Of a stretch of DNA of 64,000 bases, positions 1 through 64,000 are shown one piece after another. The stretch is taken from IMG/VR virus record IMGVR_UViG_3300003324_000465, positions 1 through 64,000 of that record; one strand, 5' to 3'. Positions within the stretch are counted from its first letter, which is position 1; every line of letters starts with the position of its first letter. Made by a program: the position numbers and the translations under genes. This DNA comes from a virus. The notes beneath the pieces were generated by a model. It had not been told where the DNA came from. It ran no database searches and saw only the letters and a program-made list of their open reading frames with translations.

Positions 1-45
1 CTTTGAACGTCGATAATGTGGGTTCGAGTCCTACAACGTCAACCA
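1..45 (+). tRNA. tRNA-Gln(TTG), 5' part outside window
   Basis: The window opens exactly at the anticodon loop (CTTTGAA, anticodon TTG). The rest of a tRNA follows: anticodon stem 3' side, a 5-nt variable loop, T arm GTGGG-TTCGAGT-CCTAC, acceptor strand AACGTCA, discriminator A and an encoded CCA. It would read CAA (Gln). The 5' half lies upstream of the window, so the acceptor pairing cannot be checked. Confidence 0.85.
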
Positions 46-66
46 AGTAAACAAAAGGAGAATACT

Positions 67-213
67 GTGGTATTGGTATATTTATTAGTTTTTTTAGGTG
101 ATCAGGCGATTATAGATTATAATGGGTTTACTTTATCAGTAATAAGCAGTGATCTTAAATCCACGCCGTATAGATATTTTTATCTTATAGACAAAGAAAA
201 ACTCTATTTATAA
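67..213 (+). CDS. small hypothetical protein (48 aa)
   Basis: A GTG start at 67 is chosen because AAGGAG lies at 55-60; the open frame also extends upstream into the tRNA, which cannot be coding. The short product starts with a hydrophobic stretch (LVYLLVFLG) and has no recognised domain. Its TAA overlaps the ATG of the next gene (TAATG), so the two are probably translationally coupled. Confidence 0.55.
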   Translation: MVLVYLLVFLGDQAIIDYNGFTLSVISSDLKSTPYRYFYLIDKEKLYL

Positions 214-371
214 TGAGATTTAAAAAGGTATATCTGTATATTAGACGTATCGATGGTAAAAGTATAGTGATTTATCGCAATCATCGATATATAGTAGAAT
301 CAAAATATCTTATTCATATAGAAGCAGATGTTTATATTATACACTCAATGTGGCTTTATGTGTGTTTATAA
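213..371 (+). CDS. small basic hypothetical protein (52 aa)
   Basis: Starts in the TAATG overlap with the preceding gene. The product is rich in Arg, Lys, Ile and Tyr with alternating beta-like residues (VYLYIRRIDGKSIVIY) and no recognised domain. Its last codons run into the first copy of a 22-bp tandem duplication. The assignment rests on the coupled start and lack of overlap with other genes. Confidence 0.5.
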   Translation: MRFKKVYLYIRRIDGKSIVIYRNHRYIVESKYLIHIEADVYIIHSMWLYVCL

Positions 372-400
372 TGATAAATATGTGTGTTTATAATGATAAA
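357..400 (+). repeat. perfect 22-bp tandem duplication
   Basis: Positions 357-378 and 379-400 are identical. Each copy carries TTTATAATGATAAA, so the unit duplicates the stop of one gene together with the ATG of the next. Confidence 0.95.
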
Positions 401-575
401 ATGGTATAAAAATCTATCTCCAGCAGAAAAAGAATGGTTACATTACGCTCTAATAATAGTTGTCATGGCTATATTACCTGTTCTCGGATTATTGCTTTGG
501 CGTGTGTATGATCGCTGGAATCATCCTGAATTTTACCTGTTATTTTTACCGAATCTTTACTTGACTTTCGCATAG
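393..575 (+). CDS. small single-pass membrane protein (60 aa)
   Basis: ATG at 393 lies inside the second copy of the 22-bp repeat. A short charged N-terminus precedes one clear transmembrane segment (about residues 16-34, ALIIVVMAILPVLGLLLW), then a basic and aromatic tail. No obvious ribosome site is present, so it probably depends on translation of the upstream gene. The 3' end of this gene contains the -35 box of the promoter at 561-589. Function unknown; it has no lysis-cassette context. Confidence 0.55.
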   Translation: MIKWYKNLSPAEKEWLHYALIIVVMAILPVLGLLLWRVYDRWNHPEFYLLFLPNLYLTFA

Positions 576-589
576 GGGCATGGTATGAT
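561..589 (+). promoter_or_regulatory. sigma70-type promoter
   Basis: TTGACT (561-566), a 17-bp spacer ending TGG, and TATGAT (584-589). This matches the minus-strand promoters elsewhere, which also have TGG just before the -10 box. It should drive the L7/L12-like gene and the tRNAs downstream. Confidence 0.75.
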
Positions 590-734
590 ACTCCTGTAAG
601 CAAGAGTAAACGAAAGGTACGCAGCAATCAAATACCGCTGTAAATACTAGCAAAAGTGAGGAAGCCATGTAAACACAATTATTTGAATAATCGGCGTGCA
701 GTATATTAAATAAATTATTAGAAAGGTTACTAAC
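590..734 (+). other. 145-nt untranslated leader
   Basis: The stretch between the promoter and the ATG at 735 has no credible reading frame. It contains one copy of the intercistronic box (AATCGGCGTGCAGTAT, about 689-704) and ends with the ribosome site GAAAGG. Confidence 0.5.
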
Positions 735-1034
735 ATGAGTAACGTTGTAGAGCTTGTAGAGCAAATTACTATACTGGTTTCACGATTTGGTATTAGCAAT
801 ATAGAAAACGCACTGGAATTTATCAAAAAATTAGAGGATAATGTTACGTATCGTTTGCATAACCCGGTTACTGGTGGTATTCACAATTTGACACAAAATC
901 AACATGATATGCTCGTAGCTACCTATGCAAATGGATATGGTAAAATATCAGCTATTAAGCTGTTATCAAAGTATACCGGATGTGGTCTTAGGGATGCTAA
1001 AGAAATGGTTGAAAAATATCTTCAGAATACATAG
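735..1034 (+). CDS. protein with L7/L12 C-terminal-like domain
   Basis: The 99-residue product ends in a segment (about 74-97: KISAIKLLSKYTGCGLRDAK then EMVEKYL) that follows the ribosomal L7/L12 C-terminal fold pattern: a helix with K.L...TG.GL.+AK, then a second helix. The N-terminal half is not L7/L12-like, so this is not the ribosomal protein itself. In L7/L12 that domain contacts translation factors; a similar role here is inference. The TAG stop at 1032-1034 directly abuts the first base of tRNA-Lys, so mRNA and tRNA come from one transcript and need processing. Confidence 0.75.
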   Translation: MSNVVELVEQITILVSRFGISNIENALEFIKKLEDNVTYRLHNPVTGGIHNLTQNQHDMLVATYANGYGKISAIKLLSKYTGCGLRDAKEMVEKYLQNT

Positions 1035-1109
1035 GCTTCGCTGATGTTAATGGCAGCATAAACGACTCTTAATCGTGTTGTATAGGTTCAAATCCTATGC
1101 GGAGTACCA
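1035..1109 (+). tRNA. tRNA-Lys(CTT)
   Basis: Acceptor GCTTCGC pairs with GCGGAGT through two wobbles, the T arm is ATAGG-TTCAAAT-CCTAT, and the anticodon loop CTCTTAA gives CTT. CCA is encoded. It starts one base after the stop of the preceding gene. Confidence 0.88.
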
Positions 1110-1441
1110 CAAGAAGGTAAGTAAAGGATAATAAATTGCGCGCAACTATTATCATAGATAGACGTATCTGTAAAAGGAACATGGGAAGTAGCGGATAGGC
1201 GTCAAACGAAGCTATGTATACCGTACCTGCCTTCTAAACATGCGTTTACACTTTCGCTAAAAAAGGGAAACGGTTTCTACATGCTGATATATTATGTAAA
1301 GAATGTAGATTATTCATTATATAGAGTATACGCTGTAAAGCAAAACACTCACTAATGAACAATACGAATAACAATTGCTCAAAAGCGTTAAGTCGCATAC
1401 CTCATACGTAGCGGATTACTTAGAGATTGTTATTTATATAT
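1110..1441 (+). other. gene-free gap with nested inverted repeats
   Basis: No convincing protein gene is present; the longest frame is 24 codons with a poorly placed ribosome site. There is an intercistronic box at about 1129-1153. Just before tRNA-Ile sits a nested structure: AATAACAAT (1367-1375) pairs with ATTGTTATT (1426-1434), TAAGT (1389-1393) with ACTTA (1418-1422), and inside these CGCATAC pairs with GTAGCG with one bulged base. CTACAT...ATGTAG and AGATA-GACG-TATCT add smaller hairpins. This could be an RNA gene or a tRNA-processing leader. No known RNA family is recognised. Confidence 0.4.
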
Positions 1442-1517
1442 GGGGCGATGACTGTAACGGTTAACAGACGAATCTTATATATTCGGCATCTAGGTTCGAG
1501 TCCTAGTCGCCCTACCA
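1442..1517 (+). tRNA. tRNA-Ile(TAT)
   Basis: Acceptor GGGGCGA/TCGCCCT, anticodon stem CGAAT/ATTCG with loop CTTATAT (anticodon TAT), T arm CTAGG-TTCGAGT-CCTAG, and CCA encoded. It reads ATA directly, unlike the usual bacterial tRNA-Ile2 whose CAT anticodon needs lysidine. Confidence 0.9.
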
Positions 1518-1524
1518 TAATTAA

Positions 1525-1611
1525 GCCCTTGTGATGAAACTAGGCAGTACATGACTCGCTTAAAACGAGTTGCCGTAAGGCGTGCAGGTTCGATTCCTGT
1601 CAAGGGCACCA
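1525..1611 (+). tRNA. tRNA-Leu(TAA)
   Basis: Acceptor GCCCTTG/CAAGGGC, anticodon stem ACTCG/CGAGT with loop CTTAAAA (anticodon TAA), a long class II variable arm, T arm and encoded CCA. The long variable arm fits leucine. Confidence 0.92.
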
Positions 1612-1802
1612 TTGATATATATAATTGCGTTCTGCATCTCATATTATGTTGCAAGTTAATGAGAAGGGAAAATAGCAGACTTGATACTAATAGTAGCGCT
1701 ACTATATCAAGTGTTGTAGAGACGTAACATGCTAAATGGTGATATTGTAGCAACCGATATTAGCCGCGCAATTATATATCCTACAACTGGAAAGGATAAT
1801 TT
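1612..1802 (+). promoter_or_regulatory. leader with strong hairpin and intercistronic box
   Basis: A compound inverted repeat at 1679-1712 pairs ACTTGATA with TATCAAGT around a perfect palindrome AGTAGCGCTACT. TTGATA (1681-1686) and TATATC, 16 bp apart, could form a weak promoter in the same place. An intercistronic box (TTAGCCGCGCAATTATAT) lies at about 1760-1777, before the GGAAAGGA ribosome site of the next gene. Confidence 0.4.
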
Positions 1803-2165
1803 ATGTTAGAAATGATTAGTATAGAAAAGGAAAGATTAGCAATTATGAAAGCAACATTACCAAATGGCGTAATCGTGGAAGGTACTACGGAACAGGTTCA
1901 TGCAGTAATGCGAACATTCGGAATGTTTGTAGAAGATGGTTTACATTACAATTCTTCCACAAAGGGTGTTATTCGTATAGCAGATATGAATGATCAACAC
2001 CTTAAGAATGCTATTCGTAAGCTTTATCAACAGGAAGCACAGAAGCTTGACTCAAAGCTTCCTAATTCTCAATTTGTTGCTGTTATTCGTAGAGGAGTAG
2101 GCGGAACAAACGTTACATTGTTAGGGCTTTTAAAAGAGCTTGCGAAGCGTACAGCACTGGAATAA
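1803..2165 (+). CDS. conserved phage-type hypothetical protein (120 aa)
   Basis: ATG at 1803 follows GGAAAGGATAATTT. A segment ATLPNGVIVEGTTEQV (about residues 17-32) is followed by IRIADMNDQHLKNAIRKL (about 58-75). I recall this arrangement of a small beta domain plus an 'MN..+L.NAI.KL' helix from phage hypotheticals, but no function is known to me. Four bases separate its stop from the ATG of the vWA gene, so they are probably co-translated and may act together. Confidence 0.7.
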   Translation: MLEMISIEKERLAIMKATLPNGVIVEGTTEQVHAVMRTFGMFVEDGLHYNSSTKGVIRIADMNDQHLKNAIRKLYQQEAQKLDSKLPNSQFVAVIRRGVGGTNVTLLGLLKELAKRTALE

Positions 2166-2169
2166 ATTA

Positions 2170-3240
2170 ATGTTAGATATTGTAATTAGCTTCGATACAA
2201 CCGGAAGCATGGGTCCTGCGATTGCTGAGGTACGACGTAAAGTAGACAGTTTCATAAATACGTTATTTGATCAAGTTGCTGATTTACACATGGCAATCGT
2301 GGCTCATGGAGACTATTGCGATTTTAACAAACCTTCTTCTTATTTAATGACATCTAATATAAATAAGCTTACAGATAATCGCCGCGAATTATCAAATTTT
2401 GTACGTACAGTTCCTAATACAAACGGCTGCGATAGTGATGAAGCTTACGAGTATGTGTTAGAACAAGTAGCTACGTTCAATTGGCGTGAATCAGCAAATA
2501 AGGTATTTATACTTATCGGAGATGCCGATCCACATGAAGTAGGTTATAACTATTCTCCATTCACTGTAAGAAGATCATGGCGTGATATTGTACATGATTT
2601 AATTGATAAGGGTATTAAAATATATCCTGTACAAGCGTTAAATAATGCAAAGACACAATTTTATAACATACTTCATAAAATGTCTGGTACTCCCCATTTA
2701 CGTCTTGCACAATTTAGCAACATTACACAATTACTGACAGCTATTACGTATAAACAGCAAGGCGATGACAAGCTTCAAATGTATGGGCAACAATTACAGG
2801 AGAATGGAGAGCTTGATCGTTCATTAGCATATGCGATGAATCTGCTGCTTAATGCAAAGTCTTTAATCGGCGGTATTGAGTTATCCGAGGATACAAGGGG
2901 ATTGAAAGCTGTACCGGCATGGAGGTTTCAAATGCTCCATGTAGACGTAGATACGCCCATTAAAGACTTTGTAAATAAAACTGGCGCGGTATTTAAGATT
3001 GGTAGAGGTTTTTACGAACTTACTAAATCCGAAACAGTGCAAGAAAATAAAGAAGTAGTATTGCGTGATAATAAAGGCGATATGTACACTGGTGATGTAG
3101 CAAGAGAAATGATTGGATTACCTTATGGTTCTCGTGGTACAGTCCGTCCAATGAGGGATTTAGGGTATACCGTATTCATACAGAGTACATCACCTAACCG
3201 TAAGCTTATTGGCGGTACTCGCTTTTTATACGAAGCATAA
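2170..3240 (+). CDS. von Willebrand factor A domain protein
   Basis: ATG at 2170 is preferred over upstream frames because the vWA core starts at once (MLDIVISFDTTGSMG). The metal-ion-dependent adhesion motif DTTGS is at residues 9-13. A central hydrophobic strand with Asp (VFILIGDADP) and a Rossmann-like layout fill the first 200 residues. The 150-residue C-terminal part (EVVLRDNKGDMYTGD..., VFIQSTSPNRKLIGGTRFLY) is conserved-looking but unnamed. vWA domains usually mediate metal-dependent protein contacts, often with an AAA+ partner. No AAA+ gene is adjacent; the partner could be the 120-residue upstream protein. Confidence 0.82.
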   Translation: MLDIVISFDTTGSMGPAIAEVRRKVDSFINTLFDQVADLHMAIVAHGDYCDFNKPSSYLMTSNINKLTDNRRELSNFVRTVPNTNGCDSDEAYEYVLEQVATFNWRESANKVFILIGDADPHEVGYNYSPFTVRRSWRDIVHDLIDKGIKIYPVQALNNAKTQFYNILHKMSGTPHLRLAQFSNITQLLTAITYKQQGDDKLQMYGQQLQENGELDRSLAYAMNLLLNAKSLIGGIELSEDTRGLKAVPAWRFQMLHVDVDTPIKDFVNKTGAVFKIGRGFYELTKSETVQENKEVVLRDNKGDMYTGDVAREMIGLPYGSRGTVRPMRDLGYTVFIQSTSPNRKLIGGTRFLYEA

Positions 3241-3442
3241 GTATAACGCGGTAAAAAACAAGTCTGTATATTTCTGGAGAGCTTGACGCAAGCTGTAGCG
3301 TAGGAAGTAAGGCATAGAACTAGCCGTTACGAACGGAATCGATAGATGATCACTATCTATAGCTGTGCAAACCTATCTGATCGTATCTACCCTGAATACA
3401 GAATAAGGGAGAGGGATATACAGCCGCGAATTATTTGAAAGT
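3241..3442 (+). other. 200-nt gap with three successive hairpins
   Basis: No credible reading frame. Three perfect stem-loops follow one another: AGCTTG-ACG-CAAGCT (about 3280), CCGTT-ACG-AACGG (about 3333) and ATAGAT-GATCACT-ATCTAT (about 3344-3362). A CCCT/AGGG pair follows near 3400. The last bases carry an intercistronic box (CAGCCGCGAATTATTTGAAAG). This is possibly a structured untranslated RNA; no family is recognised. Confidence 0.4.
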
Positions 3443-3658
3443 ATGTTTAAGATAGGCGATCGTGTAAAGATAAATCAAAAACATATTGACGACAATATAA
3501 AAGCCGCTATTCAAGGTTTAGAAGGTATAATTGTACAATTTCCTGATAATTATACTGGTGGCTTTGATTATGCAATACGCATACACAGGATGGTCTTTGG
3601 ATTAAATGAGGATGAGCTAGAATTGATAAAGGGGAATGAGCATGGCTTTTATGAATAA
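3443..3658 (+). CDS. small SH3/KOW-like hypothetical protein (71 aa)
   Basis: Begins MFKIGDRVKI, then GLEGIIVQF and ends in NEDELELI. This is the pattern of small SH3-like/KOW barrels common in phages ('F..GD+V+I ... G.+G.I ... L..V'). It overlaps the start of the next gene. A nucleic-acid or protein-binding role is possible but not shown. Confidence 0.6.
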   Translation: MFKIGDRVKINQKHIDDNIKAAIQGLEGIIVQFPDNYTGGFDYAIRIHRMVFGLNEDELELIKGNEHGFYE

Positions 3659-3911
3659 AGATGAGCAGTTAGTACGTAATCATGCTGAGAAACGTGCTTC
3701 TACTGCCGATGGAATTGATGCTTGTGTTGTTGTGTATTCAATCAAATACAACGATGAAGTATGGTATGTTGCGGATGGTATTGATCCTGATGACGATAGT
3801 GGACAGCTTTTTCCAGATAATGCAATACCTATTACTACATATGGAATATGCTCATATGTGGTAATAGGTGTACAGAATGATGAAGCTGGAATATTTGCAA
3901 GCCCATCGTAA
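3642..3911 (+). CDS. hypothetical protein (89 aa)
   Basis: ATG at 3642 is chosen because AAGGGG sits about 8 nt upstream; an in-frame ATG at 3651 is the alternative. It overlaps the end of the preceding gene by 17 nt. The product is acidic (DPDDDSGQLFPD) with a beta-rich C-terminus. No recognised domain. Confidence 0.55.
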   Translation: MAFMNKDEQLVRNHAEKRASTADGIDACVVVYSIKYNDEVWYVADGIDPDDDSGQLFPDNAIPITTYGICSYVVIGVQNDEAGIFASPS

Positions 3912-3919
3912 AAGATAAT

Positions 3920-4282
3920 ATGAACAAGCAAATAAAATCTCAGTGGGTTGAAGCATTGTTGAATGGTGAATATGAACAAGGTCATGGGAGATTAAGATCA
4001 GACGCTACGCATTTTTGTTGTCTTGGTGTATTATGTGATCTTTATGCTAAAACAAATGGTGTGCAATGGGATAAAAAGGCCGACATTTATTTCATTGATG
4101 ACGAAAGTAGCCTTCTTCCTGATGCTGTTGTTTGCTGGGCGGAGTTAACACAACATAATCCAGTAATAGAGGATATACCTTTAGCTTCGTTAAACGACGG
4201 CATTGATCATTTATATACTTACATACCAAGACCGAGTTTGTCATTTGATGAGATAGCTTTATTAATTAAAGAACATCTATAA
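3920..4282 (+). CDS. phage conserved protein, WxxALxxGxYxQG type
   Basis: The N-terminal segment WVEALLNGEYEQGHGRLRSD, then FCCLGVLCDL (residues about 33-42), is a widespread phage hypothetical family that I recognise but whose function is unknown. The C-terminal part has SLNDG and a helix LSFDEIALLI. The gene ends two bases before a strong hairpin and tRNA-Thr. Confidence 0.75.
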   Translation: MNKQIKSQWVEALLNGEYEQGHGRLRSDATHFCCLGVLCDLYAKTNGVQWDKKADIYFIDDESSLLPDAVVCWAELTQHNPVIEDIPLASLNDGIDHLYTYIPRPSLSFDEIALLIKEHL

Positions 4283-4283
4283 G

Positions 4284-4306
4284 AGCCAATGATATTGTCA
4301 TTGGCT
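4284..4306 (+). terminator. perfect hairpin between gene and tRNA-Thr
   Basis: AGCCAATGA (4284-4292 region) pairs perfectly with TCATTGGCT around a TATTG loop. No T-run follows, so it may be a processing signal or 3' end stabiliser rather than a terminator. Confidence 0.55.
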
Positions 4307-4312
4307 ATATAT

Positions 4313-4388
4313 GCCGCATTCATATAATGGATTATTATGTCGCCTTTGTAACGCGATCATTAGAGTTCGACTCTCTAATGCGGCTCCA
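4313..4388 (+). tRNA. tRNA-Thr(TGT)
   Basis: Acceptor GCCGCAT/ATGCGGC, anticodon loop TTTGTAA (TGT) on a stem with one C-C mismatch, T arm TAGAG-TTCGACT-CTCTA, and CCA encoded. Confidence 0.88.
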
Positions 4389-4408
4389 TATAAAGAAAGG
4401 GTACTATC

Positions 4409-4462
4409 ATGGAAAAAGCAGAAGAAGAGGCTATTTTATTAACACAATTAAATGTGGAATAA
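4409..4462 (+). CDS. possible 17-aa micro-ORF between tRNAs
   Basis: Ribosome site AAGAAAGGG, ATG at 4409 and 17 codons (MEKAEEEAILLTQLNVE) fit exactly between tRNA-Thr and tRNA-Arg. The ribosome site is good, but the product is very short and acidic. It may be decayed or only a spacer. Confidence 0.35.
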   Translation: MEKAEEEAILLTQLNVE

Positions 4463-4470
4463 TTTTATAA

Positions 4471-4545
4471 TGCCCCATTAGTATAACAGACAGTGCAAAA
4501 GTCTTCTAAGCTTTTAGTAGGGGTGCAATTCCTCTATGGGGTGCC
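4471..4545 (+). tRNA. tRNA-Arg(TCT)
   Basis: Acceptor GCCCCAT/ATGGGGT, anticodon stem AAAGT/GCTTT with loop CTTCTAA (TCT), and CCA encoded. The T loop reads TGCAATT, so the usual second T is a G, an odd feature. Confidence 0.82.
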
Positions 4546-4573
4546 AATAACAGACTAAAGAAAGGATAAGCAT

Positions 4574-4726
4574 ATGAGTTATGAGGAAAAACAAGCTATA
4601 TTTGATGCATTGCATTTTATATTTCATTATTTGCTTGAGCAATCGTCTTCTACCAATCTAAATGACTTTGTAGTAATATCAAGAGAATATGGCAATCTTG
4701 TTTCTGTAATAGGTGTGCCACAATGA
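4574..4726 (+). CDS. hypothetical protein (50 aa)
   Basis: AAAGAAAGGATAAGCAT precedes ATG at 4574. The TGA overlaps the ATG of the RNase H gene (ATGA), supporting translation. The product is helical at the N-terminus with no recognised domain. Confidence 0.6.
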   Translation: MSYEEKQAIFDALHFIFHYLLEQSSSTNLNDFVVISREYGNLVSVIGVPQ

Positions 4727-5157
4727 AACTGTATTTAATTTTTGATGGTGGGAATCATGCTTCTAAAGATAAAGAAGCCTATGGATCATTCATATATCAT
4801 GCATATAGTAAGGACGGCCCGGTTTTACAACGCGCACGAATTACTCATGGTATAGGATATACAAACAATGAAGCAGAATATTTAACATTGATTGCTGCGT
4901 TGAATTATATCATTGAACTATATGATGCTGTTAGTGATATACATCTTATGATAGAAGGTGATAGTGAGCTAATACGCAATCAAATAGGCATATATACAAA
5001 GACTCTTTGTGGTGATAATTCGTGGACGGGATGGAAAGTAAACGTTACACATTTATTGCCCTTACGTAATAAGGCCCGCGAATTATTTGAGAAATTCGCA
5101 TCGTTTAGATATAATCATATATCAAGAGAAGAAGTTATTACTGTTTTAGGTCATTGA
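4723..5157 (+). CDS. RNase HI-like protein
   Basis: A 144-residue RNase H fold: FDGG at residues 7-10, TNNEAEYLTLIAAL at 47-60 (catalytic Glu50) and EGDSELIRNQ at 78-87 (Asp80). These supply three of the four carboxylates that cleave the RNA strand of RNA-DNA hybrids, for example Okazaki primers. The C-terminal motif HISREE is not followed by the usual N..AD, so the fourth Asp is missing or displaced, and the enzyme may be slower or non-catalytic. Confidence 0.82.
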   Translation: MKLYLIFDGGNHASKDKEAYGSFIYHAYSKDGPVLQRARITHGIGYTNNEAEYLTLIAALNYIIELYDAVSDIHLMIEGDSELIRNQIGIYTKTLCGDNSWTGWKVNVTHLLPLRNKARELFEKFASFRYNHISREEVITVLGH

Positions 5158-5173
5158 TACGAAAGGATATTTT

Positions 5174-5425
5174 ATGTTACCATATCGATCGGATTTTAAT
5201 AATGTTAAACATTTTATAGAACATATGAAGGATATTATAAATTTAGAAAATAAACAAGAATTTGTATCAAATATGGATGAAGCTACTGTTGTACAATATA
5301 TAAAATCAATAGCTGCTTATGCTTTAATAGAGCAAGGTCTTGGTGAAGAACTTACAGATATACTATTTAATCCAATAAAAGTCAAAGATGTTAAAGAATT
5401 TGCATGCATTCTTATGAGTCGATAA
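5174..5425 (+). CDS. hypothetical protein (83 aa)
   Basis: A mostly helical product with no recognised domain. AAAGGATATTTT lies just upstream of the ATG. It lies in the same rightward run as RNase H. Confidence 0.6.
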   Translation: MLPYRSDFNNVKHFIEHMKDIINLENKQEFVSNMDEATVVQYIKSIAAYALIEQGLGEELTDILFNPIKVKDVKEFACILMSR

Positions 5426-5522
5426 GATATATTTATGTAGGAATATACAAAGCTTATTTCTAGTATAACAATAGATACATTTCTGCTAACAATGTACCAC
5501 ATCTATTTAGAAAGAATACTAT

Positions 5523-5714
5523 ATGACGGTACAAGAGCTAGTAGAATTATATCAAATTATAAAACGCATATATGTTGCGCGGGGTTATTCTTATATTGCA
5601 GCGGATACAAACGCTAGTATATTAACATATTCTATAAAGGTGGGATTAATAGATGTGCGCAGTATTATCAATAAAATGCTATTATATGCGCAAGAAATAG
5701 AAAGTGCATCATGA
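5523..5714 (+). CDS. hypothetical protein (63 aa)
   Basis: AGAAAG lies about 8 nt before the ATG. A helical protein without recognised domains. The TGA overlaps the ATG of the next gene. The 97 nt before it (5426-5522) are AT-rich with no clear promoter. Confidence 0.6.
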   Translation: MTVQELVELYQIIKRIYVARGYSYIAADTNASILTYSIKVGLIDVRSIINKMLLYAQEIESAS

Positions 5715-6373
5715 CAAATAATAAACCCAAAACGAATAGAAAAGCAGATAAAAATAAAGTATCTAAAATGGATGTCTGCCAAACCCCACCACATGCGCTA
5801 GAACCTTTATATCCTCATTTAGAGCGTAATGGATTTAGTATTATTTGGGAAAGTGCTGTAGGACCAGAGCAATTATTAGCTGATGCAATGAGAAATAAGG
5901 GTTATAATGTTTGGGGTACAGATTTACTTATGGGAGATAAATATAACCGTTTTACATATAGACCCCTAATAAATTACGATATAGAAATAACAAATGTACC
6001 ATTTAGTATTAAATATTACTGGCTTAATGTAGCATTTGACGATGGTAAACCATTTGCCTTTCTTGTGCCGTATGAAACAACATTCGCAAAAGAATTTCAA
6101 ATACTTTTTGAGGAATATAACAATAAACCCTGGCCTATTGAAGTGCTATCACCAGAGCGACGTATTAATTATAAAATGCCTGAAATGGGATGGGGTATTA
6201 CAGTATGGGATGAAGAAAAGCAGAAATATGTTAAACGTGGTGAGAGTGCCCAAATGCCTACTGCATGGCTTACATGGGGATTAAACGTATATAAAACGCG
6301 GGCGGATTATTTACGAACATATTATGTACCTATGCGTAAAGTAAAATATGCAAAGGATAATCAAGAGCTATGA
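5711..6373 (+). CDS. DNA adenine methyltransferase-fold protein, altered motif IV
   Basis: After a basic N-terminus, TPPHALEPLYPHL, IWESAVGPEQLLADAM and GYNVWGTDLLMGDKY follow the SAM-binding pattern of phage N6-adenine methyltransferase-like proteins. Where the family normally has a (D/N)PPF/Y catalytic tetrad, the sequence reads TNVPFS, so the first proline is Val. The C-terminal half is long and aromatic. It may be an active divergent methylase or a non-catalytic DNA binder. It is one of three methyltransferase-fold genes within 3.5 kb. Confidence 0.7.
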   Translation: MTNNKPKTNRKADKNKVSKMDVCQTPPHALEPLYPHLERNGFSIIWESAVGPEQLLADAMRNKGYNVWGTDLLMGDKYNRFTYRPLINYDIEITNVPFSIKYYWLNVAFDDGKPFAFLVPYETTFAKEFQILFEEYNNKPWPIEVLSPERRINYKMPEMGWGITVWDEEKQKYVKRGESAQMPTAWLTWGLNVYKTRADYLRTYYVPMRKVKYAKDNQEL

Positions 6374-6534
6374 GCAAATGGGAATATTTTATATGGGTTG
6401 AAGTAGATAAAGACAATATTGCCCATGAATTACACCTTTTAGGAGATTCAAAATGGGAATTAGTTTCATCGGTATATGATCCTAGATATGGTAAAATTGT
6501 ACATTATCTTAAACGTGAGGTTACTAATACTTAA
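6370..6534 (+). CDS. hypothetical protein (54 aa)
   Basis: ATGA overlap with the preceding gene. WEYFIWVEVD and KWELVSSVYDPRYGK resemble DUF4177-type small beta proteins ('W.Y..V ... GW.LV'), a tentative likeness only. Confidence 0.6.
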   Translation: MSKWEYFIWVEVDKDNIAHELHLLGDSKWELVSSVYDPRYGKIVHYLKREVTNT

Positions 6535-6536
6535 TT

Positions 6537-6785
6537 ATGTTACGTATAGTTACAAGTATAGGTGATTCTGTAGAATCAGCCGCTATGAATGTTTCTGAGT
6601 TATTCAATGCTATTGAAGGGGATAAACGCATTATTAGCATAGATACTGTCAATCCTCGTGTAGGATTGTGTGAAATTGTTATATGGTTTGAGAGTGTTGA
6701 CATTAGCAATGACTTACCTATGCAGCAACCGCCAAAACGACAATTTATTGGAATGCCTCGTGGTGCTGATCCAATGAATCCCTAG
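6537..6785 (+). CDS. hypothetical protein (82 aa)
   Basis: Starts two bases after the previous stop. Strand-helix pattern (MLRIVTSIGD...NVSELFNAIEG) and a Pro-rich C-terminus. The C-terminal codons lead straight into the long inverted-repeat element at 6785-6890, as the last gene of an operon would. Confidence 0.6.
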   Translation: MLRIVTSIGDSVESAAMNVSELFNAIEGDKRIISIDTVNPRVGLCEIVIWFESVDISNDLPMQQPPKRQFIGMPRGADPMNP

Positions 6786-6890
6786 AATGCCCTACAAGGC
6801 CCCTCAGTTGCCCTCAGACGCACGAAAGTATCAAAACCCTATCTGAGTAGGGAAATGATTTTTCGGAAGCTCTGAGGGCTTCCTATTTTA
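6785..6890 (+). repeat. operon-end inverted-repeat element, copy 1
   Basis: Begins GAATGCCCTACAAGGCCCCT directly after the stop codon. GCCCTCAGA (6810-6818) pairs perfectly with TCTGAGGGC (6871-6879). Between them is AGTATCAAAAC...ATCTGAG, shared with the minus-strand copies near 25.1 and 28.2 kb. A local hairpin GGAAGC/GCTTCC followed by TATTTTATT gives a plausible intrinsic terminator. Confidence 0.75.
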
Positions 6891-6923
6891 TTATATAATA
6901 AAAATAATAAGGAAAAAATATTC

Positions 6924-7298
6924 ATGGCAAGACATGATAAGTACCTAATAGATTATATAAAGCGTTTAAAGGAAGCAGCAGGAATAACTGCCCGCGATAA
7001 TATACAAACTGATTACGGATCATTCATGGAATATGGGTATATGCCAAAACAAAATATGAACAAACAAACCGTTAAACCCACTATGCGCGTGTTGTGTCAA
7101 GGATGTAAAAATAACGGCTATGCTTGTGCTCGCTGTCATGGTGAAGGATATATAGAGATACTTACGAGAGAATATACGGCTAAGACAGTACGTATGTATA
7201 AGTTTTGCCATAGCTGTGGAGATGAATTACCAGAGAATGCGTATTATTGTATCATGTGTGGTAAACAAATAAGGAATATATATATATATGAAAAGTAG
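6924..7298 (+). CDS. zinc-finger protein
   Basis: Residues about 58-75 carry CQGCKNNGYACARCHGEG, like one DnaJ-type zinc-binding CxxC pair set. The C-terminus has a zinc ribbon, CHSCGDELP...CIMCG. Two zinc sites in 124 residues suggest a nucleic-acid or protein-binding adaptor. It is the first gene after the operon-end element at 6785-6890. Confidence 0.7.
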   Translation: MARHDKYLIDYIKRLKEAAGITARDNIQTDYGSFMEYGYMPKQNMNKQTVKPTMRVLCQGCKNNGYACARCHGEGYIEILTREYTAKTVRMYKFCHSCGDELPENAYYCIMCGKQIRNIYIYEK

Positions 7299-7563
7299 AC
7301 TGTATGGTTTTAAAGAAAATTGGCCCGATGGTGAAATATATCTTGTTAATGCAGATACATTAGACGAAGCTACAACATATTTTATTGCATATAAACAAGA
7401 GATAAATTCACATTTTGGTATAACAGAACATAAACTTATAAAAACAACGGTAGGAGCATATTTGCAAGCGTATTGTGGAAATGCAACACATGCTTTTTCA
7501 TATCTTGTTTGTACATATATAATGTCGCCAGGCGTACTTACAGAAATAGAAATATACGAATAA
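7288..7563 (+). CDS. small phage protein, YxFxxxxPDGE family (91 aa)
   Basis: Overlaps the preceding gene by 11 nt. RLYGFKENWPDGEIYLVNAD and TLDEATTYFI follow a pattern seen in several short genes here: aromatic strand, turn, strand, then 'A.(S/T)..EA' helix. Function unknown. Confidence 0.6.
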   Translation: MKSRLYGFKENWPDGEIYLVNADTLDEATTYFIAYKQEINSHFGITEHKLIKTTVGAYLQAYCGNATHAFSYLVCTYIMSPGVLTEIEIYE

Positions 7564-7594
7564 AGAAACGAATAATTGAAAGGATACACATGTT

Positions 7595-7843
7595 ATGGAC
7601 ATTTACACATTTACTGGGTTTTTTCCTAATGGAGATACAATACGTTATATTCATGCTCATAGCTTACATAACGCTATCGCTAACTTACAGCAATCAGAAC
7701 CATTTATATATAACACAGATATAGGCAACATTACTCCTATTGATTCGGGCAAATTTATAGTTGTATTGCAGGACGAAGGTAGAATAGTCACCTATACTGT
7801 TATATGGTATAAACGATATACATCGTTAGATGGTATAAGCTAA
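7595..7843 (+). CDS. small phage protein, same family (82 aa)
   Basis: IYTFTGFFPNGDTIRYIHAHSLHNAIANL matches the layout of the genes at 7288 and 9220: strand, turn with Gly-Asp, strand, then a helix starting at 'HSLHNA'. AAAGGATACACATGTT precedes the ATG. Function unknown. Confidence 0.6.
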   Translation: MDIYTFTGFFPNGDTIRYIHAHSLHNAIANLQQSEPFIYNTDIGNITPIDSGKFIVVLQDEGRIVTYTVIWYKRYTSLDGIS

Positions 7844-7844
7844 A

Positions 7845-8477
7845 ATGAAAAAATACGATTTAATTGTAGCAGACAACCCATGGAAATACGATAATATGCA
7901 ACAAAATGATCCTAAACGTGGCGGTATTACATATCGTACATTAACAATGCAAGAATTATACGATATACCTTTATATAAAGCAGCTAAAGATGACAGTATT
8001 CTTGTATCGTGGGTTACATATCCTAAACTACTGGACTCTATATATGAATTTCCCAATCCATTAGCAATTATAAAGCAATGGGGGTTTCGTCCTGTTACTG
8101 CATTATTTATATGGATTAAGACAAATAAACGAGGGCAGCTTATAGAAGAAGATACGAATCTATTAGAATATGATGATTGGTATTCTGGTCTTGGGCGATA
8201 TAGTAATACAAATGCAGAAATGGCAATACTAGCACGTAGAGGTAAGGCATTACCAAGAATAGATAGAACAGTAAAACAGCATATATTTGCTCCTATAGGT
8301 GGTCACAGCGAAAAGCCACAAGAACAATATAGACGTTTATCAAGATTATTTGGTGATGATATTGATCGTCTTGAGATATTTGCGCGTAAACAGAATCCAC
8401 CTCCGAGCAATTGGGATGCTACTGGACTGGATTTTGACGGTATGGATATTAGAGAATGGATAAAACAATATGATTGA
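7845..8477 (+). CDS. MT-A70-type adenine methyltransferase
   Basis: Near the N-terminus, LIVADNPWKYDN aligns with the MT-A70 catalytic motif DPPW, here DNPW. ITYRTLTMQELYDIPL, FIWIKTNK and the C-terminal HSEKPQEQYRRL are hallmarks of the phage MT-A70 family, which transfers methyl from SAM to N6 of adenine in DNA. 210 residues is normal. The Pro-to-Asn change may affect activity. It overlaps the next methylase by 8 nt, so both are made together. Confidence 0.85.
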   Translation: MKKYDLIVADNPWKYDNMQQNDPKRGGITYRTLTMQELYDIPLYKAAKDDSILVSWVTYPKLLDSIYEFPNPLAIIKQWGFRPVTALFIWIKTNKRGQLIEEDTNLLEYDDWYSGLGRYSNTNAEMAILARRGKALPRIDRTVKQHIFAPIGGHSEKPQEQYRRLSRLFGDDIDRLEIFARKQNPPPSNWDATGLDFDGMDIREWIKQYD

Positions 8478-9192
8478 TCTCTATCATGAAGATAATCTAA
8501 CTGTATTACCAAGACTAGCAACAAATAGTATTCAACTTATTTATTCTGATATACTGTTTGGCACGAATAAAGATTTCCATGATTATAGTGATAAAATCGA
8601 TATTGAGCGTTTTTATATACCAAGATTTGTTGAAATGCGGCGTGTATTATCTAACACTGGCTTACTCTATATTCATACAGATACTACAAATGGGCATTAT
8701 ATAAAAGTAATACTTGATCAAATATTTGGGCGCGCACAATTTAGAAATGAAATAATATGGTATTTTAATAGTAGTCCAAGAAGGAAAAAAGACTTTGGGA
8801 AAAGACATCATACTATTTTTAGATATTCTAAAAGCGATGATTATGTGTTTTATCCTATAAGAGTACCATATTCCAAGAGCGCGCCTCGTGGATATGCAAA
8901 AGAACAGTATTATCATCCTGATGGTAAAGTTATGGATGATGTATGGATCATTAACAGTTTAGGTCAAAACGATAAGCATGAACGTACAGGATATGCAACG
9001 CAAAAACCAGTAGCACTCTTAGATTATATTATATGCAGTTCAAGCAAAGAAGGTGATACAGTTGCGGATTTCTTTTTAGGTTCAGGTACAACGGCAGTAT
9101 CAGCATTAAAAAATGGGCGCATATTTATAGGTGTGGATATAAATGAGCGTGCTATACAAATAACAAAAGAAAGAATAAAACAATATTATTAA
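8470..9192 (+). CDS. beta-class N4/N6 DNA methyltransferase-like protein
   Basis: DLYHEDNLTVLPRL opens the fold. The catalytic tetrad position reads SDILFGT instead of DPPFGT. The target-recognition part follows, then GYATQKPVALLDYIICSSSK, DFFLGSGTTAVSA (SAM motif I) and FIGVDINERAI, in the beta order of type III and orphan modification enzymes. Loss of both prolines suggests impaired methyl transfer or an unusual substrate. It ends an overlapping pair with the MT-A70 gene. Confidence 0.8.
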   Translation: MIDLYHEDNLTVLPRLATNSIQLIYSDILFGTNKDFHDYSDKIDIERFYIPRFVEMRRVLSNTGLLYIHTDTTNGHYIKVILDQIFGRAQFRNEIIWYFNSSPRRKKDFGKRHHTIFRYSKSDDYVFYPIRVPYSKSAPRGYAKEQYYHPDGKVMDDVWIINSLGQNDKHERTGYATQKPVALLDYIICSSSKEGDTVADFFLGSGTTAVSALKNGRIFIGVDINERAIQITKERIKQYY

Positions 9193-9219
9193 GCACTAAT
9201 CATAGGAAAGATATAACAT

Positions 9220-9471
9220 ATGACTAAATTATATGTCTTTGAAGGACAAACACCAGATTGTGAATATGATCTTATTGTTGCTGTTAGTTTAGAAAAGGCG
9301 CTAGAATACCATGCTACAGAACATATAGGTACAACATCCGAACTTACATATTTTAAAGGACAGACATTTATCAAATATACAATTGCATCTAAAGGTTCGG
9401 ATGGTAGGATATACTACGGTACGTGGAGCTATGGAATTAAAGAATATTTTATAAAAGAAGGTATTTTATGA
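9220..9471 (+). CDS. small phage protein, LYVFEG family (83 aa)
   Basis: TKLYVFEGQTPDCEYDLIVAVSLEKALEY shares the strand-turn-strand-'SLEKA' plan with the genes at 7288 and 7595 and minus-strand genes at 34147 and 36747. AGATATAACAT precedes the ATG. The TGA overlaps the next ATG. Confidence 0.6.
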   Translation: MTKLYVFEGQTPDCEYDLIVAVSLEKALEYHATEHIGTTSELTYFKGQTFIKYTIASKGSDGRIYYGTWSYGIKEYFIKEGIL

Positions 9472-9767
9472 ATAAATTATGGTCTTTTGATGCTGATTTT
9501 GGGAGACATGGATATTTATCTGGATTATTTATTGCTACCGATGAAGAAATAACTAAATTACAAGACGGATATGTTAATTTTGGTGAAGTGTTAGGCAAGC
9601 ATTCAGAAGTATTGATTGATAATTTTAACATTAAAGATTTTATTACATGCGTGACTGATGATCAACAATTGATTGATCGCCTAGAAAAAGCATTTGGTAG
9701 TAAGACTCTATCAGGATATAATCCATTAGGCTATATCCGCGGACAAGAAGAAGAGGATGAAGAATAA
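9468..9767 (+). CDS. acidic hypothetical protein (99 aa)
   Basis: ATGA overlap at the start. The N-terminus (KLWSFDADFGRHGYLSGLFIATDEEI) again resembles the small LYxF family, with 'T.EEI' replacing 'SLE+A'. It ends in a run of Glu/Asp (QEEEDEE), and one base overlaps the next start. Confidence 0.6.
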   Translation: MNKLWSFDADFGRHGYLSGLFIATDEEITKLQDGYVNFGEVLGKHSEVLIDNFNIKDFITCVTDDQQLIDRLEKAFGSKTLSGYNPLGYIRGQEEEDEE

Positions 9768-10438
9768 TGCTAGGTATTATTCCAGCAGCAGGATCAGCCA
9801 AACGCTTTAATGGTAAATATAAAGAATTTTTACGTCTTCACAATGGAGCATATTTACTTGATAATGCGTTTTTGACATTAGATCATTTTGGAGCGAGCAA
9901 TTATATACTGATAAGTAACGCAGAAAAAATACATAAACACGCCACACACCTTGAATTATTTGCACGCAAATATATACCACATACGAAAATTATGTTACAG
10001 CAAGATTATACAGATATGTGGCAAGCTATACGGCTAACTTTACCATATAATGATGTATATAATATGCTTGTATTACCCGATACGTATTGGACAGCACCAC
10101 ATGTAGATCATAGTATGCTGTATCAAGATATTATTTTTGGTATATTTACAACGTATACACCTGAACGATTTAGCGTTATTTTCAAAGATACGATTGTAAC
10201 AAAATCTGAAGAATTACAAGATACTGGTGTCTATTCTGCATGGGGTGCAGTTATATGGTCTGATTACGTTACTGATTTCTGGTTAAAACAAGAGTCACTT
10301 CTAGGTGCATATGCTACATATGATGATGCTTTTAGAGATGCTATACATCAGTTCGGCTATAGTACATTTCCTATAAATCAGTATTACGACTTTGCATCGC
10401 AAGAAGCTTATGATCAATTCTTGACAAACAATCACTAG
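9767..10438 (+). CDS. nucleotidyltransferase-like protein (GT-A fold)
   Basis: The N-terminus LGIIPAAGSAKRFNGKYKEF matches the nucleotide-binding loop of sugar-phosphate and IspD-type nucleotidyltransferases (AAG...R..G..K). MLVLPDTYW provides the Asp of the metal-binding strand. 223 residues is near the catalytic-core size. Such enzymes make NDP-sugars, which could feed the glycosyltransferase genes at 13.2-14.5 and 57-58 kb. The substrate cannot be read from sequence. Confidence 0.75.
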   Translation: MLGIIPAAGSAKRFNGKYKEFLRLHNGAYLLDNAFLTLDHFGASNYILISNAEKIHKHATHLELFARKYIPHTKIMLQQDYTDMWQAIRLTLPYNDVYNMLVLPDTYWTAPHVDHSMLYQDIIFGIFTTYTPERFSVIFKDTIVTKSEELQDTGVYSAWGAVIWSDYVTDFWLKQESLLGAYATYDDAFRDAIHQFGYSTFPINQYYDFASQEAYDQFLTNNH

Positions 10439-10449
10439 AACTGTATACT
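10421..10449 (+). promoter_or_regulatory. sigma70-type promoter
   Basis: TTGACA (10421-10426), a 17-bp spacer and TATACT (10444-10449). The -35 box lies within the 3' end of the nucleotidyltransferase gene. The promoter should start the transcript for the exonuclease to RNA ligase genes. Confidence 0.85.
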
Positions 10450-10492
10450 ACATGACAATGAATATTGTTTAGAAAGTAGAAAGAAGTTAAAA

Positions 10493-11131
10493 GTGGTTAC
10501 AGTTCTAACAGGTGATTTAACATTACAATGGTATGATGCTGCGGTACAGTCAGGGATTGTAGGAGTTGATATTGAAACAAGCGGGCTAGATAAGCTCAAA
10601 GATAAAATAGCATGTATTCAATTATCCATTGTAAATTACGGCAATGTTATAGTTCGGTTTCCAAATGTGTACCCTACACATCTACTAGCGTTATTAGAAA
10701 ATGCAAAGATAAAAAAGATTTTTCACCTTGCAACTTTTGATCTTAATTTTTTAATGCGTGATTATAATACAATTTGGCCGCAAAACATAGCAGATACAAT
10801 AATAGCAGCAAAATTACTTGATCCGAAAAAACAATTATTTGTACATCCTATTACAGGGCGTCCTAGTCACTCACTTGCTGCTCTGGTATGGCATTACAAA
10901 GAGGTAATTTTGAACAAAGAGCTTGCCGTAAGCAATTGGTTTACTAAAAAATTAACCAAAAAACAACTTGACTATGCTGTACAGGATGTGGTATACTTAC
11001 CTTATATTTTAGAGCAGCTAGAAAAATCCTTACCGCCCTACAAGCAAATGTTAGCGCATGAGGCATTTAATAATTTACCGGCATATGTAGCACTAGAACA
11101 AATTGGTATAAAAAATATTTATGGCTATTAA
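10493..11131 (+). CDS. DEDDy 3'-5' exonuclease (RNase D/Pol I exo-like)
   Basis: GTG start after AGAAAG. The motifs are VDIETSGL (Asp26, Glu28), HLATFDLNFL (Asp83) and YAVQDVVYL (Tyr161, Asp165), a complete DEDDy active site. The 212-residue protein has no HRDC or polymerase domain. It could trim tRNA 3' ends (RNase D-like) or DNA ends. Neighbouring RNA ligase and upstream tRNAs make an RNA role attractive, but this is inference. The polymerase at 49.7 kb carries its own DEDDy domain. Confidence 0.85.
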   Translation: MVTVLTGDLTLQWYDAAVQSGIVGVDIETSGLDKLKDKIACIQLSIVNYGNVIVRFPNVYPTHLLALLENAKIKKIFHLATFDLNFLMRDYNTIWPQNIADTIIAAKLLDPKKQLFVHPITGRPSHSLAALVWHYKEVILNKELAVSNWFTKKLTKKQLDYAVQDVVYLPYILEQLEKSLPPYKQMLAHEAFNNLPAYVALEQIGIKNIYGY

Positions 11132-11453
11132 ATCAGGTTTCGTGTATGCCATAAGTAATAACCGCGGGCAGATTAAATTAGGAAAAACCATAAATATAGA
11201 GCAGCGTAAGAGATCGTTACAAACAGGCAACGTTGATAAGCTTAAAATGCTCTATACGCTTCATGTATCTGATATACATAAAGCAGAACGTTCACTTCAT
11301 GCGTTGTTTGCTGTCTATAGAAAACATGGAGAATGGTTTGAGCTAGATAAGAAAGGCTGTGAACTATTAAAAGAAGTATTCGATGTAACAATTACTACAG
11401 ATGCGCGCTGGAATAGTATGTATCACTTAGGGTTAAGAAAGGAACGAAAATGA
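11121..11453 (+). CDS. T5orf172/MUG113-type GIY-YIG-fold protein
   Basis: GFVYAISNNRGQIKLGKTIN, then QRKRSLQTGN...LHVSDIHKAERSLHALF...GEWFEL, is the T5orf172 pattern, a GIY-YIG nuclease-superfamily domain frequent in phages. The GIY-YIG tyrosine and arginine are represented by VYAI and the IEQRKRSL helix. Probably a DNA-binding or nicking protein. It overlaps both neighbours. Confidence 0.8.
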   Translation: MAIKSGFVYAISNNRGQIKLGKTINIEQRKRSLQTGNVDKLKMLYTLHVSDIHKAERSLHALFAVYRKHGEWFELDKKGCELLKEVFDVTITTDARWNSMYHLGLRKERK

Positions 11454-11623
11454 ATGATCATGAATTATGTGTTATCTTAAACACAATGGATATTCCAGAG
11501 AATCGCAAAGATATTACAAACAAAGCAAATATACAATGGTTATTACGTAATATATCAATTCGCAATTTTGGGCATGCTAAATTAAATAATGTTATCGAAG
11601 AACTGAAAGGCCGGATGAAATGA
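11450..11623 (+). CDS. hypothetical protein (57 aa)
   Basis: ATGA overlaps on both sides place it firmly in the operon. A helical, mildly basic product with no recognised domain. Confidence 0.65.
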   Translation: MNDHELCVILNTMDIPENRKDITNKANIQWLLRNISIRNFGHAKLNNVIEELKGRMK

Positions 11624-12927
11624 GCTATAGCGCATATATTGCAAGGTTACAGAATATCCGTAAACATCCAAATGCTGATCGCCTTATGTTGGCAGATGTG
11701 ATGGGTTATCAAGTTGTTATTGGATTGGATCATTTTGAAGGTGAGAAAGGAGTTTTCTTTCCCGCTGATGGTCAACTTAGTGAAGCTTTTGCAAAAGCAA
11801 ATGATCTGATTGGTTACATTGATCCCGCTACTGGCGAGCGTAAAGGTGGATTTTTTGATGAAAAGCGTAAGGTAAAAGCGCAGAAGTTTCGCGGTGTTAA
11901 AAGTGAGGGTTTCTGGATGCCTTTGTCTGCATTGGATTCATTTATTGATTTTTTGCAGCTAAATACATTTTCTTTGCCTTCAGAATACGATTACAAAGAA
12001 GGTGAAGCCATTACTGATGTCATGGGCAATGAAATTTGCCGTAGATATGAGACAGAAGAAACACGTAAAGCAGCGGCACAAAATAAACAAGGCACACGAG
12101 CAGAAACACGTTTCTTTCCAAAGCATTTAGAAACAGGACAATTTCTTATCGAAGCATCTAATATACCAATAGGATCACGTATTATTCTATCTGAAAAGCT
12201 TCATGGTACTTCTCATAGAGAAGGTAAAACATGGATAGATGTTTCATTACCATGGTATAAACGATTTGTTAATTGGATAATGCGCCGCGATTATTATCCA
12301 AAGAAGCAATTAGCGCATTTGATCGGTACTCGCAACACAACATTATCAGAAACATCAAAAGACTATCATGGAGACAAGTCATTTCGTTACAAAGCGGCAC
12401 AATCTCATATGCCATTAAATGACGGTGAATTGCTTTACGGTGAGATTGTAGGGTATACTTCTAATGGACAGCTTATTATGCCCGCGCATAATAATGCCAA
12501 GACAAAAGATAAAGAAGTAACAAAACAGTATGGTACTGAAATGCGTTATACCTATGGTACGCAAAAAGGCGAATCAAGGCTCTATGCGTATCGTATAGCA
12601 GTAATGAACGAGCAGGGACTTGCACGCGAATTGTCATATGATGAATTTGTACAACGTGCGCAAGAATTAGGCGTTAGAACCGTACCTGTTATTGCTAACT
12701 TTACATATGATGGTAATATTGAATCTCTAACATCACAGATACCATTATTAGCAGATGGACATTCTGTACTAGATCCTAATCATATTATGGAAGGCGTTGT
12801 ACTGCGTATTGAAACACCTAATAATGGGCGTATCTATTTTCTAAAATACAAATCTTTCTTATTCCGCGTGCTGGAAGGTATTGCAAAAGAAGATGATACC
12901 TATGTAGATACAGAGGAAGCAAATTAA
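11620..12927 (+). CDS. RNA ligase, DRB0094 family
   Basis: The 435-residue protein has an N-terminal beta module (about 1-115) and a nucleotidyltransferase domain whose adenylation motif is SEKLHGTSHR (Lys193), the DRB0094/Deinococcus Rnl signature. Later motifs include LYGEIVGY and MEGVVLRIE with LKYKS, typical of ligase motifs IIIa, IV and V. Such ligases seal nicked RNA 3'-OH/5'-phosphate ends. Together with the tRNA cluster this suggests repair of tRNAs cut by host anticodon nucleases, which is inference. Confidence 0.9.
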   Translation: MSYSAYIARLQNIRKHPNADRLMLADVMGYQVVIGLDHFEGEKGVFFPADGQLSEAFAKANDLIGYIDPATGERKGGFFDEKRKVKAQKFRGVKSEGFWMPLSALDSFIDFLQLNTFSLPSEYDYKEGEAITDVMGNEICRRYETEETRKAAAQNKQGTRAETRFFPKHLETGQFLIEASNIPIGSRIILSEKLHGTSHREGKTWIDVSLPWYKRFVNWIMRRDYYPKKQLAHLIGTRNTTLSETSKDYHGDKSFRYKAAQSHMPLNDGELLYGEIVGYTSNGQLIMPAHNNAKTKDKEVTKQYGTEMRYTYGTQKGESRLYAYRIAVMNEQGLARELSYDEFVQRAQELGVRTVPVIANFTYDGNIESLTSQIPLLADGHSVLDPNHIMEGVVLRIETPNNGRIYFLKYKSFLFRVLEGIAKEDDTYVDTEEAN

Positions 12928-13116
12928 ATGTGTCAATATTGTACTCCTATGCAATGCTACACATGCGGATCATTGCTGTGTGAGGAATGCTATCAATGCG
13001 CAAGTGAAGGGCACAATAAAGAATGTAGCCGCTATATCAGACCAGAAGTAATAGCATTTTTAGAAAAAAGTCTAAAAGAACGTCCTGATATATGGCGTAT
13101 ATTAGCAGAATTGTAA
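12928..13116 (+). CDS. small cysteine-rich zinc-binding protein (62 aa)
   Basis: Starts at the base after the ligase stop. CxxC..CxxC repeats (CQYCTPMQCYTCGSLLCEEC...C...H..EC) resemble a compact zinc finger or B-box. The C-terminus is a helix. The role is unknown, possibly an accessory of the ligase. Confidence 0.65.
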   Translation: MCQYCTPMQCYTCGSLLCEECYQCASEGHNKECSRYIRPEVIAFLEKSLKERPDIWRILAEL

Positions 13117-13162
13117 GAGGGGTGCATAATAAAAGCCCCGCATTATAAAAAGAATATTAAGA

Positions 13163-13191
13163 AACAGCCTTTACCAAAGGGCTGTTTTTCT
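13163..13191 (+). terminator. intrinsic terminator
   Basis: AACAGCC (13163-13169) pairs with GGCTGTT (13180-13186) and is followed by TTTCTGTT. It ends the operon of the RNA ligase. An intercistronic box (about 13127-13150) lies just before it. Confidence 0.8.
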
Positions 13192-13213
13192 GTTACATGA
13201 AAGGAAATAAACC

Positions 13214-13846
13214 ATGGATATAGGTTATATTATTAGCTCTAATATACGTTATCAGAAACCATTAGAAAAACTGTTAAATTCAATGATCTCTTATGGCGTT
13301 AAGCCAGCTAATATCTTTGTTGCAGTAGGGGGATCAGAAGTAGATAGAACAGTAATAGATGGTAGGTGGTATGAAAGATCACATAACTCGTTTGATTATA
13401 CTGGCCTTATTGAACTTATCTTGCATACACCTGATTTTCCTGAATATATTATGACATTACAAGATACAACAGAATTTACGGAACATACGCATGATTTGAT
13501 TCTTAATGGCATTAACGTAGAAAATGACGGTACAGCAGTATACGGCGGGCAATGTAATCTTGTTGTGTATCGTTACTCTTATTTATTGGAACAACGTGAT
13601 TATATTTTATCTCATCGTGATATGAGTAAACTGCATTCTATTCAGACAGAGGGCGAGTTATGGCGTATGATTCCAGATAATAAGCGTGGGCATTATAACA
13701 ATAGTACGATGGATGTATTATCGTATGAGTTTTATCCATATGGTACTGGTATTCCTAGAATTGTAGAACGCTATAATGCAATTCAGCTACTTAAATATAA
13801 AGCCAATTATGGACAGAGTATGCATGCATTAATAACAGAGGCATAA
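13214..13846 (+). CDS. glycosyltransferase-like protein (210 aa)
   Basis: The start (YIISSNIRYQKPLEKLLNSM...NIFVAVGGS) looks like the first strand and helix of a GT-A glycosyltransferase. TLQDTTEFTE sits where a DxD-like site would be. Its stop abuts the next ATG (a clear GT2). No firm motif proves activity; it may be a sister or degenerate glycosyltransferase. Confidence 0.5.
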   Translation: MDIGYIISSNIRYQKPLEKLLNSMISYGVKPANIFVAVGGSEVDRTVIDGRWYERSHNSFDYTGLIELILHTPDFPEYIMTLQDTTEFTEHTHDLILNGINVENDGTAVYGGQCNLVVYRYSYLLEQRDYILSHRDMSKLHSIQTEGELWRMIPDNKRGHYNNSTMDVLSYEFYPYGTGIPRIVERYNAIQLLKYKANYGQSMHALITEA

Positions 13847-14521
13847 ATGAATAAAATACGTTATTGTATTCCTACACTTAATAGATTTGACCATTTACAA
13901 AAAGCGGTTATAGCCGCTAATACTGGTACACAAAAACCTGATGAAATTATCATTATTGATAATAGTGGTAATGGAGGGTCAATACCAGTTATGCAACCAT
14001 TATTACAACGCTATATGAATATTTATATTCTGCCGCAAACATATAATTTAGGTGTATCTAAGTCCTGGAATACATTTATGACCATGTATCCTGATGATAT
14101 GGTTATTATCGCAAATGATGATGTATTTGTACATACGCATGCTATTGAAAATATGGTAAGAGAGCGTCGATTTACTAGCGATACTACCATATTAACCGGA
14201 GCAAGTAATTCAGGAAACATGTTTTCATTATTTACTATAACACATAAAGCATTTGAGCATATAGGTCTGTTTGATGAGAAATTTTATCCCGGCTATTATG
14301 AAGATAATGATTATGCGCGAAGGGCTCTTTTGTTAGGGTATAAGCTTGTAGCATTAGATAATGTAACATATGACCATATTGGAAGTGCTACTATAGCCGC
14401 ATATGATGAGCAAAGAAAGCGAGATCATCATAGTGAATTTAGTAGATTAGGACAATATTATAGAGATAAATGGGGTGGTATGCCGGGACAGGAAGTATAC
14501 ACAATTCCATTTAATAAATAA
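13847..14521 (+). CDS. family 2 glycosyltransferase
   Basis: YCIPTLNRFDHLQKAVIAA, EIIIIDNSGNGG, NLGVSKSWNTFM and VIIANDDVFV (the DxD-equivalent) give a classical GT2 GT-A domain. The later GYYEDNDYARRALLLGYKLV is the acceptor-side ED motif. It would transfer a sugar from an NDP-sugar, probably to phage DNA, a virion protein or host surface glycans. It is paired with the preceding gene. Confidence 0.85.
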   Translation: MNKIRYCIPTLNRFDHLQKAVIAANTGTQKPDEIIIIDNSGNGGSIPVMQPLLQRYMNIYILPQTYNLGVSKSWNTFMTMYPDDMVIIANDDVFVHTHAIENMVRERRFTSDTTILTGASNSGNMFSLFTITHKAFEHIGLFDEKFYPGYYEDNDYARRALLLGYKLVALDNVTYDHIGSATIAAYDEQRKRDHHSEFSRLGQYYRDKWGGMPGQEVYTIPFNK

Positions 14522-14537
14522 ATAAAGGAAATAAAAT

Positions 14538-15182
14538 ATGCAACGTTTAAGGGATTTATACATTAAACTTAAATCTCAGAAAACACCCTTAACCCTTGCA
14601 GTTGTTGCACAAGCGTCCACAATTGCGATATGGATGACGCAAGAAGGACGTACAGGCTTCCCCGTACTGAATCTGGTTATAGCAAGTATAGCAGCATTTA
14701 GCATCGATCTTATTATCGTATCTACAGCTTTTTCAGAAAAGCGTAGTATTGCTGCCTGGATTCTTGCTTTAGCAACTTCTACAATTGCACTCGTGTTTTC
14801 AGCACTCATCGCTGTATACCTTTTTAGTCAAGACGGTACTATAACTCCATGGAATGTGTTACATGCCGCTTTTCCTATTCTCGTATACTTTTATAGCTGG
14901 TTTTTGTCTATCACCCTCCATGACAGAGAACAACACATGTTACACACCGAACAAAAGCTAAAAGAAGAAAAAGAGCTTAAAAGATTGCGCGATTTAGAAC
15001 GCATTCCGCATAATATACAAGAATATCGTATCAGTATTATTCGTAAGCTCATGAATAAGCAAATGAATGCTTCACAAATATATGATATTGTTGGAGGTAT
15101 GCGCGCTAAAGTATTGGAACAAATAAGAGAAATTCAGCAAGAATTGGGAATAAGTGATACAGATGATGTAGAACCAGCGTAG
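14538..15182 (+). CDS. multi-pass membrane protein with C-terminal helical tail
   Basis: Four hydrophobic segments (about residues 17-33, 41-60, 69-96 and 106-127) are followed by a charged coiled-coil-like stretch (EQKLKEEKELKRLRDLERI) and a helix-turn-helix-like end (NASQIYDIVGGMRAKV). The plan resembles DUF2637/Spd-type membrane proteins that accompany FtsK-like translocases on actinobacterial plasmids, but the likeness is by layout only. It stands directly before the repeat-rich leader of the FtsK operon. Confidence 0.6.
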   Translation: MQRLRDLYIKLKSQKTPLTLAVVAQASTIAIWMTQEGRTGFPVLNLVIASIAAFSIDLIIVSTAFSEKRSIAAWILALATSTIALVFSALIAVYLFSQDGTITPWNVLHAAFPILVYFYSWFLSITLHDREQHMLHTEQKLKEEKELKRLRDLERIPHNIQEYRISIIRKLMNKQMNASQIYDIVGGMRAKVLEQIREIQQELGISDTDDVEPA

Positions 15183-15356
15183 TATAATATAGTACCACGA
15201 TAGTACCATGTAGTACATAGCGCGTACTATTTAGTACACAGGATTGATAATAGAAATGATAATTATCAAATCATTATCAATGTATCACTTCTATTATCAA
15301 ATTATCAATAAAACAGTACATATATAACATTGATAATTTGATAAGAAAGGTCATAC
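15183..15356 (+). promoter_or_regulatory. iteron-like repeat cluster before the FtsK operon
   Basis: Two interleaved repeats fill this 174-bp gap. TAGTAC/GTACTA occurs about five times between 15190 and 15240. TTGATAAT/ATTATCAA occurs about eight times in both orientations between 15240 and 15345, including a compact palindrome AATGATAATTATCAAATCATT. The ribosome site GAAAGG follows. It looks like a repressor-operator array, a replication origin or a partition centromere. No partition gene is seen nearby. Confidence 0.65.
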
Positions 15357-16577
15357 ATGCGTAAAGAAATACTACGATTGTATGCTATGGGCATTATTGT
15401 AACTATACTTGCACTATCTATTCCTGAAGTACAATTTCATATGCAAGCCGTTATGTATTCATCAGAAGCAAAATCAGTTATAACAGCAGTACAAAACAGT
15501 AGTGATTATTACGTAGATAAATCTGCACAGGCATTACAAGCTCTTATTCAATATATAAAGCCCGCAGATACTATCTATATAAATGGACGATCAATCGGAG
15601 CTATAGATACTACTAACGACTTCTCATTAAATCATGGGCAAAGTATTTCAGTAGAGCAATGTGAATCTATACTTGCATCATATAAATCACCCGCTGAAGG
15701 TACATGTAGTGATGCTATAGAATATGCGCAAAAACACAATATAGATTTTGCTTATGTGCTTTACATGTTCATAAAAGAATCAAGTGCAGGTATGAATAAA
15801 AATTGGGCGGGTATTAAACCAGATGGAAATACAACACATAATACAGGTAATATCATATGTGCAGGATATATAACATGTTTTGGTAGATTCCGTGATTATA
15901 CTTCATGGGATGAGGGATGGAAAGATCATATTGATCTCTTAGTAAATTACCGCGATTCACAAGGTGATAAAACCTTAGAAGAAGCTATAAATCGATGGGC
16001 ACCGCCTATCGAAAATGATACAAATGCCTATTATCAAGAAGGTGTAAAACAAATAACAAGTTGGCGTGAAATAAATACCCGCGCCAATATACCTATTACA
16101 CCTTCTGATATAAAACCTATAACAAAAAACATGGTACTACTAAGTGATTTTTATGCTAAAGGTATAGTATGGTGCTTTCAAGACGGGAGATGTCCAAAAG
16201 ATAAATATGGTAATCCACTAGGAGAAGGTCAACATTTTGGCGATGATTTTAAACTAGAAGTTGGTGAACCTGTATATGCTCCGGTAAATGGTACCTTTAT
16301 TAGTTGCGGCGCATATTCTGATCCTGCTAGAATAGGTGAGTATATTATATATTTAACATATGATAACTATGAGTTTTATAGTGGTCATTTGGCAAACTCT
16401 ATAGTATTCTGTCAAAAGAACGTAGGCGATCCGGTCATAGCAGGTGAGATAGTAGGTTATGGTAATGCGAATGTGGCGGGACCGCATACACATATACAAT
16501 TACGTAAAGATGGACAATTATTAGATTATATGCAGTATTATAATGAAAGGATACAAAATGATAAAGGAAGAAAATAA
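15357..16577 (+). CDS. membrane-anchored peptidoglycan hydrolase: lysozyme-like plus M23
   Basis: An N-terminal membrane anchor (residues about 9-25) is followed by a lysozyme-like region (about 118-240). That region has a candidate catalytic Glu141 in FIKESSAG, then NTGNI and DYTSWDEGWKDHI, as in glucosaminidase/transglycosylase folds. An M23 LytM metallopeptidase follows (about 285-385) with HFGDD (His293, Asp297) and GPHTHIQL (His377, His379) for zinc. It could locally open the cell wall for a DNA-transfer or secretion channel, like VirB1/CwlT-type enzymes, or be a lysin. Its membrane anchor and position before FtsK favour the former (inference). Confidence 0.85.
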   Translation: MRKEILRLYAMGIIVTILALSIPEVQFHMQAVMYSSEAKSVITAVQNSSDYYVDKSAQALQALIQYIKPADTIYINGRSIGAIDTTNDFSLNHGQSISVEQCESILASYKSPAEGTCSDAIEYAQKHNIDFAYVLYMFIKESSAGMNKNWAGIKPDGNTTHNTGNIICAGYITCFGRFRDYTSWDEGWKDHIDLLVNYRDSQGDKTLEEAINRWAPPIENDTNAYYQEGVKQITSWREINTRANIPITPSDIKPITKNMVLLSDFYAKGIVWCFQDGRCPKDKYGNPLGEGQHFGDDFKLEVGEPVYAPVNGTFISCGAYSDPARIGEYIIYLTYDNYEFYSGHLANSIVFCQKNVGDPVIAGEIVGYGNANVAGPHTHIQLRKDGQLLDYMQYYNERIQNDKGRK

Positions 16578-17274
16578 AGGATGGCTTCATGCATTTTTCG
16601 ATACTATAGATATTGCTAGAAATATGTCAGAAGTAGAAAATGATGTAATCGAAGGTCCTTCTGGTGGAGGTGCTTTACTCTACGCGGTCGCTATGTTTGT
16701 TATGGCAGCAGTTACAGGAACATTGGCATATGTATTTGATCTTCAATCAACATGGGATGGTATGAATGCATTAACAATATTCATTATCCCGCAATTACCA
16801 GAATCACAAATACAAATATCGCAATGGCTTGGTTTAATCTTTACTATTGCTCCTACATTTACTCAAGCGTTCTCTGCTGGTTTAGCAAAAAGAAAGATAC
16901 CATTAGTGAAATGGATGGTTGTTGGTTTCACAATGTTTGATGTTGTAACTGATATTCCTAGAGCAATGTCATGGACATTAACATTACAGGCACAATTCAA
17001 TCAACTAGGTTTATTTGCATGGTTTGCACAGACAACATTTTTTGTTATGTGGCTGTTCCTGTCTACAATCGGATTTGAATTACTATTTGTTATCTTTTTC
17101 TGGGCGGGATTGTTATACACCGCTAAAGCTCTTGGGTATGAAAAGGCAACAAAACTATATAACACTATGCCTAAACTTAGCAATAACAATAAACATAGTA
17201 AACAGCCTAGCGTCAATACCACAAATATTCAAGATTTATTAAATAAAGCAAAAAATAACGAATCAGAAAGGTAA
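16558..17274 (+). CDS. multi-pass membrane protein (238 aa)
   Basis: ATG at 16558 is preferred (GAAAGGATACAAA upstream) over the ATG 15 nt earlier. Four or five hydrophobic segments lie between about residues 40 and 195. The C-terminal tail is polar and Asn/Lys-rich. Its last residues precede the FtsK-like gene by 3 nt. It is a candidate channel subunit of the transfer-like block. No named family recognised. Confidence 0.65.
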   Translation: MIKEENKGWLHAFFDTIDIARNMSEVENDVIEGPSGGGALLYAVAMFVMAAVTGTLAYVFDLQSTWDGMNALTIFIIPQLPESQIQISQWLGLIFTIAPTFTQAFSAGLAKRKIPLVKWMVVGFTMFDVVTDIPRAMSWTLTLQAQFNQLGLFAWFAQTTFFVMWLFLSTIGFELLFVIFFWAGLLYTAKALGYEKATKLYNTMPKLSNNNKHSKQPSVNTTNIQDLLNKAKNNESER

Positions 17275-17277
17275 ACT

Positions 17278-18873
17278 ATGGAGCCGCAAGATGTTGATAA
17301 AATAGACGTGATCTATATACTCGGTAGTATAATTATAATAGCATACAGTACACCTATGGCCGTAGTATTAGCTTTGCCTATAGGCTTAATTCAATATAAA
17401 TTGCGGCGTTCACAATGGTTTCAAAATAAAACAGCCGAATTACATGGTCTTGTGGCAAAGCCTGTAGGTTTCTTACTTCCGCCACCTAAAAGCTCAGAAA
17501 CTAATGCATATACGGGTAAAACACAGAACTTACAACGCGAAGAAAGAAAAGCACTGCCTTTTTATATGCGTGTTAATTTGCCACAAGACCAGACTATTTA
17601 TGTGGACGATGTACAATCTAAGCCTGTAATAGCGCATAATGCAATACAAAACAATACAATACATATGCTATTAAAGAAAGCGCCTAGCTACTTTTCCTAT
17701 GAGAAATTACCTAATCCGCCTACGACTACTTCTATACCAATAGGATATGATTTATCGAATAAGTCTATTATGTGGATGGATTTAGCAAAAGATTTCGTAC
17801 ATGGTCTTGTAGCAGGTATGACAGGTACAGGTAAAGATGCGCTACTACGTTTGTGGTACGTGTATTTAACATCTTATAATCCTCCATCGGCCATCCAATT
17901 TATTATTCTTGATGGTAAGAATGAATGGATGTTACCCGCGCTGGCACAATCACCCTATATGTTCATTCCGCCTGCTGGAGGTGTTGATATAGTTAAAGAT
18001 GAGAAAGGTAGAAGAAAACTAGGCTCAACTCAGCGTATGGCTGAAAGTCTTGATAAAGTTTTTGATGAGATAGAAAGACGCCAAGAGTTATTTAATAAAG
18101 CGGGAGCTACGAACCTTGCATCCTATGTATCAAAAACTGGTAATACCCTACCACGGCTTGTTATTATTGCTACTGATGTAGGGGAAGATTTTAATGGTGA
18201 TCTGGAAACACTTGTCAGAATACTTACAATGAAGGCTCGGTCGTTTGGTATAAATCTTATTATTTCTATGCAAACTTCCAGCAAGCAAGACACTGGATGG
18301 CGTAGTAACCTATCACTTACAATGTCAGGTTATCAGGCGTTACATAGTGCAGATCAGCCGATAATGGGTATAAATGCAACAAATATACTTTATAGACCGT
18401 CTCAGCTTCCAAATCCAGAAGAAGACGACAGAGCTAAGGGTTTATTTGCAGTGCGTAGAGGATCATATCAAACTATTGTCAAAACTGCTCATTTAAATGA
18501 AGAGATATTTGAGCAATATATCCATAATGCCATTAAAGAACCTTCGCAGGATGAGTTATTAGTACAGCGTGCAATGGAAAAATACAATACGAGAATAAAA
18601 CATCAAAATACCATAACACCACTTGATCTTATAAATCAAGATTACCAAAGACCTGTACGAACACAAAAACAAGATAAACCAGAAAAAACGGAATATGAAT
18701 GGTTACTTACAAAGGAACAGCGCATGAACGTTATACAATGGGTTAAACAAGGCTGGAACAAAACAAAAATAATGCGCGACGGTCTTAGATATACATCTGG
18801 TGAATATTATACACGCTATAGCAGTGATGTAGATAAACTTATATATATAGTTAATAAAGTTACAAAACTATGA
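17278..18873 (+). CDS. FtsK/SpoIIIE-type DNA translocase
   Basis: A membrane segment at residues about 11-40 is followed by a linker and a FtsK-like ATPase: GMTGTGKD Walker A at 180-187, IQFIILDGKNEW (the DPK-like strand), a Walker B region LVIIATDVGED at 294-304, and LIISMQTSSKQ (a sensor like 'ATQRPS'). The Walker B lacks the usual acidic pair directly after the hydrophobic strand. The C-terminus (EQRMNVIQWVKQGWNKTKI) looks like a DNA-binding HTH rather than the gamma domain. It should pump dsDNA across or along a membrane. 531 residues suits TraB/conjugative translocases. Confidence 0.85.
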   Translation: MEPQDVDKIDVIYILGSIIIIAYSTPMAVVLALPIGLIQYKLRRSQWFQNKTAELHGLVAKPVGFLLPPPKSSETNAYTGKTQNLQREERKALPFYMRVNLPQDQTIYVDDVQSKPVIAHNAIQNNTIHMLLKKAPSYFSYEKLPNPPTTTSIPIGYDLSNKSIMWMDLAKDFVHGLVAGMTGTGKDALLRLWYVYLTSYNPPSAIQFIILDGKNEWMLPALAQSPYMFIPPAGGVDIVKDEKGRRKLGSTQRMAESLDKVFDEIERRQELFNKAGATNLASYVSKTGNTLPRLVIIATDVGEDFNGDLETLVRILTMKARSFGINLIISMQTSSKQDTGWRSNLSLTMSGYQALHSADQPIMGINATNILYRPSQLPNPEEDDRAKGLFAVRRGSYQTIVKTAHLNEEIFEQYIHNAIKEPSQDELLVQRAMEKYNTRIKHQNTITPLDLINQDYQRPVRTQKQDKPEKTEYEWLLTKEQRMNVIQWVKQGWNKTKIMRDGLRYTSGEYYTRYSSDVDKLIYIVNKVTKL

Positions 18874-19076
18874 TAAAGAAAACAATATCGATACTTATTC
18901 TATTATATTTATTCTATAAATTAGATGTTGTGCCTATTGTTGTTGTTGTACAGCATTTGTTAGTGTACTGGAATATATTTATGTATACTATACTCACGCT
19001 TAAAGATAATCATCCGGTTATATACATGTTATTACCTTTCATACTTATATGGTTATTATTACAAAAGAATGCCTAG
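18870..19076 (+). CDS. small membrane protein (68 aa)
   Basis: ATGA overlap with the FtsK-like gene. Two hydrophobic stretches (about 4-33 and 47-64). Probably a membrane partner of the translocase; unnamed. Confidence 0.6.
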   Translation: MIKKTISILILLYLFYKLDVVPIVVVVQHLLVYWNIFMYTILTLKDNHPVIYMLLPFILIWLLLQKNA

Positions 19077-19515
19077 CTATAAAACACATGATAAGATAGC
19101 GTATATTTCTGTAGTACCTATTAGTTTACTTACAGCATATACGTTATCTTTATCCATACCAGATACATTTTTATTTGCGGGGGGATTTATTCTCACTAAT
19201 TATTATCTATCTCCTGATCTTGACACGTATAGTATAATGGTAAGACGATGGGGTTTTCTCTATCCTTTATGGATACCGTATAGACATGCTATTAAACATC
19301 GGTCATTATTTTCACACAGCGGCCCTCTGAGCGCTTTGATACGATTAACCTATATAACTATACCCTTGAGTCTTATAGGGCTTCTGGTAAATATTTCATT
19401 ATTTTTTATGGCTATAGAAAGCCATGCATTTTTATTATTTATACTATCTGCAATATTTTCGGATACATTGCATACCTTGACAGACAAGATATGGAGTAAG
19501 ATACATGCGAGATAA
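19069..19515 (+). CDS. DUF2227-like metal-binding membrane protein
   Basis: MPSYKTHDKIAYISVVPISL, then TNYYLSPDLDTYS and YRHAIKHRSLFSHSGPL. The repeated His and Asp (H7, DLD, RH...KHRS..SH) match the DUF2227 / YdjM-type 'hydrolase-like' membrane proteins. Three or four membrane segments. In that wider family these residues bind metal; the substrate is unknown. It is embedded in the transfer-like block. Confidence 0.75.
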   Translation: MPSYKTHDKIAYISVVPISLLTAYTLSLSIPDTFLFAGGFILTNYYLSPDLDTYSIMVRRWGFLYPLWIPYRHAIKHRSLFSHSGPLSALIRLTYITIPLSLIGLLVNISLFFMAIESHAFLLFILSAIFSDTLHTLTDKIWSKIHAR

Positions 19516-19726
19516 AGAACGTTTTTATACATTACGCGGCAGTGATTATAATGAGCTTATACTATTACTGAATACACTAGATGAAGATGATTTTATTGTT
19601 TTTATCGGTATTGATAAGACAATAAAAATCCATGGACGTTCAACATATATTGCAATAATAGAACGAGCTAATAACGAGGTTTCAAAGAAGTTTGACACTA
19701 TAAACCAGACAATAATGACCGCTTAA
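19505..19726 (+). CDS. hypothetical protein (73 aa)
   Basis: Overlaps the preceding gene by 11 nt. A beta-rich, soluble product (FYTLRGSDYNELILLLNTLD...FIVFIGIDKTIKI) without recognised domain. Confidence 0.55.
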   Translation: MRDKERFYTLRGSDYNELILLLNTLDEDDFIVFIGIDKTIKIHGRSTYIAIIERANNEVSKKFDTINQTIMTA

Positions 19727-19770
19727 TGCTGTATAGTTATATTTTCTGAGAGTTTGAAAGGACTTTGTAT

Positions 19771-19965
19771 ATGTTACAGTTAGAATATTGGATGAAAAAG
19801 ATATGGAGTGTTGATAAAACGTGGAAAATTGCTTACGATGATGAAGGTGTGGTACTTTATAATAGTCGCGGGGATTATTTCAAATCAGCATCTTTAGAGC
19901 ATGCCATAGGTATGGTATACTATTTATATGCGGAATTACATAGAGAAGAAGGAGAAAATACATAA
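19771..19965 (+). CDS. hypothetical protein (64 aa)
   Basis: ATG at 19771 is chosen for GAAAGGAC about 8 nt upstream. The product (KKIWSVDKTWKIAYDDEGVV...SASLEHAIGMVYYLY) has a strand, hairpin and 'SLEHA' helix, a small-protein plan that recurs in this genome. One base overlaps the next gene. Confidence 0.6.
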   Translation: MLQLEYWMKKIWSVDKTWKIAYDDEGVVLYNSRGDYFKSASLEHAIGMVYYLYAELHREEGENT

Positions 19966-20741
19966 TGAATTTTGATAAGGTTCAGGATAGTGGTATACGA
20001 GAAGAATTTAGTACAGGGAGTAAACGTGATACACAGCAAGGTAAGGGAAATCCTAGTCTTATACCTATTGAACCTTTGCGTAGATTAGCAAAGCATTATG
20101 AAAACGGTGCTGTTAAATATGGTAAACGTAATTGGGAGAAAGGTCAACCATTATCACGGTATTATGATTCTGCTATGCGCCATATGTGGGCATATATGGA
20201 AGGTGATTACAACGAGGATCATTTAGCAGCAGCAGCGTGGAATATTTTTAGTATAATAGCAACACAAGAAAGGATAATAGCTGGTATATTACCGAAAGAA
20301 TTAGATGATATAGGAGCTATTCAAGCGTATCAAGATCATCTATTAGAAGAAGGTAGTAAACATTTTGATAAAGAACCAATAAACAAATCACAACCATTTA
20401 CAAGTATTAAATCACCTGATAATATCCGCGCCCAGAATATTCACACTGACCAAATACGAGCACAAGATATTAATAGCGTTACAGCTTTGGATGGTTTAAC
20501 AGATGAGCAATTACCTATCTATGGTATTACACTTTCTCGTGATGGTAAAGTTATAGGTAGGGCTGATACTGGATATATACGTAAGCATAAACAAACGGTA
20601 AAGGCCGCAGATGCTATAAAACTAGGCGAAGTTACTATAGGCGTTATTGTAGATACAACACAAGCAGAACAAGCATTACATACTTTTTCGGAAAAGCTAA
20701 ATGCTGTTGTTGATAAAACCAATACATTATGCAGTGATTGA
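19965..20741 (+). CDS. dATP/dGTP diphosphohydrolase-like protein with C-terminal extension
   Basis: Residues about 12-105 follow the phage dATP/dGTP diphosphohydrolase N-terminal family (MazG-like all-alpha NTPase): FSTGSKRDTQQGKG, PIEPLRRLAKHYENGAVKYG, RNWEKGQPLSRYYDSAMRH, EDHLAAAAWNIF. Conserved Glu/Asp would bind Mg. Such enzymes cut dNTPs to dNMP and pyrophosphate. The 150-residue C-terminal part carries tandem AQNIHTDQIRAQDIN phrases and a small beta domain and is unusual. No PurZ or DatZ gene is seen here, so a modified-base pathway cannot be claimed. Confidence 0.78.
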   Translation: MNFDKVQDSGIREEFSTGSKRDTQQGKGNPSLIPIEPLRRLAKHYENGAVKYGKRNWEKGQPLSRYYDSAMRHMWAYMEGDYNEDHLAAAAWNIFSIIATQERIIAGILPKELDDIGAIQAYQDHLLEEGSKHFDKEPINKSQPFTSIKSPDNIRAQNIHTDQIRAQDINSVTALDGLTDEQLPIYGITLSRDGKVIGRADTGYIRKHKQTVKAADAIKLGEVTIGVIVDTTQAEQALHTFSEKLNAVVDKTNTLCSD

Positions 20742-20862
20742 GATTGTTGTCATTGGAAGATTTAGTATAGATCATGCGGCAATCATAATAATTGCCAGCC
20801 ATTTATATATAGAATTAAAAGATATAAGTGATTATATTATTCATATAGAAAGGAAAAATTAA
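20734..20862 (+). CDS. possible 42-aa protein, GTG start
   Basis: GTG at 20734 overlaps the end of the preceding gene and the TAA overlaps the next ATG (TAATG), so the frame bridges two genes exactly. The product is Ile-rich (VIEIVVIG...AAIIIIASHLYIEL). Without this gene there would be a 120-nt gap. Confidence 0.45.
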   Translation: MIEIVVIGRFSIDHAAIIIIASHLYIELKDISDYIIHIERKN

Positions 20863-21011
20863 TGCTTGCATCACTATTACGAAGATTATTAGACTTCTTA
20901 GGTGAAAACGATTATGTGTATTTCACTATTGATAATCGCATATTTAAACCTACGCAACATATAATACATTTGAAGAACGGCGTTATTATCACATTAGAAG
21001 AAATACAATAA
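20862..21011 (+). CDS. small hypothetical protein (49 aa), duplicated family
   Basis: GAAAGGAAAAATTA precedes the ATG. LLRRLLDFLGENDYVYFTID...IFKP is clearly related to the 50-residue gene at 21322 (LISYLMEHEYIYFTFR...VFKP). The two copies flank the P-loop gene. Function unknown. Confidence 0.6.
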   Translation: MLASLLRRLLDFLGENDYVYFTIDNRIFKPTQHIIHLKNGVIITLEEIQ

Positions 21012-21019
21012 AGGAATAT

Positions 21020-21325
21020 ATGATGATTACAGTTATAGTAGGTCCAAGAGGATCAGGTAAGACAACATTAGCGCTTGGTCTAATGACTTCCCTCTATGGT
21101 ATTCGTAGTAACATTGCTACGTTATTAGATGAATATGAGGATGGAAAAGCATATTATATTCAATCGCCTATAGATATTACACGCGGGTGGTCAAGAGGTA
21201 TACGCCCTGTTAATATTAAAAAAGAGCTAGAATTTAAACAGCCCGTAATAATAACCACCCGCGAATTATCATCAGAATTAGAATCATTAGCTACGTATAT
21301 TATACGTACAGAAAGGAAGCCATGA
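21020..21325 (+). CDS. small P-loop NTPase (101 aa)
   Basis: ITVIVGPRGSGKTTLALGL near the N-terminus is a perfect Walker A. The protein is too short for a full helicase or terminase, and a plausible Walker B is VIITTRELSS without a clear DE. It may be a small kinase-like or remnant ATPase. It lies between two copies of a 50-residue gene family, with an ATGA overlap to the second. Confidence 0.7.
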   Translation: MMITVIVGPRGSGKTTLALGLMTSLYGIRSNIATLLDEYEDGKAYYIQSPIDITRGWSRGIRPVNIKKELEFKQPVIITTRELSSELESLATYIIRTERKP

Positions 21326-21474
21326 ACGCAGTTATATTTCGTAATCTGATTAGTTATCTCATGGAACATGAGTATATTTATTTTACATTTCGCGATATAG
21401 TATTCAAACCTACTATGCAAGTAACCGAACTTACTGGTGCTATTGCTATAGAGTTAGTACAGTGTGGTGATTAA
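21322..21474 (+). CDS. small hypothetical protein (50 aa), second copy
   Basis: ATGA overlap with the P-loop gene. Related to the 49-residue product of 20862-21011 through 'L..(Y/F)L.E..Y+YFT....(I/V)FKPT'. It is the last gene of the rightward run and is followed by an intercistronic box and a terminator. Confidence 0.6.
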   Translation: MNAVIFRNLISYLMEHEYIYFTFRDIVFKPTMQVTELTGAIAIELVQCGD

Positions 21475-21498
21475 ATAATCGCCCCGCATTATATAAAG

Positions 21499-21532
21499 CA
21501 TCCATTACTTTTACTTGTAGTGGATGGTTTTA
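21499..21532 (+). terminator. terminator at the end of the rightward genes
   Basis: CATCCATTAC (21499-21508) pairs with GTAGTGGATG (21517-21526) with one wobble, then GTTTTACTT. The stop codon of the convergent HNH gene lies two bases further on. Confidence 0.7.
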
Positions 21533-21533
21533 C

Positions 21534-22229
21534 TTATCTATAATCTATTATATTTATACCTTTTATGTTATTGCATCTCTCACATAGCGGTTGAATGTTA
21601 TCAATAGTATTGTTACCACCTTTTGATAGCGGTATAACATGATCTGCTGTTAATTTGCATGTAGTACAGCCACAAGATAAACATGTATTATTATACTTAG
21701 TGTAAAGTTCCTGAAGTTCTTTACCTGTAAATGACCCTCTTTTCTCATGTATTCTTCTACGATGTTTAAATGCTTTTCTAGTTAATCTGCATTTTTCTGT
21801 ATTATAACACTTTATACGGCGTAATCTTTCACTACCGCTGTATTTACGCGGCCTGCCTTTCTTATTTATTTTAGGTTTCTTGCGATTACATACTGTACAT
21901 ATGCCTTTTTCACTTATAACTACACGCGCTTTTAGCTTTTTACAAGTAGAGCAATATGCTGTATATGATCCTTTTGGTATATACCCATATTCTATGCTTT
22001 TTAACCTACGATCTTCTGGCGAAAGTATTTGTTTTGGTTTAGAAACACGCTTGTAGTTACCCTTACCTACACCTTTAATTTTATTATTGTCTCGTTTCCA
22101 TTGCTTTGTGTATGCTCTTTTACATATATAACAATATGAATCTAAACCATTTTTCTTCTTCGTGTTAGCTGGAAATTCTTTGGAGTATTTCCATTCTCTG
22201 CACCGCGAACATCTGTGTTTATTATTCAT
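21534..22229 (-). CDS. HNH endonuclease with zinc fingers
   Basis: The C-terminal HNH core is CLSCGCTTCKLTADHVIPLS then NTIDNIQPLCERCNNIKG: zinc-binding CxxC pairs, DH and N, the full HNH signature. The N-terminal half has three more CxxC pairs (CSRCREWK, CYICK, CSTCK...CTVC) and basic linkers, so it is a zinc-rich DNA binder. Probably a free-standing homing endonuclease. It has its own sigma70 promoter and is oriented against the rightward operon. Confidence 0.9.
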   Translation of the reverse strand: MNNKHRCSRCREWKYSKEFPANTKKKNGLDSYCYICKRAYTKQWKRDNNKIKGVGKGNYKRVSKPKQILSPEDRRLKSIEYGYIPKGSYTAYCSTCKKLKARVVISEKGICTVCNRKKPKINKKGRPRKYSGSERLRRIKCYNTEKCRLTRKAFKHRRRIHEKRGSFTGKELQELYTKYNNTCLSCGCTTCKLTADHVIPLSKGGNNTIDNIQPLCERCNNIKGINIIDYR

Positions 22230-22260
22230 TATTTATCCTTCTATATAATTATTCTTGCAT

Positions 22261-22289
22261 ACTATACATTACTTTTTTATAAATGTCAA
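22261..22289 (-). promoter_or_regulatory. sigma70-type promoter of the HNH gene
   Basis: On the minus strand TTGACA (22284-22289), 17 bp, then TATAGT (22261-22266), about 30 nt before the start codon with AAGGATAA in between. Confidence 0.85.
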
Positions 22290-22349
22290 GAAAATAAATA
22301 AAAAAGGATATAGTTATATTTTAAATTTACGACATCCACGCACGCCACG

Positions 22350-22376
22350 CAAGGCCCCTCAAGGGGTGATTTTTTG
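22350..22376 (+). terminator. probable rightward terminator
   Basis: CCCC-TCAA-GGGG (about 22355-22366) is followed by TGATTTTTT. It is a short but GC-rich hairpin with a T-run that would stop transcripts passing the first terminator. Confidence 0.55.
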
Positions 22377-22379
22377 CTA

Positions 22380-22864
22380 CCCCCTTATGTCTACGTGTAT
22401 ACACATAAACACTGCTCTGCGAGCATATATCTATCACGCATAGTACACGTAGACATACACACACGCTACATAGCGTATAAACACATATATTTATTATTTC
22501 AATATATGTGTTATCTATATGCTATGCTCTATGCTTGTATATACCCTATATTACATACCACACCCTCACTCTACACACATAGCATATACCACGCGGCAGC
22601 ACACCACACACACACTCATACACACACAATATATATATCTATATCGCAATGCATATACATATAAATAGGTATAGTACATAGCACACACAGCACATAGCAT
22701 AGCATAGCACGCAGTATATAACCATATACATATACTACTGCGCGCATTCTATATACAGCATATACATCCTCTACACATACCCATTATACCCTCCCTTCAC
22801 TACTTATACCTGTGCCCCTACCCACTACATTACACCTTCACTGAACGCCATAGGTAACATAACA
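22380..22864. repeat. low-complexity zone of alternating CA/TA/TG steps with cruciform repeats
   Basis: About 480 bp of almost uninterrupted pyrimidine-purine alternation (CACACA, TATACA, CATAGC words) with few G on the plus strand. Perfect inverted repeats: TGTCTACGTGTA (22388-22399) with TACACGTAGACA (22444-22455), inside it TGCTC-TGC-GAGCA (22413-22425), then ACGCTA-CA-TAGCGT and AACACATATATT (22480-22491) with AATATATGTGTT (22501-22512). Frames here give only low-complexity peptides. Candidate roles are replication origin/terminus, packaging-related site or a structured transcript end. Confidence 0.7.
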
Positions 22865-22950
22865 CCACACCTCACAGGAAGCTCTGAGAGCGATGATACA
22901 CCCTGTGCCTATACTCTACATACCCTCTATACGCAGAATGTCTCCTATAA
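22865..22950 (+). repeat. operon-end inverted-repeat element, copy 2 (mixed arms)
   Basis: CTCACAGGAAGCTCTGAGAG (22871-22890) begins a 22-nt block (22877-22898) identical to the reverse complement of 28213-28234. The downstream AGAATGTCTCCTATAA (22935-22950) matches the minus-strand arm of the copy near 25.1 kb. The two arms of this copy come from different relatives and pair poorly with each other. Confidence 0.6.
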
Positions 22951-23334
22951 AGCTACAGAGCATGATATACGATACCGCATATATACTAGTATATAAAAAG
23001 ACTTTACACTTAGGGGGATATATACATGGAGTCAAAACGTATAAACGGGTGATTGTAGTCACATGTGCATTTTTGGAGAGTGTAAAGTGTATAGTGCTTT
23101 GTAAGCATGATATGATGAGGTATTTCATAGGTGCGAATGGTGCCGCAGGGCACAACAAAGGCATAAAACCTTATTTAACCAAAACCTATAATTCAGACAA
23201 CAACGCTCACAGAGCATAAAACACAAAGAATTATGCTAGTGCATTCTAAGAGGATATTCTACATTGGTTATAGAGTATTTTTCACTAATAGATTCTGCAT
23301 GTATACATTGCGGGGCAATTATTCCGAGAACAAA
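22951..23334. other. gene-free stretch with an inverted repeat
   Basis: ACTTTACACT (23001-23010) and AGTGTAAAGT (23079-23088) are a perfect inverted pair 68 bp apart, and GTGCC-GCAG-GGCAC forms a small hairpin near 23140. A 108-codon plus-strand frame overlaps it but has no ribosome site and an unlikely composition. One intercistronic box (ATTGCGGGGCAATTATT) lies at about 23307-23323. Otherwise nothing is recognised. Confidence 0.45.
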
Positions 23335-23361
23335 GAAAAAACCCATCATTTATAGATAGGT
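23335..23361 (-). terminator. intrinsic terminator of the leftward genes
   Basis: On the minus strand ACCTATC (23355-23361) pairs with GATGGGT (23341-23347) around TATAAAT, followed by TTTTTTC. It marks the left end of the minus-strand gene run. Confidence 0.8.
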
Positions 23362-23387
23362 CTTTCTCGTATATATTCCTTTTGTTA

Positions 23388-23522
23388 TTAATAAAGCTTG
23401 ATTGATTGAATAACAATACCTTCCTTTAACATCACAAGTAACACTGTTTCTAGCACATTACATGTGATATACATTGTTTCCAGTCTACCAGATACGGCAT
23501 TAAGGTATTCTATTTCTACCAT
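23388..23522 (-). CDS. small hypothetical protein (44 aa)
   Basis: AGGAGCATACTATA precedes the ATG. The product begins MVEIEYLNAVSGRLETM and has a hydrophobic middle (VLETVLLVML). It is the last gene before the terminator at 23335. Function unknown. Confidence 0.6.
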   Translation of the reverse strand: MVEIEYLNAVSGRLETMYITCNVLETVLLVMLKEGIVIQSIKLY

Positions 23523-23565
23523 TATAGTATGCTCCTATGCGTATAAATTGCGGGCCATTATTACA

Positions 23566-23733
23566 TTAGCTCAAAAGATCATCGGCTAATGCCCATGCGG
23601 TATCACAAGCTGCATTATCACTGCCGTTTATTGTAAACTCACTGCCGCCTATTCGCAATGTCAATTCATTTGCGCCGGTCTGGTACAGTTCAAAGTAAAA
23701 GCCCTTTATCTTGCGTGTACCTATATAAATCAT
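23566..23733 (-). CDS. small hypothetical protein (55 aa)
   Basis: Begins MIYIGTRKIKGFYFELYQTG and ends DTAWALADDLLS, a beta hairpin plus helix. AGAGAGG lies upstream. It is separated from its neighbours by intercistronic boxes on both sides, like most genes in this stretch. Confidence 0.65.
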   Translation of the reverse strand: MIYIGTRKIKGFYFELYQTGANELTLRIGGSEFTINGSDNAACDTAWALADDLLS

Positions 23734-23771
23734 TGTTATAACCTCTCTGTATATAATGCGCGGCTCTGTTA

Positions 23772-24002
23772 TTATAGATAGTTGTTTCTTGCCATTGTCA
23801 GTATAGTAATAAGCTGATCTATCTGCTGTACCGTAGTAATATCGATACGTTCCACAGACTCACCCGTAGGGGCATTATCATTCGGTACAGTCTGAATGAT
23901 GAACACACGATTCTTATCAATTACTACGTGCGTGCTATGTGGTTCTTCATTCAGATCATCGGTAAGATGAACACGAATAGCGGCTAATTGATTGCTTTTC
24001 AT
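23772..24002 (-). CDS. hypothetical protein (76 aa)
   Basis: AGAAAGGTTTAATACC precedes the ATG. A soluble beta-helix product (MKSNQLAAIRVHL...ITTVQQIDQLITIL). No recognised domain. Confidence 0.65.
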   Translation of the reverse strand: MKSNQLAAIRVHLTDDLNEEPHSTHVVIDKNRVFIIQTVPNDNAPTGESVERIDITTVQQIDQLITILTMARNNYL

Positions 24003-24052
24003 GGTATTAAACCTTTCTGTGATATATTGCGCGGCTATTATTCACGAGGATA

Positions 24053-24277
24053 TTATGCTGTATAATCCTCATACCATTGCTTATTCTCATACCATTGCAC
24101 GCTTGCACAGTTATTGCTATCACGCAGGAATTGACAAAACGTATCTGCGCTATCCTTTGCACTAAAATACTGGAAATAGTCCTGATGATCGGTAATGGAT
24201 GTCCAGAGCACACGGTACATATAACCGCAGTCACGTAGTGAGCTATCAATAGCTGGAGTAAGGTTGTCGATCAGCAT
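24053..24277 (-). CDS. hypothetical protein (74 aa)
   Basis: AGAAAGGATGCTGCC precedes the ATG. Contains VLWTSITDHQDYFQYFSAKD and an aromatic C-terminus (WYENKQWYEDYTA). This frame is chosen over an overlapping one at 24007-24249, which would run through the box between genes. Confidence 0.62.
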   Translation of the reverse strand: MLIDNLTPAIDSSLRDCGYMYRVLWTSITDHQDYFQYFSAKDSADTFCQFLRDSNNCASVQWYENKQWYEDYTA

Positions 24278-24355
24278 GGCAGCATCCTTTCTTATATGTC
24301 AAGTATGACAGGATTACCGTTATACATACCCACATTATAAAACGCGGGGCGATTA

Positions 24356-24523
24356 TTAGCGCGGCTTGTGATAATCGATATGAATATTATAGAAAATATC
24401 AAATAACCGGGCCTCTTCTTCAACAGCCGCATCATAATCGGTATAATTACCGTTACGCAAGTTGCGTTGCGCAATAACCCATGCATTACGTGCGTCGTTC
24501 AGTTGATAGATTGTAGGGATCAT
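24356..24523 (-). CDS. small hypothetical protein (55 aa)
   Basis: AGAAAGGTGAATATA precedes the ATG. The product (MIPTIYQLNDARNAWVIAQR...YDAAVEEEARLFDIFYNI) is helical and charged, more protein-like than the alternative frame here. It is followed by an intercistronic box. Confidence 0.65.
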   Translation of the reverse strand: MIPTIYQLNDARNAWVIAQRNLRNGNYTDYDAAVEEEARLFDIFYNIHIDYHKPR

Positions 24524-24580
24524 TATATTCACCTTTCTGTATATACTGCGCGGCTATTATACACGCGCCCATCGCAGTTA

Positions 24581-24826
24581 TTAACTAATAAGGTCATTAA
24601 GCACGTTCAGAATGCTGGACAATTGCGTTTCTAGTCTATCAGTATCATACATGCTGATTGAAAGCATCCTGCCGTTGAACTGAAAAGCAAGCTGATTAAA
24701 ATGTGTGAACATAGTCATAGTCACGGTAATATCAGTGATGGTCATAGAGTGATACTGAAGAACACCAGAGCTATAAGCCTGATAGATCAGATTAGCGATT
24801 GTGTCTATAAATGTCTTCTGAAACAT
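24581..24826 (-). CDS. hypothetical protein (81 aa)
   Basis: AAAGGTAGACGAGC precedes the ATG. A helix-strand-helix product (FIDTIANLIYQAY...LETQLSSILNVLNDLIS). Unrecognised. Confidence 0.62.
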   Translation of the reverse strand: MFQKTFIDTIANLIYQAYSSGVLQYHSMTITDITVTMTMFTHFNQLAFQFNGRMLSISMYDTDRLETQLSSILNVLNDLIS

Positions 24827-24842
24827 GCTCGTCTACCTTTCT

Positions 24843-24983
24843 TTATTCAGTAACCTTGACGATCTGCCGACAATTGAATTTAATAATTGCGGTCATCTGT
24901 GCTGCAAGGCGATCAATATCCTTGATCTTCACTGTCTGGTGTGTATCGTCTGACTTCAGGAAAGTGATTGTATACGTCTTCAT
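24843..24983 (-). CDS. small hypothetical protein (46 aa)
   Basis: First gene behind the promoter at 25021-25049, with GAAAGGTACAGGCA upstream of the ATG. Begins MKTYTITFLKSDDTHQTVKI and ends FNCRQIVKVTE, a small all-beta protein plan ('T+TF..SD....++...+...V') common among phage accessory genes. Confidence 0.65.
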   Translation of the reverse strand: MKTYTITFLKSDDTHQTVKIKDIDRLAAQMTAIIKFNCRQIVKVTE

Positions 24984-25020
24984 TGCCTGTACCTTTCGCT
25001 ATTGTTTTCCTCACAACCCT

Positions 25021-25072
25021 ATGATACCACAGGACTATATGGAATGCAATATCGAAACCGTGTAGATTCTAA
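25021..25072 (-). promoter_or_regulatory. promoter with shared operator-like block
   Basis: Minus strand: TTGCAT (25044-25049), 17 bp, TATCAT (25021-25026). Over and upstream of the -35 box lies AGAATCTACACGGTTTCGAT (to about 25071), nearly the same as at the promoters near 28.09, 30.23, 32.28 and 34.39 kb. It drives the short genes at 23.4-25.0 kb. Confidence 0.8.
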
Positions 25073-25099
25073 GGAATATTTTAAGGAATATTTTTGAGG

Positions 25100-25212
25100 A
25101 TAAAATTATAGGAGACATTCTAAGACGTTGAAAATATCAAAACGACCTGAGATACTGGTTTGATACTATCGTGTCTTAGAATGTCTCCTAGGGGTATTGT
25201 AGGGCATTCTGT
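25100..25212 (-). repeat. operon-end inverted-repeat element, copy 3
   Basis: On the minus strand it starts CACAGAATGCCCTACAATACC just after the stop of the 25215 gene. The arms pair perfectly over 16 bp: GGAGACATTCTAAGAC (25111-25126) with GTCTTAGAATGTCTCC (25173-25188). The spacer includes GATACTGGTTTGATACTAT, shared with copies 1 and 4. Confidence 0.85.
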
Positions 25213-25214
25213 GA

Positions 25215-25520
25215 TTATTGATCAGGGAAGAGTGTAGTATATCTGGTAAGCATGTCAAGCATACGCTTATAGGTAGTACCTGAAACCTTTGTAAGCAAGG
25301 TAGCGCAATAGCATTGAATACCATGGGGGGTCATTACAAAGGTATCCTCATCGTTGTTATACACAATAACGCCATTGTACAAAAATGCGGCAAGAGTCTT
25401 ATAGTCGATATGTTCTGAGAGTGTGGTAAAATTGGTTATTCCGTTTGTAAGTATATGCTCAATCGCATTCATTTGAGCATAGCTGAAGTCACTGTGTACG
25501 AATTTAAGTGCTTTAGCCAT
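25215..25520 (-). CDS. hypothetical protein (101 aa), paralogous pair
   Basis: Clearly related to the 98-residue product at 33413-33709: both have 'Q..AIE.IL', a 'T(L)..+...' helix, 'L.AF+.N.+V.+.N(D/E)', 'T..GIQ.YCAT(L/I)LTK..G.T+.R+'. AGAAAGGATACCTGTT precedes the ATG. Function unknown, but retention of two copies in one phage suggests paired roles. Confidence 0.7.
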   Translation of the reverse strand: MAKALKFVHSDFSYAQMNAIEHILTNGITNFTTLSEHIDYKTLAAFLYNGVIVYNNDEDTFVMTPHGIQCYCATLLTKVSGTTYKRMLDMLTRYTTLFPDQ

Positions 25521-25559
25521 AACAGGTATCCTTTCTTACGAGTAATAATTGGCGGGGCA

Positions 25560-25730
25560 TTATTTATGAATCACAAACATTGTTAAACCATGTTCATCAA
25601 ACATAGGCGTCATAGTGATAATATCAGTAAATGAAACCGTCGAAGATAGTTTAAACAGCGCTATAGCAAGCATCTCCTCATATCCTCTAGTACCGTTGCA
25701 AGGTACAAAGATACGCTTAACATTATCCAT
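25560..25730 (-). CDS. hypothetical protein (56 aa)
   Basis: AAGAAAGGATATATGTAT precedes the ATG. MDNVKRIFVPCNGTRGYEEM has a strand and loop, then a helix and FTDIITMTPMFDEHG. It lies between two intercistronic boxes. Unrecognised. Confidence 0.62.
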   Translation of the reverse strand: MDNVKRIFVPCNGTRGYEEMLAIALFKLSSTVSFTDIITMTPMFDEHGLTMFVIHK

Positions 25731-25765
25731 ATACATATATCCTTTCTTATATAGTGCGCGCCGGA

Positions 25766-25963
25766 TTATACACGGCGACCTTTAATTATATATCTTCCAG
25801 TACCGTCACGCTTTACATATGGTATATCCCGTAATGCTCGTGAGATTTGAGAAGGCTTGTATGTTTCGAGCGCAACATCCATGGCGGTCATTACATCCAT
25901 AACGTTAAACCATCTGTTTCCCGGAATGGATTCCAATGCTTTCTTTACTGCTTGCTTGATCAT
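25766..25963 (-). CDS. small winged-helix-like protein (65 aa)
   Basis: The ATG at 25963 is chosen because GAAAGGGG lies about 8 nt upstream; an ATG 18 nt earlier overlaps that site. The product runs ALESIPGNRWFNVMDVMTAM, then QISRALRDIPYVKRDGTGRY: helix, helix, 'SRALR' recognition-type helix and a beta wing, as in small phage DNA-binding proteins. Confidence 0.6.
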   Translation of the reverse strand: MIKQAVKKALESIPGNRWFNVMDVMTAMDVALETYKPSQISRALRDIPYVKRDGTGRYIIKGRRV

Positions 25964-26005
25964 TGTGTTTTCCCCTTTCATTCAAAATATCAGAAATAAT
26001 CCGTA

Positions 26006-26323
26006 CTAAAGCACCACTTTCGGGTATTCAAGATTATTATCTGTAACATACTGATTGATACCGTCAATCCATCCACGCAACCAATCATGATGATATTGTG
26101 TCGATAAACGAGCATACTCTTTAACGTCTGGTTTATCATTCTTACCTGAATTAAAAACATATGGCCCGCCAGGGATATAACCACCAATTACAGATGGATG
26201 CTTAAAATTGCTTCCTCTTGTTAACCATATATATCCATCATTATATCCATCATCATATCCCTGTTCATTGATCACAGATGGATTAGGATCAAGGATATGA
26301 GGAAAACTTTCTTTTGCATTCAT
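26006..26323 (-). CDS. hypothetical protein (105 aa)
   Basis: ATG at 26323 preceded by GGGAG at 8 nt. Notable phrases are GYDDGYNDGYIWLTRGSNFK and YHHDWLRGWIDGI, the 'G..DG...' pattern seen in phage ribosome modulation factor-like small proteins ('GR.AG..G...NPY....HH.W..GW..G'). The likeness to that RMF-type pattern is suggestive only. Confidence 0.6.
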   Translation of the reverse strand: MNAKESFPHILDPNPSVINEQGYDDGYNDGYIWLTRGSNFKHPSVIGGYIPGGPYVFNSGKNDKPDVKEYARLSTQYHHDWLRGWIDGINQYVTDNNLEYPKVVL

Positions 26324-26328
26324 GCTAT

Positions 26329-26562
26329 TTACTCCCATGTTACATCATCGGCTATACTACCATCATATTTTGGTAATGCTATACCATGGTGTGCTAATGT
26401 TTGTTCTAATTGTTTAATCCTTTCACGATATATCTGATGGTCTTGCCACAGAAGATCGGCTACTTGCTTATAATATTTCTCCTTCCAGGATTTAGATAAT
26501 ATCCAAAAATCCATACCACCAAAACGATTACGCAAGAATGCGGCTATTGTTTCTTTATCCAT
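26329..26562 (-). CDS. hypothetical protein (77 aa)
   Basis: ATG at 26562 preferred, AAGGA 10 nt upstream. A helical product: RNRFGGMDFWILSKSWKEKY...QIYRERIKQLEQTLAHHGI. Unrecognised. Confidence 0.6.
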   Translation of the reverse strand: MDKETIAAFLRNRFGGMDFWILSKSWKEKYYKQVADLLWQDHQIYRERIKQLEQTLAHHGIALPKYDGSIADDVTWE

Positions 26563-26595
26563 GATACATTGATCCTTATATATAATGCCGGGCAA

Positions 26596-27126
26596 TTATT
26601 CATAGATAATGTGGCTATCCAATACGCGATACAGTTCATCTCTGCCGGGCTTCATGTGGTTAAGCTCTAAAGAAAGCTTGACAGCACTTACAAGCTCATC
26701 GGCTCGGCCTACTGTTTCCGTAATATCTTCACTGGTTGTCACTACTGCTATTACTGCATAGAGATTGTTATCATGTAGTACGTAGTCAAGCCGCTTGACA
26801 AAAGCTTCCATATTACTATCGTCACTAGGGATAATGACAATTTCATCTCCTCCCCATCTGATAACTGTATCGGTATGCCGAAAATTGTCTACAAAAGAGC
26901 AAATGAGCTTGTCTACACCATCCATTGTAAAAGCATGATTCGCCGCGTGCATATTTGCAATATCGATTTGAACAAGCTTATGATCTGAGCAAATCGGCTT
27001 GCTCGCAACAGCATTACGATTCAAGATACCGCCAAAAGCTTGATCACATTCAAGATACCCTATCCGTTTCTGCTGCTCCATAACGAGTGCAATCAGTTCT
27101 TCGCGGCTCATATCTTGAATGTTCAT
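26596..27126 (-). CDS. GGDEF-domain nucleotide cyclase-like protein
   Basis: After a short coiled-coil-like N-terminus, the 176-residue protein follows the GGDEF fold: DQAFGGILNRNA (for D.LTGL.NR) at about 28-39, VQIDIANMHAANHAFTMDG at 52-70 (Asp55 metal ligand), RWGGDEIVIIPSDD at 90-103 (GGDEI in place of GGDEF), and GRADELVSAVK near the end. GGDEF enzymes make c-di-GMP or related cyclic dinucleotides. There is no sensor domain, so it would be constitutive or protein-regulated. It stands alone behind its own promoter. Confidence 0.82.
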   Translation of the reverse strand: MNIQDMSREELIALVMEQQKRIGYLECDQAFGGILNRNAVASKPICSDHKLVQIDIANMHAANHAFTMDGVDKLICSFVDNFRHTDTVIRWGGDEIVIIPSDDSNMEAFVKRLDYVLHDNNLYAVIAVVTTSEDITETVGRADELVSAVKLSLELNHMKPGRDELYRVLDSHIIYE

Positions 27127-27165
27127 TGTAGTATCCTGTATTGTCTAAGCGGCTTCGTTGAATGG

Positions 27166-27195
27166 AGTATAGCATGGGAGCATAGGCTAGTACAA
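27166..27195 (-). promoter_or_regulatory. sigma70-type promoter of the GGDEF gene
   Basis: Minus strand: TTGTAC (27190-27195), 18 bp, TATACT (27166-27171), about 40 bp before the ATG at 27126. Confidence 0.7.
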
Positions 27196-27253
27196 TGGTA
27201 TCATGGTCCTATATGAAATTAGTACCTAATCACTATGAAAATAATTGCACCAA

Positions 27254-27502
27254 TTATGCGTAGCTCTGAACCGTATAGCCCTTATCTTTCAAAGCATCTG
27301 CGAGATCATTAATACTGTGAAGACGGCTAAAATTATGTACGTATACCTCAGCATGCGTAGGAAACATACACATCAGATTAACCGCATCCTCTAGCGCTTG
27401 TGCTGTAACATTCCATGACCGTTCATCATTCACATAGCATGTGATCTGAGCATATCCACTACTGGTACTGCGGATAATGAGCTGAAATTTACCAGTAATC
27501 AT
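27254..27502 (-). CDS. hypothetical protein (82 aa)
   Basis: ATG at 27502 chosen for AGAAAGGATATTCCC upstream. A beta-rich start (MITGKFQLIIRSTSSGYAQI), then VTAQALEDAVNLMCMF and ADALKDKGYTVQ. Unrecognised. Confidence 0.62.
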   Translation of the reverse strand: MITGKFQLIIRSTSSGYAQITCYVNDERSWNVTAQALEDAVNLMCMFPTHAEVYVHNFSRLHSINDLADALKDKGYTVQSYA

Positions 27503-27533
27503 GGGAATATCCTTTCTGATAGCCATATCATTA

Positions 27534-27749
27534 TTACAAATAGCCGATGAATGTAACAGTGCTGTATGTGCCATTTGTATACTCTACGCATTGAAACATC
27601 TTTTTACCTTTTGGCCGGACAAGAGTAAGATCACGAGTAACATTGTTTTCACGCATAACTCTTGCCATATTGATCAAGCCATCTGATTCTAACTGATCTG
27701 GTGTTTTTGCGCTAATGATTTGATATTCGATATTGTCTATGGTAATCAT
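27534..27749 (-). CDS. hypothetical protein (71 aa)
   Basis: AGGAGACACATAAC precedes the ATG. MITIDNIEYQIISAKTPDQL opens a small alpha/beta protein, then DLTLVRPKGKKMFQCVEY. Unrecognised. Confidence 0.65.
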   Translation of the reverse strand: MITIDNIEYQIISAKTPDQLESDGLINMARVMRENNVTRDLTLVRPKGKKMFQCVEYTNGTYSTVTFIGYL

Positions 27750-27783
27750 GTTATGTGTCTCCTGATATTACTGCGGCGCATTA

Positions 27784-28029
27784 TTAGTAATCGTTAGCGT
27801 ATATGTCAATATCACGCAAAATGCTATCGGATACGCCATCCTCCATAATTGTAGGATCAATTACAAATGTAATCTCATCTCGCATATATCCCCAAGTCAT
27901 AACCTGCTTAATATAACTAGCGGTGTCTTGCCAAACGTTCTTTAGCATTGTTGTATCGACAACATTACCGTCGTGTCGAGCTTTGGCGTAGTAGCTACCG
28001 TTTACTTGGAAGAATTTAACCTCTAGCAT
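27784..28029 (-). CDS. hypothetical protein (81 aa)
   Basis: First gene behind the promoter at 28067-28095. MLEVKFFQVNGSYYAKARHD is beta-rich and followed by VWQDTASYIKQVMTWGY. Unrecognised. Confidence 0.65.
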   Translation of the reverse strand: MLEVKFFQVNGSYYAKARHDGNVVDTTMLKNVWQDTASYIKQVMTWGYMRDEITFVIDPTIMEDGVSDSILRDIDIYANDY

Positions 28030-28066
28030 TGTCTTCAGCCTTTCAGATTGTTTGCCTCACACCAGA

Positions 28067-28117
28067 ATGATACCATGATCTATGGCCAGAGTCAATACTG
28101 AAACCGTGTAGTTTTTA
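28067..28117 (-). promoter_or_regulatory. promoter with shared operator-like block
   Basis: Minus strand: TTGACT (28090-28095), 17 bp ending CATGG, TATCAT (28067-28072). CTACACGGTTTCAGTATTGA overlaps and precedes the -35 box, a copy of the block shared by five promoters. Confidence 0.85.
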
Positions 28118-28151
28118 AGGAATATTTCGGGGATTATTTTTTTTTAGGATT

Positions 28152-28260
28152 GTACAGGAGCCATTTTAAGAGGCGATAATTTTCAAAATGACGTGAGATA
28201 CCAGTTTGATCCTATCATCGCTCTCAGAGCTTCCCAGGGGCCTTACAGGGCATCCTAAGA
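28152..28260 (-). repeat. operon-end inverted-repeat element, copy 4
   Basis: Minus-strand start AGGATGCCCTGTAAGGCCCC. One arm, GGAAGCTCTGAGAGCG (in 28213-28234), is identical to copy 2; the other arm, CGCCTCTTAAAATGGCTCC (about 28157-28175), pairs imperfectly. The spacer has GGATCAAACTGGTATCTCAC, shared with copies 1 and 3. It lies between the helicase terminator and the next promoter. Confidence 0.75.
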
Positions 28261-28274
28261 AATAGCTGTCATGT

Positions 28275-28305
28275 AAAAAGAGTCTAGGGTTTAGTCCTAG
28301 ACTCT
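28275..28305 (-). terminator. intrinsic terminator of the helicase gene
   Basis: AGAGTCTAGG pairs with CCTAGACTCT around a 7-nt loop and is followed by TTTTTAC on the minus strand, about 20 nt after the stop codon. Confidence 0.92.
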
Positions 28306-28326
28306 CTGGTGCTTTATACTGGTACG

Positions 28327-29946
28327 TTAATCCACTAATACCAAATGGCTTTTGGCTCTGGTAATGCCCACATAATGCACATGTTTTTCCTGGGCTATCT
28401 GTTCTTCTAACCGCATTGGCAATTCAACACGGCTATAGTCAAAGATGAAGACCTTATCGGCTTCGTTACCCTTGACTCGATGAATAGTTGATAGCTGTAC
28501 TGCGTTCTTCTCATTCGTATCACTGAAGAGTGTAGTAATCTTGGCCCTAAGCTCTGTCAAATCCTCCATTCCCTCTGTAAGAGCAATAAGAGTATCGATC
28601 TTATCGTTTAATGCTTGCCGCGCATTATCTGCCTTCTTACCACGAGCTTCTAACTTTTCAAGCTCCTTATTGCGGTATTTCTCTGCTTTATCAATCAATT
28701 CAGGAATATCTTGAGCCTTGAGTTTCTTAATAAGGGCTAACATACCTTTGCCAAAATCGCGCCCTTTTACAAAGACTGGTACACCAGCACGCATAAGACC
28801 GTATGCTACGCTAATAAGGGGAGCGGTACGACGGCAAATACCCATATCACCGGGTTTAATAGATTCAATAGCTTTGTTAAGCCCCATTGATTCTACAATA
28901 CCGATAGGAGCATCATCCATTGCACGAATATGCGGTACAATTTGTTGTGCTCTGTCAATAATCGCTACTGCGCAACGTCTGCTCACTGTTAAGGGTAATG
29001 ACTCGACACCGCGATTAGTTGTACTCAAGTATGTATTAAAGTCTCGCATGCTATTTGTATTGGCACCAGCAAAACCATAAATACTTTGATACTCGTCGCC
29101 TACACCAAAAAAACGACCAGTCTTACCTAAAGCGAGTATTGCAATATATTGCTGTAGTTTATTAAAATCCTGTAGCTCATCTGCGATTACAACGTCAAAT
29201 GTTTCTATCGCTATCTTGTGAGTGTACACAAAATAGAGCATATCAGTGAAATCGACCACATTTCGGCTATTTACACTCGCTTTGATAACTTGCGGGACAA
29301 TTGTATACACCATGCTACGATGATCATTCAGATCAATACCATATGTATCCACAATGGAATCTAGCTCTTGCTCGTCTTTACCTTCAAACAAGTTATATTT
29401 GCAAAGCTCTACAATCCTTCGTGTAGCTGCTTTGATGTAATCACTGTTGTCATCTTCAGGCACAAAGCCGTCAATGATACCGTCAAGTTTATTCTCATCT
29501 AGTGTAACACGAGGATTCCAGCGCTTTACTTGCTGAAAGCTAAAGCTGTGCATGGTCTTAACCATGATCTCTTGAGGTAAACGCTGTTCTAGTTCTTTAA
29601 CAATATGCGTGTTAAACGCTACAAAAAGCTGCTTTACTGCTTTCTGTTGCTGCATAAGCATAGAACCGTGAACGATCGTGAATGTTTTCCCGCATCCCGC
29701 ACCAGCTTTAACAATTAAATGTTTATTGCTTTGCAGCATAGTATTCCAGATTGCTTCTTGCTCTGGTGATCCTTGCACACTAGTGTTTAGCGTAATTGAG
29801 CTACGATCAGCTTTAGGAGCTTTAAATGGCTTATAACCATTGCACTTTGGGAAACCAGAACATCCGTAGAATTGAAAGTCTGTACCCTTCTTCGTGCGGA
29901 GTACCATGGGCTTATTGCATTTGGGGCATGTTTCTGTAGCGGTCAT
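28327..29946 (-). CDS. UvrD/REP-type SF1 helicase with N-terminal zinc finger
   Basis: The 539-residue protein starts with a topoisomerase-type zinc finger (CPKCNKPMVLR...FYGCSGFPKC, about 7-35). The SF1A motifs follow: AGAGCGKTFT (81-90), FVAFNTHIVKEL (Ia), DVVIADELQDFN (II), FFGVGDEYQSIYGFAGA (III), STIHRVKGNEADKVFIF (V) and VHYVGITRAKSHLVLV (VI). It unwinds DNA 3' to 5' using ATP; the roles are likely in recombination, repair or replication restart. The helical 2B insertion is short. AGAAGGATACACAACG precedes the ATG. A similar zinc finger is on the 32979-33398 protein. Confidence 0.93.
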   Translation of the reverse strand: MTATETCPKCNKPMVLRTKKGTDFQFYGCSGFPKCNGYKPFKAPKADRSSITLNTSVQGSPEQEAIWNTMLQSNKHLIVKAGAGCGKTFTIVHGSMLMQQQKAVKQLFVAFNTHIVKELEQRLPQEIMVKTMHSFSFQQVKRWNPRVTLDENKLDGIIDGFVPEDDNSDYIKAATRRIVELCKYNLFEGKDEQELDSIVDTYGIDLNDHRSMVYTIVPQVIKASVNSRNVVDFTDMLYFVYTHKIAIETFDVVIADELQDFNKLQQYIAILALGKTGRFFGVGDEYQSIYGFAGANTNSMRDFNTYLSTTNRGVESLPLTVSRRCAVAIIDRAQQIVPHIRAMDDAPIGIVESMGLNKAIESIKPGDMGICRRTAPLISVAYGLMRAGVPVFVKGRDFGKGMLALIKKLKAQDIPELIDKAEKYRNKELEKLEARGKKADNARQALNDKIDTLIALTEGMEDLTELRAKITTLFSDTNEKNAVQLSTIHRVKGNEADKVFIFDYSRVELPMRLEEQIAQEKHVHYVGITRAKSHLVLVD

Positions 29947-29989
29947 CGTTGTGTATCCTTCTGTATTACAAAGAAGACGTAAGTAGATC

Positions 29990-30166
29990 CTACCGATACA
30001 TCATAGATACATCATGTTGATCATCCGTTAGTTCAAACATTGCTGTAGTATTAATGTTACCCCAAAGAAGGTAAAAACCTTCTGGATGATCAATCGGCAG
30101 CATATCAGTAATCCATGTGTCTACAATATCATGCTTGTGCATATCTATTTTGTAAATAATGTACAT
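29990..30166 (-). CDS. hypothetical protein (58 aa)
   Basis: AAGGAAAGGGCATAAAACC precedes the ATG. MYIIYKIDMHKHDIVDTWIT then GFYLLWGNINT; a beta hairpin with helix. First gene behind the promoter at 30208. Unrecognised. Confidence 0.65.
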   Translation of the reverse strand: MYIIYKIDMHKHDIVDTWITDMLPIDHPEGFYLLWGNINTTAMFELTDDQHDVSMMYR

Positions 30167-30207
30167 GGTTTTATGCCCTTTCCTTGTAAGATTGTTTCAT
30201 TGCCTCT

Positions 30208-30259
30208 ATGATACCATGACCGTTCCGGCAATGTCAATATCGAAAGCGTGTAGATTCTA
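30208..30259 (-). promoter_or_regulatory. promoter with shared operator-like block
   Basis: Minus strand: TTGACA (30232-30237), 18 bp ending CATGG, TATCAT (30208-30213). AATCTACACGCTTTCGATAT lies over and upstream of -35. It should drive the 30.0 kb gene and the helicase. Confidence 0.85.
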
Positions 30260-30265
30260 GGGAGT

Positions 30266-30505
30266 TTATTTAATGCCTAGAATCTGCTTTTGATTGTTAG
30301 GGATAAAGACACGGCGGCATCCATCTGGCAATTGATAGCGGGTGTCATGGCCGATGCTATCTTTGAAAAATACCTGTACATACCATTGATCGCGCCAATT
30401 GCAAACCCGACCGCCTAGGAAACCTTCTTGCATTGCTAATGCATTAAAAATGCTATTTGCATCTTCTTCAGAATAGATCGTATCGAATAATTGAATAGCA
30501 TTCAT
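30266..30505 (-). CDS. hypothetical protein (79 aa)
   Basis: GAGAAAGGCTAAAATC precedes the ATG. MNAIQLFDTIYSEEDANSIF and RDQWYVQVFF...LPDGCRRVFIP, a helix then beta sheet. Unrecognised. Confidence 0.65.
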   Translation of the reverse strand: MNAIQLFDTIYSEEDANSIFNALAMQEGFLGGRVCNWRDQWYVQVFFKDSIGHDTRYQLPDGCRRVFIPNNQKQILGIK

Positions 30506-30509
30506 GATT

Positions 30510-30791
30510 TTAGCCTTTCTCGTTTAGCAAGTAACGCAATCCTTCGTAAGCTATGCTGTTCTTTATCGGTAATTCACCATTTGGCCCAATGAATTTATAT
30601 TGTAATATAAATCTATATATTTCCTCTGATTGTTCATCATTCCAATAATTTAATATTTCCCTACAGTATATATCGATAGCACCATCTTTACGACGGTTTA
30701 TAATATATTTCGATCTATGTATATTTTGCTTCGCCGCTATTTTTACTGTTTCGTATTGTTCCTTTGTTAAACCTATCAGTAGACTATACAT
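30510..30791 (-). CDS. hypothetical protein (93 aa)
   Basis: AAAGGATAGCTCAT precedes the ATG. Includes TKEQYETVKIAAKQNI and IYCREILNYWNDEQSEEIYR. Mostly helical and unrecognised. Four bases from the next gene. Confidence 0.65.
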   Translation of the reverse strand: MYSLLIGLTKEQYETVKIAAKQNIHRSKYIINRRKDGAIDIYCREILNYWNDEQSEEIYRFILQYKFIGPNGELPIKNSIAYEGLRYLLNEKG

Positions 30792-30822
30792 ATGAGCTAT
30801 CCTTTATGTAGACTATTACATT

Positions 30823-31077
30823 TTAGTATGCTTCATCTGGATTGATAAGCCAAGTAGCATAATTGGTTAAAGGAGCGCCTAGTTTATATACGCTACCGCT
30901 CTTTGTTGTTATTGTTTGTATATCCTTGTTATATGCTACTATAACAGAAGTAGTAATACGGTTATCATATCCTTCTACACATCCTGTAAGATGTAATTGA
31001 CATCCTTTCTCCAAATCTTCAATATGTGCATATTCCCAGAAAGGATTAATTATTGTGTATTGATCGCATGTTTTCAT
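30823..31077 (-). CDS. hypothetical protein (84 aa)
   Basis: ATGA overlap with the upstream gene. A beta-rich product: GCQLHLTGCVEGYDNRITTS, VIVAYNKDIQTITTKSGSVYKLG and NYATWLINPDEAY. Similar small domains with 'T.SG+.Y.LG' occur in phages, function unknown. Confidence 0.65.
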   Translation of the reverse strand: MKTCDQYTIINPFWEYAHIEDLEKGCQLHLTGCVEGYDNRITTSVIVAYNKDIQTITTKSGSVYKLGAPLTNYATWLINPDEAY

Positions 31078-31400
31078 GGTTTTACTCCTAATCTTCTAGC
31101 TGTTTCTTTCCGTATAGATTTACGGGCAAATTGCATTCTACGATCATATTCATCCTTGTCAGCTATAGTATCTGCGGCGAATGTTTCATGGTCTCCATTG
31201 ACGGCAATTGACCGCAGCGAACTATCCTCGCATATCTGATGTTGAACTGTACCAATCTCCGTTGTAATTGTCCAATAAAAAGAACGACTTGTTACCGTAG
31301 CATTATATATTGATATATTGCGCCGCGTTTTGTATTTACGAATGAATGTGCTTAGACGATAGACTAGAACGGCTATTATAAGTATAGCCCACATGCTCAT
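31074..31400 (-). CDS. small membrane-anchored protein (108 aa)
   Basis: TAGGAGTAATAATT precedes the ATG. An N-terminal transmembrane helix (about 3-17, MWAILIIAVLVYRL) is followed by a basic stop-transfer (RKYKTRR), then a soluble domain ending in an Arg/Lys-rich helix. Unrecognised. Confidence 0.65.
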   Translation of the reverse strand: MSMWAILIIAVLVYRLSTFIRKYKTRRNISIYNATVTSRSFYWTITTEIGTVQHQICEDSSLRSIAVNGDHETFAADTIADKDEYDRRMQFARKSIRKETARRLGVKP

Positions 31401-31411
31401 AATTATTACTC

Positions 31412-31777
31412 CTATACGAATCGCATCTGAATTGACGTTCGGTAAGCTATCCTTTGCTGAATAACCTTATAGTCTATTCCTTTTGTCTCACACCAGAGAA
31501 ATAAGGGAGTATGTTTCTTTGAGGAATTACAACCGTTGCAAACGGTAACGAGATTGTGAGGATTTTTGATAGCCTTGCGGAAATCTTTTATATCAGGATA
31601 TTCCTGTGCAAGCTCATGTTGTGGAATAATATGGTCAAGCGTAATTACATCTAGCGGATTTTGCTTCCATACCTCTTTTGTGTATCGCTTGCCTACTTTG
31701 CCGCAATAGCAGCAAGTATCAGCATCACGATCATAAAGGTTTTTGCGCTGCTTTGGGCTTATCCATCCGCTAGGCAT
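31412..31777 (-). CDS. HNH endonuclease (121 aa)
   Basis: ATG at 31777 chosen since AGAGGA lies just upstream, while an ATG at 31831 falls inside the promoter's -10 region. The HNH core is CCYCGKVGKR...DVITLDHIIPQHELAQEYPD...NPHNLVTVCNGCNSSK: both CxxC knuckles, LDH and N..N..C. Likely a phage homing nuclease or a small terminase-associated nuclease. The neighbours give no packaging context. Confidence 0.9.
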   Translation of the reverse strand: MPSGWISPKQRKNLYDRDADTCCYCGKVGKRYTKEVWKQNPLDVITLDHIIPQHELAQEYPDIKDFRKAIKNPHNLVTVCNGCNSSKKHTPLFLWCETKGIDYKVIQQRIAYRTSIQMRFV

Positions 31778-31821
31778 GTTCGTAATCCTCTGTACTGGTA
31801 TGTTGCGGTTCCGTTGTGAGG

Positions 31822-31850
31822 ATAGTACCATGAAAAAAGATAAGAGTCAA
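31822..31850 (-). promoter_or_regulatory. sigma70-type promoter of the HNH gene
   Basis: Minus strand: TTGACT (31845-31850), 17 bp ending CATGG, TACTAT (31822-31827). Confidence 0.75.
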
Positions 31851-31883
31851 GAGGTTTTAAGACCAATTTTAGAGGAATTTTTT

Positions 31884-31924
31884 GTACCCTGTATTACGAA
31901 TAGTCAATATTAAATACAGGGTAC
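31884..31924. repeat. 12-bp perfect inverted repeat
   Basis: GTACCCTGTATT (31884-31895) and AATACAGGGTAC (31913-31924) with a 17-nt loop, directly after the stop of the 31934 gene. No T-run follows on either strand, so it may be an RNA 3' end stabiliser or an operator. Confidence 0.7.
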
Positions 31925-31933
31925 ATAACGCGC

Positions 31934-32218
31934 CTACCATTCAATATCAAAACCTGCGGCGCTAAACAACGTTTCTCTCACCTGCGTCCATGTTTCAGAA
32001 GACAGATCACGATTGTACCCACGAATGTCGTTTTTCTTGTCATAGACAAAGATTCGAGTCTCTTTCTGAAGATCGACTCGCTTGTCTGTAACAATGTAAT
32101 GATACCTGCTGCCCTTTTCTTCGATCTGCCATCCGAAAACATATATAACATCTTTCTGTCCAGTTTGAGGATTGGGCATGATCATACCCACTGAACCGTA
32201 GCGCAATTTGCCTTCCAT
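31934..32218 (-). CDS. hypothetical protein (94 aa)
   Basis: GAAAGGATACCACA precedes the ATG. A beta-rich protein with DVIYVFGWQIEEKGSRYHYI and a helical C-terminus. Behind its own promoter with the shared operator block. Unrecognised. Confidence 0.65.
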   Translation of the reverse strand: MEGKLRYGSVGMIMPNPQTGQKDVIYVFGWQIEEKGSRYHYIVTDKRVDLQKETRIFVYDKKNDIRGYNRDLSSETWTQVRETLFSAAGFDIEW

Positions 32219-32257
32219 TGTGGTATCCTTTCGGTATTGTGTTCGGCTACTGAAACA

Positions 32258-32308
32258 AGGATACCATGCTCCCAGAGCAATGTCAATATCGAAAGCGTGT
32301 AGATTCTA
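32258..32308 (-). promoter_or_regulatory. promoter with shared operator-like block
   Basis: Minus strand: TTGACA (32281-32286), 17 bp ending CATGG-like, TATCCT (32258-32263). AATCTACACGCTTTCGATAT sits over and upstream of -35, identical in this part to the promoter at 30208. Confidence 0.8.
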
Positions 32309-32432
32309 GGCAAATTTCAAAGGGCACCATACGGACTCTGTTTAACCTGAACCTATAGATCATAGTATTCTCTTGTCGGATATGATCAATGCCATGAATA
32401 TACCCGGCGTATTATTATACCGCGTTTTGTTT

Positions 32433-32585
32433 TCATTTTCCTAGTACCTTTTGAATATCATACAAAGAACGCTCCCGTACTAGTAATCGCTCTCTATAAT
32501 AATCAGGATGGCTTAATCTACGATGATAGTAGAACCTAGCATATTTATATTTTAATGCGAGTTTCTTTCCTCGTTTCGTCTTCAT
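32433..32585 (-). CDS. small very basic protein (50 aa)
   Basis: The ATG follows GGGGGATACTAT. MKTKRGKKLALKYKYARFYY, then HRRLSHPDYYRERLLVRERS: about one third Lys/Arg, probably nucleic-acid binding. The TGA overlaps a second tiny frame that also begins MKTKRG (about 16 codons, ends near 32386), as if its start had been duplicated. Confidence 0.6.
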   Translation of the reverse strand: MKTKRGKKLALKYKYARFYYHRRLSHPDYYRERLLVRERSLYDIQKVLGK

Positions 32586-32614
32586 AGTATCCCCCATGAA
32601 TAAATTGCGCGCAG

Positions 32615-32815
32615 TTATTTCTTAATGCTCCATGTACGATTCCAGATACGGGTAATTGGATTCCATAGATACGTCTCATTAGGATTCGTAGAATAAAAGT
32701 CTACCGCACGAATGGCCCCATGACCATATCCTGCTAAAGTGAATGCATGCCCGATTGTATTACCTTTGATTGTTTGTTTTGTTCCATCCTTCCAGTAGAG
32801 GATATATGTGTTCAT
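32615..32815 (-). CDS. hypothetical protein (66 aa)
   Basis: ATGA overlap with the upstream gene. Begins MNTYILYWKDGTKQTIKG, then a helix NTIGHAFTLAGYGHGAI, followed by WNPITRIWNRTW. A small phage family ('Y.+.W.DG....+.G.+..+A...AG.G.GA') with unknown role. Confidence 0.68.
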   Translation of the reverse strand: MNTYILYWKDGTKQTIKGNTIGHAFTLAGYGHGAIRAVDFYSTNPNETYLWNPITRIWNRTWSIKK

Positions 32816-32979
32816 CTTATACTCCTTGTGTATTGGATAGGAATCTCATAAAATCCGCTACCATCGTCAAAACGTACAATGACAGTAAAAATACGATTGT
32901 TCATACAACCTACTGCTCTACTAGGTTCAGCTAGACCGATCTTACCTCTCATCGCTCCTTCTATAATGATTACTTTCAT
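32812..32979 (-). CDS. small hypothetical protein (55 aa)
   Basis: Lies exactly between overlapping neighbours: its ATG shares bases with the preceding stop and its TGA overlaps the next ATG. MKVIIIEGAMRGKIGLAEPS then FTVIVRFDDGSGFYEIP, an SH3-like beta barrel plan. Confidence 0.65.
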   Translation of the reverse strand: MKVIIIEGAMRGKIGLAEPSRAVGCMNNRIFTVIVRFDDGSGFYEIPIQYTRSIR

Positions 32980-33398
32980 TATTCTATACTCTTTGTATTC
33001 TTACATAATGGATATGCAGCACATCCTAAAAATTCACCAAACTTGCCTTTTCGTAGTTTCATAGGATTACCACAACGATCACACCATGTTATACCATCAC
33101 TCCAATTATCAATGCGCGCATTTAATCGTATCTGCCAATTATGTGATCGATTAATCCTTTTTTCACCGCTAATAAAATCACCACGACTATCAACAATCAC
33201 AATACGTATAGCATCAGCGCCAATATCTCTACTTTTACCATTACGCTTATCAATACTCGTATAAATACGAATATGACATGTATCTATTACTTTCTCATAG
33301 ACATGTTCACCTATAGGTAGATCAATACGTTTAAATCCACGTACGAGCAATACATCATTCATGTCTTGCAGTGTAATAACTTCGTATTGTGATGCCAT
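32979..33398 (-). CDS. hypothetical protein with topoisomerase-type zinc finger
   Basis: Residues 1-100 form an unrecognised beta-rich domain. The C-terminus carries CDRCGNPMKLRKGKFGEFLG then CAAYPLCKN, the C4 zinc finger found at topoisomerase I tails, which binds single-stranded DNA or RNA. The same finger type starts the UvrD-like helicase at 29.9 kb, suggesting domain reuse. AGAAAGGTAGATTGCT precedes the ATG. Confidence 0.75.
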   Translation of the reverse strand: MASQYEVITLQDMNDVLLVRGFKRIDLPIGEHVYEKVIDTCHIRIYTSIDKRNGKSRDIGADAIRIVIVDSRGDFISGEKRINRSHNWQIRLNARIDNWSDGITWCDRCGNPMKLRKGKFGEFLGCAAYPLCKNTKSIE

Positions 33399-33412
33399 AG
33401 CAATCTACCTTT

Positions 33413-33709
33413 CTATGAATTAAATAAACGCTGGTAATTCGTTAGTGCTGCATGAATGCGTTCATGTGTAGGACCATCATACTTAGTGAGAATAGTAGCA
33501 CAATACGATTGAATACCGTAATGTGTCAGTGTGTATATTCCACACTCATTATCAAATGATACGATGCTGTTACGAATAAATGCACCTAGTGTACGATTGT
33601 CAGCGAATAAAAACATTGTTTCTTTTACTTCTATTGCGGTATTCCGATGATCCAATATCCTCTCAATAGCTTCTACTTGAGCATTGCTTAAATTCATATT
33701 CACTGACAT
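33413..33709 (-). CDS. hypothetical protein (98 aa), paralogous pair
   Basis: Partner of the 25215-25520 product: shared 'NAQVEAIERIL', 'TLGAFIRNSIVSFDNE', 'THYGIQSYCATILTK' and 'THERIHAAL'. It resembles a small winged-helix layout but has no named family. Confidence 0.7.
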   Translation of the reverse strand: MSVNMNLSNAQVEAIERILDHRNTAIEVKETMFLFADNRTLGAFIRNSIVSFDNECGIYTLTHYGIQSYCATILTKYDGPTHERIHAALTNYQRLFNS

Positions 33710-33724
33710 GATGCCTACTCCTAT

Positions 33725-34117
33725 TTATTGGTTATACCAGAGGATAACCTCATCTCCATACAGAATATAGGCGCGGCCTATATTATCAACCGCAAGGGTG
33801 AAATGGTTGATACGCTTCTTATGTTGTCTACGGTATTCACGAATAAAATCAAGAATAACTATGCCAATTGTGTAATCCAGTGCTTTTGTGAAAATACGCA
33901 TAGCAAAATTATTATCAGACCTATCACCGGACTCGGTATCTTTCATATACTGTACTGATTGATCATCCTTCAGATACAGCCATGAAATATCCTGAGCGCT
34001 CAAGGGCTTTCCTGAATCGTATGCCTCTTTCATCTTTGCATAGAGCGCATTCGTGTCTACTTCCCATGACGTTACCTTGATCTGTTTGCCAGCATAGGTG
34101 ATAGTTTGCTTTTTCAT
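33725..34117 (-). CDS. hypothetical protein (130 aa)
   Basis: MKKQTITYAGKQIKVTSWEV, a helix with LYAKMKEAYDSGKPLS, WLYLKDD and a C-terminal beta part (FTLAVDNIGRAYILYGDEVI). AGGAGTAAAGAC precedes the ATG. Unrecognised. Confidence 0.65.
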   Translation of the reverse strand: MKKQTITYAGKQIKVTSWEVDTNALYAKMKEAYDSGKPLSAQDISWLYLKDDQSVQYMKDTESGDRSDNNFAMRIFTKALDYTIGIVILDFIREYRRQHKKRINHFTLAVDNIGRAYILYGDEVILWYNQ

Positions 34118-34146
34118 GTCTTTACTCCTGATACTATGCGCGGCTA

Positions 34147-34326
34147 TTATTCAATTACAGTAATTGTGTATCCTTCTGTGATTTCATGACATGACACATA
34201 TTCCCACGTATAATCAGTATTCTGATCCGCAATTTCTTGCGCTTTCTCAATTGTGGTGGTAATTATATATTGCATCGCAATGCCGTATGAATCGCCTGAA
34301 AATTCAAAGATATAGAGCTTGCTCAT
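34147..34326 (-). CDS. small phage protein, LYIFEF family (59 aa)
   Basis: ATG at 34326 chosen for GAAAGGATTTACC upstream. MSKLYIFEFSGDSYGIAMQY, TTIEKAQEIADQNTDYTW: same strand-turn-strand-'EKA' plan as the genes at 7.3-9.5 kb and 36747. Function unknown. Confidence 0.65.
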   Translation of the reverse strand: MSKLYIFEFSGDSYGIAMQYIITTTIEKAQEIADQNTDYTWEYVSCHEITEGYTITVIE

Positions 34327-34365
34327 AAAGGTAAATCCTTTCATAACTTGTCCGACTCTGCGAGA

Positions 34366-34416
34366 ATAATACCATGAGCTAAAACAGAAGTCAATATCTA
34401 AACCGTGTAATATAAC
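34366..34416 (-). promoter_or_regulatory. promoter with shared operator-like block
   Basis: Minus strand: TTGACT (34389-34394), 17 bp ending CATGG, TATTAT (34366-34371). TTACACGGTTTAGATATTGA overlaps -35, a diverged copy of the shared block. The remaining 34417-34484 holds only AT-rich DNA. Confidence 0.8.
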
Positions 34417-34503
34417 GTGTAAATTTAAGAAGATTTTAGAGGATACTGGTATTTATTACTCGCGCCAGTATAACGCTTTGTACTTATAATTGCGGGCAAT
34501 TTA

Positions 34504-34806
34504 TTACTTGCTGCGTGTTAGCTCATTTCGATGGGCACCGCAATAAACATCAAACATGTTAATAGGCGAGCGGATAATGCAAGCGCATTTTTTACTGCGG
34601 TACGTATGTATAACCCGCTTGTCATCCGCATCAGGTTGCCGTGTAACCGAAGTCACTGTCGGCTGAACCCCAAGATTTTTTTTATTCTTGCTACCCTTCG
34701 GTCTGCCCCTACCACGCTTTGGCTCTGTCTCCGCTGCTGCGGCGATAGTCTTTTTATTTAGAGAACCTTTAGGACGACCACGGCCCCGTTTAATTGTGCT
34801 TTCCAT
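34504..34806 (-). CDS. AT-hook protein (100 aa)
   Basis: ATG at 34806, with GAAAGGTACACGACA upstream. Two near-identical AT-hook modules, TIKRGRGRPKGSLNKK (about 4-19) and EPKRGRGRPKGSKNKK (about 27-42), bind the minor groove of AT-rich DNA. A C-terminal part with CACIIRSP...VYCGAHR could bind zinc. It may act as a phage xenogeneic-silencer-like or genome-organising protein. Confidence 0.85.
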   Translation of the reverse strand: MESTIKRGRGRPKGSLNKKTIAAAAETEPKRGRGRPKGSKNKKNLGVQPTVTSVTRQPDADDKRVIHTYRSKKCACIIRSPINMFDVYCGAHRNELTRSK

Positions 34807-34843
34807 TGTCGTGTACCTTTCGTTATAGTGCTTACTTGCACTG

Positions 34844-34871
34844 ACTATACCACGAGATTCGATATTGTCAA
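34844..34871 (-). promoter_or_regulatory. sigma70-type promoter of the AT-hook gene
   Basis: Minus strand: TTGACA (34866-34871), 16 bp ending GTGG, TATAGT (34844-34849). Confidence 0.8.
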
Positions 34872-34882
34872 GAGGGAATTTT

Positions 34883-35452
34883 CTACCAATGTGAGCGGAA
34901 ATAAACAATATCGCGGAGAATAAGTGTACCATCTTCTGATACGGCTAGATTGTGTGTAGGAAACTCAAAGAGAAAATTACTATCAAAAGCTGTAGTCCAA
35001 GTATAAATATTGCGTAATGCTTCTATAATCGAGTCTGGTACATTACCATCCTGTTCTAATTTTTCGATAAAATTGTATACTACCTGATATAACAGATCGT
35101 ATCTGTTCCTAATCATATGCAAGCTAATTTCACCACGAAAAAAACCCCATGTTTCTTGAAGCACTTTAGCTACGCGCCATGCCTCTTTGTGCTTTGCCGT
35201 AAGCTTATCAGTAAATTTTGTCTTATAACACACATAGTCCCTACCACGAATAGATATGTCATCACACGTTTCCATGTACGGCACATGCTTAGATTTAATG
35301 TGGCTGTAGATTTCCTTTGTATGCTGATTCGCATGCTCATAAACGTCATAGGGTGTAATCAGGAATACTACAGAAGGATCATCTGTTGATCGATAGGCGA
35401 TGGAAAATTCGCCTTGTCCAATTTTCTTGACATTGTGCCCATGGATCATCAT
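34883..35452 (-). CDS. protein-kinase-fold-like protein (189 aa)
   Basis: The start at 35452 has AGAAGGAAACACGACC upstream. VKKIGQGEFSIAYRSTDD resembles a glycine-rich loop; KEIYSHIKSKHVPYMETCDD, the helical middle and THNLAVSEDGTLILRDIVYF resemble the HxN / D(F)G region of kinase-like phage proteins. An obvious VAIK lysine and HRD are not seen. It could be a pseudokinase or a divergent kinase; both are inference. Confidence 0.5.
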   Translation of the reverse strand: MMIHGHNVKKIGQGEFSIAYRSTDDPSVVFLITPYDVYEHANQHTKEIYSHIKSKHVPYMETCDDISIRGRDYVCYKTKFTDKLTAKHKEAWRVAKVLQETWGFFRGEISLHMIRNRYDLLYQVVYNFIEKLEQDGNVPDSIIEALRNIYTWTTAFDSNFLFEFPTHNLAVSEDGTLILRDIVYFRSHW

Positions 35453-35499
35453 GGTCGTGTTTCCTTCTGTGTACTGTGTTGCTTGTCTGCTATGGTAAC

Positions 35500-35527
35500 A
35501 GCATATCACGGTTTTTGAGGATGTCAA
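35500..35527 (-). promoter_or_regulatory. sigma70-type promoter of the kinase-like gene
   Basis: Minus strand: TTGACA (35522-35527), 16 bp, TATGCT (35500-35505). Confidence 0.75.
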
Positions 35528-35823
35528 TACCCGAATCTCATATGAGTATCAAATTGGTCATTTTTAGGCATATCAAAGCCATAAAATCAAAATTGCACAC
35601 GCATGGTATATATCTACCATTGATTCAAGGTTTACATCTCAGCGTATATGCATGTATTAAAGGGCTTCTAGCAATTCCTATAAGCGGCTTTTGTAATTTC
35701 ACAAAATGCTCTATAAGGCCCATAGGAAGCTTACAGAGGCATTGTAATATCAATCTGGTATAAGAGTAGGGGTGATTCGCTGTAGAGGTTCCTATTAAAT
35801 AATAGCTATTATTTTAAGGCTTT
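35528..35823 (-). repeat. operon-end element, copy 5 (diverged), and gene-free gap
   Basis: About 300 bp without a gene. On the minus strand it contains TACAATGCCTCTGTAAGCTT (about 35726-35746), the conserved 5' block of the operon-end elements, then CCTATGGGCC and CTTATAGAG, with CGCTTATAGG and AGAAGCCC further on as degenerate arms. The rest is AT-rich with repeated ATCAAA words. Confidence 0.5.
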
Positions 35824-36177
35824 CTAATGCTTTGAATCATAATGATATTTAGGAGTATTTTTGAGGATAAGACATTGACAATCTATGTCATATTCATATT
35901 CAGCATGCTCGTTATATCTGCGTGTATGGGATTCTTGCAATTTCTTATATTCTTTATATGCGGCTAATTCATTTGCAATAATGGGTTGCCATTTACTATT
36001 CACTTCTGCTATGAGTTCTAATAGATGCGCCCAATTATTAAGCATGTGATAAAAGACCATAGCAAGATCAACGAGTTCTAACAATTGCCAGTCTTGTTTC
36101 TCGTGTGCTAATTCTACCATATGTTCACTAAGTTGAATAAAATTCCGACGATTGTATAGCAATGTATCATACTTCAT
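35824..36177 (-). CDS. hypothetical helical protein (117 aa)
   Basis: AGAAAGGATATACTA precedes the ATG. Long amphipathic helices (IQLSEHMVELAHEKQDWQLL...WAHLLELIAEV...ELAAYKEYKKLQ) and a Tyr/Asp-rich tail. Unrecognised. Confidence 0.65.
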   Translation of the reverse strand: MKYDTLLYNRRNFIQLSEHMVELAHEKQDWQLLELVDLAMVFYHMLNNWAHLLELIAEVNSKWQPIIANELAAYKEYKKLQESHTRRYNEHAEYEYDIDCQCLILKNTPKYHYDSKH

Positions 36178-36258
36178 TAGTATATCCTTTCTATGTGGAA
36201 AATTCGCGTTTTGAAATTCATTTTATAAAACTAGACTCTCCAGATTTTATTGTACCCC

Positions 36259-36501
36259 TTATGATAATAATGCGAGACACAATTCAGTCATGAGCGGCTT
36301 ATCTAGCTTTCCTTTACGCCATTCATAATAAAGCTCTTCATTATTAGGCAATTCACGAACTAGTCTGTATGCTGCGATACAGTCATCCCATATCCATGGA
36401 ATACCATTACGTTTATAGTAATCAAATTTTTCTTCTTGTCGTGTACACTTAGAAACATACATATCAGCCATTTCAAGTAGCTCTATAATATATTCATACA
36501 T
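36259..36501 (-). CDS. hypothetical protein (80 aa)
   Basis: ATG at 36501 chosen for AAAAGGAATACGTT upstream. MYEYIIELLEMADMYVSKCT then YKRNGIPWIWDDCIAAYRLV. Helical, unrecognised. Confidence 0.62.
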   Translation of the reverse strand: MYEYIIELLEMADMYVSKCTRQEEKFDYYKRNGIPWIWDDCIAAYRLVRELPNNEELYYEWRKGKLDKPLMTELCLALLS

Positions 36502-36536
36502 AACGTATTCCTTTTGTAATAAGTGCGCGCATTTTA

Positions 36537-36713
36537 TTAAAGATCGATCCATGTACCATCAATGTATTCTTGCATCTGTACATTTGTATTATCTGGTAAT
36601 AGTATATGCTCTATTAACATACCTACATATGTTTTAAAATACACAGTTAACGCACTATAATGAAATCTATACTTATATCCAGTTTGCAAAGCTAATTGTT
36701 CTGTAATAATCAT
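36537..36713 (-). CDS. hypothetical protein (58 aa)
   Basis: AGGAGAAAATACA precedes the ATG. MIITEQLALQTGYKYRFHYS then FKTYVGMLIEHILLPDNT and DGTWIDL. A small alpha/beta protein bounded by intercistronic boxes on both sides. Confidence 0.65.
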   Translation of the reverse strand: MIITEQLALQTGYKYRFHYSALTVYFKTYVGMLIEHILLPDNTNVQMQEYIDGTWIDL

Positions 36714-36721
36714 TGTATTTT

Positions 36722-36751
36722 CTCCTATAATAATGCGCGGCGATTATTATC
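36722..36751 (-). repeat. intercistronic A/T inverted repeat with GC-rich centre (representative)
   Basis: Minus strand: AATAATCGCCGCGCATTATT, where the ATAATAAT/ATTATTAT arms flank a GC-rich loop, between a stop codon and an AGGAG ribosome site. Other copies lie near 690, 1140, 1768, 3428, 13138, 21484, 23315, 23553, 23763, 24032, 24347, 24551, 25553, 25761, 26590, 27776, 32609, 34142, 34495, 36529, 36964, 37133, 37436 and 44336. Confidence 0.7.
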
Positions 36752-36938
36752 TAGTAGTATTAAAAACATATCCATTGATAATTGTCTCGCCATTACGGTC
36801 TCTCAAGTACCATGGTCCATCTGATTGCTCATCTGCAATAGCTTGAGCATTACTTGGATCATCCGCTATAATAAGCATACAATCATAAACACGATCACAA
36901 GCATCACTCCAAAATGTGTAAATGCGTAAATTATCCAT
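36747..36938 (-). CDS. small phage protein, YTFWSD family (63 aa)
   Basis: AGAAGGAAAATACT precedes the ATG. LRIYTFWSDACDRVYDCMLI and ADDPSNAQAIADEQSDGPWY repeat the plan of the 34147 product (including 'ADEQ/ADQN ...W'). Function unknown. Confidence 0.65.
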   Translation of the reverse strand: MDNLRIYTFWSDACDRVYDCMLIIADDPSNAQAIADEQSDGPWYLRDRNGETIINGYVFNTTR

Positions 36939-36973
36939 AGTATTTTCCTTCTATAATAATCGCGGGCGATTTA

Positions 36974-37108
36974 TCAGTAATAACGATAAGCTGTCTGACT
37001 ATTAAGCTCATACCATGTAAACCACGCATAACCCATAGTATAGGCTAATGAAAAACGCTTATGTTTTGTTGCAATATCCTTACCACTACTGTACCAAATA
37101 TCTTTCAT
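36974..37108 (-). CDS. small hypothetical protein (44 aa)
   Basis: AAAGGATATAAACAC precedes the ATG. Aromatic, basic peptide (MKDIWYSSGKDIATKHKRFS...YAWFTWYELNSQTAYRYY). It lies between two intercistronic boxes. Unrecognised. Confidence 0.6.
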   Translation of the reverse strand: MKDIWYSSGKDIATKHKRFSLAYTMGYAWFTWYELNSQTAYRYY

Positions 37109-37141
37109 GTGTTTATATCCTTTAAAATGCGTGCATTTTTA

Positions 37142-37408
37142 TTAATACCAAGTACTAGGCTTAGTAGATAAAGCAAAACTGTCAAAAACATTCTTATCTA
37201 TAAGGTCAATCAATTCCTTTGTAAGATCAAATACATTCTCACCAGCGTAAGGAATACGGTATGTGTATGATATTACTGCGTTGATGTCTATCGATCCATC
37301 TACAATACTTTTTGGTGTAAATATTACGCGCCCGGTAATAAAATTCCAAGAGATAGACATACTGGTGTATTCGATTGTAACGTATGTATCGTTATTATTC
37401 TTATTCAT
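37142..37408 (-). CDS. hypothetical protein (88 aa)
   Basis: AGGAGATTATATCATC precedes the ATG. A beta-rich start (TYVTIEYTSMSISWNFITGR), then ENVFDLTKELIDLI. Unrecognised. Confidence 0.65.
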   Translation of the reverse strand: MNKNNNDTYVTIEYTSMSISWNFITGRVIFTPKSIVDGSIDINAVISYTYRIPYAGENVFDLTKELIDLIDKNVFDSFALSTKPSTWY

Positions 37409-37446
37409 GATGATATAATCTCCTATAATGCCCCGCGAATTATATA

Positions 37447-37761
37447 TTAAGCACGAGCAAACGGAATACCAATAACATATCCCTTGCGTGTTTCATCATA
37501 TACAGTATAGTACGATCGTTTTGGCATCGTAGTAGCTAATAGTGTTGCGATGTGATCAAAATCAATATTCAGTGTATCAGGTATAAACATTAACCATTCC
37601 ATTACCTTTGTAAAGTGCTTTACTAATGGATTAGGCGCGCTGAAAATGCATTTGCATTCAGTTGTATTGATCATACCATAAACTTCAATTGCATTGCTTT
37701 TTTTATTAGTAGTCTGCGGTGTGCTATATTCTTGAGCAGTGATTTTTTTCACACTAGGCAT
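37447..37761 (-). CDS. hypothetical protein (104 aa)
   Basis: AAGAAAGGAATAAACA precedes the ATG. MPSVKKITAQEYSTPQTTNK, then ECKCIFSAPNPLVKHFTKVM and YYTVYDETRKGYVIGIPFA. Unrecognised alpha/beta protein. Confidence 0.65.
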   Translation of the reverse strand: MPSVKKITAQEYSTPQTTNKKSNAIEVYGMINTTECKCIFSAPNPLVKHFTKVMEWLMFIPDTLNIDFDHIATLLATTMPKRSYYTVYDETRKGYVIGIPFARA

Positions 37762-37786
37762 TGTTTATTCCTTTCTTACCTACTAT

Positions 37787-37963
37787 TCACGCGCGTGATA
37801 AACGCTCAGTTAAATCTGTAACAACACTAATATACTCTTCTGTTAGTTCTTCATACTGTTTCAACAATTGTTGATATTGGAGCAGTAATTCACGATGCTC
37901 CGCTTTCTCAAGTATAAGCTTTAAACGCAAATCAACAATCTCTAACTGATCCTCTTCATTCAT
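37787..37963 (-). CDS. small coiled-coil protein (58 aa)
   Basis: AAAGGAGACTGATT precedes the ATG, three bases after the flavoprotein's stop. Almost entirely heptad-like helix (LEIVDLRLKLILEKAEHREL, LLQYQQLLKQYEELTEEY). Possibly an oligomerising partner. Unrecognised. Confidence 0.68.
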   Translation of the reverse strand: MNEEDQLEIVDLRLKLILEKAEHRELLLQYQQLLKQYEELTEEYISVVTDLTERLSRA

Positions 37964-37965
37964 AA

Positions 37966-38868
37966 TCAGTCTCCTTTATTTTTAAGATATGCATGAATAA
38001 AAGATATTACTTGCGCTCCATCTCCTACTGCGCATGCTACCCGTTTCATTGAACCTGATCGTACATCTCCTATTGCAAAAATACCATCCTCATTTGTCAT
38101 CATTGTGTTATCGGTTATAATATACCCGTTATCGTCAAGCTGTATTGTCTCTGGGAGAAATGATGTATTAGGCGTACTACCAATGAAAACGAATATCTTC
38201 TTGCATGGTAAGCATAAAGGAAGACCATTATGCATAATTGTTAATGAATTATCAGATGTCTCTCTAACCAATGCATTTGTAAGAATATTAATTCTCTCAT
38301 GCACACATATACGTTTAACAAGATAATCAGACATGCTTTTACGAATATCATCCCCGCGAATTATTATAGATACCTTTTTTGCATGATCAGCTAAATACAA
38401 TGCGGCTTGTCCAGCACTATTAGCGCCGCCAATTATAACCACATGCTGATCTTTACATTCATCTGTATGATCAATAACATTTGTATCATACAATAAACCA
38501 TGAAGTTTGTCATTACCATTATTAAATTGCCGATATGTCATTCCTGATGCAATAATCAATGCATTATATACTAGTGTGTGCTCATTTGCTATAATGGTAT
38601 GACGTTTTGGATATATATCTATTACTTGGTCTTGAATAAAACTAACACCAAATTGCAGTGCTTGATCTACAGCGCGTTGTGTCATCTCTTTTCCAGAAAT
38701 AGCTGGATGTGAAAAGAAATTTTCAACTTTACTACTGCCGTATATTTGCCCCCCGTAATATGAATTTTTCTCAATTACTGCTGTACTCAACCCCTCGCTT
38801 GCGGCATAAATTGCAGCAGAAAGACCAGCAGGACCGGAACCAATAATGAGTACATCATATTTCTGCAT
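37966..38868 (-). CDS. thioredoxin-reductase-like flavoprotein lacking CxxC
   Basis: DVLIIGSGPAGLSAAIYAAS (FAD GxGxxG), TAVIEKNSYYGGQI, then ALIIASGMTYRQ, VVIIGGANSAGQAALYLADH (NAD(P)H site), RGDDIRKSMSDYLVKRI and the C-terminal FAIGDVRSGSMKRVACAVGDG. 300 residues is TrxB size. The catalytic CxxC of thioredoxin reductase, expected around residue 135-140, is absent (the region reads TNVIDHTDEC). It therefore belongs with TrxR-like oxidoreductases that reduce something other than thioredoxin disulfides. Own promoter at 38902. Confidence 0.88.
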   Translation of the reverse strand: MQKYDVLIIGSGPAGLSAAIYAASEGLSTAVIEKNSYYGGQIYGSSKVENFFSHPAISGKEMTQRAVDQALQFGVSFIQDQVIDIYPKRHTIIANEHTLVYNALIIASGMTYRQFNNGNDKLHGLLYDTNVIDHTDECKDQHVVIIGGANSAGQAALYLADHAKKVSIIIRGDDIRKSMSDYLVKRICVHERINILTNALVRETSDNSLTIMHNGLPLCLPCKKIFVFIGSTPNTSFLPETIQLDDNGYIITDNTMMTNEDGIFAIGDVRSGSMKRVACAVGDGAQVISFIHAYLKNKGD

Positions 38869-38901
38869 GTGCTTTGTCCTTTATGTATCTTGTCTGTATG
38901 C

Positions 38902-38929
38902 ACTATATCATGTTTTTTGTAAGAGTCAA
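38902..38929 (-). promoter_or_regulatory. sigma70-type promoter of the flavoprotein gene
   Basis: Minus strand: TTGACT (38924-38929), 16 bp ending CATGA, TATAGT (38902-38907). Confidence 0.8.
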
Positions 38930-38952
38930 GGATCAATTTTGTTAAGGTTTGG

Positions 38953-39195
38953 TTAAAATATTAAAGATAACAAAACGATACAAAATGTAATAATTGCCGC
39001 AATAATATAAAAATCAAGATTATCCCATGTATTTGCTTCACAAATAGTAACAATATATCGTCTGTATAGAATACTGGAATAGAATAATGATACTTGCTCA
39101 TACCGTAACATAATAATTCTCCTATCAGTATAGCGTCTACTGATACGAATCCATTTTGTAGTGCCTGTCTTCTTTTTATATATTGCGTATTTCAT
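38953..39195 (-). CDS. small membrane protein (80 aa; start uncertain)
   Basis: ATG at 39195 gives a basic N-terminal part (KKKTGTTKWIRISRRYTDRR) followed by a C-terminal membrane helix (about 62-80, FYIIAAIITFCIVLLSLIF). However the best ribosome site, AGGAG, precedes an internal ATG at 39111, and a terminator lies just upstream of 39195. The shorter 52-residue version is equally possible. Function unknown. Confidence 0.5.
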   Translation of the reverse strand: MKYAIYKKKTGTTKWIRISRRYTDRRIIMLRYEQVSLFYSSILYRRYIVTICEANTWDNLDFYIIAAIITFCIVLLSLIF

Positions 39196-39200
39196 AAAAG

Positions 39201-39231
39201 AAAAAAGAGGCAACATAATATAGTTACCTCT
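39201..39231 (-). terminator. intrinsic terminator
   Basis: Minus strand AGAGGTAAC pairs with GTTGCCTCT (one wobble) around TATATTAT, followed by TTTTTTCTTTT. It lies 13 nt after the stop of the 39245 gene. Confidence 0.85.
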
Positions 39232-39244
39232 CTACGGTAGGAGA

Positions 39245-39475
39245 TTATGATATGTCATCAAAAGACTGTATGCGTTTAAGATACACTTTTTCCCCATCTT
39301 CATTAACATACACATCTTTTCTACGGCCTTTTTTTGTAATAGCATGAATGCGAGTAGAGCTATCTGAATTACGTATACGTTGCTTTTTCCTAGCAATGCG
39401 TTGTTTACGCAACGTGTAGTCATCTTGCTCTATTAAACCTACATCATAACTAAGGTCTTTCATTTCTCCTACCAT
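39245..39475 (-). CDS. small basic hypothetical protein (76 aa)
   Basis: Shares its first residues (MVG.M+D) with the preceding gene, which it overlaps by 7 nt. A basic middle (LRKQRIARKKQRIRN) suggests nucleic-acid binding, then AITKKGRRKDVYVNEDGEKV. The start could be the ATG at codon 5. Confidence 0.6.
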   Translation of the reverse strand: MVGEMKDLSYDVGLIEQDDYTLRKQRIARKKQRIRNSDSSTRIHAITKKGRRKDVYVNEDGEKVYLKRIQSFDDIS

Positions 39476-40176
39476 GCTTTCTCAATCTTCATAATAATAT
39501 TAAATATATTCAATGTTAACGTGTAATGCTCTCCTATGATATAACCTGTATATGCTGATAATGTAACATCCGCTTGATATTCGTAATTATCTGAATCCAC
39601 AAAAAACACGGCATAATGTGAATATGTTATACCTGTACGTTCACTGCCATATTGTATTGTAGAAGATGTTCGTAAATCCGACCTGTTAGGCCAATAAGGC
39701 TTATTATCAGTACCATGTGCAACTAATTGACGTGTGGTAATCCATCGATCTATGGTATAATAATATTTTGTTCTGTATACTGAGCGGGAACTATAGATCG
39801 CTTCTCTATGTGTCGTATTTCTATAACAAGTTCTTGGATTTTTTCTTGTGCCACAATTATATAGCCTATGATCTGTCACATCCCTGTAACCTGATATATA
39901 ACGCTCAGTGCCGTAATATTCCCATGCTGTATGATCTAAACGTGCATCTGCTGGTAATGACCAGCCTGATTCATAAACAAGGGAAAAGGTCTGTACATCT
40001 ATTTTGTTTTCCCATGTCATAGATCGTAGTGTAACGATCTTTGTTTGACGGTATGTTAGTACCCTATATCCCGTATAGAATACTAAGCATGTTAGTATAG
40101 CGATCAGAACATAGTATGTACGCTTCTTATCATCGTACCATAATTCATGCCATACGTCTCTCATGCTACCTACCAT
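39469..40176 (-). CDS. membrane-anchored protein (235 aa)
   Basis: One transmembrane helix (about 22-38, YVLIAILTCLVFYTGYRVL) follows a short charged N-terminus, so most of the protein is probably outside the cytoplasm. The outer part is rich in Tyr, Arg and Thr with a possible disulfide (YNCGTRKNPRTCYR). It resembles no family I know. It overlaps the NADAR gene by 11 nt. Confidence 0.6.
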   Translation of the reverse strand: MVGSMRDVWHELWYDDKKRTYYVLIAILTCLVFYTGYRVLTYRQTKIVTLRSMTWENKIDVQTFSLVYESGWSLPADARLDHTAWEYYGTERYISGYRDVTDHRLYNCGTRKNPRTCYRNTTHREAIYSSRSVYRTKYYYTIDRWITTRQLVAHGTDNKPYWPNRSDLRTSSTIQYGSERTGITYSHYAVFFVDSDNYEYQADVTLSAYTGYIIGEHYTLTLNIFNIIMKIEKAW

Positions 40177-40612
40177 TTCTCTGATTGATCAGTTCTTCTC
40201 TAACTTGCATTAGAAGCTTACCTAAGTTATTTTCGCCCGCATTATTATGAACGCGACACGTACACTGTCCCCAATAAAGATCATGCCATGTGTTACCTTC
40301 TATAAGGTCTTGATCACCAGTCTCAAGTAACATTACACGTAACTTCGGATAATTGAATTTTTGACGCAATAGATTAAGCATTATATCTTGTTTGATATTA
40401 TCCCAATCCTCACGTAATGTAATTGATTTTCCAATACGCTTCGCATCGCCAGGATTACGAACATAGTTTATCTGCTGGCGTATACGATCATCTGTTGTTT
40501 TTGCAGCTTGATAAGCATGCTCTACGCTAGGATACAATCTACCTTCATATTTCACAGGTGTGAACCAAAAATTACTAAGAAATCGATATTCATCACGAAA
40601 TTGTGTAATCAT
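40166..40612 (-). CDS. NADAR/YbiA-family protein
   Basis: FRDEYRFLSNFWFTPVKYEG, YPSVEHAYQAAKT, NPGDAKRIGKSITLREDW, MLNLLRQKF, LLETGDQDLIEGNTWHDLYW and NNLGKLLMQVRE match the NADAR fold along its whole 148-residue length. Family members hydrolyse N-glycosidic bonds of riboflavin intermediates or remove ADP-ribose from guanine in DNA, countering DarT-type toxins. In a phage the second role is attractive but unproven. It lies next to a metalloprotease. Confidence 0.9.
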   Translation of the reverse strand: MITQFRDEYRFLSNFWFTPVKYEGRLYPSVEHAYQAAKTTDDRIRQQINYVRNPGDAKRIGKSITLREDWDNIKQDIMLNLLRQKFNYPKLRVMLLETGDQDLIEGNTWHDLYWGQCTCRVHNNAGENNLGKLLMQVREELINQRNGR

Positions 40613-41103
40613 TACTTTGTATCCTTTATCTTATAGTATTTACTATTACCGATATTACCTATATATTCGCGGCGGGATATTATAGGTAATTTATACTTTG
40701 GAAATAAATGTAATACCTGTTCTTCATAATTACATGCATCTAATTCCCATGGAAGCTGTGTGTATGCAGAATATTCTTTTTTACGTGTGCTGGAATATTT
40801 TATATATTCTTTACCATCCCATATTTCTATATTACCTTTTTTATGTACTAAGCGCTCTGTTATTCTTTGATGTGTATGCCGCAATTCATGTGCTATGGTT
40901 TTTAGCGTTTCACGGTGACTCATATTGTTTGAAATGACAATACGCGCTGAATCTCCGTACCAAAATGATTCACCCATAACACGTTTAACATTCTTAAACT
41001 GCCATTGGATAAAAAAAGCATCAGGTATATTTAAATCCCGGCGAATTATATCAATATATGGACGATATTTGTTAAGTGTTGCATATTTAGCTCTACGTCC
41101 CAT
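40612..41103 (-). CDS. SprT/HExxH-type zinc metalloprotease-like protein
   Basis: TLKTIAHELRHTHQR carries HExxH with a third-ligand candidate in PWELDACNYEEQVL; preceding ARIVISNN and the short core are as in minimal zinc peptidases of phages. 163 residues. The substrate is unknown. The start overlaps the NADAR gene by one base at its other end, and AAGGAATGGTAGAATACT precedes the ATG. Confidence 0.8.
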   Translation of the reverse strand: MGRRAKYATLNKYRPYIDIIRRDLNIPDAFFIQWQFKNVKRVMGESFWYGDSARIVISNNMSHRETLKTIAHELRHTHQRITERLVHKKGNIEIWDGKEYIKYSSTRKKEYSAYTQLPWELDACNYEEQVLHLFPKYKLPIISRREYIGNIGNSKYYKIKDTK

Positions 41104-41109
41104 AGTATT

Positions 41110-41175
41110 CTACCATTCCTTTAATACATAATACCAGATAAACGCAAACTCACCGTTCTCATTCCATCCAAGCAT
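41110..41175 (-). CDS. possible 21-aa micro-ORF
   Basis: AGAAAGAGAAAACACA precedes the ATG, and the 3' end contains the ribosome site of the metalloprotease gene. The peptide is MLGWNENGEFAFIWYYVLKE plus one Trp. Its spacing fits coupling, but the length makes it uncertain. Confidence 0.4.
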   Translation of the reverse strand: MLGWNENGEFAFIWYYVLKEW

Positions 41176-41190
41176 TGTGTTTTCTCTTTC

Positions 41191-41541
41191 TCAATATAAC
41201 TGGATAACTTCTTCCATCGTTAAAATATCTACAAGGATCGCCCTATTTCTATAAAAAGCACATTGTTTTTTACCTTGAAAGATAATAGACTCCTCTGCTT
41301 CATATATTTTCAACTCAAAATTACCATTATCATATAGCTCTTGCGCGAAATTCTCATCAAACCATTCGATTGCTTGTTCCCATGAAGTAAAACCACAATA
41401 AAGATCACAATCATAAGGCGCATCACGAATATCACTATACATATTAGGACGATGTGTACCAAGTCCATTATTCCATGACCATTTATATTGCGAATTATAT
41501 GGCCCGATGCCATCCGGTCCTTCAAAGCGATATACGTACAT
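41191..41541 (-). CDS. hypothetical protein (116 aa), YVYRFEG type
   Basis: ATG at 41541 chosen for GAAAGGATCTAAAGACC. MYVYRFEGPDGIGPYNSQYK then AYD-like DRDxYCGF, SWEQAIEWFDENFAQELYDN: a longer member of the YxFxG small-protein style, known in phages, function unknown. First gene behind promoter 41585. Confidence 0.7.
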   Translation of the reverse strand: MYVYRFEGPDGIGPYNSQYKWSWNNGLGTHRPNMYSDIRDAPYDCDLYCGFTSWEQAIEWFDENFAQELYDNGNFELKIYEAEESIIFQGKKQCAFYRNRAILVDILTMEEVIQLY

Positions 41542-41584
41542 GGTCTTTAGATCCTTTCGCATTAGTGCATCGCTTACTGATCTA

Positions 41585-41613
41585 AGCATACAACCATCCA
41601 TGGCGGATGTCAA
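41585..41613 (-). promoter_or_regulatory. sigma70-type promoter
   Basis: Minus strand: TTGACA (41608-41613), 17 bp, TATGCT (41585-41590). It drives the 41191 gene, probably on to the NADAR and membrane genes. Confidence 0.8.
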
Positions 41614-41659
41614 TAGTCAATTTGGTTAGGATATGGTTAAAAAATATTCTTATTATTTT

Positions 41660-41758
41660 AAACCACCAGAAGCCCTAGGACGATTTGGGGGTACTGAGAT
41701 ATGCTTTTTAATTTATCGTCGCTCTACGGGCTTCCTGTGAGGTTTAGGGGCATTTTGG
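41660..41758 (-). repeat. operon-end inverted-repeat element, copy 6
   Basis: Minus strand: AAAATGCCCCTAAACCTCAC at the very end of the 41744 gene, then AGGAAGCCCGTAGAGCGACGAT as the first arm (about 41713-41736) and ATCGTCCTAGGGCTTCTGGT as the second (about 41664-41683). The spacer keeps GCATATCTCAGTACC. The arms pair in two blocks. Confidence 0.75.
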
Positions 41759-41965
41759 TTTATAGGTTACTTTCATTTCTTTGTATTTAACGTAATCTGA
41801 AAGCTGAAGCCATGCTCCACATTTTGGGCAGATGTGATTAGAATACATTTCACCACTAAAATCAGCTTTCATTTCTTCTTCTGTACCTTTCCATCCACAT
41901 TCTACATGTCGATATGTATAAGGTACATTTTTAAATATATCATCAAAACGTGGATTATTATACAT
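41744..41965 (-). CDS. zinc-ribbon-like protein (73 aa)
   Basis: HVECGWKGTEEE and HICPKCGAW form a His/Cys zinc site. The C-terminus YKPKCP is encoded by the first bases of the operon-end repeat. AGGTAGACTATG surrounds the start. The role is unknown. Confidence 0.62.
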   Translation of the reverse strand: MYNNPRFDDIFKNVPYTYRHVECGWKGTEEEMKADFSGEMYSNHICPKCGAWLQLSDYVKYKEMKVTYKPKCP

Positions 41966-41968
41966 AGT

Positions 41969-42697
41969 CTACCTATATACTCCATATTGTAATAATTGCT
42001 CTAATAAATCGCCGCGACTATTTAATAACTGTAAAAGTAATGTATCGTTTACATTCTTCTGCTCTATATCTTCTAACGCTTGCATAACAATTGGAAATTC
42101 TTGCTTCATTATCTGCTTTATTGCTAGTGCAATATCTCTATGTTCTTTTTGTACATCTTCCTTCGTACGCAATTGTATATAGTGAATCCACGAACGCAAT
42201 GTACCTGACATATATAATGTCGTTTGTGTAGTTAATGGAAGTATCATGCGTGCTACTTCTCTTGCTACACCAGCGTTAATAAGGTGTTTATATGTTATAA
42301 TAGCACGTTTTATTGATAAATCAACAAGTGTACTAGCATTTTCTGTTTCTGTATCATTAATCGGTATAAGCGGGTCAAATACATCTGTACTTGATTGTCT
42401 ATTTTTAACTGCCTGCTTGCGTAGTTCAATGGGCTCAAATTCTGTTACTTCTTTATACCGTTGACTTAGCTCCTGAAAAGTGAAACTACGATGCCTGAGC
42501 AATTGAGCCGATATAGCACGACTAGTCTTAATTTGAACGGTCATGTGTGCATGCTCAAATGGACTAAAATGAGCATTACGTAATAAATAACTAATAAGTC
42601 TTGTATCTTGACTATTTTGGTTATTTGACGATACTCTAGCGATATATAAAATCATTTTTTCTGCATTTGGAGTAACAGATACTAAATTAACTTCCAT
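41969..42697 (-). CDS. thyX: flavin-dependent thymidylate synthase
   Basis: RHRSFTFQELSQRY (residues 68-81) is the ThyX motif RHR(x7)S, with FSPFEHAHMTVQI before it and YKHLINAGVAREVARMILPL after it. The last segment also holds the RxxLP-like catalytic region. It makes dTMP from dUMP using FAD, NADPH and methylene-THF, supporting AT-rich phage DNA synthesis. 242 residues is typical. It overlaps the HNH gene by 11 nt. Confidence 0.95.
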   Translation of the reverse strand: MEVNLVSVTPNAEKMILYIARVSSNNQNSQDTRLISYLLRNAHFSPFEHAHMTVQIKTSRAISAQLLRHRSFTFQELSQRYKEVTEFEPIELRKQAVKNRQSSTDVFDPLIPINDTETENASTLVDLSIKRAIITYKHLINAGVAREVARMILPLTTQTTLYMSGTLRSWIHYIQLRTKEDVQKEHRDIALAIKQIMKQEFPIVMQALEDIEQKNVNDTLLLQLLNSRGDLLEQLLQYGVYR

Positions 42698-43262
42698 TTG
42701 TATTATCCTTATTGTTATATAAATACAATCTCTTAGACCAGTCCATAAATTCTTTTACACTATTTTCGCCTTTAGCGCGATTGCACATCCAGCAGCATGT
42801 AACTGTATTATCAATGGTATAGCCCTTTGAGGAGTCTATTCGATCAACACCGTTATATAGAAAAGTTCCTGAATTTTTTGCTTTATATACATTATATTCA
42901 TGCAACGGTTCTATGCCACAATAATAACAAGGTTGTATAATTAAATTTCTAAATTGTTCTTCATTTAAGCTAAATTCTTGTTTCCTATTATTAGCTCTTG
43001 CTTTATATCCACGATAAATATGATTAAACGCTGCTACACCGTCTGGTTTACGATTGCGTGTAGAGGCATTTTTAGCAGCTATTTCTTTAAGATAACAGCC
43101 ACAACTAACAACATGACCACTAGTAACATTTATCGTTAATATTTCTTTTTCAATACCACATTCACAACGCCACATATGTTTAGAGCGTTTACTGTCCTCT
43201 ATCAACTTCACAGCCGTTAAACGTCCAAACCTTTTACCTGTTAAGTCTTGTCTTTTCTTCAT
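42687..43262 (-). CDS. HNH homing-type endonuclease with N-terminal module
   Basis: The N-terminal DLTGKRFGRLTAVKLIEDSK, WRCECGIEKEIL and VSCGCYLKE form the DNA-binding module of phage F-TflIV/I-HmuI-like proteins. The C-terminal GVDRIDSSKGYTIDNTVTCC and MCNRAKGENS is the HNH core. It lies between the ThyX gene and its own strong promoter, a common place for free-standing homing genes. Whether it cuts thyX-lacking relatives is speculation. Confidence 0.88.
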   Translation of the reverse strand: MKKRQDLTGKRFGRLTAVKLIEDSKRSKHMWRCECGIEKEILTINVTSGHVVSCGCYLKEIAAKNASTRNRKPDGVAAFNHIYRGYKARANNRKQEFSLNEEQFRNLIIQPCYYCGIEPLHEYNVYKAKNSGTFLYNGVDRIDSSKGYTIDNTVTCCWMCNRAKGENSVKEFMDWSKRLYLYNNKDNTNGS

Positions 43263-43300
43263 ATAACATACCTCTAATTATAATGATAAATATAACCAGA

Positions 43301-43329
43301 AGTATACTACATAATATTTTAGTTGTCAA
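43301..43329 (-). promoter_or_regulatory. sigma70-type promoter upstream of HNH-thyX
   Basis: Minus strand: TTGACA (43324-43329), 17 bp, TATACT (43301-43306). Confidence 0.88.
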
Positions 43330-43586
43330 CTATCTGTATTATCATCTATCCTTTCAAACGACAACCATTGTCCAGCCGCAAATGCTATTATAATTCCCTT
43401 ATCATCATTAAAACTAAGTATACCATTATCACGAATAAATCCACTATATGCAAATATAGTAATTGTTGTTACTACCGGGCCAATATTTGCATCATATGGT
43501 TTGTATAACGGCATACTTTGATATTCCGGCGCAACATTCGCTACGTCCTCTTGATTTACACGTACTAAGACATCATATCTATTCAT
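43326..43586 (-). CDS. hypothetical protein (86 aa)
   Basis: MNRYDVLVRVNQEDVANVAP, a beta-rich middle (GPVVTTITIFAYSGFI) and AAGQWLSFERI. Its 3' end overlaps the promoter at 43301. Overlaps the methylase gene by 8 nt. Unrecognised. Confidence 0.65.
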   Translation of the reverse strand: MNRYDVLVRVNQEDVANVAPEYQSMPLYKPYDANIGPVVTTITIFAYSGFIRDNGILSFNDDKGIIIAFAAGQWLSFERIDDNTDS

Positions 43587-44310
43587 TATTTCCTTTATCC
43601 TTTCTTGCTTTTTCTATACGTTGTTTTGCTATTTCAAAATATCCTGCGTCTTTTTCTATTCCTATAAAATGCCGCCCCGTATTTATAGCTGCTATACCAG
43701 TTGTACCACTTCCCATAACAGGATCAAGTACAATATCGCCAGGATTTGTATAGGTACTTATCAAGTATTCTAAAAGCGGTATTGGTTTCTGTGTAGGATG
43801 TACTTTACCAACTTGGCATGCATTACTTATGTTAAGAATATTTTTAGGGAAATAAAAATTGTTTGCAGTTTTAGACGGTACTAAGCCATTATAGTTATCA
43901 GATGCACTACCGCCACCTTTAGTACGTACTTTATCGCGAACTTCCATTATAGGATAATATGCACATTGCGATGTACCAAATACAAGAATATCTTCTGTAA
44001 TTTGAAATGGGCGATATTTCGCATTAGCGAATCCAGCACTATTATTTTTATTCCATATCCATTTATATTTATACATTGTAGGATTGCTTGCATAAAGCAT
44101 ATATTCAAACCCACTATTAGCAGTAAATATATATGGTGTGTGATTTTTACCCAGTCTTAATAATAGCGACCATAGTATATCAAATGGTATTATTATATCC
44201 CATTTATTTGCAGTTTTTCCATATGGCAGATCAGCGAATATCATATCCGCTATGTTTTCTGGTAATGTAGATAATATTTCTAGCGCATCTCCATTATATA
44301 GTTTGATCAA
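43579..44310 (-). CDS. site-specific DNA methyltransferase (DLPYG type)
   Basis: IKLYNGDALEILSTLPENIA, MIFADLPYGKTANKWD (motif IV as DLPY, common in this phage family), VHPTQKPIPLLEYLISTYTN, VLDPVMGSGTTGIAAINTGR (SAM motif I) and FIGIEKDAGYFEIA give a complete beta-class N4-C/N6-A methylase. Probably protects phage DNA from host restriction. No cognate nuclease is adjacent. Confidence 0.92.
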   Translation of the reverse strand: MIKLYNGDALEILSTLPENIADMIFADLPYGKTANKWDIIIPFDILWSLLLRLGKNHTPYIFTANSGFEYMLYASNPTMYKYKWIWNKNNSAGFANAKYRPFQITEDILVFGTSQCAYYPIMEVRDKVRTKGGGSASDNYNGLVPSKTANNFYFPKNILNISNACQVGKVHPTQKPIPLLEYLISTYTNPGDIVLDPVMGSGTTGIAAINTGRHFIGIEKDAGYFEIAKQRIEKARKDKGNNE

Positions 44311-44343
44311 TTAATTATCCTTTTTATAATAATGCGCGGGCAA

Positions 44344-44523
44344 TTATTCCATGTTACGAATATACCATAGATCAAACATTGCCATAAGAACAATGCTTGC
44401 GTATGACACATCTGTTGAAGGCTTCATTATTGCTGCTATACTAAAAATAATAACGTTCGCTATAAACAGTAATATAAATTGACTGAAGATACGCGAGTTA
44501 TGTTCTTCTATTAGTTTATTCAT
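44344..44523 (-). CDS. small two-span membrane protein (59 aa)
   Basis: ATG at 44523 chosen for GAAGGATAT upstream. Two hydrophobic helices (about 15-33 and 42-55, FILLFIANVIIFSIAAIM and YASIVLMAMFDLWYI). It overlaps the preceding HTH gene by 8 nt. A holin-like size and topology, but no lysis neighbours. Confidence 0.6.
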   Translation of the reverse strand: MNKLIEEHNSRIFSQFILLFIANVIIFSIAAIMKPSTDVSYASIVLMAMFDLWYIRNME

Positions 44524-44875
44524 ATATCCTTCCATATTCAAATAGAAATTGTTCTAGTTTTTTTATTTTAGCGGGCGTGTATTTATTTTGTATCCGTAGA
44601 ATGAATTGACCATCTGTGTATCCTGTTAATACTTCTAATATAATAAACGCCCGCGTTAATATATTTTGTATTTTTTCAGAGAGAAGCATACAGTGTAATG
44701 CTATTTCTTTTACTGTATATCCTTGTAAATACATGTCTAATATATGTATATCTCTACGTTGCAATAGTCTGTTTCTATATGCTAGTTCAATTGCTTGTGA
44801 TAAATCACTTCTTTCTTCTATTGATAAACGGTTAAGACTGTAATCTAAATATAATTCTTTAACGAGTCCTGCCAT
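44516..44875 (-). CDS. sigma-region-4-like HTH protein (119 aa)
   Basis: LLQRRDIHILDMYLQGYTVK then EIALHCMLLSEKIQNILTRA resembles the last helix-turn-helix of sigma factors ('R+..IL.+YL.G.T.KEIA......+..+I......L'). It has no region 2, so it is likelier a DNA-binding regulator than a full sigma factor. It lies one base after the PD-(D/E)XK gene. Confidence 0.6.
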   Translation of the reverse strand: MAGLVKELYLDYSLNRLSIEERSDLSQAIELAYRNRLLQRRDIHILDMYLQGYTVKEIALHCMLLSEKIQNILTRAFIILEVLTGYTDGQFILRIQNKYTPAKIKKLEQFLFEYGRIYE

Positions 44876-44876
44876 G

Positions 44877-45668
44877 TTAATCTTCTATTATATCCTCTAT
44901 TATATTTACCGGCGCTTTATCTGCATAGCATAGTGAATAAAAAGAACATTCTTTTATACATACATCATCTAACATCCTTCTTGGTGCAGTATTTATATCA
45001 TTCTTAGTATTAATAAGCGCCTTTATTTCTCTTGTTAATTGTTCTAGTTTAAATTCATAATTATGAAATACATTTACTTCTATCAATTTTCCAGTGCGTA
45101 AATGATTCCAATATATTTTCCCCGGCCTATATCCGTTGCTTATTTGAATATATGCCCATGCGTAAATAAGAAACTGAGGATCGTGATCAAGCTTATCTTG
45201 CGCTGGTACTCTATTTGATGATTTGTGATCTGCAAAATCACCTGATATATCTACAATATCAATAACTCCATCCATTAGCGCAATAGGCGTATCTTCATTA
45301 GGAAATGGTAAATTAAAGCGTAATTCTATGCTTGTAGGATTCCATCTATCAAAATCCATTTTCTTTAGCATATCTTTACCGTCTTTTAATGACTTAGCTA
45401 GATATTCTTCACCTTTTATCTGAACGCCTGCTTGCTCCCATTCCGCATATGTATTAAGCATGTATTCTTGAAATGTTAGTGTAGGATTTGCTTTCTCCTT
45501 ATAATACATTTCAATAGCTTTATGTACTCCACTACCTAATAACGATGCAACGGTTTTTTCTTGATCCGGTCTGTCTTCCTTATGTAGTAGATATTTATAA
45601 TAATGTTGTCTTTGGCACGTTCTAAATGTCTTTAATCGGGAAGCACTTATACGTATAAGTTCAGTCAT
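44877..45668 (-). CDS. PD-(D/E)XK nuclease, Cas4/RecB-like
   Basis: ISASRLKTFRTCQRQHYYKY (first Cys), GSGVHKAIEMYYKEK, MDGVIDIVDISGDFADHKSS (Asp and DHK, the catalytic D...ExK equivalent), QFLIYAWAY, and near the end CIKECSFYSLC, which with the first Cys can hold a 4Fe-4S cluster as in Cas4/AddB-type exonucleases. 263 residues. Likely a DNA end-processing exonuclease for recombination. No cas genes are nearby. Confidence 0.9.
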   Translation of the reverse strand: MTELIRISASRLKTFRTCQRQHYYKYLLHKEDRPDQEKTVASLLGSGVHKAIEMYYKEKANPTLTFQEYMLNTYAEWEQAGVQIKGEEYLAKSLKDGKDMLKKMDFDRWNPTSIELRFNLPFPNEDTPIALMDGVIDIVDISGDFADHKSSNRVPAQDKLDHDPQFLIYAWAYIQISNGYRPGKIYWNHLRTGKLIEVNVFHNYEFKLEQLTREIKALINTKNDINTAPRRMLDDVCIKECSFYSLCYADKAPVNIIEDIIED

Positions 45669-45727
45669 TAACGACTACCTCTACAATATACTTTTGCTCT
45701 AGGTGTGTTTTTTGGTGTATATATCAT
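45668..45727 (-). CDS. 19-aa micro-ORF coupled on both sides
   Basis: ATG at 45727 overlaps the stop of the nucleotidase gene (ATGA), the TAA overlaps the ATG of the nuclease gene (TAATG), and AAAAGGATACTT precedes it. The peptide MIYTPKNTPRAKVYCRGSR is strongly basic. It may be a true microprotein or a translation relay. Confidence 0.5.
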   Translation of the reverse strand: MIYTPKNTPRAKVYCRGSR

Positions 45728-46308
45728 AAGTATCCTTTTGTTTGCTCATATTGTAACACATGCTGTACTATTTCATGCGAATAATCTTGTAATAATTCAA
45801 CTCCACGCTCTACTATCTTCTCTACTTGTTGCCAGTTATATGCGCGCAGTATATTTGCCTCTCTATTCCATGGTTGATCAAATACAATACTAATACCTTC
45901 AAATTGTTCATGATTATGCAATCCGTCATCGATTAAAAAATCTCCCTGTACCCAATGTTTTATATGTCCACCAGCTATCATAATTACATTGGGTATATGA
46001 GGAAACATTGTATTTAACCATTGTAAACTTGCTGTAGCGCCATTATGATGCGATATTGCAGTTACAAAAGCTAATTCATATCCTGTATTTATCCATTCTT
46101 GTGTAACTGCGATACTATTTTCAATAACATCCCCGCTAGAATATACAAAAGGATTAGCTAGATATTTATATATATCGTAACTCATCTCCCATGTGGTGAG
46201 CATATCCTTTGTTATTTGATTTTTTGGGTTAGCGGCATTATATAAAGATAGCCATGGTCCATGAAGATCATATACAGTATTGTCTTTATCTATGAGTATA
46301 CGTATCAT
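45724..46308 (-). CDS. 5'(3')-deoxyribonucleotidase-like HAD phosphatase
   Basis: RILIDKDNTVYDLHGPWLSL starts with DKDNT, the HAD motif DxDx(T/V). FVTAIS is motif II, and DFLIDDGLHNHEQFEGISIV holds the DD of motif IV, with FDQPWN after it as in NT5C-type nucleotidases. It removes the 5' phosphate of deoxynucleotides, tuning dNTP pools with ThyX. Length 194 fits. Confidence 0.88.
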   Translation of the reverse strand: MIRILIDKDNTVYDLHGPWLSLYNAANPKNQITKDMLTTWEMSYDIYKYLANPFVYSSGDVIENSIAVTQEWINTGYELAFVTAISHHNGATASLQWLNTMFPHIPNVIMIAGGHIKHWVQGDFLIDDGLHNHEQFEGISIVFDQPWNREANILRAYNWQQVEKIVERGVELLQDYSHEIVQHVLQYEQTKGYL

Positions 46309-46580
46309 TATATAACCTTTTTAATAGTTACATTATCACCAGACATTGTTACCCATTCGATCAACTCGTTTGCAACTTCTTCTTGTTCTTCAGGAGATTT
46401 ACATATCAAAGCTACTTGAGGCTCATTCATATTACCTAGAATAAAAACAATATATAAATTGTTCTGTATAAAATGTATTACATCTTCCGCCGTTGTGAAA
46501 TTTCTATATTCCGATTGATTAAATTCGCCTGGATGCGACTCGTTCAGAAACCTATATCCTTCAATTACTAGTATCACCAT
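46308..46580 (-). CDS. hypothetical protein (90 aa)
   Basis: Overlaps both neighbours. VIEGYRFLNESHPGEFNQSE then TTAEDVIHFIQNN and ICKSPEEQEEVANELIEWV, the strand-'AEDV' helix small-protein plan. Unrecognised. Confidence 0.62.
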   Translation of the reverse strand: MVILVIEGYRFLNESHPGEFNQSEYRNFTTAEDVIHFIQNNLYIVFILGNMNEPQVALICKSPEEQEEVANELIEWVTMSGDNVTIKKVI

Positions 46581-46821
46581 TTTTATTATTTTCCTTTTCT
46601 AATTCAATAGACATTAAAACATGAATATATTCAGCAAGTGTTGTAGATAATACGATAAAACCATCTCTATCATTACCAAATGAAAATACTACATACTGAC
46701 CTAAGTTTTCTTTAGTATTTGTATATTCTATCAACTCTTCCAATGTGTTTATCTCTAAAGGCTCATATAAAAGATCATAGCTACGATTTGCTGTATTAAT
46801 CTTATATACATCAAACTTCAT
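46561..46821 (-). CDS. hypothetical protein (86 aa)
   Basis: MKFDVYKINTANRSYDLLYE, then NTLEELIEYTNTKENLGQYV, VVFSFGNDRDGFIVLSTTLA. It resembles the neighbouring 46308 product in layout, so it may be a diverged duplicate. ATGA overlap with the upstream gene. Confidence 0.62.
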   Translation of the reverse strand: MKFDVYKINTANRSYDLLYEPLEINTLEELIEYTNTKENLGQYVVFSFGNDRDGFIVLSTTLAEYIHVLMSIELEKENNKNGDTSN

Positions 46822-47213
46822 ATATCACATCCTTTTCCATATATACGAATATCCTTGATTCCATGTTTCTTGGCTCTTTGTATCATATCACACGTACCTA
46901 TAGATTGTGGTAATGGGAATGCTAATACAACGTCAATATGATGTTCTTCATCTAATATTTGTTGATTCCTTATTGGTCCTGCACTATTACCATATATATC
47001 CCATTGCGCACCATAAGGTTTAATAGCAGCTATACGTAGCTGTCGTGCTACAAATGCTGCTATTTTATCTGCACCACGTTGATCACCATGTACTAGACGT
47101 ATTTTATTTAATGGTTTATCTTTTATTACATCTAATATCGCGGCGCGTATTATTTTGGCATCGCGCCAGTTTCTTGACCCCGTTACAAGGATAGTATATA
47201 CATTTATATCCAT
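46818..47213 (-). CDS. SLOG-family protein (YspA/cpYpsA-like, DUF2493)
   Basis: YTILVTGSRNWRDAKIIRAA, IRLVHGDQRGADKIAAFVAR, YGNSAGPIRNQQILDEE and VVLAFPLPQSIGTCDMIQRA are the signature of the DUF2493 SLOG Rossmann fold. SLOG domains bind nucleotide-derived ligands such as ADP-ribose or NAD derivatives. With the phage NADAR protein this hints at a link to ADP-ribose metabolism (inference). Confidence 0.9.
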   Translation of the reverse strand: MDINVYTILVTGSRNWRDAKIIRAAILDVIKDKPLNKIRLVHGDQRGADKIAAFVARQLRIAAIKPYGAQWDIYGNSAGPIRNQQILDEEHHIDVVLAFPLPQSIGTCDMIQRAKKHGIKDIRIYGKGCDI

Positions 47214-47229
47214 ACAATATGTATCCTTT

Positions 47230-47451
47230 TCACGAAAAAGGGATCTTTATAAGAAATTCTTTTGTACATGCCTCACAGCAATAAAGAAATCCATGATGGA
47301 ACATATTATTACATGCTTCATACCGTTCATCCTCAGTTAATATCGCCCCGCATTTATCACATATGCCTGTATCCCATGATGCTCTACCAAATGCATAAAC
47401 GCTATCTATAAACTTTCTTATATGCTTTATGTTAACACTAGCCATATACAT
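47230..47451 (-). CDS. zinc-binding protein (73 aa)
   Basis: AGGAGTTAT precedes the ATG. GICDKCGAILTEDER and FLYCCEACTKEFL supply two CxxC pairs. The start may instead be codon 3. Unrecognised, probably a small adaptor. Confidence 0.65.
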   Translation of the reverse strand: MYMASVNIKHIRKFIDSVYAFGRASWDTGICDKCGAILTEDERYEACNNMFHHGFLYCCEACTKEFLIKIPFS

Positions 47452-47461
47452 ATAACTCCTG

Positions 47462-47695
47462 CTACAATTCTCTTATATGAGCTGATAATATTTTTAATGC
47501 TTGTACTATATTACCCGGTATATCTCCTTCTAATTGCTTACTTACTTCAGATACATAGTCACCAGCGGTATTCATACATGCTTTACGTAAATCAGTCAAT
47601 CTTTCCGCTATATAATTTGTACCATCAAACACATTCATAGTCATAACATTCTGATACATAGCAAAAGCTAATCGTTGTAATGCCTTATCATCCAT
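47462..47695 (-). CDS. hypothetical helical protein (77 aa)
   Basis: AGAAAGGATCGTATA precedes the ATG. All-helical (ALQRLAFAMYQNVMTMNVFD, YIAERLTDLRKACMNTAGDY). Unrecognised. Confidence 0.62.
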   Translation of the reverse strand: MDDKALQRLAFAMYQNVMTMNVFDGTNYIAERLTDLRKACMNTAGDYVSEVSKQLEGDIPGNIVQALKILSAHIREL

Positions 47696-47709
47696 TATAC
47701 GATCCTTTC

Positions 47710-48075
47710 TTACAATTCATATTGTAATTTCATACGATATATTGCAGATGTAAACATGGTTTTTCGATATTCTAGTAATTTTAATTGCATTTCTGCTTCT
47801 GCTAATTGCGCTTGTATTTCTAATAAATCCCCGCGCAATGCATTAGTAGCTTGTAATTTAGCTTTCTTCGTTTCATTACTACGCGGTCTATCCATCTCTA
47901 TCGTAATTGCATCTTCAGCATCGGCTATATCACGCTTCTTTCGTATTTCTTGAGCCTTTAATTTACCTACTAGCTCATACGCATTAGATACGTCAAAAAA
48001 ATCAGGTATTTTATTAAGCCATGGATCAAGATGTTTTTTGAGTATTTCATCTGCTGTTAATGTATCACCAAACAT
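47710..48075 (-). CDS. coiled-coil protein (121 aa)
   Basis: A short globular start (LTADEILKKHLDPWL) is followed by a long charged helix (ELVGKLKAQEIRKKRDIADA ... LLEIQAQLAEAEMQLKLLEY). Three bases from its upstream neighbour. Possibly an accessory to the RecA-like protein by position only. Confidence 0.65.
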   Translation of the reverse strand: MFGDTLTADEILKKHLDPWLNKIPDFFDVSNAYELVGKLKAQEIRKKRDIADAEDAITIEMDRPRSNETKKAKLQATNALRGDLLEIQAQLAEAEMQLKLLEYRKTMFTSAIYRMKLQYEL

Positions 48076-48078
48076 ATG

Positions 48079-48510
48079 CTATACCTTCTTACCACTATCA
48101 TATCCTGCTTTAAATGCCTTTGCTTCCTTTGTATTAAATCTATTATCGTTTTTATCAATAGTATACCGATGTAATGATTGTGATGCTAATTTCTTTTTCC
48201 ATGCAATATAATCTAAATATGCTCCTTTCCAATCCTCCATATAATATTCCCGCGCAATATAAGGGAAAAGCGATTCAAGTAATCCGTAAAGATGAATACT
48301 ATCTTCCTTTAATTCATATGCTTTTGGTTTGAATACTATTTCTGTGTCATCTAGAAGATGTATTTTTACAGATGTGTGTAATTTTCCCGCTACTGAATTG
48401 GACCATGAAAAATCTGTGTATGTATCCCTATAAGCTTCTAATTCCCATACTATTGCATTGACTGGCTGCTTATCTATATACAGTTGTTTTTGATTATGTT
48501 GCTTCGCCAT
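48079..48510 (-). CDS. hypothetical protein (143 aa)
   Basis: Overlaps the 3' end of the RecA-like gene by 17 nt. NAIVWELEAYRDTYTDFSWS, a beta-rich middle and EAKAFKAGYDSGKKV. Unrecognised. Confidence 0.65.
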   Translation of the reverse strand: MAKQHNQKQLYIDKQPVNAIVWELEAYRDTYTDFSWSNSVAGKLHTSVKIHLLDDTEIVFKPKAYELKEDSIHLYGLLESLFPYIAREYYMEDWKGAYLDYIAWKKKLASQSLHRYTIDKNDNRFNTKEAKAFKAGYDSGKKV

Positions 48511-49483
48511 TATTCCATATCTCCATTACTCTATCCTTAATCTCCTCAATAGGAAAGGTATCAATAGCTTTCTTCATACCTTGAGCCTTCATATCTTTAT
48601 ATTCTATCCATGTTGTACCAGTAATGATACCAGCGTCCTGTGCTAGTGTCAATATATGCCGGGCTATATCCGGCCCTTGTCCAAAAACAATATCAAATTC
48701 TGTCTGTTTTGCTTCTGGCCCAAACTTAGTTTTTTCAATAAATGCTTTTATTGTAGTACGTGTCTCTGTGTTCTTTGTTCGTTCTAGTGCAATGGTTGCT
48801 TTTATCCAGTTTTGAATACTCATAGCACCATAGGGTTTAAGCTCTTTAATAGCCATGGGTGATATGTTTTTGCGCCATTGGTTAATCACAATGAGTAAAG
48901 CATTAGCAATATCCGTAAGTGCAAGAGATCGTTTTAAAAAACGCTGAATTGCTTTTGCTTCCGCGCCAATTTTTTCATTATCCATGTTTGATTTATCTTC
49001 TTCGGATTGTGCTACTACGCCTGCTATACTATCTACAATGATAAATTGTAATCCTTCTGCTAGTAATGCTTCTGCGAAGTCAAAAGACTGTTCGGCATAT
49101 TCTGTTTCGATCAGTAATAACTTATCTATATCTACACCTAACTTTTGCGCATATACGGGATCGAAACTGCGTTCAAAATCTATATAAGCTGCATTTATTA
49201 TGCGCGTCTCTTTTTTATTTATAGGTATTTCTATTTCTTTAATACCTGACTTCTGTGCATTAGCTAGATAATCAAGTGCTATCGTTGTTTTGCCACGTTT
49301 TTCTTTTGCTATTAGTTGTACTATACTTCCGCCAGGAATACCTTTACCTTTATTATCTGCTATTGCGTAATTCAAACCAATTAAGCTACTAGGAAAATAA
49401 TGTCTTTCTTTTTGTTCATTACCTAAGCGGATATAATCATTATTCTCTAATAATAGTTTAGCTAATGTCTGTTTATTTGCCAT
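48494..49483 (-). CDS. RecA-like recombinase, altered Walker A
   Basis: ATG at 49483 (AAAAGGATCAAAA upstream). GGSIVQLIAKEKRGKTTIAL gives a P-loop AKEKRGKT at 59-66, where RecA has GPESSGKT, so the first glycine is Ala. NAAYIDFERSFDPVYAQKLG, LLLIETEYAEQSFDFAEALL, QFIIVDSIAGVVAQ (Walker B) and LIVINQWRKNI (L2-like) follow the RecA/phage UvsX order. 330 residues. It should form filaments on ssDNA for strand exchange; weakened ATP binding is possible. Confidence 0.88.
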   Translation of the reverse strand: MANKQTLAKLLLENNDYIRLGNEQKERHYFPSSLIGLNYAIADNKGKGIPGGSIVQLIAKEKRGKTTIALDYLANAQKSGIKEIEIPINKKETRIINAAYIDFERSFDPVYAQKLGVDIDKLLLIETEYAEQSFDFAEALLAEGLQFIIVDSIAGVVAQSEEDKSNMDNEKIGAEAKAIQRFLKRSLALTDIANALLIVINQWRKNISPMAIKELKPYGAMSIQNWIKATIALERTKNTETRTTIKAFIEKTKFGPEAKQTEFDIVFGQGPDIARHILTLAQDAGIITGTTWIEYKDMKAQGMKKAIDTFPIEEIKDRVMEIWNNGEAT

Positions 49484-49610
49484 TTTTGATCCTTTTATCA
49501 AGATTAAACAATAATATAATAAATACTAAAAATAAATAGCCCGATCCACAGAGTCCAGCTATACTTAAGATACTTATTATAAACATCATTAAAAGGTTAA
49601 AAAAAAACAT
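49473..49610 (-). CDS. small membrane protein (45 aa)
   Basis: TAATG overlap with the upstream 26-residue gene, and the end overlaps the start of the RecA-like gene. Nearly all hydrophobic (MFFFNLLMMFIISILSIAGL, GYLFLVFIILLFNL). With its neighbour it forms a coupled pair of tiny membrane proteins. Confidence 0.5.
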   Translation of the reverse strand: MFFFNLLMMFIISILSIAGLCGSGYLFLVFIILLFNLDKRIKNGK

Positions 49611-49690
49611 TATTTATTTTTCCTTTGTAGTATCCAATGAATAATAGCCGCGCAGATTATGAGTGCTATCATTGCATATTCCGGTTTCAT
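49610..49690 (-). CDS. tiny membrane protein (26 aa)
   Basis: AGGAGCTTTTGTT precedes the ATG. MKPEYAMIALIICAAIIHWI plus QRKNK tail forms one transmembrane helix with a positive end. TAATG overlap to the next gene. Confidence 0.5.
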   Translation of the reverse strand: MKPEYAMIALIICAAIIHWILQRKNK

Positions 49691-49701
49691 AACAAAAGCT
49701 C

Positions 49702-51717
49702 CTATTTATCATATCTGCGTGAAATTTTAGGACTAACCGATAATCCTTCATACTTGCCTATATCATTAGCTACCAAAGGTAATGTCTCAGAAATAGCCTG
49801 TTCCATACTTTGTTTTATAATACATGTTGCTTCACGTAAATATTCTCTCGTGGATTCTACTACAATCTCGTCATGAACAGGAATGATCATACGTGCTTGT
49901 GAACGATCAAGACGTTCCCATATCAATTCGATTGCGCGTTTTGTCATTGTAGCCGATGTAGCTTGGATAGGCATATTCATTGCTTCGCGCATTGCTGCTA
50001 GTTTACGCCATTTATCGCTACGAACTTCATTAAGATTCCATTGACGCCTTCTTCCCCAAACATCCGTTACATATCCTTCAAGAATAGCTTTATCAGCATT
50101 TCCATGGAGATATGCCTTTGTTTGTGGAAATAGTTTAAACCATTCCTCTATAAGCGCATCACCTTCTTGCTGAGTAATTCTAAATCCTTCTGATGCAAGC
50201 ATGATATTCATTGTTTCCGCAATATTCCGTCCCGTAGTACCATATGCAATACCATAGGATAACACTTTTGCAGCATCTCTCCATAGATTATAAGGATGCT
50301 TCTTTTTATTGCGCGCATTTATTTCTTTGTTATGCAATACTTCTTGCGTTACATACGTATGCACATCTCCACGCAAAATTTGATCCATGAGATGAGTATC
50401 ACCGCTGTTAACTGCTAAAATAACAAGCTCAATACCACTATAGTCAGATATAATCAGTCTACGCCCTTCCGGTGCTTCAATTGCCTTACGTAAAGAATAT
50501 TCGCCTAATCCTAACAGCTTTAGCTTTTTATCACTGGGTAGATTCTGTAAATTAGGCTGTGTACTACTATATCTACCTGTAGCAGCAGCACCGTAAGTGT
50601 TAAGATTACAATGTACTCTGTTTGTTGTTGTGTTAATTGCTTCAATGATACCCACTACATACGTTGAAAACAATTTGCGCGCACCCTTTAGAAAAGTAAG
50701 CGCACGTAATATTTTATTGTCTAACAATAAATAAATATCCAGAGCATCCGCTACATCTTCGTCTTCTATAAGATCATGGTAATCAATTTCCCATTTTTTA
50801 ATCTTGTGCTTCTTGTAAAGTTGCTGCATATCCCAGCGTTGTACTTTTTTCGCACTCAGAGATGGAACGTCAATACCAATTTTATGTAACGCTTCAAGTA
50901 CCTGATCACGAGAATCACTGTTTAGCGCGTAATAGCCCTCTTTTGTGAATGTGATTCGATCTGCCGCTCCATACTCAATAAATAAATCCTGTACTGCTTT
51001 GTCTGCTGTACGAATGAAACGCTCGAATGGGGCTATTAACTGTTCTAGTACATTACGATTAAAGTATACACCTGTATATTCCATCATTGCAGTAGGAGCT
51101 AGTATATTCATTTCAAGTCGATATATACGCTCTAGCTGTAATTCATGGACTATCTTCATTTGCTGTTCCATAATAAGTACAGGATATACTGCATCCATCG
51201 CAGAGTATTCTAACTGTTCTTTGCTAAATACTGTATCTGGAGTCCATTCAGTAAATGATAAGCGTATTTCTTTCTCAACATCTATTTGCAAATAACGATA
51301 AATTAAATCCTTTAATCCATAACGTAACTTTTCATTATCAATAAACTGCAATCCTGCGTTAATCATACGATCAACAATCATTGTATCATGAATATTTACC
51401 ATTTCAATACGATTACCCTTTGAGGCATGATACAATATTTTATATTCTATTGTTGAGTTATGCGCTACTTTTACAACGGCAGGATTTTCTAATAAAGGCT
51501 TTAATACATTTAATACACGTTTTACTGATAATTGTGTTACATCTACCACATATGCTGTCTTACCATCATACAATGATATAAGTAGTAATGTAGCATCATG
51601 TATTGCTAATGTAGTAAACTCAGTATCAATGCCGATAATAGTTGCGTGCGCTATATTTGAGATCATATGCTGTAATTGAGCTTCAGTAGAAACTATCTCA
51701 ATATCTGGTTGAATCAT
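49702..51717 (-). CDS. family A DNA polymerase with 3'-5' exonuclease
   Basis: The exonuclease domain has IDTEF (Asp31, Glu33), IHDT (Asp111) and YSAMD (Tyr171, Asp175). The polymerase domain has ATGRYSSTQPNLQNLP, motif A SDYSGIE (Asp425), motif B RDAAKVLSYGIAYG (Arg480, Lys484, Tyr488) and motif C VHDEIV (614-619). There is no 5'-3' exonuclease, so it is a T7/Klenow-style replicative enzyme of 671 residues. Tyr at the position of E. coli Phe762 is known to relax discrimination against dideoxynucleotides. It lies with primase and helicase. Confidence 0.96.
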   Translation of the reverse strand: MIQPDIEIVSTEAQLQHMISNIAHATIIGIDTEFTTLAIHDATLLLISLYDGKTAYVVDVTQLSVKRVLNVLKPLLENPAVVKVAHNSTIEYKILYHASKGNRIEMVNIHDTMIVDRMINAGLQFIDNEKLRYGLKDLIYRYLQIDVEKEIRLSFTEWTPDTVFSKEQLEYSAMDAVYPVLIMEQQMKIVHELQLERIYRLEMNILAPTAMMEYTGVYFNRNVLEQLIAPFERFIRTADKAVQDLFIEYGAADRITFTKEGYYALNSDSRDQVLEALHKIGIDVPSLSAKKVQRWDMQQLYKKHKIKKWEIDYHDLIEDEDVADALDIYLLLDNKILRALTFLKGARKLFSTYVVGIIEAINTTTNRVHCNLNTYGAAATGRYSSTQPNLQNLPSDKKLKLLGLGEYSLRKAIEAPEGRRLIISDYSGIELVILAVNSGDTHLMDQILRGDVHTYVTQEVLHNKEINARNKKKHPYNLWRDAAKVLSYGIAYGTTGRNIAETMNIMLASEGFRITQQEGDALIEEWFKLFPQTKAYLHGNADKAILEGYVTDVWGRRRQWNLNEVRSDKWRKLAAMREAMNMPIQATSATMTKRAIELIWERLDRSQARMIIPVHDEIVVESTREYLREATCIIKQSMEQAISETLPLVANDIGKYEGLSVSPKISRRYDK

Positions 51718-51729
51718 ATAACGCTCCTG

Positions 51730-52071
51730 TTATTCTACTGCTTTTATCCTTACTATTGTTTCACCTATTGTTAATTGAAACCCGCCTACAACAGCAGCTA
51801 TCTGCGTATCTTCCATAATAAATAATAATTCGCCAGCATCAGTATAGATCATGAACGCATTAGGAGTATAATAAGAACCTTCTGTGTTTTGACGCTTTTC
51901 TATAGGCGGTTTAATTTTAGACGTTTTTATTAGCTCAATATTATGTATTGTAATAGGAAAGCAAAATTTATCAAATTGTAACAGCATCGATTTATATATC
52001 CATGGTTCTATTACTTTAGCATATATTTCATATGATGTTTGCAATAGTTGCTTTTTTGTAGGCGGCTTCAT
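51730..52071 (-). CDS. hypothetical protein (113 aa)
   Basis: One base overlaps the upstream nuclease gene. IYAKVIEPWIYKSMLLQFDK, then a beta-rich C-terminus (LLFIMEDTQIAAVVGGFQLT). Unrecognised replication-cluster gene. Confidence 0.65.
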   Translation of the reverse strand: MKPPTKKQLLQTSYEIYAKVIEPWIYKSMLLQFDKFCFPITIHNIELIKTSKIKPPIEKRQNTEGSYYTPNAFMIYTDAGELLFIMEDTQIAAVVGGFQLTIGETIVRIKAVE

Positions 52072-52730
52072 TATACATCCTCTATAATATCTCTAAATTG
52101 TTGCATGGACATTATAATATAATTACCTAAAGGCATAGTAATTTGCATTGCCTTCATACCTTGTATTGATGTCATATTACAATCAATAAACGTGCGCGAG
52201 GTACCATATCCTAAAATAGTACGACCATGTTTGTTTAGACTAATATCAACGCTTATAGGCAATTCTAGCATCTGTTCTAATATATCACTATATTTATTCT
52301 TGAAACGGTCAATAAGAACATGCTTTATATCCTCAGAACGCATAAATACATAATATCCTTGTGTTCTAAAAAAATGAATAACAAGGATTCCAAATTTACC
52401 ATTCATTGCAATAGTATCATCATATAATTTCTGAAACCATTTCTGATACAGTATTACGGTACTCTCATTACGCGCATTAACACCAGACGATGATTTACAT
52501 TCTATAATAAGCTTGCCGGGATTATTTATGAATTGTATTTCTCCATCACCCTTATAGCCCTTAAAAGCACCTGAGCCAATCATACGTCTGCCATTAAGAT
52601 ACTTTGCTACATGATATTCAAGCGCATTGCCACGGCGTTTATTTGTCTTCGCTTGTAACGCTTTAGCACTCTTATGCTGCGCTTCACTTGTTAATGGAAT
52701 ATCTTTCTTAACTTTCCTTAGCTTCCTCAT
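52071..52730 (-). CDS. PD-(D/E)XK nuclease, Holliday-junction-resolvase-like
   Basis: GNALEYHVAKYLNGRRMIGS (Glu), KGYKGDGEIQF (the catalytic Asp) and LIIECKSSSG (ExK) follow the Hjc/phage resolvase order, after a basic N-terminus. The remaining 110 residues are specific to this protein. It would cut recombination junctions or nick DNA. The gene overlaps its upstream neighbour by 23 nt. Confidence 0.82.
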   Translation of the reverse strand: MRKLRKVKKDIPLTSEAQHKSAKALQAKTNKRRGNALEYHVAKYLNGRRMIGSGAFKGYKGDGEIQFINNPGKLIIECKSSSGVNARNESTVILYQKWFQKLYDDTIAMNGKFGILVIHFFRTQGYYVFMRSEDIKHVLIDRFKNKYSDILEQMLELPISVDISLNKHGRTILGYGTSRTFIDCNMTSIQGMKAMQITMPLGNYIIMSMQQFRDIIEDV

Positions 52731-53121
52731 CTATACGCACTTCCTTGTAAATCGGTTCGTTACCTTCTGGTTTTACTACTCTCTCATGCGCTGGTAACAC
52801 TGATTCTGGTACTTTTGCACCATCTGACATTATCGGCGGCGATATATCAGTTGCTACTATCTGTCCTGTATCATTGTCATGTACATACTGTTTTGTATTT
52901 GTAGGGAATGCATCAGCTAAACGTTCTTCTGATGATTTTATGTGATCTTTGTCTTCTACTATCTTTTGTTCAAATGGATCATTATATTCTTGTTTTGGAT
53001 AAACCTGTACTCTTACCGAAGTGTCTTTTATAAATATTCGTTTAAAAAATTTCATATTTTCTATACTCCCTAATAAGTCTTTTTGATATTTACGCAATAA
53101 TATATCATATAAATTTGTCAT
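52708..53121 (-). CDS. hypothetical protein (137 aa)
   Basis: A short helical start, then a polar, Pro/Glu-rich probably disordered region (DPFEQKIVEDKDHIKSSEER ... PIYKEVRIDEEAKES). Lies between helicase and resolvase genes; perhaps an adaptor. Internal ATG at codon 23 is a possible alternative start. Confidence 0.6.
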   Translation of the reverse strand: MTNLYDILLRKYQKDLLGSIENMKFFKRIFIKDTSVRVQVYPKQEYNDPFEQKIVEDKDHIKSSEERLADAFPTNTKQYVHDNDTGQIVATDISPPIMSDGAKVPESVLPAHERVVKPEGNEPIYKEVRIDEEAKES

Positions 53122-53123
53122 AT

Positions 53124-54362
53124 TTAATCCACTACCGCCCCTACAAATCTTTGATAGGCACCTATGAACTGTACTGCTGTGATACCTAAACTACCGAGTC
53201 TGTTCTTATGCCATTCAATGATCATGTTTTTCACCGATCCTGTATCATCATCTAATTTTATCTCTAATGCTGCATCCACTACTGCCCCTACTTCTCCACT
53301 GTCTCGGAATCTAAATGTACTGTTATTTCCTTCTGTAATTTGAGAAAGTATTACAATTGTAATACCTTCACGTTTAGCAACTGCCTTTAGCGTTTCAGCA
53401 ACCTCACCTAAATCATTATTATCATTTTTCGTAGGCTTATGATTTATTAACTGCAAATAGTCAAGAAATACTACACGAACGCCATGCTTGTGTACATATT
53501 TGCGAATTTCATAAACCATTTGAGGTAAAGTAATCTTAGCATTATCTATGATATACATTGGCATTTTTTGTATACCAATAGCCGCTTTTTCAATCCTATG
53601 CAATTCATCTGATGATATATTACCTGATCGTATATTTTTTGTATCTATAGATACAAGATCAGCTATCCATCGCATAACCAATTCTTCTCTTGCCATTTCA
53701 AGAGAAAATATAAGTGATGCTTTAGGATCTTCATCTTGCGCCATGCGTAGCATAGAATTACCTACCAGCGCAGTTTTACCACTACCATGACCGCCCAATA
53801 TACCAATTAATGTTTTTGGGGGCCATTCACCACCTAACTTATTATCAAGAAAAGGTAATCCGGTGCTAATAAATCTATAATCACCTGCAAGTTTCGCATG
53901 CACATTACCTAAAAATATAGCAACACCCGTATGAATAGAACCCTCTTCTTCCGCCATTACTGGCGGCATATCAAGTGCTTCTCTTATCTTACGCTCATCT
54001 GGCGCAAAATCTTGTGATAACTCTTTTAGTAGTAAAGAACGCTCGTATAACTGTCGTTTACGTGCTAACCTTACACCTTCATCCACTGCGCTACGTATTT
54101 CAGCGCCTTGTGCTGCAAATAACTCACCTGGAATATTTCCTTCAAGATGTTTATTTATACCTTCAAAAGTTATTACACCATAATCAATAAACGCCATTTG
54201 TATAGCACGGAATATATCTTCTCTCATATCTGTGAAAATAGCAGGAGAAATGCGATTTACCCAATCTATATTTTTAGGTTCTAATAGCGCACCGAGTATA
54301 CGCCATTCCACATCTGTATCTTGAATTTTTGTTTCTGCTGTTTTATGTGCTTTATTGAGCAT
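53124..54362 (-). CDS. DnaB-type replicative helicase
   Basis: The N-terminal helical domain (TDVEWRILGALLEPKNIDWV) is followed by a RecA-like ATPase: STGLPFLDNKLGGEWPPKTL, Walker A GGHGSGKT (190-197), SLIFSLEMAREELVMRWIAD (H1a), VRVVFLDYLQLINH (Walker B, Asp-Tyr-Leu-Gln) and ITIVILSQITE. It unwinds DNA 5' to 3' at the fork as a hexamer. It overlaps the 79-residue gene upstream by 11 nt, a position where helicase loaders can occur. Confidence 0.95.
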   Translation of the reverse strand: MLNKAHKTAETKIQDTDVEWRILGALLEPKNIDWVNRISPAIFTDMREDIFRAIQMAFIDYGVITFEGINKHLEGNIPGELFAAQGAEIRSAVDEGVRLARKRQLYERSLLLKELSQDFAPDERKIREALDMPPVMAEEEGSIHTGVAIFLGNVHAKLAGDYRFISTGLPFLDNKLGGEWPPKTLIGILGGHGSGKTALVGNSMLRMAQDEDPKASLIFSLEMAREELVMRWIADLVSIDTKNIRSGNISSDELHRIEKAAIGIQKMPMYIIDNAKITLPQMVYEIRKYVHKHGVRVVFLDYLQLINHKPTKNDNNDLGEVAETLKAVAKREGITIVILSQITEGNNSTFRFRDSGEVGAVVDAALEIKLDDDTGSVKNMIIEWHKNRLGSLGITAVQFIGAYQRFVGAVVD

Positions 54363-54591
54363 TGTTTGCCTCTCTTACTAGTGCTTCAAGTATTGGCTCA
54401 TCCTCTCCAGATAATACGCGGGCAATTATATATGCCTTCTCATCTACCGTTAAATGATAACTGCGCGGATCAAATAACGTACGATCTATCATAATATATC
54501 TTGCACGTAAACGCTGCGTTAATTCTTGTGCAATATCTGTATACGGTGTAAAAGGGTTTCTTTTTAAGAGTTCTAATATCAATTCATACAC
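54352..54591 (-). CDS. hypothetical protein (79 aa) between primase and helicase
   Basis: Overlaps both primase and helicase genes. LELLKRNPFTPYTDIAQELT, then DEKAYIIARVLSGEDEPILE. Helical. It might be a loader or primase-helicase linker by position only. Confidence 0.62.
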   Translation of the reverse strand: MYELILELLKRNPFTPYTDIAQELTQRLRARYIMIDRTLFDPRSYHLTVDEKAYIIARVLSGEDEPILEALVREANNAQ

Positions 54592-55459
54592 GTTGTAACC
54601 TCTTCCATGTATTAAACGGTAATGCGCTATTCACTACTATATCAAAACCTGTTTTACCATATGTAAGAATAAACTGGTCTATATCCATCTTTTTTTCACC
54701 AAACAAAGGTAAAGTTGCTATTTTAGGTCCGTCTAATTGCATAGCTGCTTTCTCAATAGCCGTTCTCAGCGAATGTACATTTTTATTCTGTGAATCAAAT
54801 AACAATATAATGTGTTGATTAGCTTGTTGTCTAAATCCCTGTTTCCAGATACCCATTCCTGGCAAGGCCATTGTAGGATAGCCTATTTGTACAGCAAGAT
54901 CGGCTTTTATTTCACCTTCTGTTAGTATAATAATGTTTTCTCTATGCAGATGGTAATTATACGGATAATCAGCCCCGCGATAATATGCGCCATTGAATGG
55001 AGATTTATATTTTAAAGGATCATCCCTAATACTTCTACCACGAATATCTACAATTGTGGTATCATCATACATATATGGAAATGTAACACGATCTGCTAAA
55101 AATGCCTCTCCATTCATAGATAAACCAGCTTCTATAGGTACTTGACCATTATAAAGCGGAGATTTGCCTTTAGGGCAATAACCTATCTTCAGATTCTTAA
55201 TAGTTACATCATTTAATCCCCGCGCATATAAATATCCTAATGCTCGCTTATCCAATGAGCTATGATAATACAATGCTGCTTTGTTGTAAAAATGACGTAT
55301 TTCATCTAAATACGGTGATCGTTCCTTTTTCTCTGACCTGTCTAATCCTTCTCTCAGGTAATAATTACATCCCGGAGAAAAGCAATAACTTAACCCATTC
55401 ATAGGAGTAACATAAAGAGTTTCTTTGCCACATATCGGGCAAGCTGTTTTATAATTCAT
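54584..55459 (-). CDS. DnaG-type primase
   Basis: The start is taken at 55459 (MNYKTACPICGKETLYVTPM) so the zinc finger CPICG...YCFSPGC begins the protein; an in-frame ATG at 55510 is an alternative. ALGYLYARGLNDVTIKNLKI matches the DnaG core, then the TOPRIM domain: IIILTEGEIKADLAVQIGYP (Glu) and HIILLFDSQNK (Asp; the second Asp of DxD is a Ser). It makes RNA primers. It is followed by helicase in the same operon. Confidence 0.92.
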   Translation of the reverse strand: MNYKTACPICGKETLYVTPMNGLSYCFSPGCNYYLREGLDRSEKKERSPYLDEIRHFYNKAALYYHSSLDKRALGYLYARGLNDVTIKNLKIGYCPKGKSPLYNGQVPIEAGLSMNGEAFLADRVTFPYMYDDTTIVDIRGRSIRDDPLKYKSPFNGAYYRGADYPYNYHLHRENIIILTEGEIKADLAVQIGYPTMALPGMGIWKQGFRQQANQHIILLFDSQNKNVHSLRTAIEKAAMQLDGPKIATLPLFGEKKMDIDQFILTYGKTGFDIVVNSALPFNTWKRLQRV

Positions 55460-55481
55460 ATATTCATGTCTTATAAAAGGA

Positions 55482-55510
55482 ATGAGAGCACATGCTATAT
55501 ATGCTCTCAT
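55482..55510 (-). terminator. hairpin in the primase leader
   Basis: ATGAGAGCA pairs perfectly with TGCTCTCAT around 11 nt, followed on the minus strand by TCCTTTTAT, between the operon-end element and the primase start. It may be an attenuator or a translation control hairpin. Confidence 0.55.
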
Positions 55511-55527
55511 CTTAAATAGTATTATTT

Positions 55528-55624
55528 TCACCAGAAGCCTTCTAAGATATTACCCCTACTTCCCTATAGATTTACTAGTAGCGTGCCTTACAATGGTTCT
55601 GGTGACGTTACAGGGCATTGTAAC
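55528..55624 (-). repeat. operon-end inverted-repeat element, copy 7
   Basis: Minus strand: ACAATGCCCTGTAACG just after the stop of the 55628 gene. TTCTGGTGA (55597-55605) pairs with TCACCAGAA (55528-55536) over 9 bp. The internal GTAGCGTGCCTTACAATGG (plus strand, about 55579-55596) is identical in copy 8. Confidence 0.85.
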
Positions 55625-55627
55625 ACA

Positions 55628-56572
55628 TTACTCTTCAAATGTTGACTTCTTGCGCGATTTTTTAGCTGTACTCTGATCTAGTTTTTGCGTTTTACCTGTG
55701 TATGCTTCTGGATTAGTAAAATCTATATCGTTTTCCGAAGATTCCATAAGAGAAGGATATGTAGATATATTATATTCTTCAAATATCTCTAATAAATCAC
55801 GACCTTCCAAAAGATCATTCAATGCATCATGCGGCCATGGTTTAACCCATGATGCAATATCATAACGCGGCATTGCTAAAAATACTGGTGAAATTGGTTG
55901 GAAATTTGCTGTAATAAAGAATGATCTATTGGTTTTAATACCTTCGCCAGTTGTCTTTAGTTTAATATCTACTTCATGTAGTTTCTTAGGCTCTCCATCG
56001 GGACCTTCAATGCTAGTTCCAAGATCAAACAAACTTTGTAGATCATGTTTTCCTCCCTCTGGTCCAGAACTTCCTTCCAAAATACGTATTTTATTAAGCG
56101 GCTTTGCTTCCCCTACTAAAGGCTTTGGTAATACCTTGCTACTATTAGCAATACGTACAAATTGATTTTTTTCATCTGGATAGATGAGTTGTCCTTCTTC
56201 TGTAAACATTACAGGTGTCTTATCTATAACATTTATTGCAAATCGTGTTTTAAATCCACGTCTCTCTTGTGATCCTTTTTCATAATTCTTTGCTACATAT
56301 GCCCACAAGGGATCACTAAAAGGATTCTTCCAATCAAGGAAAACACGCACCTTTGATTCTACACCACCTTTAAGACCAGTCCACCAAGTTTCACGGAAGA
56401 CTACTTCATCATCAGGCTCATTTAGTATATTACCTTCTTCATCTACGCCAGGCAATACACGTAGCAAACGTATACCTGCATGACGATCAACAAACTGTGT
56501 TTCAAATACTGCTGTGCCTTCACTGTTACCACCAATATTAACTTTTTCTTTAAGCTTCTGTCCAAACGCCAT
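55628..56572 (-). CDS. probable single-stranded DNA-binding protein (314 aa)
   Basis: ATG at 56572 has AAGGAG 7 nt upstream and avoids the promoter inside the longer frame. The central part (DEVVFRETWWTGLKGGVESK, NPFSDPLWAYVAKNYEKGSQ, RFAINVIDKTPVMF, YPDEKNQFVRI) and NKIRILEGSSGPEGGKHDLQ resemble phage gp32-like ssDNA-binding proteins, and the C-terminus is acidic (SSENDIDF) before a basic tip. Its single-gene operon with a strong promoter fits an abundant protein. The assignment is by pattern, not by a diagnostic motif. Confidence 0.6.
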   Translation of the reverse strand: MAFGQKLKEKVNIGGNSEGTAVFETQFVDRHAGIRLLRVLPGVDEEGNILNEPDDEVVFRETWWTGLKGGVESKVRVFLDWKNPFSDPLWAYVAKNYEKGSQERRGFKTRFAINVIDKTPVMFTEEGQLIYPDEKNQFVRIANSSKVLPKPLVGEAKPLNKIRILEGSSGPEGGKHDLQSLFDLGTSIEGPDGEPKKLHEVDIKLKTTGEGIKTNRSFFITANFQPISPVFLAMPRYDIASWVKPWPHDALNDLLEGRDLLEIFEEYNISTYPSLMESSENDIDFTNPEAYTGKTQKLDQSTAKKSRKKSTFEE

Positions 56573-56657
56573 TGCTATGACTCCTTCATAAAATAATGCG
56601 TATTCATAAGCCTTCATGCGATTCCGCTTTGGTATGAGGAATTTCTGAGGTAATGGC

Positions 56658-56686
56658 AGTATACCATGGAAATATACATGAGTCAA
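56658..56686 (-). promoter_or_regulatory. sigma70-type promoter
   Basis: Minus strand: TTGACT (56681-56686), 17 bp ending CATGG, TATACT (56658-56663). Confidence 0.85.
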
Positions 56687-56722
56687 CTAAGACTTTAGAC
56701 CTAAAAATATTCCGATTATTTT

Positions 56723-56830
56723 CACAGGAAGCCCTTAGAGGAAATAAAAAAAGCTACCCCTATCCTTTTATATAAATAGGGGTAGCGTGCCTTACAATGG
56801 TTCCTGTGAGCTTACAGCGGCATTCTGTAA
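56723..56830 (-). repeat. operon-end element, copy 8, with inner terminator
   Basis: Outer arms CACAGGAA (56723-56730) and TTCCTGTG (56801-56808) pair. Inside, GCTACCCCTAT (56753-56763) pairs with ATAGGGGTAGC (56776-56786) and is followed on the minus strand by TTTTTTT, a strong intrinsic terminator. The conserved block ACAGAATGCCGCTGTAAGCT codes for the end of the 56792 gene. Confidence 0.9.
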
Positions 56831-57100
56831 TGGAGAGGTAACAGCTAAAACATCATCACTAAAAAAATTTGTTTTTATAATCAATTCGCCATGCTGTTCT
56901 AATAAACGATCAATTGTAGCTTGTAGTTCTGGATCAATATATAGCTGTATTTCTTTGGAATCACGTTTAAACCATAAACCAAAATCAAATGCAACTAATT
57001 CTTTTGTATACGTAGGTTTAGAAATACGAATTTTACCGATATTTTTTATATTTAGTTCTGGAGAAAGAGATTGTGTCTTGTATCGTTTACTCATCTTCAT
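56792..57100 (-). CDS. hypothetical protein (102 aa)
   Basis: MKMSKRYKTQSLSPELNIKN, a beta-rich middle (RISKPTYTKELVAFDFGLWF) and ELQATIDRLLEQHGELIIKT. Its last codons lie in the conserved block of the operon-end element, so the C-terminus (LQNAAVSSQEPL) is partly dictated by it. Overlaps the next upstream gene by 14 nt. Confidence 0.62.
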   Translation of the reverse strand: MKMSKRYKTQSLSPELNIKNIGKIRISKPTYTKELVAFDFGLWFKRDSKEIQLYIDPELQATIDRLLEQHGELIIKTNFFSDDVLAVTSPLQNAAVSSQEPL

Positions 57101-57251
57101 ATCCTAATAATTCATTCACTTCGCGAGCATAATCATTGATTGTATCAAGAAGTATTTTACGTAATTGCGATGTTAATAATCCGTATTTCTCTAAACGTAA
57201 TAATAATTCTTTTATATATTTACCGCGAATATTATCTAACTGTACTTTCAT
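57087..57251 (-). CDS. small helical protein (54 aa)
   Basis: ATG at 57251 chosen for AAGGATTACTTA upstream. KVQLDNIRGKYIKELLLRLE then LLTSQLRKILLDTINDYARE. Overlaps the glycosyltransferase end. Unrecognised. Confidence 0.62.
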   Translation of the reverse strand: MKVQLDNIRGKYIKELLLRLEKYGLLTSQLRKILLDTINDYAREVNELLGYEDE

Positions 57252-58449
57252 TAAGTAATCCTTCAAATATAGCATGAAATTGATTAGCTATACTTGACCA
57301 TCTGTACTTATCTTGCGTAATCAGATCATATCCTTTCTTTCCCATATGTAAACGATATGTTTCATCTCTATATAGTTTATCTAGTGCTTCTATCGTACAC
57401 TTCATTTCTGGTACACCGCCTATGGTATTAATACCTTTAGGTGTAATATAAGGTATATTATTTATATCAATATATTCTACACCACCATTAGCCCATTCTT
57501 GTAAAGCTGAATGACGTGGTATAATGTTAGGTATGCCACAAGCCATTGATTCTGCTGTTGTAAGACCCCATCCTTCGCCCATGCTGGTACTTAGTTTAAC
57601 ATCGGCTAGATTATAAAGATATACTAACTTGTCTAATGGGATACCCTCTCTTGGATGTATATAGTGTGATGTGAAGATAATTCGATCATGAATATGTGGC
57701 GTTTTTCCGTATTCTCGTATGTATTCTGCATCTATATATTTTCCTAATTGACCGAGATCATAACCTTCATCCTTTAATGCTCCATGATAATAAAAATACA
57801 CATTTTTTGGTATATCTCTCGTTCTCACCCATTCTGCAAAATAGTATAATCCAAGATCAATTCTTTTTCTTATACTGTTACGATCTACCATTTGAACAAT
57901 ATACCAGTCTTCTGGAATACCAGTTACATTACGTACTTCTTTTTTATATAATGGGCGAAATAATTGTGTATCTACACCATGCGGTATATCTGACATAGGC
58001 ACAGTTACACCAGCATAAGATAATTCTCTTTGTGCAAATTTTGTATAAGGTATAATGAAATCGAATGCATTTAACCGTTCACCAAACATCGGTTTAATGT
58101 TTTTAGCATCTACTGGCGTATATCCTACCTTCTTACCATATGTTTCAGAAAGTAAAGGGCTAAATTCAGACAATACCCATGGATCGTTAATAAACAATAC
58201 AATATCTGGTTTTATATGCTGAGATAATTCTACAATTCTACCAATACCGTAAAAATCACCATATTGCACTGCTTGTGGATTCCAATGCCGCGCCTCTTTT
58301 AATATTTCATGAGGATCGCCATAATAATTAGTTGCAAGTACATCTATTTCCCATCTATCTTTTAAATGATGTATAAGATTGTGTGTTACTTGCGCAAATC
58401 CAGTAGATACTGCCGAATCTGCAACTATAAATAATTTCCTTTTATCCAT
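57232..58449 (-). CDS. family 4/GT-B glycosyltransferase
   Basis: The 405-residue GT-B protein has FIVADSAVSTGFAQVTHNLI, a Rossmann-like first half, IPHGVDTQLFRPL, VQMVDRNSIRKRIDLGLYYF, and the donor-binding STSMGEGWGLTTAESMACGI (the E..E/GEG..L motif). It transfers a sugar from an NDP donor, probably to a virion structural protein or host glycan, since it sits with fibre genes. AAAGGAT precedes the ATG. Confidence 0.92.
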   Translation of the reverse strand: MDKRKLFIVADSAVSTGFAQVTHNLIHHLKDRWEIDVLATNYYGDPHEILKEARHWNPQAVQYGDFYGIGRIVELSQHIKPDIVLFINDPWVLSEFSPLLSETYGKKVGYTPVDAKNIKPMFGERLNAFDFIIPYTKFAQRELSYAGVTVPMSDIPHGVDTQLFRPLYKKEVRNVTGIPEDWYIVQMVDRNSIRKRIDLGLYYFAEWVRTRDIPKNVYFYYHGALKDEGYDLGQLGKYIDAEYIREYGKTPHIHDRIIFTSHYIHPREGIPLDKLVYLYNLADVKLSTSMGEGWGLTTAESMACGIPNIIPRHSALQEWANGGVEYIDINNIPYITPKGINTIGGVPEMKCTIEALDKLYRDETYRLHMGKKGYDLITQDKYRWSSIANQFHAIFEGLLNESTVR

Positions 58450-58461
58450 ATCCTTTATTCC

Positions 58462-59058
58462 TTATATATCTGCGGTGGGTATATATGCTAATGGGAAAAT
58501 TGACCGTATTGGTGTTCCTAAACGACTGCCGAAAAATGAATTTATTTCATCTAAATCATTTTGTAGTAATCTTGTGATAGACCTTTCAGATCCAAGATTA
58601 CTAAATCGTATATCCTCTGTACTCCATGATACAAAACTGCTACTGCTACTTGCTACCTGTGATCTACGTAACATGTATACTGCCGCGCTAATTATTACTG
58701 GTCTGTCTATATTTGCAATAATAGGTGGCGATCCTTGTGTAAATTCAATGTATGGATTGCGAAATACAGAACCTTCTACTAAACTATCAGGTATATTAGC
58801 CTCTCCATTAGCAGTATTAATACGTTTGTATCCTACTGGTACATCAGATGGTTGTGGGTTTAATAAAGACTCTTCCCAGAATATTTGATATTTTGCACTC
58901 CATCTGTTTTGTAAGTAGTCTATCCCATATGCCAAAGCACTGCGTATTACAGTATCACTATAGAGATCGCCTGTAAGATCACCAAATTGTAAACGTGTAG
59001 GGCTTATCAGATAATCTAGATTTGTGGGCTCTGTGATAAATATTACATTCGTTGTCAT
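58462..59058 (-). CDS. probable structural protein (198 aa)
   Basis: Near the fibre genes. IRSALAYGIDYLQNRWSAKY, GEANIPDSLVEG, IIANIDRPVIISAAVYMLRR are like helix-rich head-tail connector or neck proteins (phage-wide pattern). Function by position. Confidence 0.5.
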   Translation of the reverse strand: MTTNVIFITEPTNLDYLISPTRLQFGDLTGDLYSDTVIRSALAYGIDYLQNRWSAKYQIFWEESLLNPQPSDVPVGYKRINTANGEANIPDSLVEGSVFRNPYIEFTQGSPPIIANIDRPVIISAAVYMLRRSQVASSSSSFVSWSTEDIRFSNLGSERSITRLLQNDLDEINSFFGSRLGTPIRSIFPLAYIPTADI

Positions 59059-59264
59059 TATGGTTCTAACTTCATATTTTTACGCTTATCCTCTAGCAAT
59101 TTTTCTAATTCTTCAATACTAGTAGAATTAAAAGCTATCTTTTTATCTTGTTCTATTAATTGCGGAAGAATAGTATTTATTGCTGTGATAAGATGCCGCG
59201 CAGTTGTTAATTCTCCGATAACCTGTACTCTGCCATCTTCTAAAAATAAAATACCGTTTATCAT
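59058..59264 (-). CDS. hypothetical protein (68 aa)
   Basis: MINGILFLEDGRVQVIGELT then ARHLITAINTILPQLIEQDK, and a charged helical tail. ATGA/one-base overlaps on both sides. Unrecognised structural-cluster gene. Confidence 0.62.
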   Translation of the reverse strand: MINGILFLEDGRVQVIGELTTARHLITAINTILPQLIEQDKKIAFNSTSIEELEKLLEDKRKNMKLEP

Positions 59265-59635
59265 TGTGTTTTTGTCCTTTGTAGTGGAGTAAGTTCAGAG
59301 CGTGCCAAAGCTCTAATTGGAATAAATGCCCCGCTATTATCTGTCAGATTTTTTATCTGTATAATTATCCATATGTAATTTGCTCCAATATGTAGTGTAT
59401 GTCCACTTCCTAATTTAGCAGGAAATGGTACAATATCAGATAATACATGTTTTGAAGCAAAATCATATTCAAGTATCCATTCGTCAATATAGGGATTGTA
59501 TCTATAAAGTAGTGCTGTATCAGGATCACAATCACTTAATACCCAGAATGTTTCATTATCACTTTTTGACTCACCATGATTACTATAACAAGGTTTTCCA
59601 TTTTTTGATTTTAATTGAAGCATGCTACCTATCAT
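59261..59635 (-). CDS. hypothetical protein (124 aa)
   Basis: AGAGGTATAA precedes the ATG. A beta-rich protein (ETFWVLSDCDPDTALLYRYN, IDEWILEYDF, SGHTLHIGANYIWIIIQIKN). Probably part of the tail fibre module by position. Unrecognised. Confidence 0.6.
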   Translation of the reverse strand: MIGSMLQLKSKNGKPCYSNHGESKSDNETFWVLSDCDPDTALLYRYNPYIDEWILEYDFASKHVLSDIVPFPAKLGSGHTLHIGANYIWIIIQIKNLTDNSGAFIPIRALARSELTPLQRTKTQ

Positions 59636-59648
59636 TTATACCTCTTTA

Positions 59649-62492
59649 TTATACTCTAAAAGATATTCCATTAAGAGAGAAAAACGCATTGCTACCTACT
59701 GTTGCTTGCACATTACCAGCGGTATCAATAGTTACTCTTGCAAATGCATCGTTAGCTACTGTTGCAAATATCTGCGCGTTAGAAGGACGATATGCCGCTG
59801 GTAATGTAAATATAGCTGCTGTGATTGTGCCGTTTTTAACTAAACCTCTTAAATGCACATATCCAAAAGCATCTTTCCAATAACCGGCGTTTTCAAAACC
59901 AGAGCCATAATTTACCCAACTATTAAGTAATGTAGGCGCAATAACTGATTCAGTAGTAATACTTCCAGTAATAGTCATACTACCACTTAGATTAAGTGTC
60001 GCATTATCAATATTCACTTCTTTAACAGAAGAAGAAGTATGAACTATAGATAATGAAGGTCCTGTACCAGCACCACTTTGATTAGCTGAAAAACGAACAG
60101 TTGACGTTTTACCTGATACCGAAAATACATCAAGATCAATTCTTGTATGATACCCAGATATAGCTTCCCCAACAATAGTAGTCTTATTTCTTAATAAATC
60201 AGTATCCTGATACGCATATATAGAACTTAACAACGTAGAACTTACATACCACTTAATCTTATTTGCGTCATTCTGACCTTGTGTTATTGAAATTCCATTA
60301 GCGTCTATTATAACTGCACCAGCACCAGCACTAATTTTACCATCACTACTTTGAATACGTACTTGTAATGTACCGCTGCTATTATATCCGCTCACACCAT
60401 TACTGTCAATAACAATACGTTGCGCGCTAGAAGCTGTTTGGATAGTGAAATTGCTACCAGTTAATACTAGATTTGTGCCATCCCACGCAAAATATGTACC
60501 TGAACCATTACCAATACTGAATTTTGTTGTGCCGCTATCATTACCTAAATAAAAACCTGTACCTGTAGCATACGCCGTCATACCACTACGAATATATCCA
60601 TTGGTATTGATTGTTAATGTACCTGTGGATGTTTGGATTGCTGATAGTGTTGTTACTGATATATGCCCCGCGTTTATTGTACTTGCCGCGATATTAATAC
60701 CTTTAATGTCTTCTGCCTGTATATCATCAGATTGTATTACTCTACGTGGGTAAAATTCCCGAAAAGAATAAGCCCCGCTGGCATTTTTATGAAAAATAAT
60801 AATATATCGTGCTTCTATAAGTGAAGGTAGATCAAATCTATATACTCCTGAAGACTTTAAGAATGAATTTGTATCTGCAAGAGATTGATTCGCATACTCA
60901 ACTAATGTTGTATTTTGTCCTGTAGTACCTGTAGCAGCTAAAGGACCTGCAAACCATCGCCATGTACTACCATCCGCTGAAGTTGCAAAATAAAATGATG
61001 TATTTGTTGCTGAGATACTTAATGTAATGGGTTTATAACGATCTAATTGGGGTCTCGACGCCTGTGTCCAGCGAAATACTGAACTAGAACCGTATGTTAC
61101 AACTGTTGTTGTAAGATCACCATCTTTAAGACCATTTAATGTTGTAGGAGATGTGGATACACTATCGCTGTATGATGTCTCAGCGCGCAATTCATCAATT
61201 GTTAATGCATCTACGTAAATACCACTAGCTACAACAGCAGTGCTTTTTCTATCATACTTATCAACTGCTTTAACACTTACATCATATGTACCCGCTGAAT
61301 TAAGCGATACCGTTTGTATATTATCTGGAGATGTAAAACTTGAAACTGTTGTTACACCATTAAGAACACTAAACTCATAGTGATCAAAATCTAATATATT
61401 TGTAGAAGGAGTAACAGTAATACCTAAACTACTAAATCCACCTGTAGCTTGCACTGTACCAAATGCATTAGGTGGGGCCATGTTAGTTGCTGTTCCCGTA
61501 GCTGCTACTGATTGTTGATCTAATAAATCGCGGGCAATTATACTATAGCTTAAAGCATAATCACCACTACTAAGCGTAGGAGTATGATCAGCTTTGTTAT
61601 TGAAATATGGATAGATAACAAAAGGTGTTTTTGTTGTAATATTTTTTGAATCTAGTGTTAATATATAATCATTTGCATTTGTAACAGTAGACCATTGAAT
61701 TGTTAAATCTTCATCAGCCGTACCATCATCGCTTTGCCATGAGTGTGCAATTCCTGAAGGTGTTCCAGGGATAGGAGCTACTACAGATACAATTTCTACA
61801 CTCGCGCCAGATGTATTACCCCATGAATTACTTGTTACATCGACAAGTACACTCGTTAATGGAGTTCCTAAACCGATACGTCTATTCTCTGCTGCTGTTA
61901 ATATAAACGGTGATTCACGCTGCCAATACGTGTTGTATAAAACTGTACCTGTTGCATTCCATATACGAATGCGCGCATTTTTATAAGCTTCGTCATTCGG
62001 CTGATCCCATGAAATAATGAGATTACTATTCTCAAATTCACCAGTTACATTCGTTACATCACTAGGAATGAGTGTGTCTTCTATAGTTGTTATATTTAGA
62101 ACATTACTCCAATCGGATTGAATTGTTCTTATACGTGGTGCTATACGTATCCAGTAGTCTGTATCAGGTTTTAAATAAAGTGAAGCAGTTAAACCATATG
62201 CAATAAATGATTCTTTATTTAATGTAAATGTGTCATTTTCAGCATACTGTACTATATAATCTTGTGGTATTTCACCATCTGGATGCTGCCATCCTATATT
62301 TACTACAATTGTAGGCGTAGCAGCACTACGAAACACTGCTTGATCAATAAATTCCAAGGTATCAATGGATTGTGGTAAGTGGATAGCCGACCCTGCTACA
62401 CTTACTGATTGTGTTATTATTTCTCCATCACCTATTTGTGATATTGCTTTATCATCTATTTGTCTTTTAGGTCTATCTTTTCGTGTAGGCAT
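59649..62492 (-). CDS. tail fibre/receptor-binding protein (947 aa)
   Basis: AAAGGAAATAA precedes the ATG. Fibronectin-III-like strands occupy about 1-420 ('DYIVQYAENDTF', 'DYWIRIAPRI', 'NLIISWDQPND', 'FDHYEFSVLNG'), a discoidin-like region follows near 440-580, then an intramolecular repeat part with GYNSSGTLQVRIQSSDGKIS and DANGISI phrases. The C-terminal tip (AGYWKDAFGYVHLRGLVKNG, IFTLPAAYRPSNAQIFATVA) matches phage fibre tip domains that contact receptors. It is the largest gene here. Confidence 0.88.
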   Translation of the reverse strand: MPTRKDRPKRQIDDKAISQIGDGEIITQSVSVAGSAIHLPQSIDTLEFIDQAVFRSAATPTIVVNIGWQHPDGEIPQDYIVQYAENDTFTLNKESFIAYGLTASLYLKPDTDYWIRIAPRIRTIQSDWSNVLNITTIEDTLIPSDVTNVTGEFENSNLIISWDQPNDEAYKNARIRIWNATGTVLYNTYWQRESPFILTAAENRRIGLGTPLTSVLVDVTSNSWGNTSGASVEIVSVVAPIPGTPSGIAHSWQSDDGTADEDLTIQWSTVTNANDYILTLDSKNITTKTPFVIYPYFNNKADHTPTLSSGDYALSYSIIARDLLDQQSVAATGTATNMAPPNAFGTVQATGGFSSLGITVTPSTNILDFDHYEFSVLNGVTTVSSFTSPDNIQTVSLNSAGTYDVSVKAVDKYDRKSTAVVASGIYVDALTIDELRAETSYSDSVSTSPTTLNGLKDGDLTTTVVTYGSSSVFRWTQASRPQLDRYKPITLSISATNTSFYFATSADGSTWRWFAGPLAATGTTGQNTTLVEYANQSLADTNSFLKSSGVYRFDLPSLIEARYIIIFHKNASGAYSFREFYPRRVIQSDDIQAEDIKGINIAASTINAGHISVTTLSAIQTSTGTLTINTNGYIRSGMTAYATGTGFYLGNDSGTTKFSIGNGSGTYFAWDGTNLVLTGSNFTIQTASSAQRIVIDSNGVSGYNSSGTLQVRIQSSDGKISAGAGAVIIDANGISITQGQNDANKIKWYVSSTLLSSIYAYQDTDLLRNKTTIVGEAISGYHTRIDLDVFSVSGKTSTVRFSANQSGAGTGPSLSIVHTSSSVKEVNIDNATLNLSGSMTITGSITTESVIAPTLLNSWVNYGSGFENAGYWKDAFGYVHLRGLVKNGTITAAIFTLPAAYRPSNAQIFATVANDAFARVTIDTAGNVQATVGSNAFFSLNGISFRV

Positions 62493-62508
62493 TTATTTCC
62501 TTTGTTCT

Positions 62509-64000
62509 TTAATTGCTGTTAAAATATTCTGCCGCGTAAATTAAATCTTTGCCTGTAATGTGATATATATTGCCAGGAAATAATCCCTTAAATTGATTTA
62601 AATATACAAGCTTTGTTTGTATATTCTCACCGTCAATAAGTTCTTCTTCATTTGAAAAGCTGTACATGTTCGGATCTTCCATCTGCATTGTTTGAAAATC
62701 TTTTGCTATCGTTAATCCGCCCCATGCTATTTTAATTCCTTTACCTCGCACTAATAATGTATTACCTATGCGATTTAACGACGCTATCTGTAAGCGTGCC
62801 CATTTGTTTTCCTGATGATCGTCATTGGAAAAACGACGCCGAAACATCTGCTGCCTGTTCCATATTTCAGGTTGATCATCTATGCGTGCTTTAATTGCGC
62901 TAAATACGTCACTTGTATCTTGTAATCTGTTTTTTAATTCAAGAAACGTCATTGATTCTAATTCTTCTGTTATTGTTGCTGGAGTAGCATAATCATATGC
63001 AAATCCAGCAGGTACCATCTCTATTTGCCCAATGTGAAAAATACTGTTTTGATTATATGTTTGCCCTACTGGATTACCACTTATCGGCACATTATCAATA
63101 TGTAGAGCATATGTCGTTTTATTTGTATATGATCCTGACATATCGTAGTAAAAATTGGTGTGACCTTTATCTCCTACAGTAAAAGGTCCAAGTGTACCTA
63201 CAAGTACATAATTTATATATATCTTAATATAGTCTTCTACATTGTATGAATAATATGTTATAGGTATTTTTACAACATCAGCGCTGTTTGATCGCATAAC
63301 ACTACCACGGAATAAGGGATATTGTTCAGCTTTATGTGTACCCGGCCAAAATAAAAGACGTTGCATAGGTATTCTTGGTGCTAATCGTAATCGACGCATA
63401 AGCCAATCAGATGTATTTGACATTTGATTAAGATCACTAGCACTAATATTTGTATCTCCCGTAAATGTAGGCAAGCCTGGATATGTGCCCCAAAATGTTA
63501 TTCCAGATAAAGGATGTACATAAGCATCTAATACCTGAAATACTCCTGTTTTTGGTGTGTATGCTCCTCCATTTTCAACACTAACTAGAACTTCAATAAC
63601 TTCATTCATGTTATATCCGAGCCCAGATATGTCTATATCTACATTATATTGAGCAGGATTATTAGGATCTGTACCATTATATACAAGTGTACCGATTGAA
63701 TCCTCAGAATCAGATTCTCTCTTAAAATAAATATTTATCTCTTCCGGCCCATCTGTTATAGTTAATAAACGAAATGTAGCAGTAGTTATACCCGTCATAT
63801 ATTTAAAACCACCACGCCATAATTTTAAGAAACTGCGTTCGGAAGCATTCCAATTACTTGCTTTATGCATGGATGGAAACCCCTGCTTACCACGCAAGGA
63901 TAATGCGTCTAATATAATGCTATTAGTACGTAACGTATTTATATCTGTAGCGCTTACTTCTGTATTGGTAGTAAATGTAGGCGCATCTATATATGCTGAG
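62509..64000 (-). CDS. structural protein with internal repeats, 5' end outside window
   Basis: The frame is open to the right edge, so the start lies beyond 64000; the TTG near 63897 is not needed as a start. The edge segment APTFTTNTEVSATDINTLRT and an internal segment LPTFTGDTNISASDLNQMSN about 150 residues later are homologous, so the protein has repeated modules, each starting with this phrase. The middle is beta-rich (VKIPITYYSYNVEDYIKIYI). Likely a virion baseplate or fibre-associated protein by position beside the fibre gene. Confidence 0.75.
   Translation of the reverse strand, partial: SAYIDAPTFTTNTEVSATDINTLRTNSIILDALSLRGKQGFPSMHKASNWNASERSFLKLWRGGFKYMTGITTATFRLLTITDGPEEINIYFKRESDSEDSIGTLVYNGTDPNNPAQYNVDIDISGLGYNMNEVIEVLVSVENGGAYTPKTGVFQVLDAYVHPLSGITFWGTYPGLPTFTGDTNISASDLNQMSNTSDWLMRRLRLAPRIPMQRLLFWPGTHKAEQYPLFRGSVMRSNSADVVKIPITYYSYNVEDYIKIYINYVLVGTLGPFTVGDKGHTNFYYDMSGSYTNKTTYALHIDNVPISGNPVGQTYNQNSIFHIGQIEMVPAGFAYDYATPATITEELESMTFLELKNRLQDTSDVFSAIKARIDDQPEIWNRQQMFRRRFSNDDHQENKWARLQIASLNRIGNTLLVRGKGIKIAWGGLTIAKDFQTMQMEDPNMYSFSNEEELIDGENIQTKLVYLNQFKGLFPGNIYHITGKDLIYAAEYFNSN

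What the first reader, a model, noticed from the sequence alone, without database searches (positions are those of the whole stretch)
14538..19515. Transfer-like membrane module inside a phage genome
In order: a multi-pass membrane protein, an iteron-like leader, a membrane-anchored lysozyme-like/M23 wall hydrolase, a second multi-pass membrane protein, an FtsK/TraB-type ATPase with a membrane segment, a tiny membrane protein and a DUF2227-like membrane protein, all rightward with tight spacing. This is what a single-motor DNA-transfer or cell-wall-crossing system needs (motor, channel candidates, local wall opener). Known parallels are TraB-type transfer in actinomycetes and VirB1/CwlT enzymes of Gram-positive conjugation. 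A conjugating phage-plasmid, or a phage system moving DNA between cells of a filament, is a real possibility.
Basis: partly seen in the sequence, partly recalled or inferred. Interest (0 to 1): 0.72.

Follow-up and report, generated by a model that had tools for sequence, protein, structure and literature searches.

The report
Phage-borne DNA-pump cassette, possibly cell-to-cell
A virus that probably infects filamentous green non-sulfur bacteria carries a membrane-anchored DNA motor, its partner membrane protein and a wall-cutting enzyme in one operon; the motor and partner belong to a family otherwise found on plasmids and integrated mobile elements, so the virus may pump its DNA between neighbouring cells, but no transfer has been shown.

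Summary
At 14538-19515 lie two multi-pass membrane proteins (MP1, MP2), a repeat-rich leader, a membrane-anchored lysozyme+M23 hydrolase, an FtsK-type motor, a tiny membrane protein and a DUF2227 protein; the last five are translationally coupled. It is not the lysis cassette: amidase and small membrane proteins sit at 86.3-88.3 kb.

Only MP2+FtsK recurs elsewhere. About 32 relatives in class Chloroflexia were scorable, and 26 have a multi-pass partner immediately upstream (background 5%). The nearest (40% identity, Oscillochloris MAG) is in a 13.7-kb element in tRNA-Phe with integrase, Xis and a Rep primase but no T4SS or relaxase: AICE anatomy, in Chloroflexota. Others are on Herpetosiphon plasmids, often beside actin-like partition genes, twice beside TraG-like and replication-relaxation genes. 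The lysozyme domain is 45-50% identical to a chromosomal Chloroflexales protein, pointing to a filamentous host.

The clade also swaps two Mg-site residues: Walker A GK[S/T] became GKD, and the Walker B Asp became Ser/Thr.

The transfer reading is partly supported. The motor is a dsDNA-translocase relative tied to mobile DNA, but it is not a TraB by curated model, no relaxase or integrase was found in the phage, and segregation remains a live rival.

The parts
14538..15182 (+). MP1: multi-pass membrane protein (3-4 TM) with a cytoplasmic coiled C-terminus; no known relatives
   Evidence: no match in phages or plasmids by tblastn; no DUF2637/SpdB match
15183..15356 (.). Repeat-rich leader: TTGATAAT/ATTATCAA x6 (15244-15337) and TAGTAC x5 (15190-15237)
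   Evidence: densest 8-mer cluster of the genome; shuffles reach at most 4
15357..16577 (+). Membrane-anchored wall hydrolase: N-terminal TM, lysozyme-type domain, M23 endopeptidase
   Evidence: Pfam; motifs; lysozyme domain 45-50% identical to a chromosomal Chloroflexales protein, one per genome
16543..17274 (+). MP2: about 4-TM partner of the motor
   Evidence: BLASTP 1e-8 to L007 5956-6588; same position in 26 of 32 relatives
17278..18873 (+). FtsK-type motor with swapped Walker residues (GKD; LVIIATD) and a C-terminal three-helix domain
   Evidence: PF01580 5e-10; Foldseek to FtsK on dsDNA 6t8g 4e-12 and TcpA 6o1w 1e-10; swap; tree
18870..19076 (+). Tiny 2-TM protein, overlaps the motor gene by 4 bp
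19069..19515 (+). DUF2227 membrane protein
   Evidence: PF09988 2.6e-28

Best explanation
The core is a two-gene DNA-pump unit, MP2 plus an FtsK-type (presumably hexameric) motor, of a Chloroflexia mobile-element family, placed in a phage operon behind a membrane-anchored wall hydrolase related to a chromosomal protein of the probable hosts. Most likely mechanism: MP2 holds the motor ring at the cytoplasmic membrane, probably at the septum of a filamentous Chloroflexales cell; the hydrolase opens the septal wall locally; the motor, guided by its C-terminal helical domain, drives phage dsDNA through the membrane into the adjacent cell, as TraB with Spd proteins does in Streptomyces mycelium. 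Shown here: operon, intact hydrolase motifs, conserved pairing, mobile-element linkage, separate lysis cassette. Inferred: host order, septal location, substrate, direction, DNA recognition, and intercellular transfer itself.
For: Pair conserved: 26 of 32 scorable relatives have the multi-pass partner directly upstream (21 by TM count, 5 more by homology), background 5 of 100. Nearest relative lies in a 13,733-bp element bounded by a 45-bp direct repeat of the tRNA-Phe 3' end, with integrase, Xis, HTH, MP2, FtsK, HicAB-like pair, restriction-modification gene and RepB-type primase, and no VirB4, relaxase or partition gene seen. Herpetosiphon loci L010 and L072 add a TraG/TrwB-type ATPase and Replic_Relax upstream of the pair. 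Motor fold nearest FtsK on dsDNA and TcpA. Wall hydrolase motifs intact; its best plasmid lysozyme-domain hit is a lysozyme+NlpC/P60 protein close to PrgI in a Ca. Chlorohelix plasmid, though only E 6e-4. Separate amidase/holin-like cassette at 86307-88285. Host points to Chloroflexales, whose filaments have septal channels in two of three species imaged (PMC7332563).
Against: No transfer, DNA binding or ATPase activity is shown for any member. At least ten relatives are beside an actin-like (ParM/ALP) gene, which fits segregation as well. MP1, hydrolase, tiny protein and DUF2227 are not found with the pair elsewhere. No other phage with this pair was found. The nearest relative L007 has no comparable repeat array. 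Both altered catalytic residues could mean a weak or inactive ATPase. Structure models are low confidence (pLDDT 57-58).
Confidence: 0.42

Rival explanations
1. Segregation: MP2+FtsK is a DNA-positioning or septum-clearing unit that keeps plasmid or phage DNA from being trapped at division.
For: Actin-like ParM/ALP genes lie just upstream in about ten or more relatives, with repeat arrays upstream of the ParM gene in L005, L010 and L061 that look like parC sites. Chromosomal FtsK works this way (established knowledge).
Against: The nearest relative is in an integrated tRNA-Phe element with no partition gene, and none was identified in the phage. A wall hydrolase is not needed for it.
Confidence: 0.25
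2. Membrane takeover or superinfection exclusion: the operon remodels the envelope or blocks entry of other DNA, with the motor as an exporter or anchor.
For: Membrane-rich operon in the rightward accessory region; tiny and DUF2227 proteins unexplained.
Against: A conserved motor/partner pair on plasmids and integrated elements is not explained. PADLOC matches are only to generic FtsK domains.
Confidence: 0.15
3. Protein secretion by an EccC/EssC-like single-ring ATPase.
For: NCBIfam's best partial matches are EssC and EccC (3e-12); T7SS ATPases are also structural neighbours.
Against: Far below those models' cut-offs (45 against 778 bits); single ATPase domain; no other T7SS component recognised in the operon; Foldseek ranks DNA motors first; tree separates the clade from multi-domain EccC-like proteins.
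Confidence: 0.06
4. Accessory lysis module.
For: Contains a lysozyme/M23 enzyme and small membrane proteins.
Against: A complete-looking lysis cassette lies next to the portal gene (86307-88285), and the operon contains an FtsK motor.
Confidence: 0.08

Closest known systems
TraB-type single-motor conjugation of Streptomyces plasmids and AICEs
   Same: Membrane-anchored FtsK-type motor, adjacent multi-pass proteins, C-terminal helical domain, mobile-element context, filamentous hosts; the Oscillochloris element has att/int/xis/tra/rep anatomy
   Different: Not a TraB by NCBIfam (18 of 800 bits); swapped Walker residues; no DUF2637/Spd match in the phage; found in Chloroflexota and a phage, whereas the AICE survey PMC3218068 found AICEs only in Actinomycetales (that survey covered Actinobacteria only)
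TdtA of ICETh1 (Thermus transjugation, PMC5365140)
   Same: Single FtsK/HerA-superfamily ATPase on an element integrated in a tRNA gene, pushing DNA out of a donor without a classical T4SS
   Different: TdtA is operonic with NurA and a restriction enzyme and has no detected DNA-binding domain; here there is a TM anchor, MP2 and a wall hydrolase
TcpA / FtsK-like coupling proteins of Gram-positive conjugation, with CwlT/VirB1-type hydrolases
   Same: FtsK-like motor with an M23 or lysozyme-type wall hydrolase nearby, as on Paenibacillus pAP1
   Different: No VirB4, relaxase or other T4SS gene recognised in the phage
FtsK/SpoIIIE-like genes of Bacillus phages (phrog_1358)
   Same: FtsK-domain protein in a large phage
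   Different: Canonical GKS/DE motor (Troll), outside the swapped clade; Troll's neighbouring genes are annotated only as hypothetical proteins

Membership tests
FtsK/SpoIIIE/HerA DNA-motor superfamily | FtsK_SpoIIIE motor domain | tested here: met
   PF01580 5e-10, above gathering score; Foldseek 4e-12 to FtsK
FtsK/SpoIIIE/HerA DNA-motor superfamily | Canonical Walker A GK[S/T] and Walker B D[E] (typical, not strictly defining) | tested here: not met
   GKD and ATD here; GKD with [S/T] in 30 of 30 aligned GKD rows, GK[S/T] with D in 25 of 26 canonical rows
TraB plasmid transfer protein | Match to the curated TraB model NF041214 | tested here: not met
   18.1 bits, cut-off 800
TraB plasmid transfer protein | C-terminal wHTH that binds 8-bp TRS repeats | tested here: inconclusive
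   Three-helix C-terminal domain in the model and an 8-bp array in the leader; no Pfam HTH match in the phage protein; no array in L007; binding untested
AICE (the Oscillochloris element L007, not the phage) | att repeats, integrase, Xis, replication protein, FtsK-type Tra, no T4SS | tested here: met
   the RepB_primase match is just under its cut-off (23.7 vs 24.3 bits) and Xis is assigned from size and position
AICE (the Oscillochloris element L007, not the phage) | Actinomycete host and dsDNA transfer | not testable with these tools
   Host is a Chloroflexota MAG; transfer not testable
Phage-plasmid with conjugation | Relaxase, partition or plasmid replication genes | tested here: not met
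   None among the ORFs of 95 aa or more scanned by Pfam
Phage lysis cassette | Sole endolysin and holin of the phage | tested here: not met
   Amidase_2 endolysin with three small TM proteins at 86307-88285
Type VII secretion ATPase | Match to EssC/EccC models with multiple ATPase domains | tested here: not met
   45 of 778 bits, one domain

The most novel reading that the evidence does not exclude
A phage spreads its genome from cell to cell along a bacterial filament without lysis or adsorption, using a DNA pump captured from a conjugative element and a host-type septal wall hydrolase.
Probability: 0.28. Interest if true: 0.92.

Novelty: new variant of a known kind. Interest (0 to 1): 0.66.

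Why it matters
If right, I know of no other phage with a single-motor DNA-transfer cassette, and filamentous Chloroflexota, where conjugation is hardly studied, would gain a candidate transfer system. Independently of that, two results stand on sequence alone: an AICE-like integrated element in Chloroflexota, and a clade of FtsK-type motors in which the Walker A Ser/Thr and the Walker B Asp have exchanged places. The second makes a basic question about P-loop motors directly testable: whether the Mg-binding pair can be swapped between the two motifs and still power translocation.

Tried and rejected
DUF2637/SpdB identity for MP1: no match. TraB membership: curated model far below cut-off. Holin/endolysin reading: separate lysis cassette. 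Defence system: PADLOC hits only to generic FtsK domains. T7SS: single domain, no partners. Searches for sister phages with FtsK, hydrolase, RNA ligase, DNA polymerase and RNR queries in viral contigs found none; the four contigs with a related terminase (55% identity) are short fragments that do not carry a match. MP2 against a Herpetosiphon partner is not significant pairwise; it is significant only to the Oscillochloris one, so the wider partner family rests on position, TM count and a shared motif. AlphaFold models were too weak to interpret MP2. The Fisher p-value for the Walker swap (1e-16) overstates the case because the tree shows essentially one origin plus a few later changes. Paper searches for a known Walker swap or for FtsK-type conjugation in Chloroflexota found nothing relevant in the open-access library, which does not prove absence.

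Full report
Genome and context. The window is bases 1-64000 of a 106,876-base virus record. The two ends share 25 bases, so the contig is probably a complete circularly permuted genome, although a short overlap alone does not prove this. It is a tailed phage: terminase (82220-84805), portal (84802-86304), its own DNA polymerase, DnaB-type helicase, primase, RecA, ribonucleotide reductase and ThyX. No integrase, relaxase or partition gene was found among ORFs of 95 aa or more. A lysis cassette, an Amidase_2 endolysin followed by three small membrane proteins, follows the portal gene.

The finding. All the listed genes exist and are intact. Hydrolase, MP2, motor, tiny protein and DUF2227 overlap or nearly touch and form one coupled operon. 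MP1 is separated from them by a 174-bp leader with six copies of TTGATAAT in 94 bp, the densest 8-mer cluster of the genome. Whether that array is an operator, a motor-loading site or something else is unknown.

Host. The lysozyme domain of the hydrolase is 45-50% identical to a protein found once in most Chloroflexales-type genomes in the sample, E about 1e-40. Those proteins also have a membrane segment; in L113 the match extends over lysozyme plus M23, the same architecture as the phage protein. The nearest motor is in an Oscillochloris MAG. Together these point to a filamentous Chloroflexales host. No spacer or prophage evidence was available.

The pair. A profile search over 158 genomes of the class gave about three dozen short FtsK-type proteins distinct from the chromosomal FtsK. 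In 26 of 32 scorable cases a multi-pass protein of 150-380 aa is directly upstream on the same strand: 21 by a strict TM count, five more by homology; the background for other large ORFs in the same loci is 5 of 100. MP2 itself is significantly similar only to the Oscillochloris partner.

Where the pair lives. In the Oscillochloris contig it sits in a 13,733-bp element bounded by a 45-bp direct repeat of the tRNA-Phe 3' end, with tyrosine integrase, Xis-like protein, HTH regulator, MP2, motor, a HicA/HicB-like pair (assigned by eye), a restriction-modification gene (assigned by eye) and a RepB-type primase. This is the att-int-xis-tra-rep plan of actinomycete AICEs as described in PMC3218068, in another phylum. 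In Herpetosiphon the pair is on pHAU01, pHAU02 and other contigs (and once on the H. aurantiacus chromosome), commonly downstream of an actin-like gene and a small conserved protein; L010 and L072 add a TraG/TrwB-type ATPase and a Replic_Relax protein. Repeat arrays lie upstream of the actin-like gene in L005, L010 and L061. The mobile linkage is therefore firm, but it fits either transfer or segregation; the integrated element without partition genes favours transfer.

The motor. By sequence it lies between EssC/EccC, FtsK and TraB and belongs to none of their curated families. The low-confidence model (pLDDT 57) places one or two N-terminal membrane helices, a RecA-like motor and a better-defined C-terminal three-helix domain; its best structural matches are FtsK on dsDNA and TcpA. 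Alignment to solved FtsK shows that the Walker A serine is Asp here and the Walker B Asp is Ser/Thr. Across the aligned set, GKD goes with Ser/Thr (30 of 30), GKN with Asn (5 of 5), GKG with Ala or Thr, and GK[S/T] with Asp (25 of 26). The tree puts all altered motors in one clade (100/98), with the phage and Oscillochloris as a sister pair (99/96); the canonical motors fall outside, and the one odd row inside (L084, GKT/Ala) has a very long branch. The swap thus has one main origin and few later changes. The likely meaning, inferred, is that the two Mg-coordinating side chains traded places with function retained, since the second acidic residue of Walker B is kept; a dead enzyme is not excluded.

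Mechanism and judgement. The best-supported account is a captured DNA-pump pair working with a host-type wall hydrolase at the septum of a filament. Chloroflexales septa carry channels in two of the three species imaged, with no homologues of cyanobacterial junction genes (PMC7332563). Streptomyces TraB with Spd proteins is the functional parallel for dsDNA spread inside filaments (PMC12857230). Every step beyond anatomy, pairing and linkage is inference, so I give this mechanism 0.42 and segregation 0.25.

Noticed in passing
L007 2690-16467: 13.7-kb AICE-like element integrated in tRNA-Phe of an Oscillochloris MAG, with 45-bp att repeats; FtsK-type Tra in Chloroflexota.
   Followed up: yes
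window 17278-18873 and about 30 Chloroflexia loci: Walker A Ser/Thr and Walker B Asp are exchanged (GKD with Ser/Thr), or both replaced by Asn, in a clade of FtsK-type motors.
   Followed up: yes
L109 6188-7486 and equivalents in L110-L115: A membrane-anchored lysozyme-domain protein (with M23 in L113), one per genome across Chloroflexales-type genomes; candidate for septal wall remodelling or septal-channel drilling.
   Followed up: partly
L005 16877-17024, L010 6942-7028, L061 12932-13055: Repeat arrays just upstream of actin-like genes on Herpetosiphon plasmids, resembling parC sites.
   Followed up: partly
window 23303-34155 and 49638: A 25-nt repeat (TATATTGCGCGGCTATTATTCA-like) recurs in the leftward arm, also a 34-nt repeat at 25040, 28086, 30228 and 32277; perhaps phage promoters.
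   Followed up: no
L003 11032-12588 and window 2140-3240: Ro60-like RNA-binding protein with a vWA domain and a separate vWA protein, in a phage with five tRNA genes and an RNA ligase (11620-12927).
   Followed up: no
window about 21000-22000: GC skew and gene direction flip, dividing the genome into rightward and leftward arms.
   Followed up: no
L024-L027: Four IMG/VR fragments with a terminase about 55% identical to this phage's; they do not reach the operon region.
   Followed up: partly
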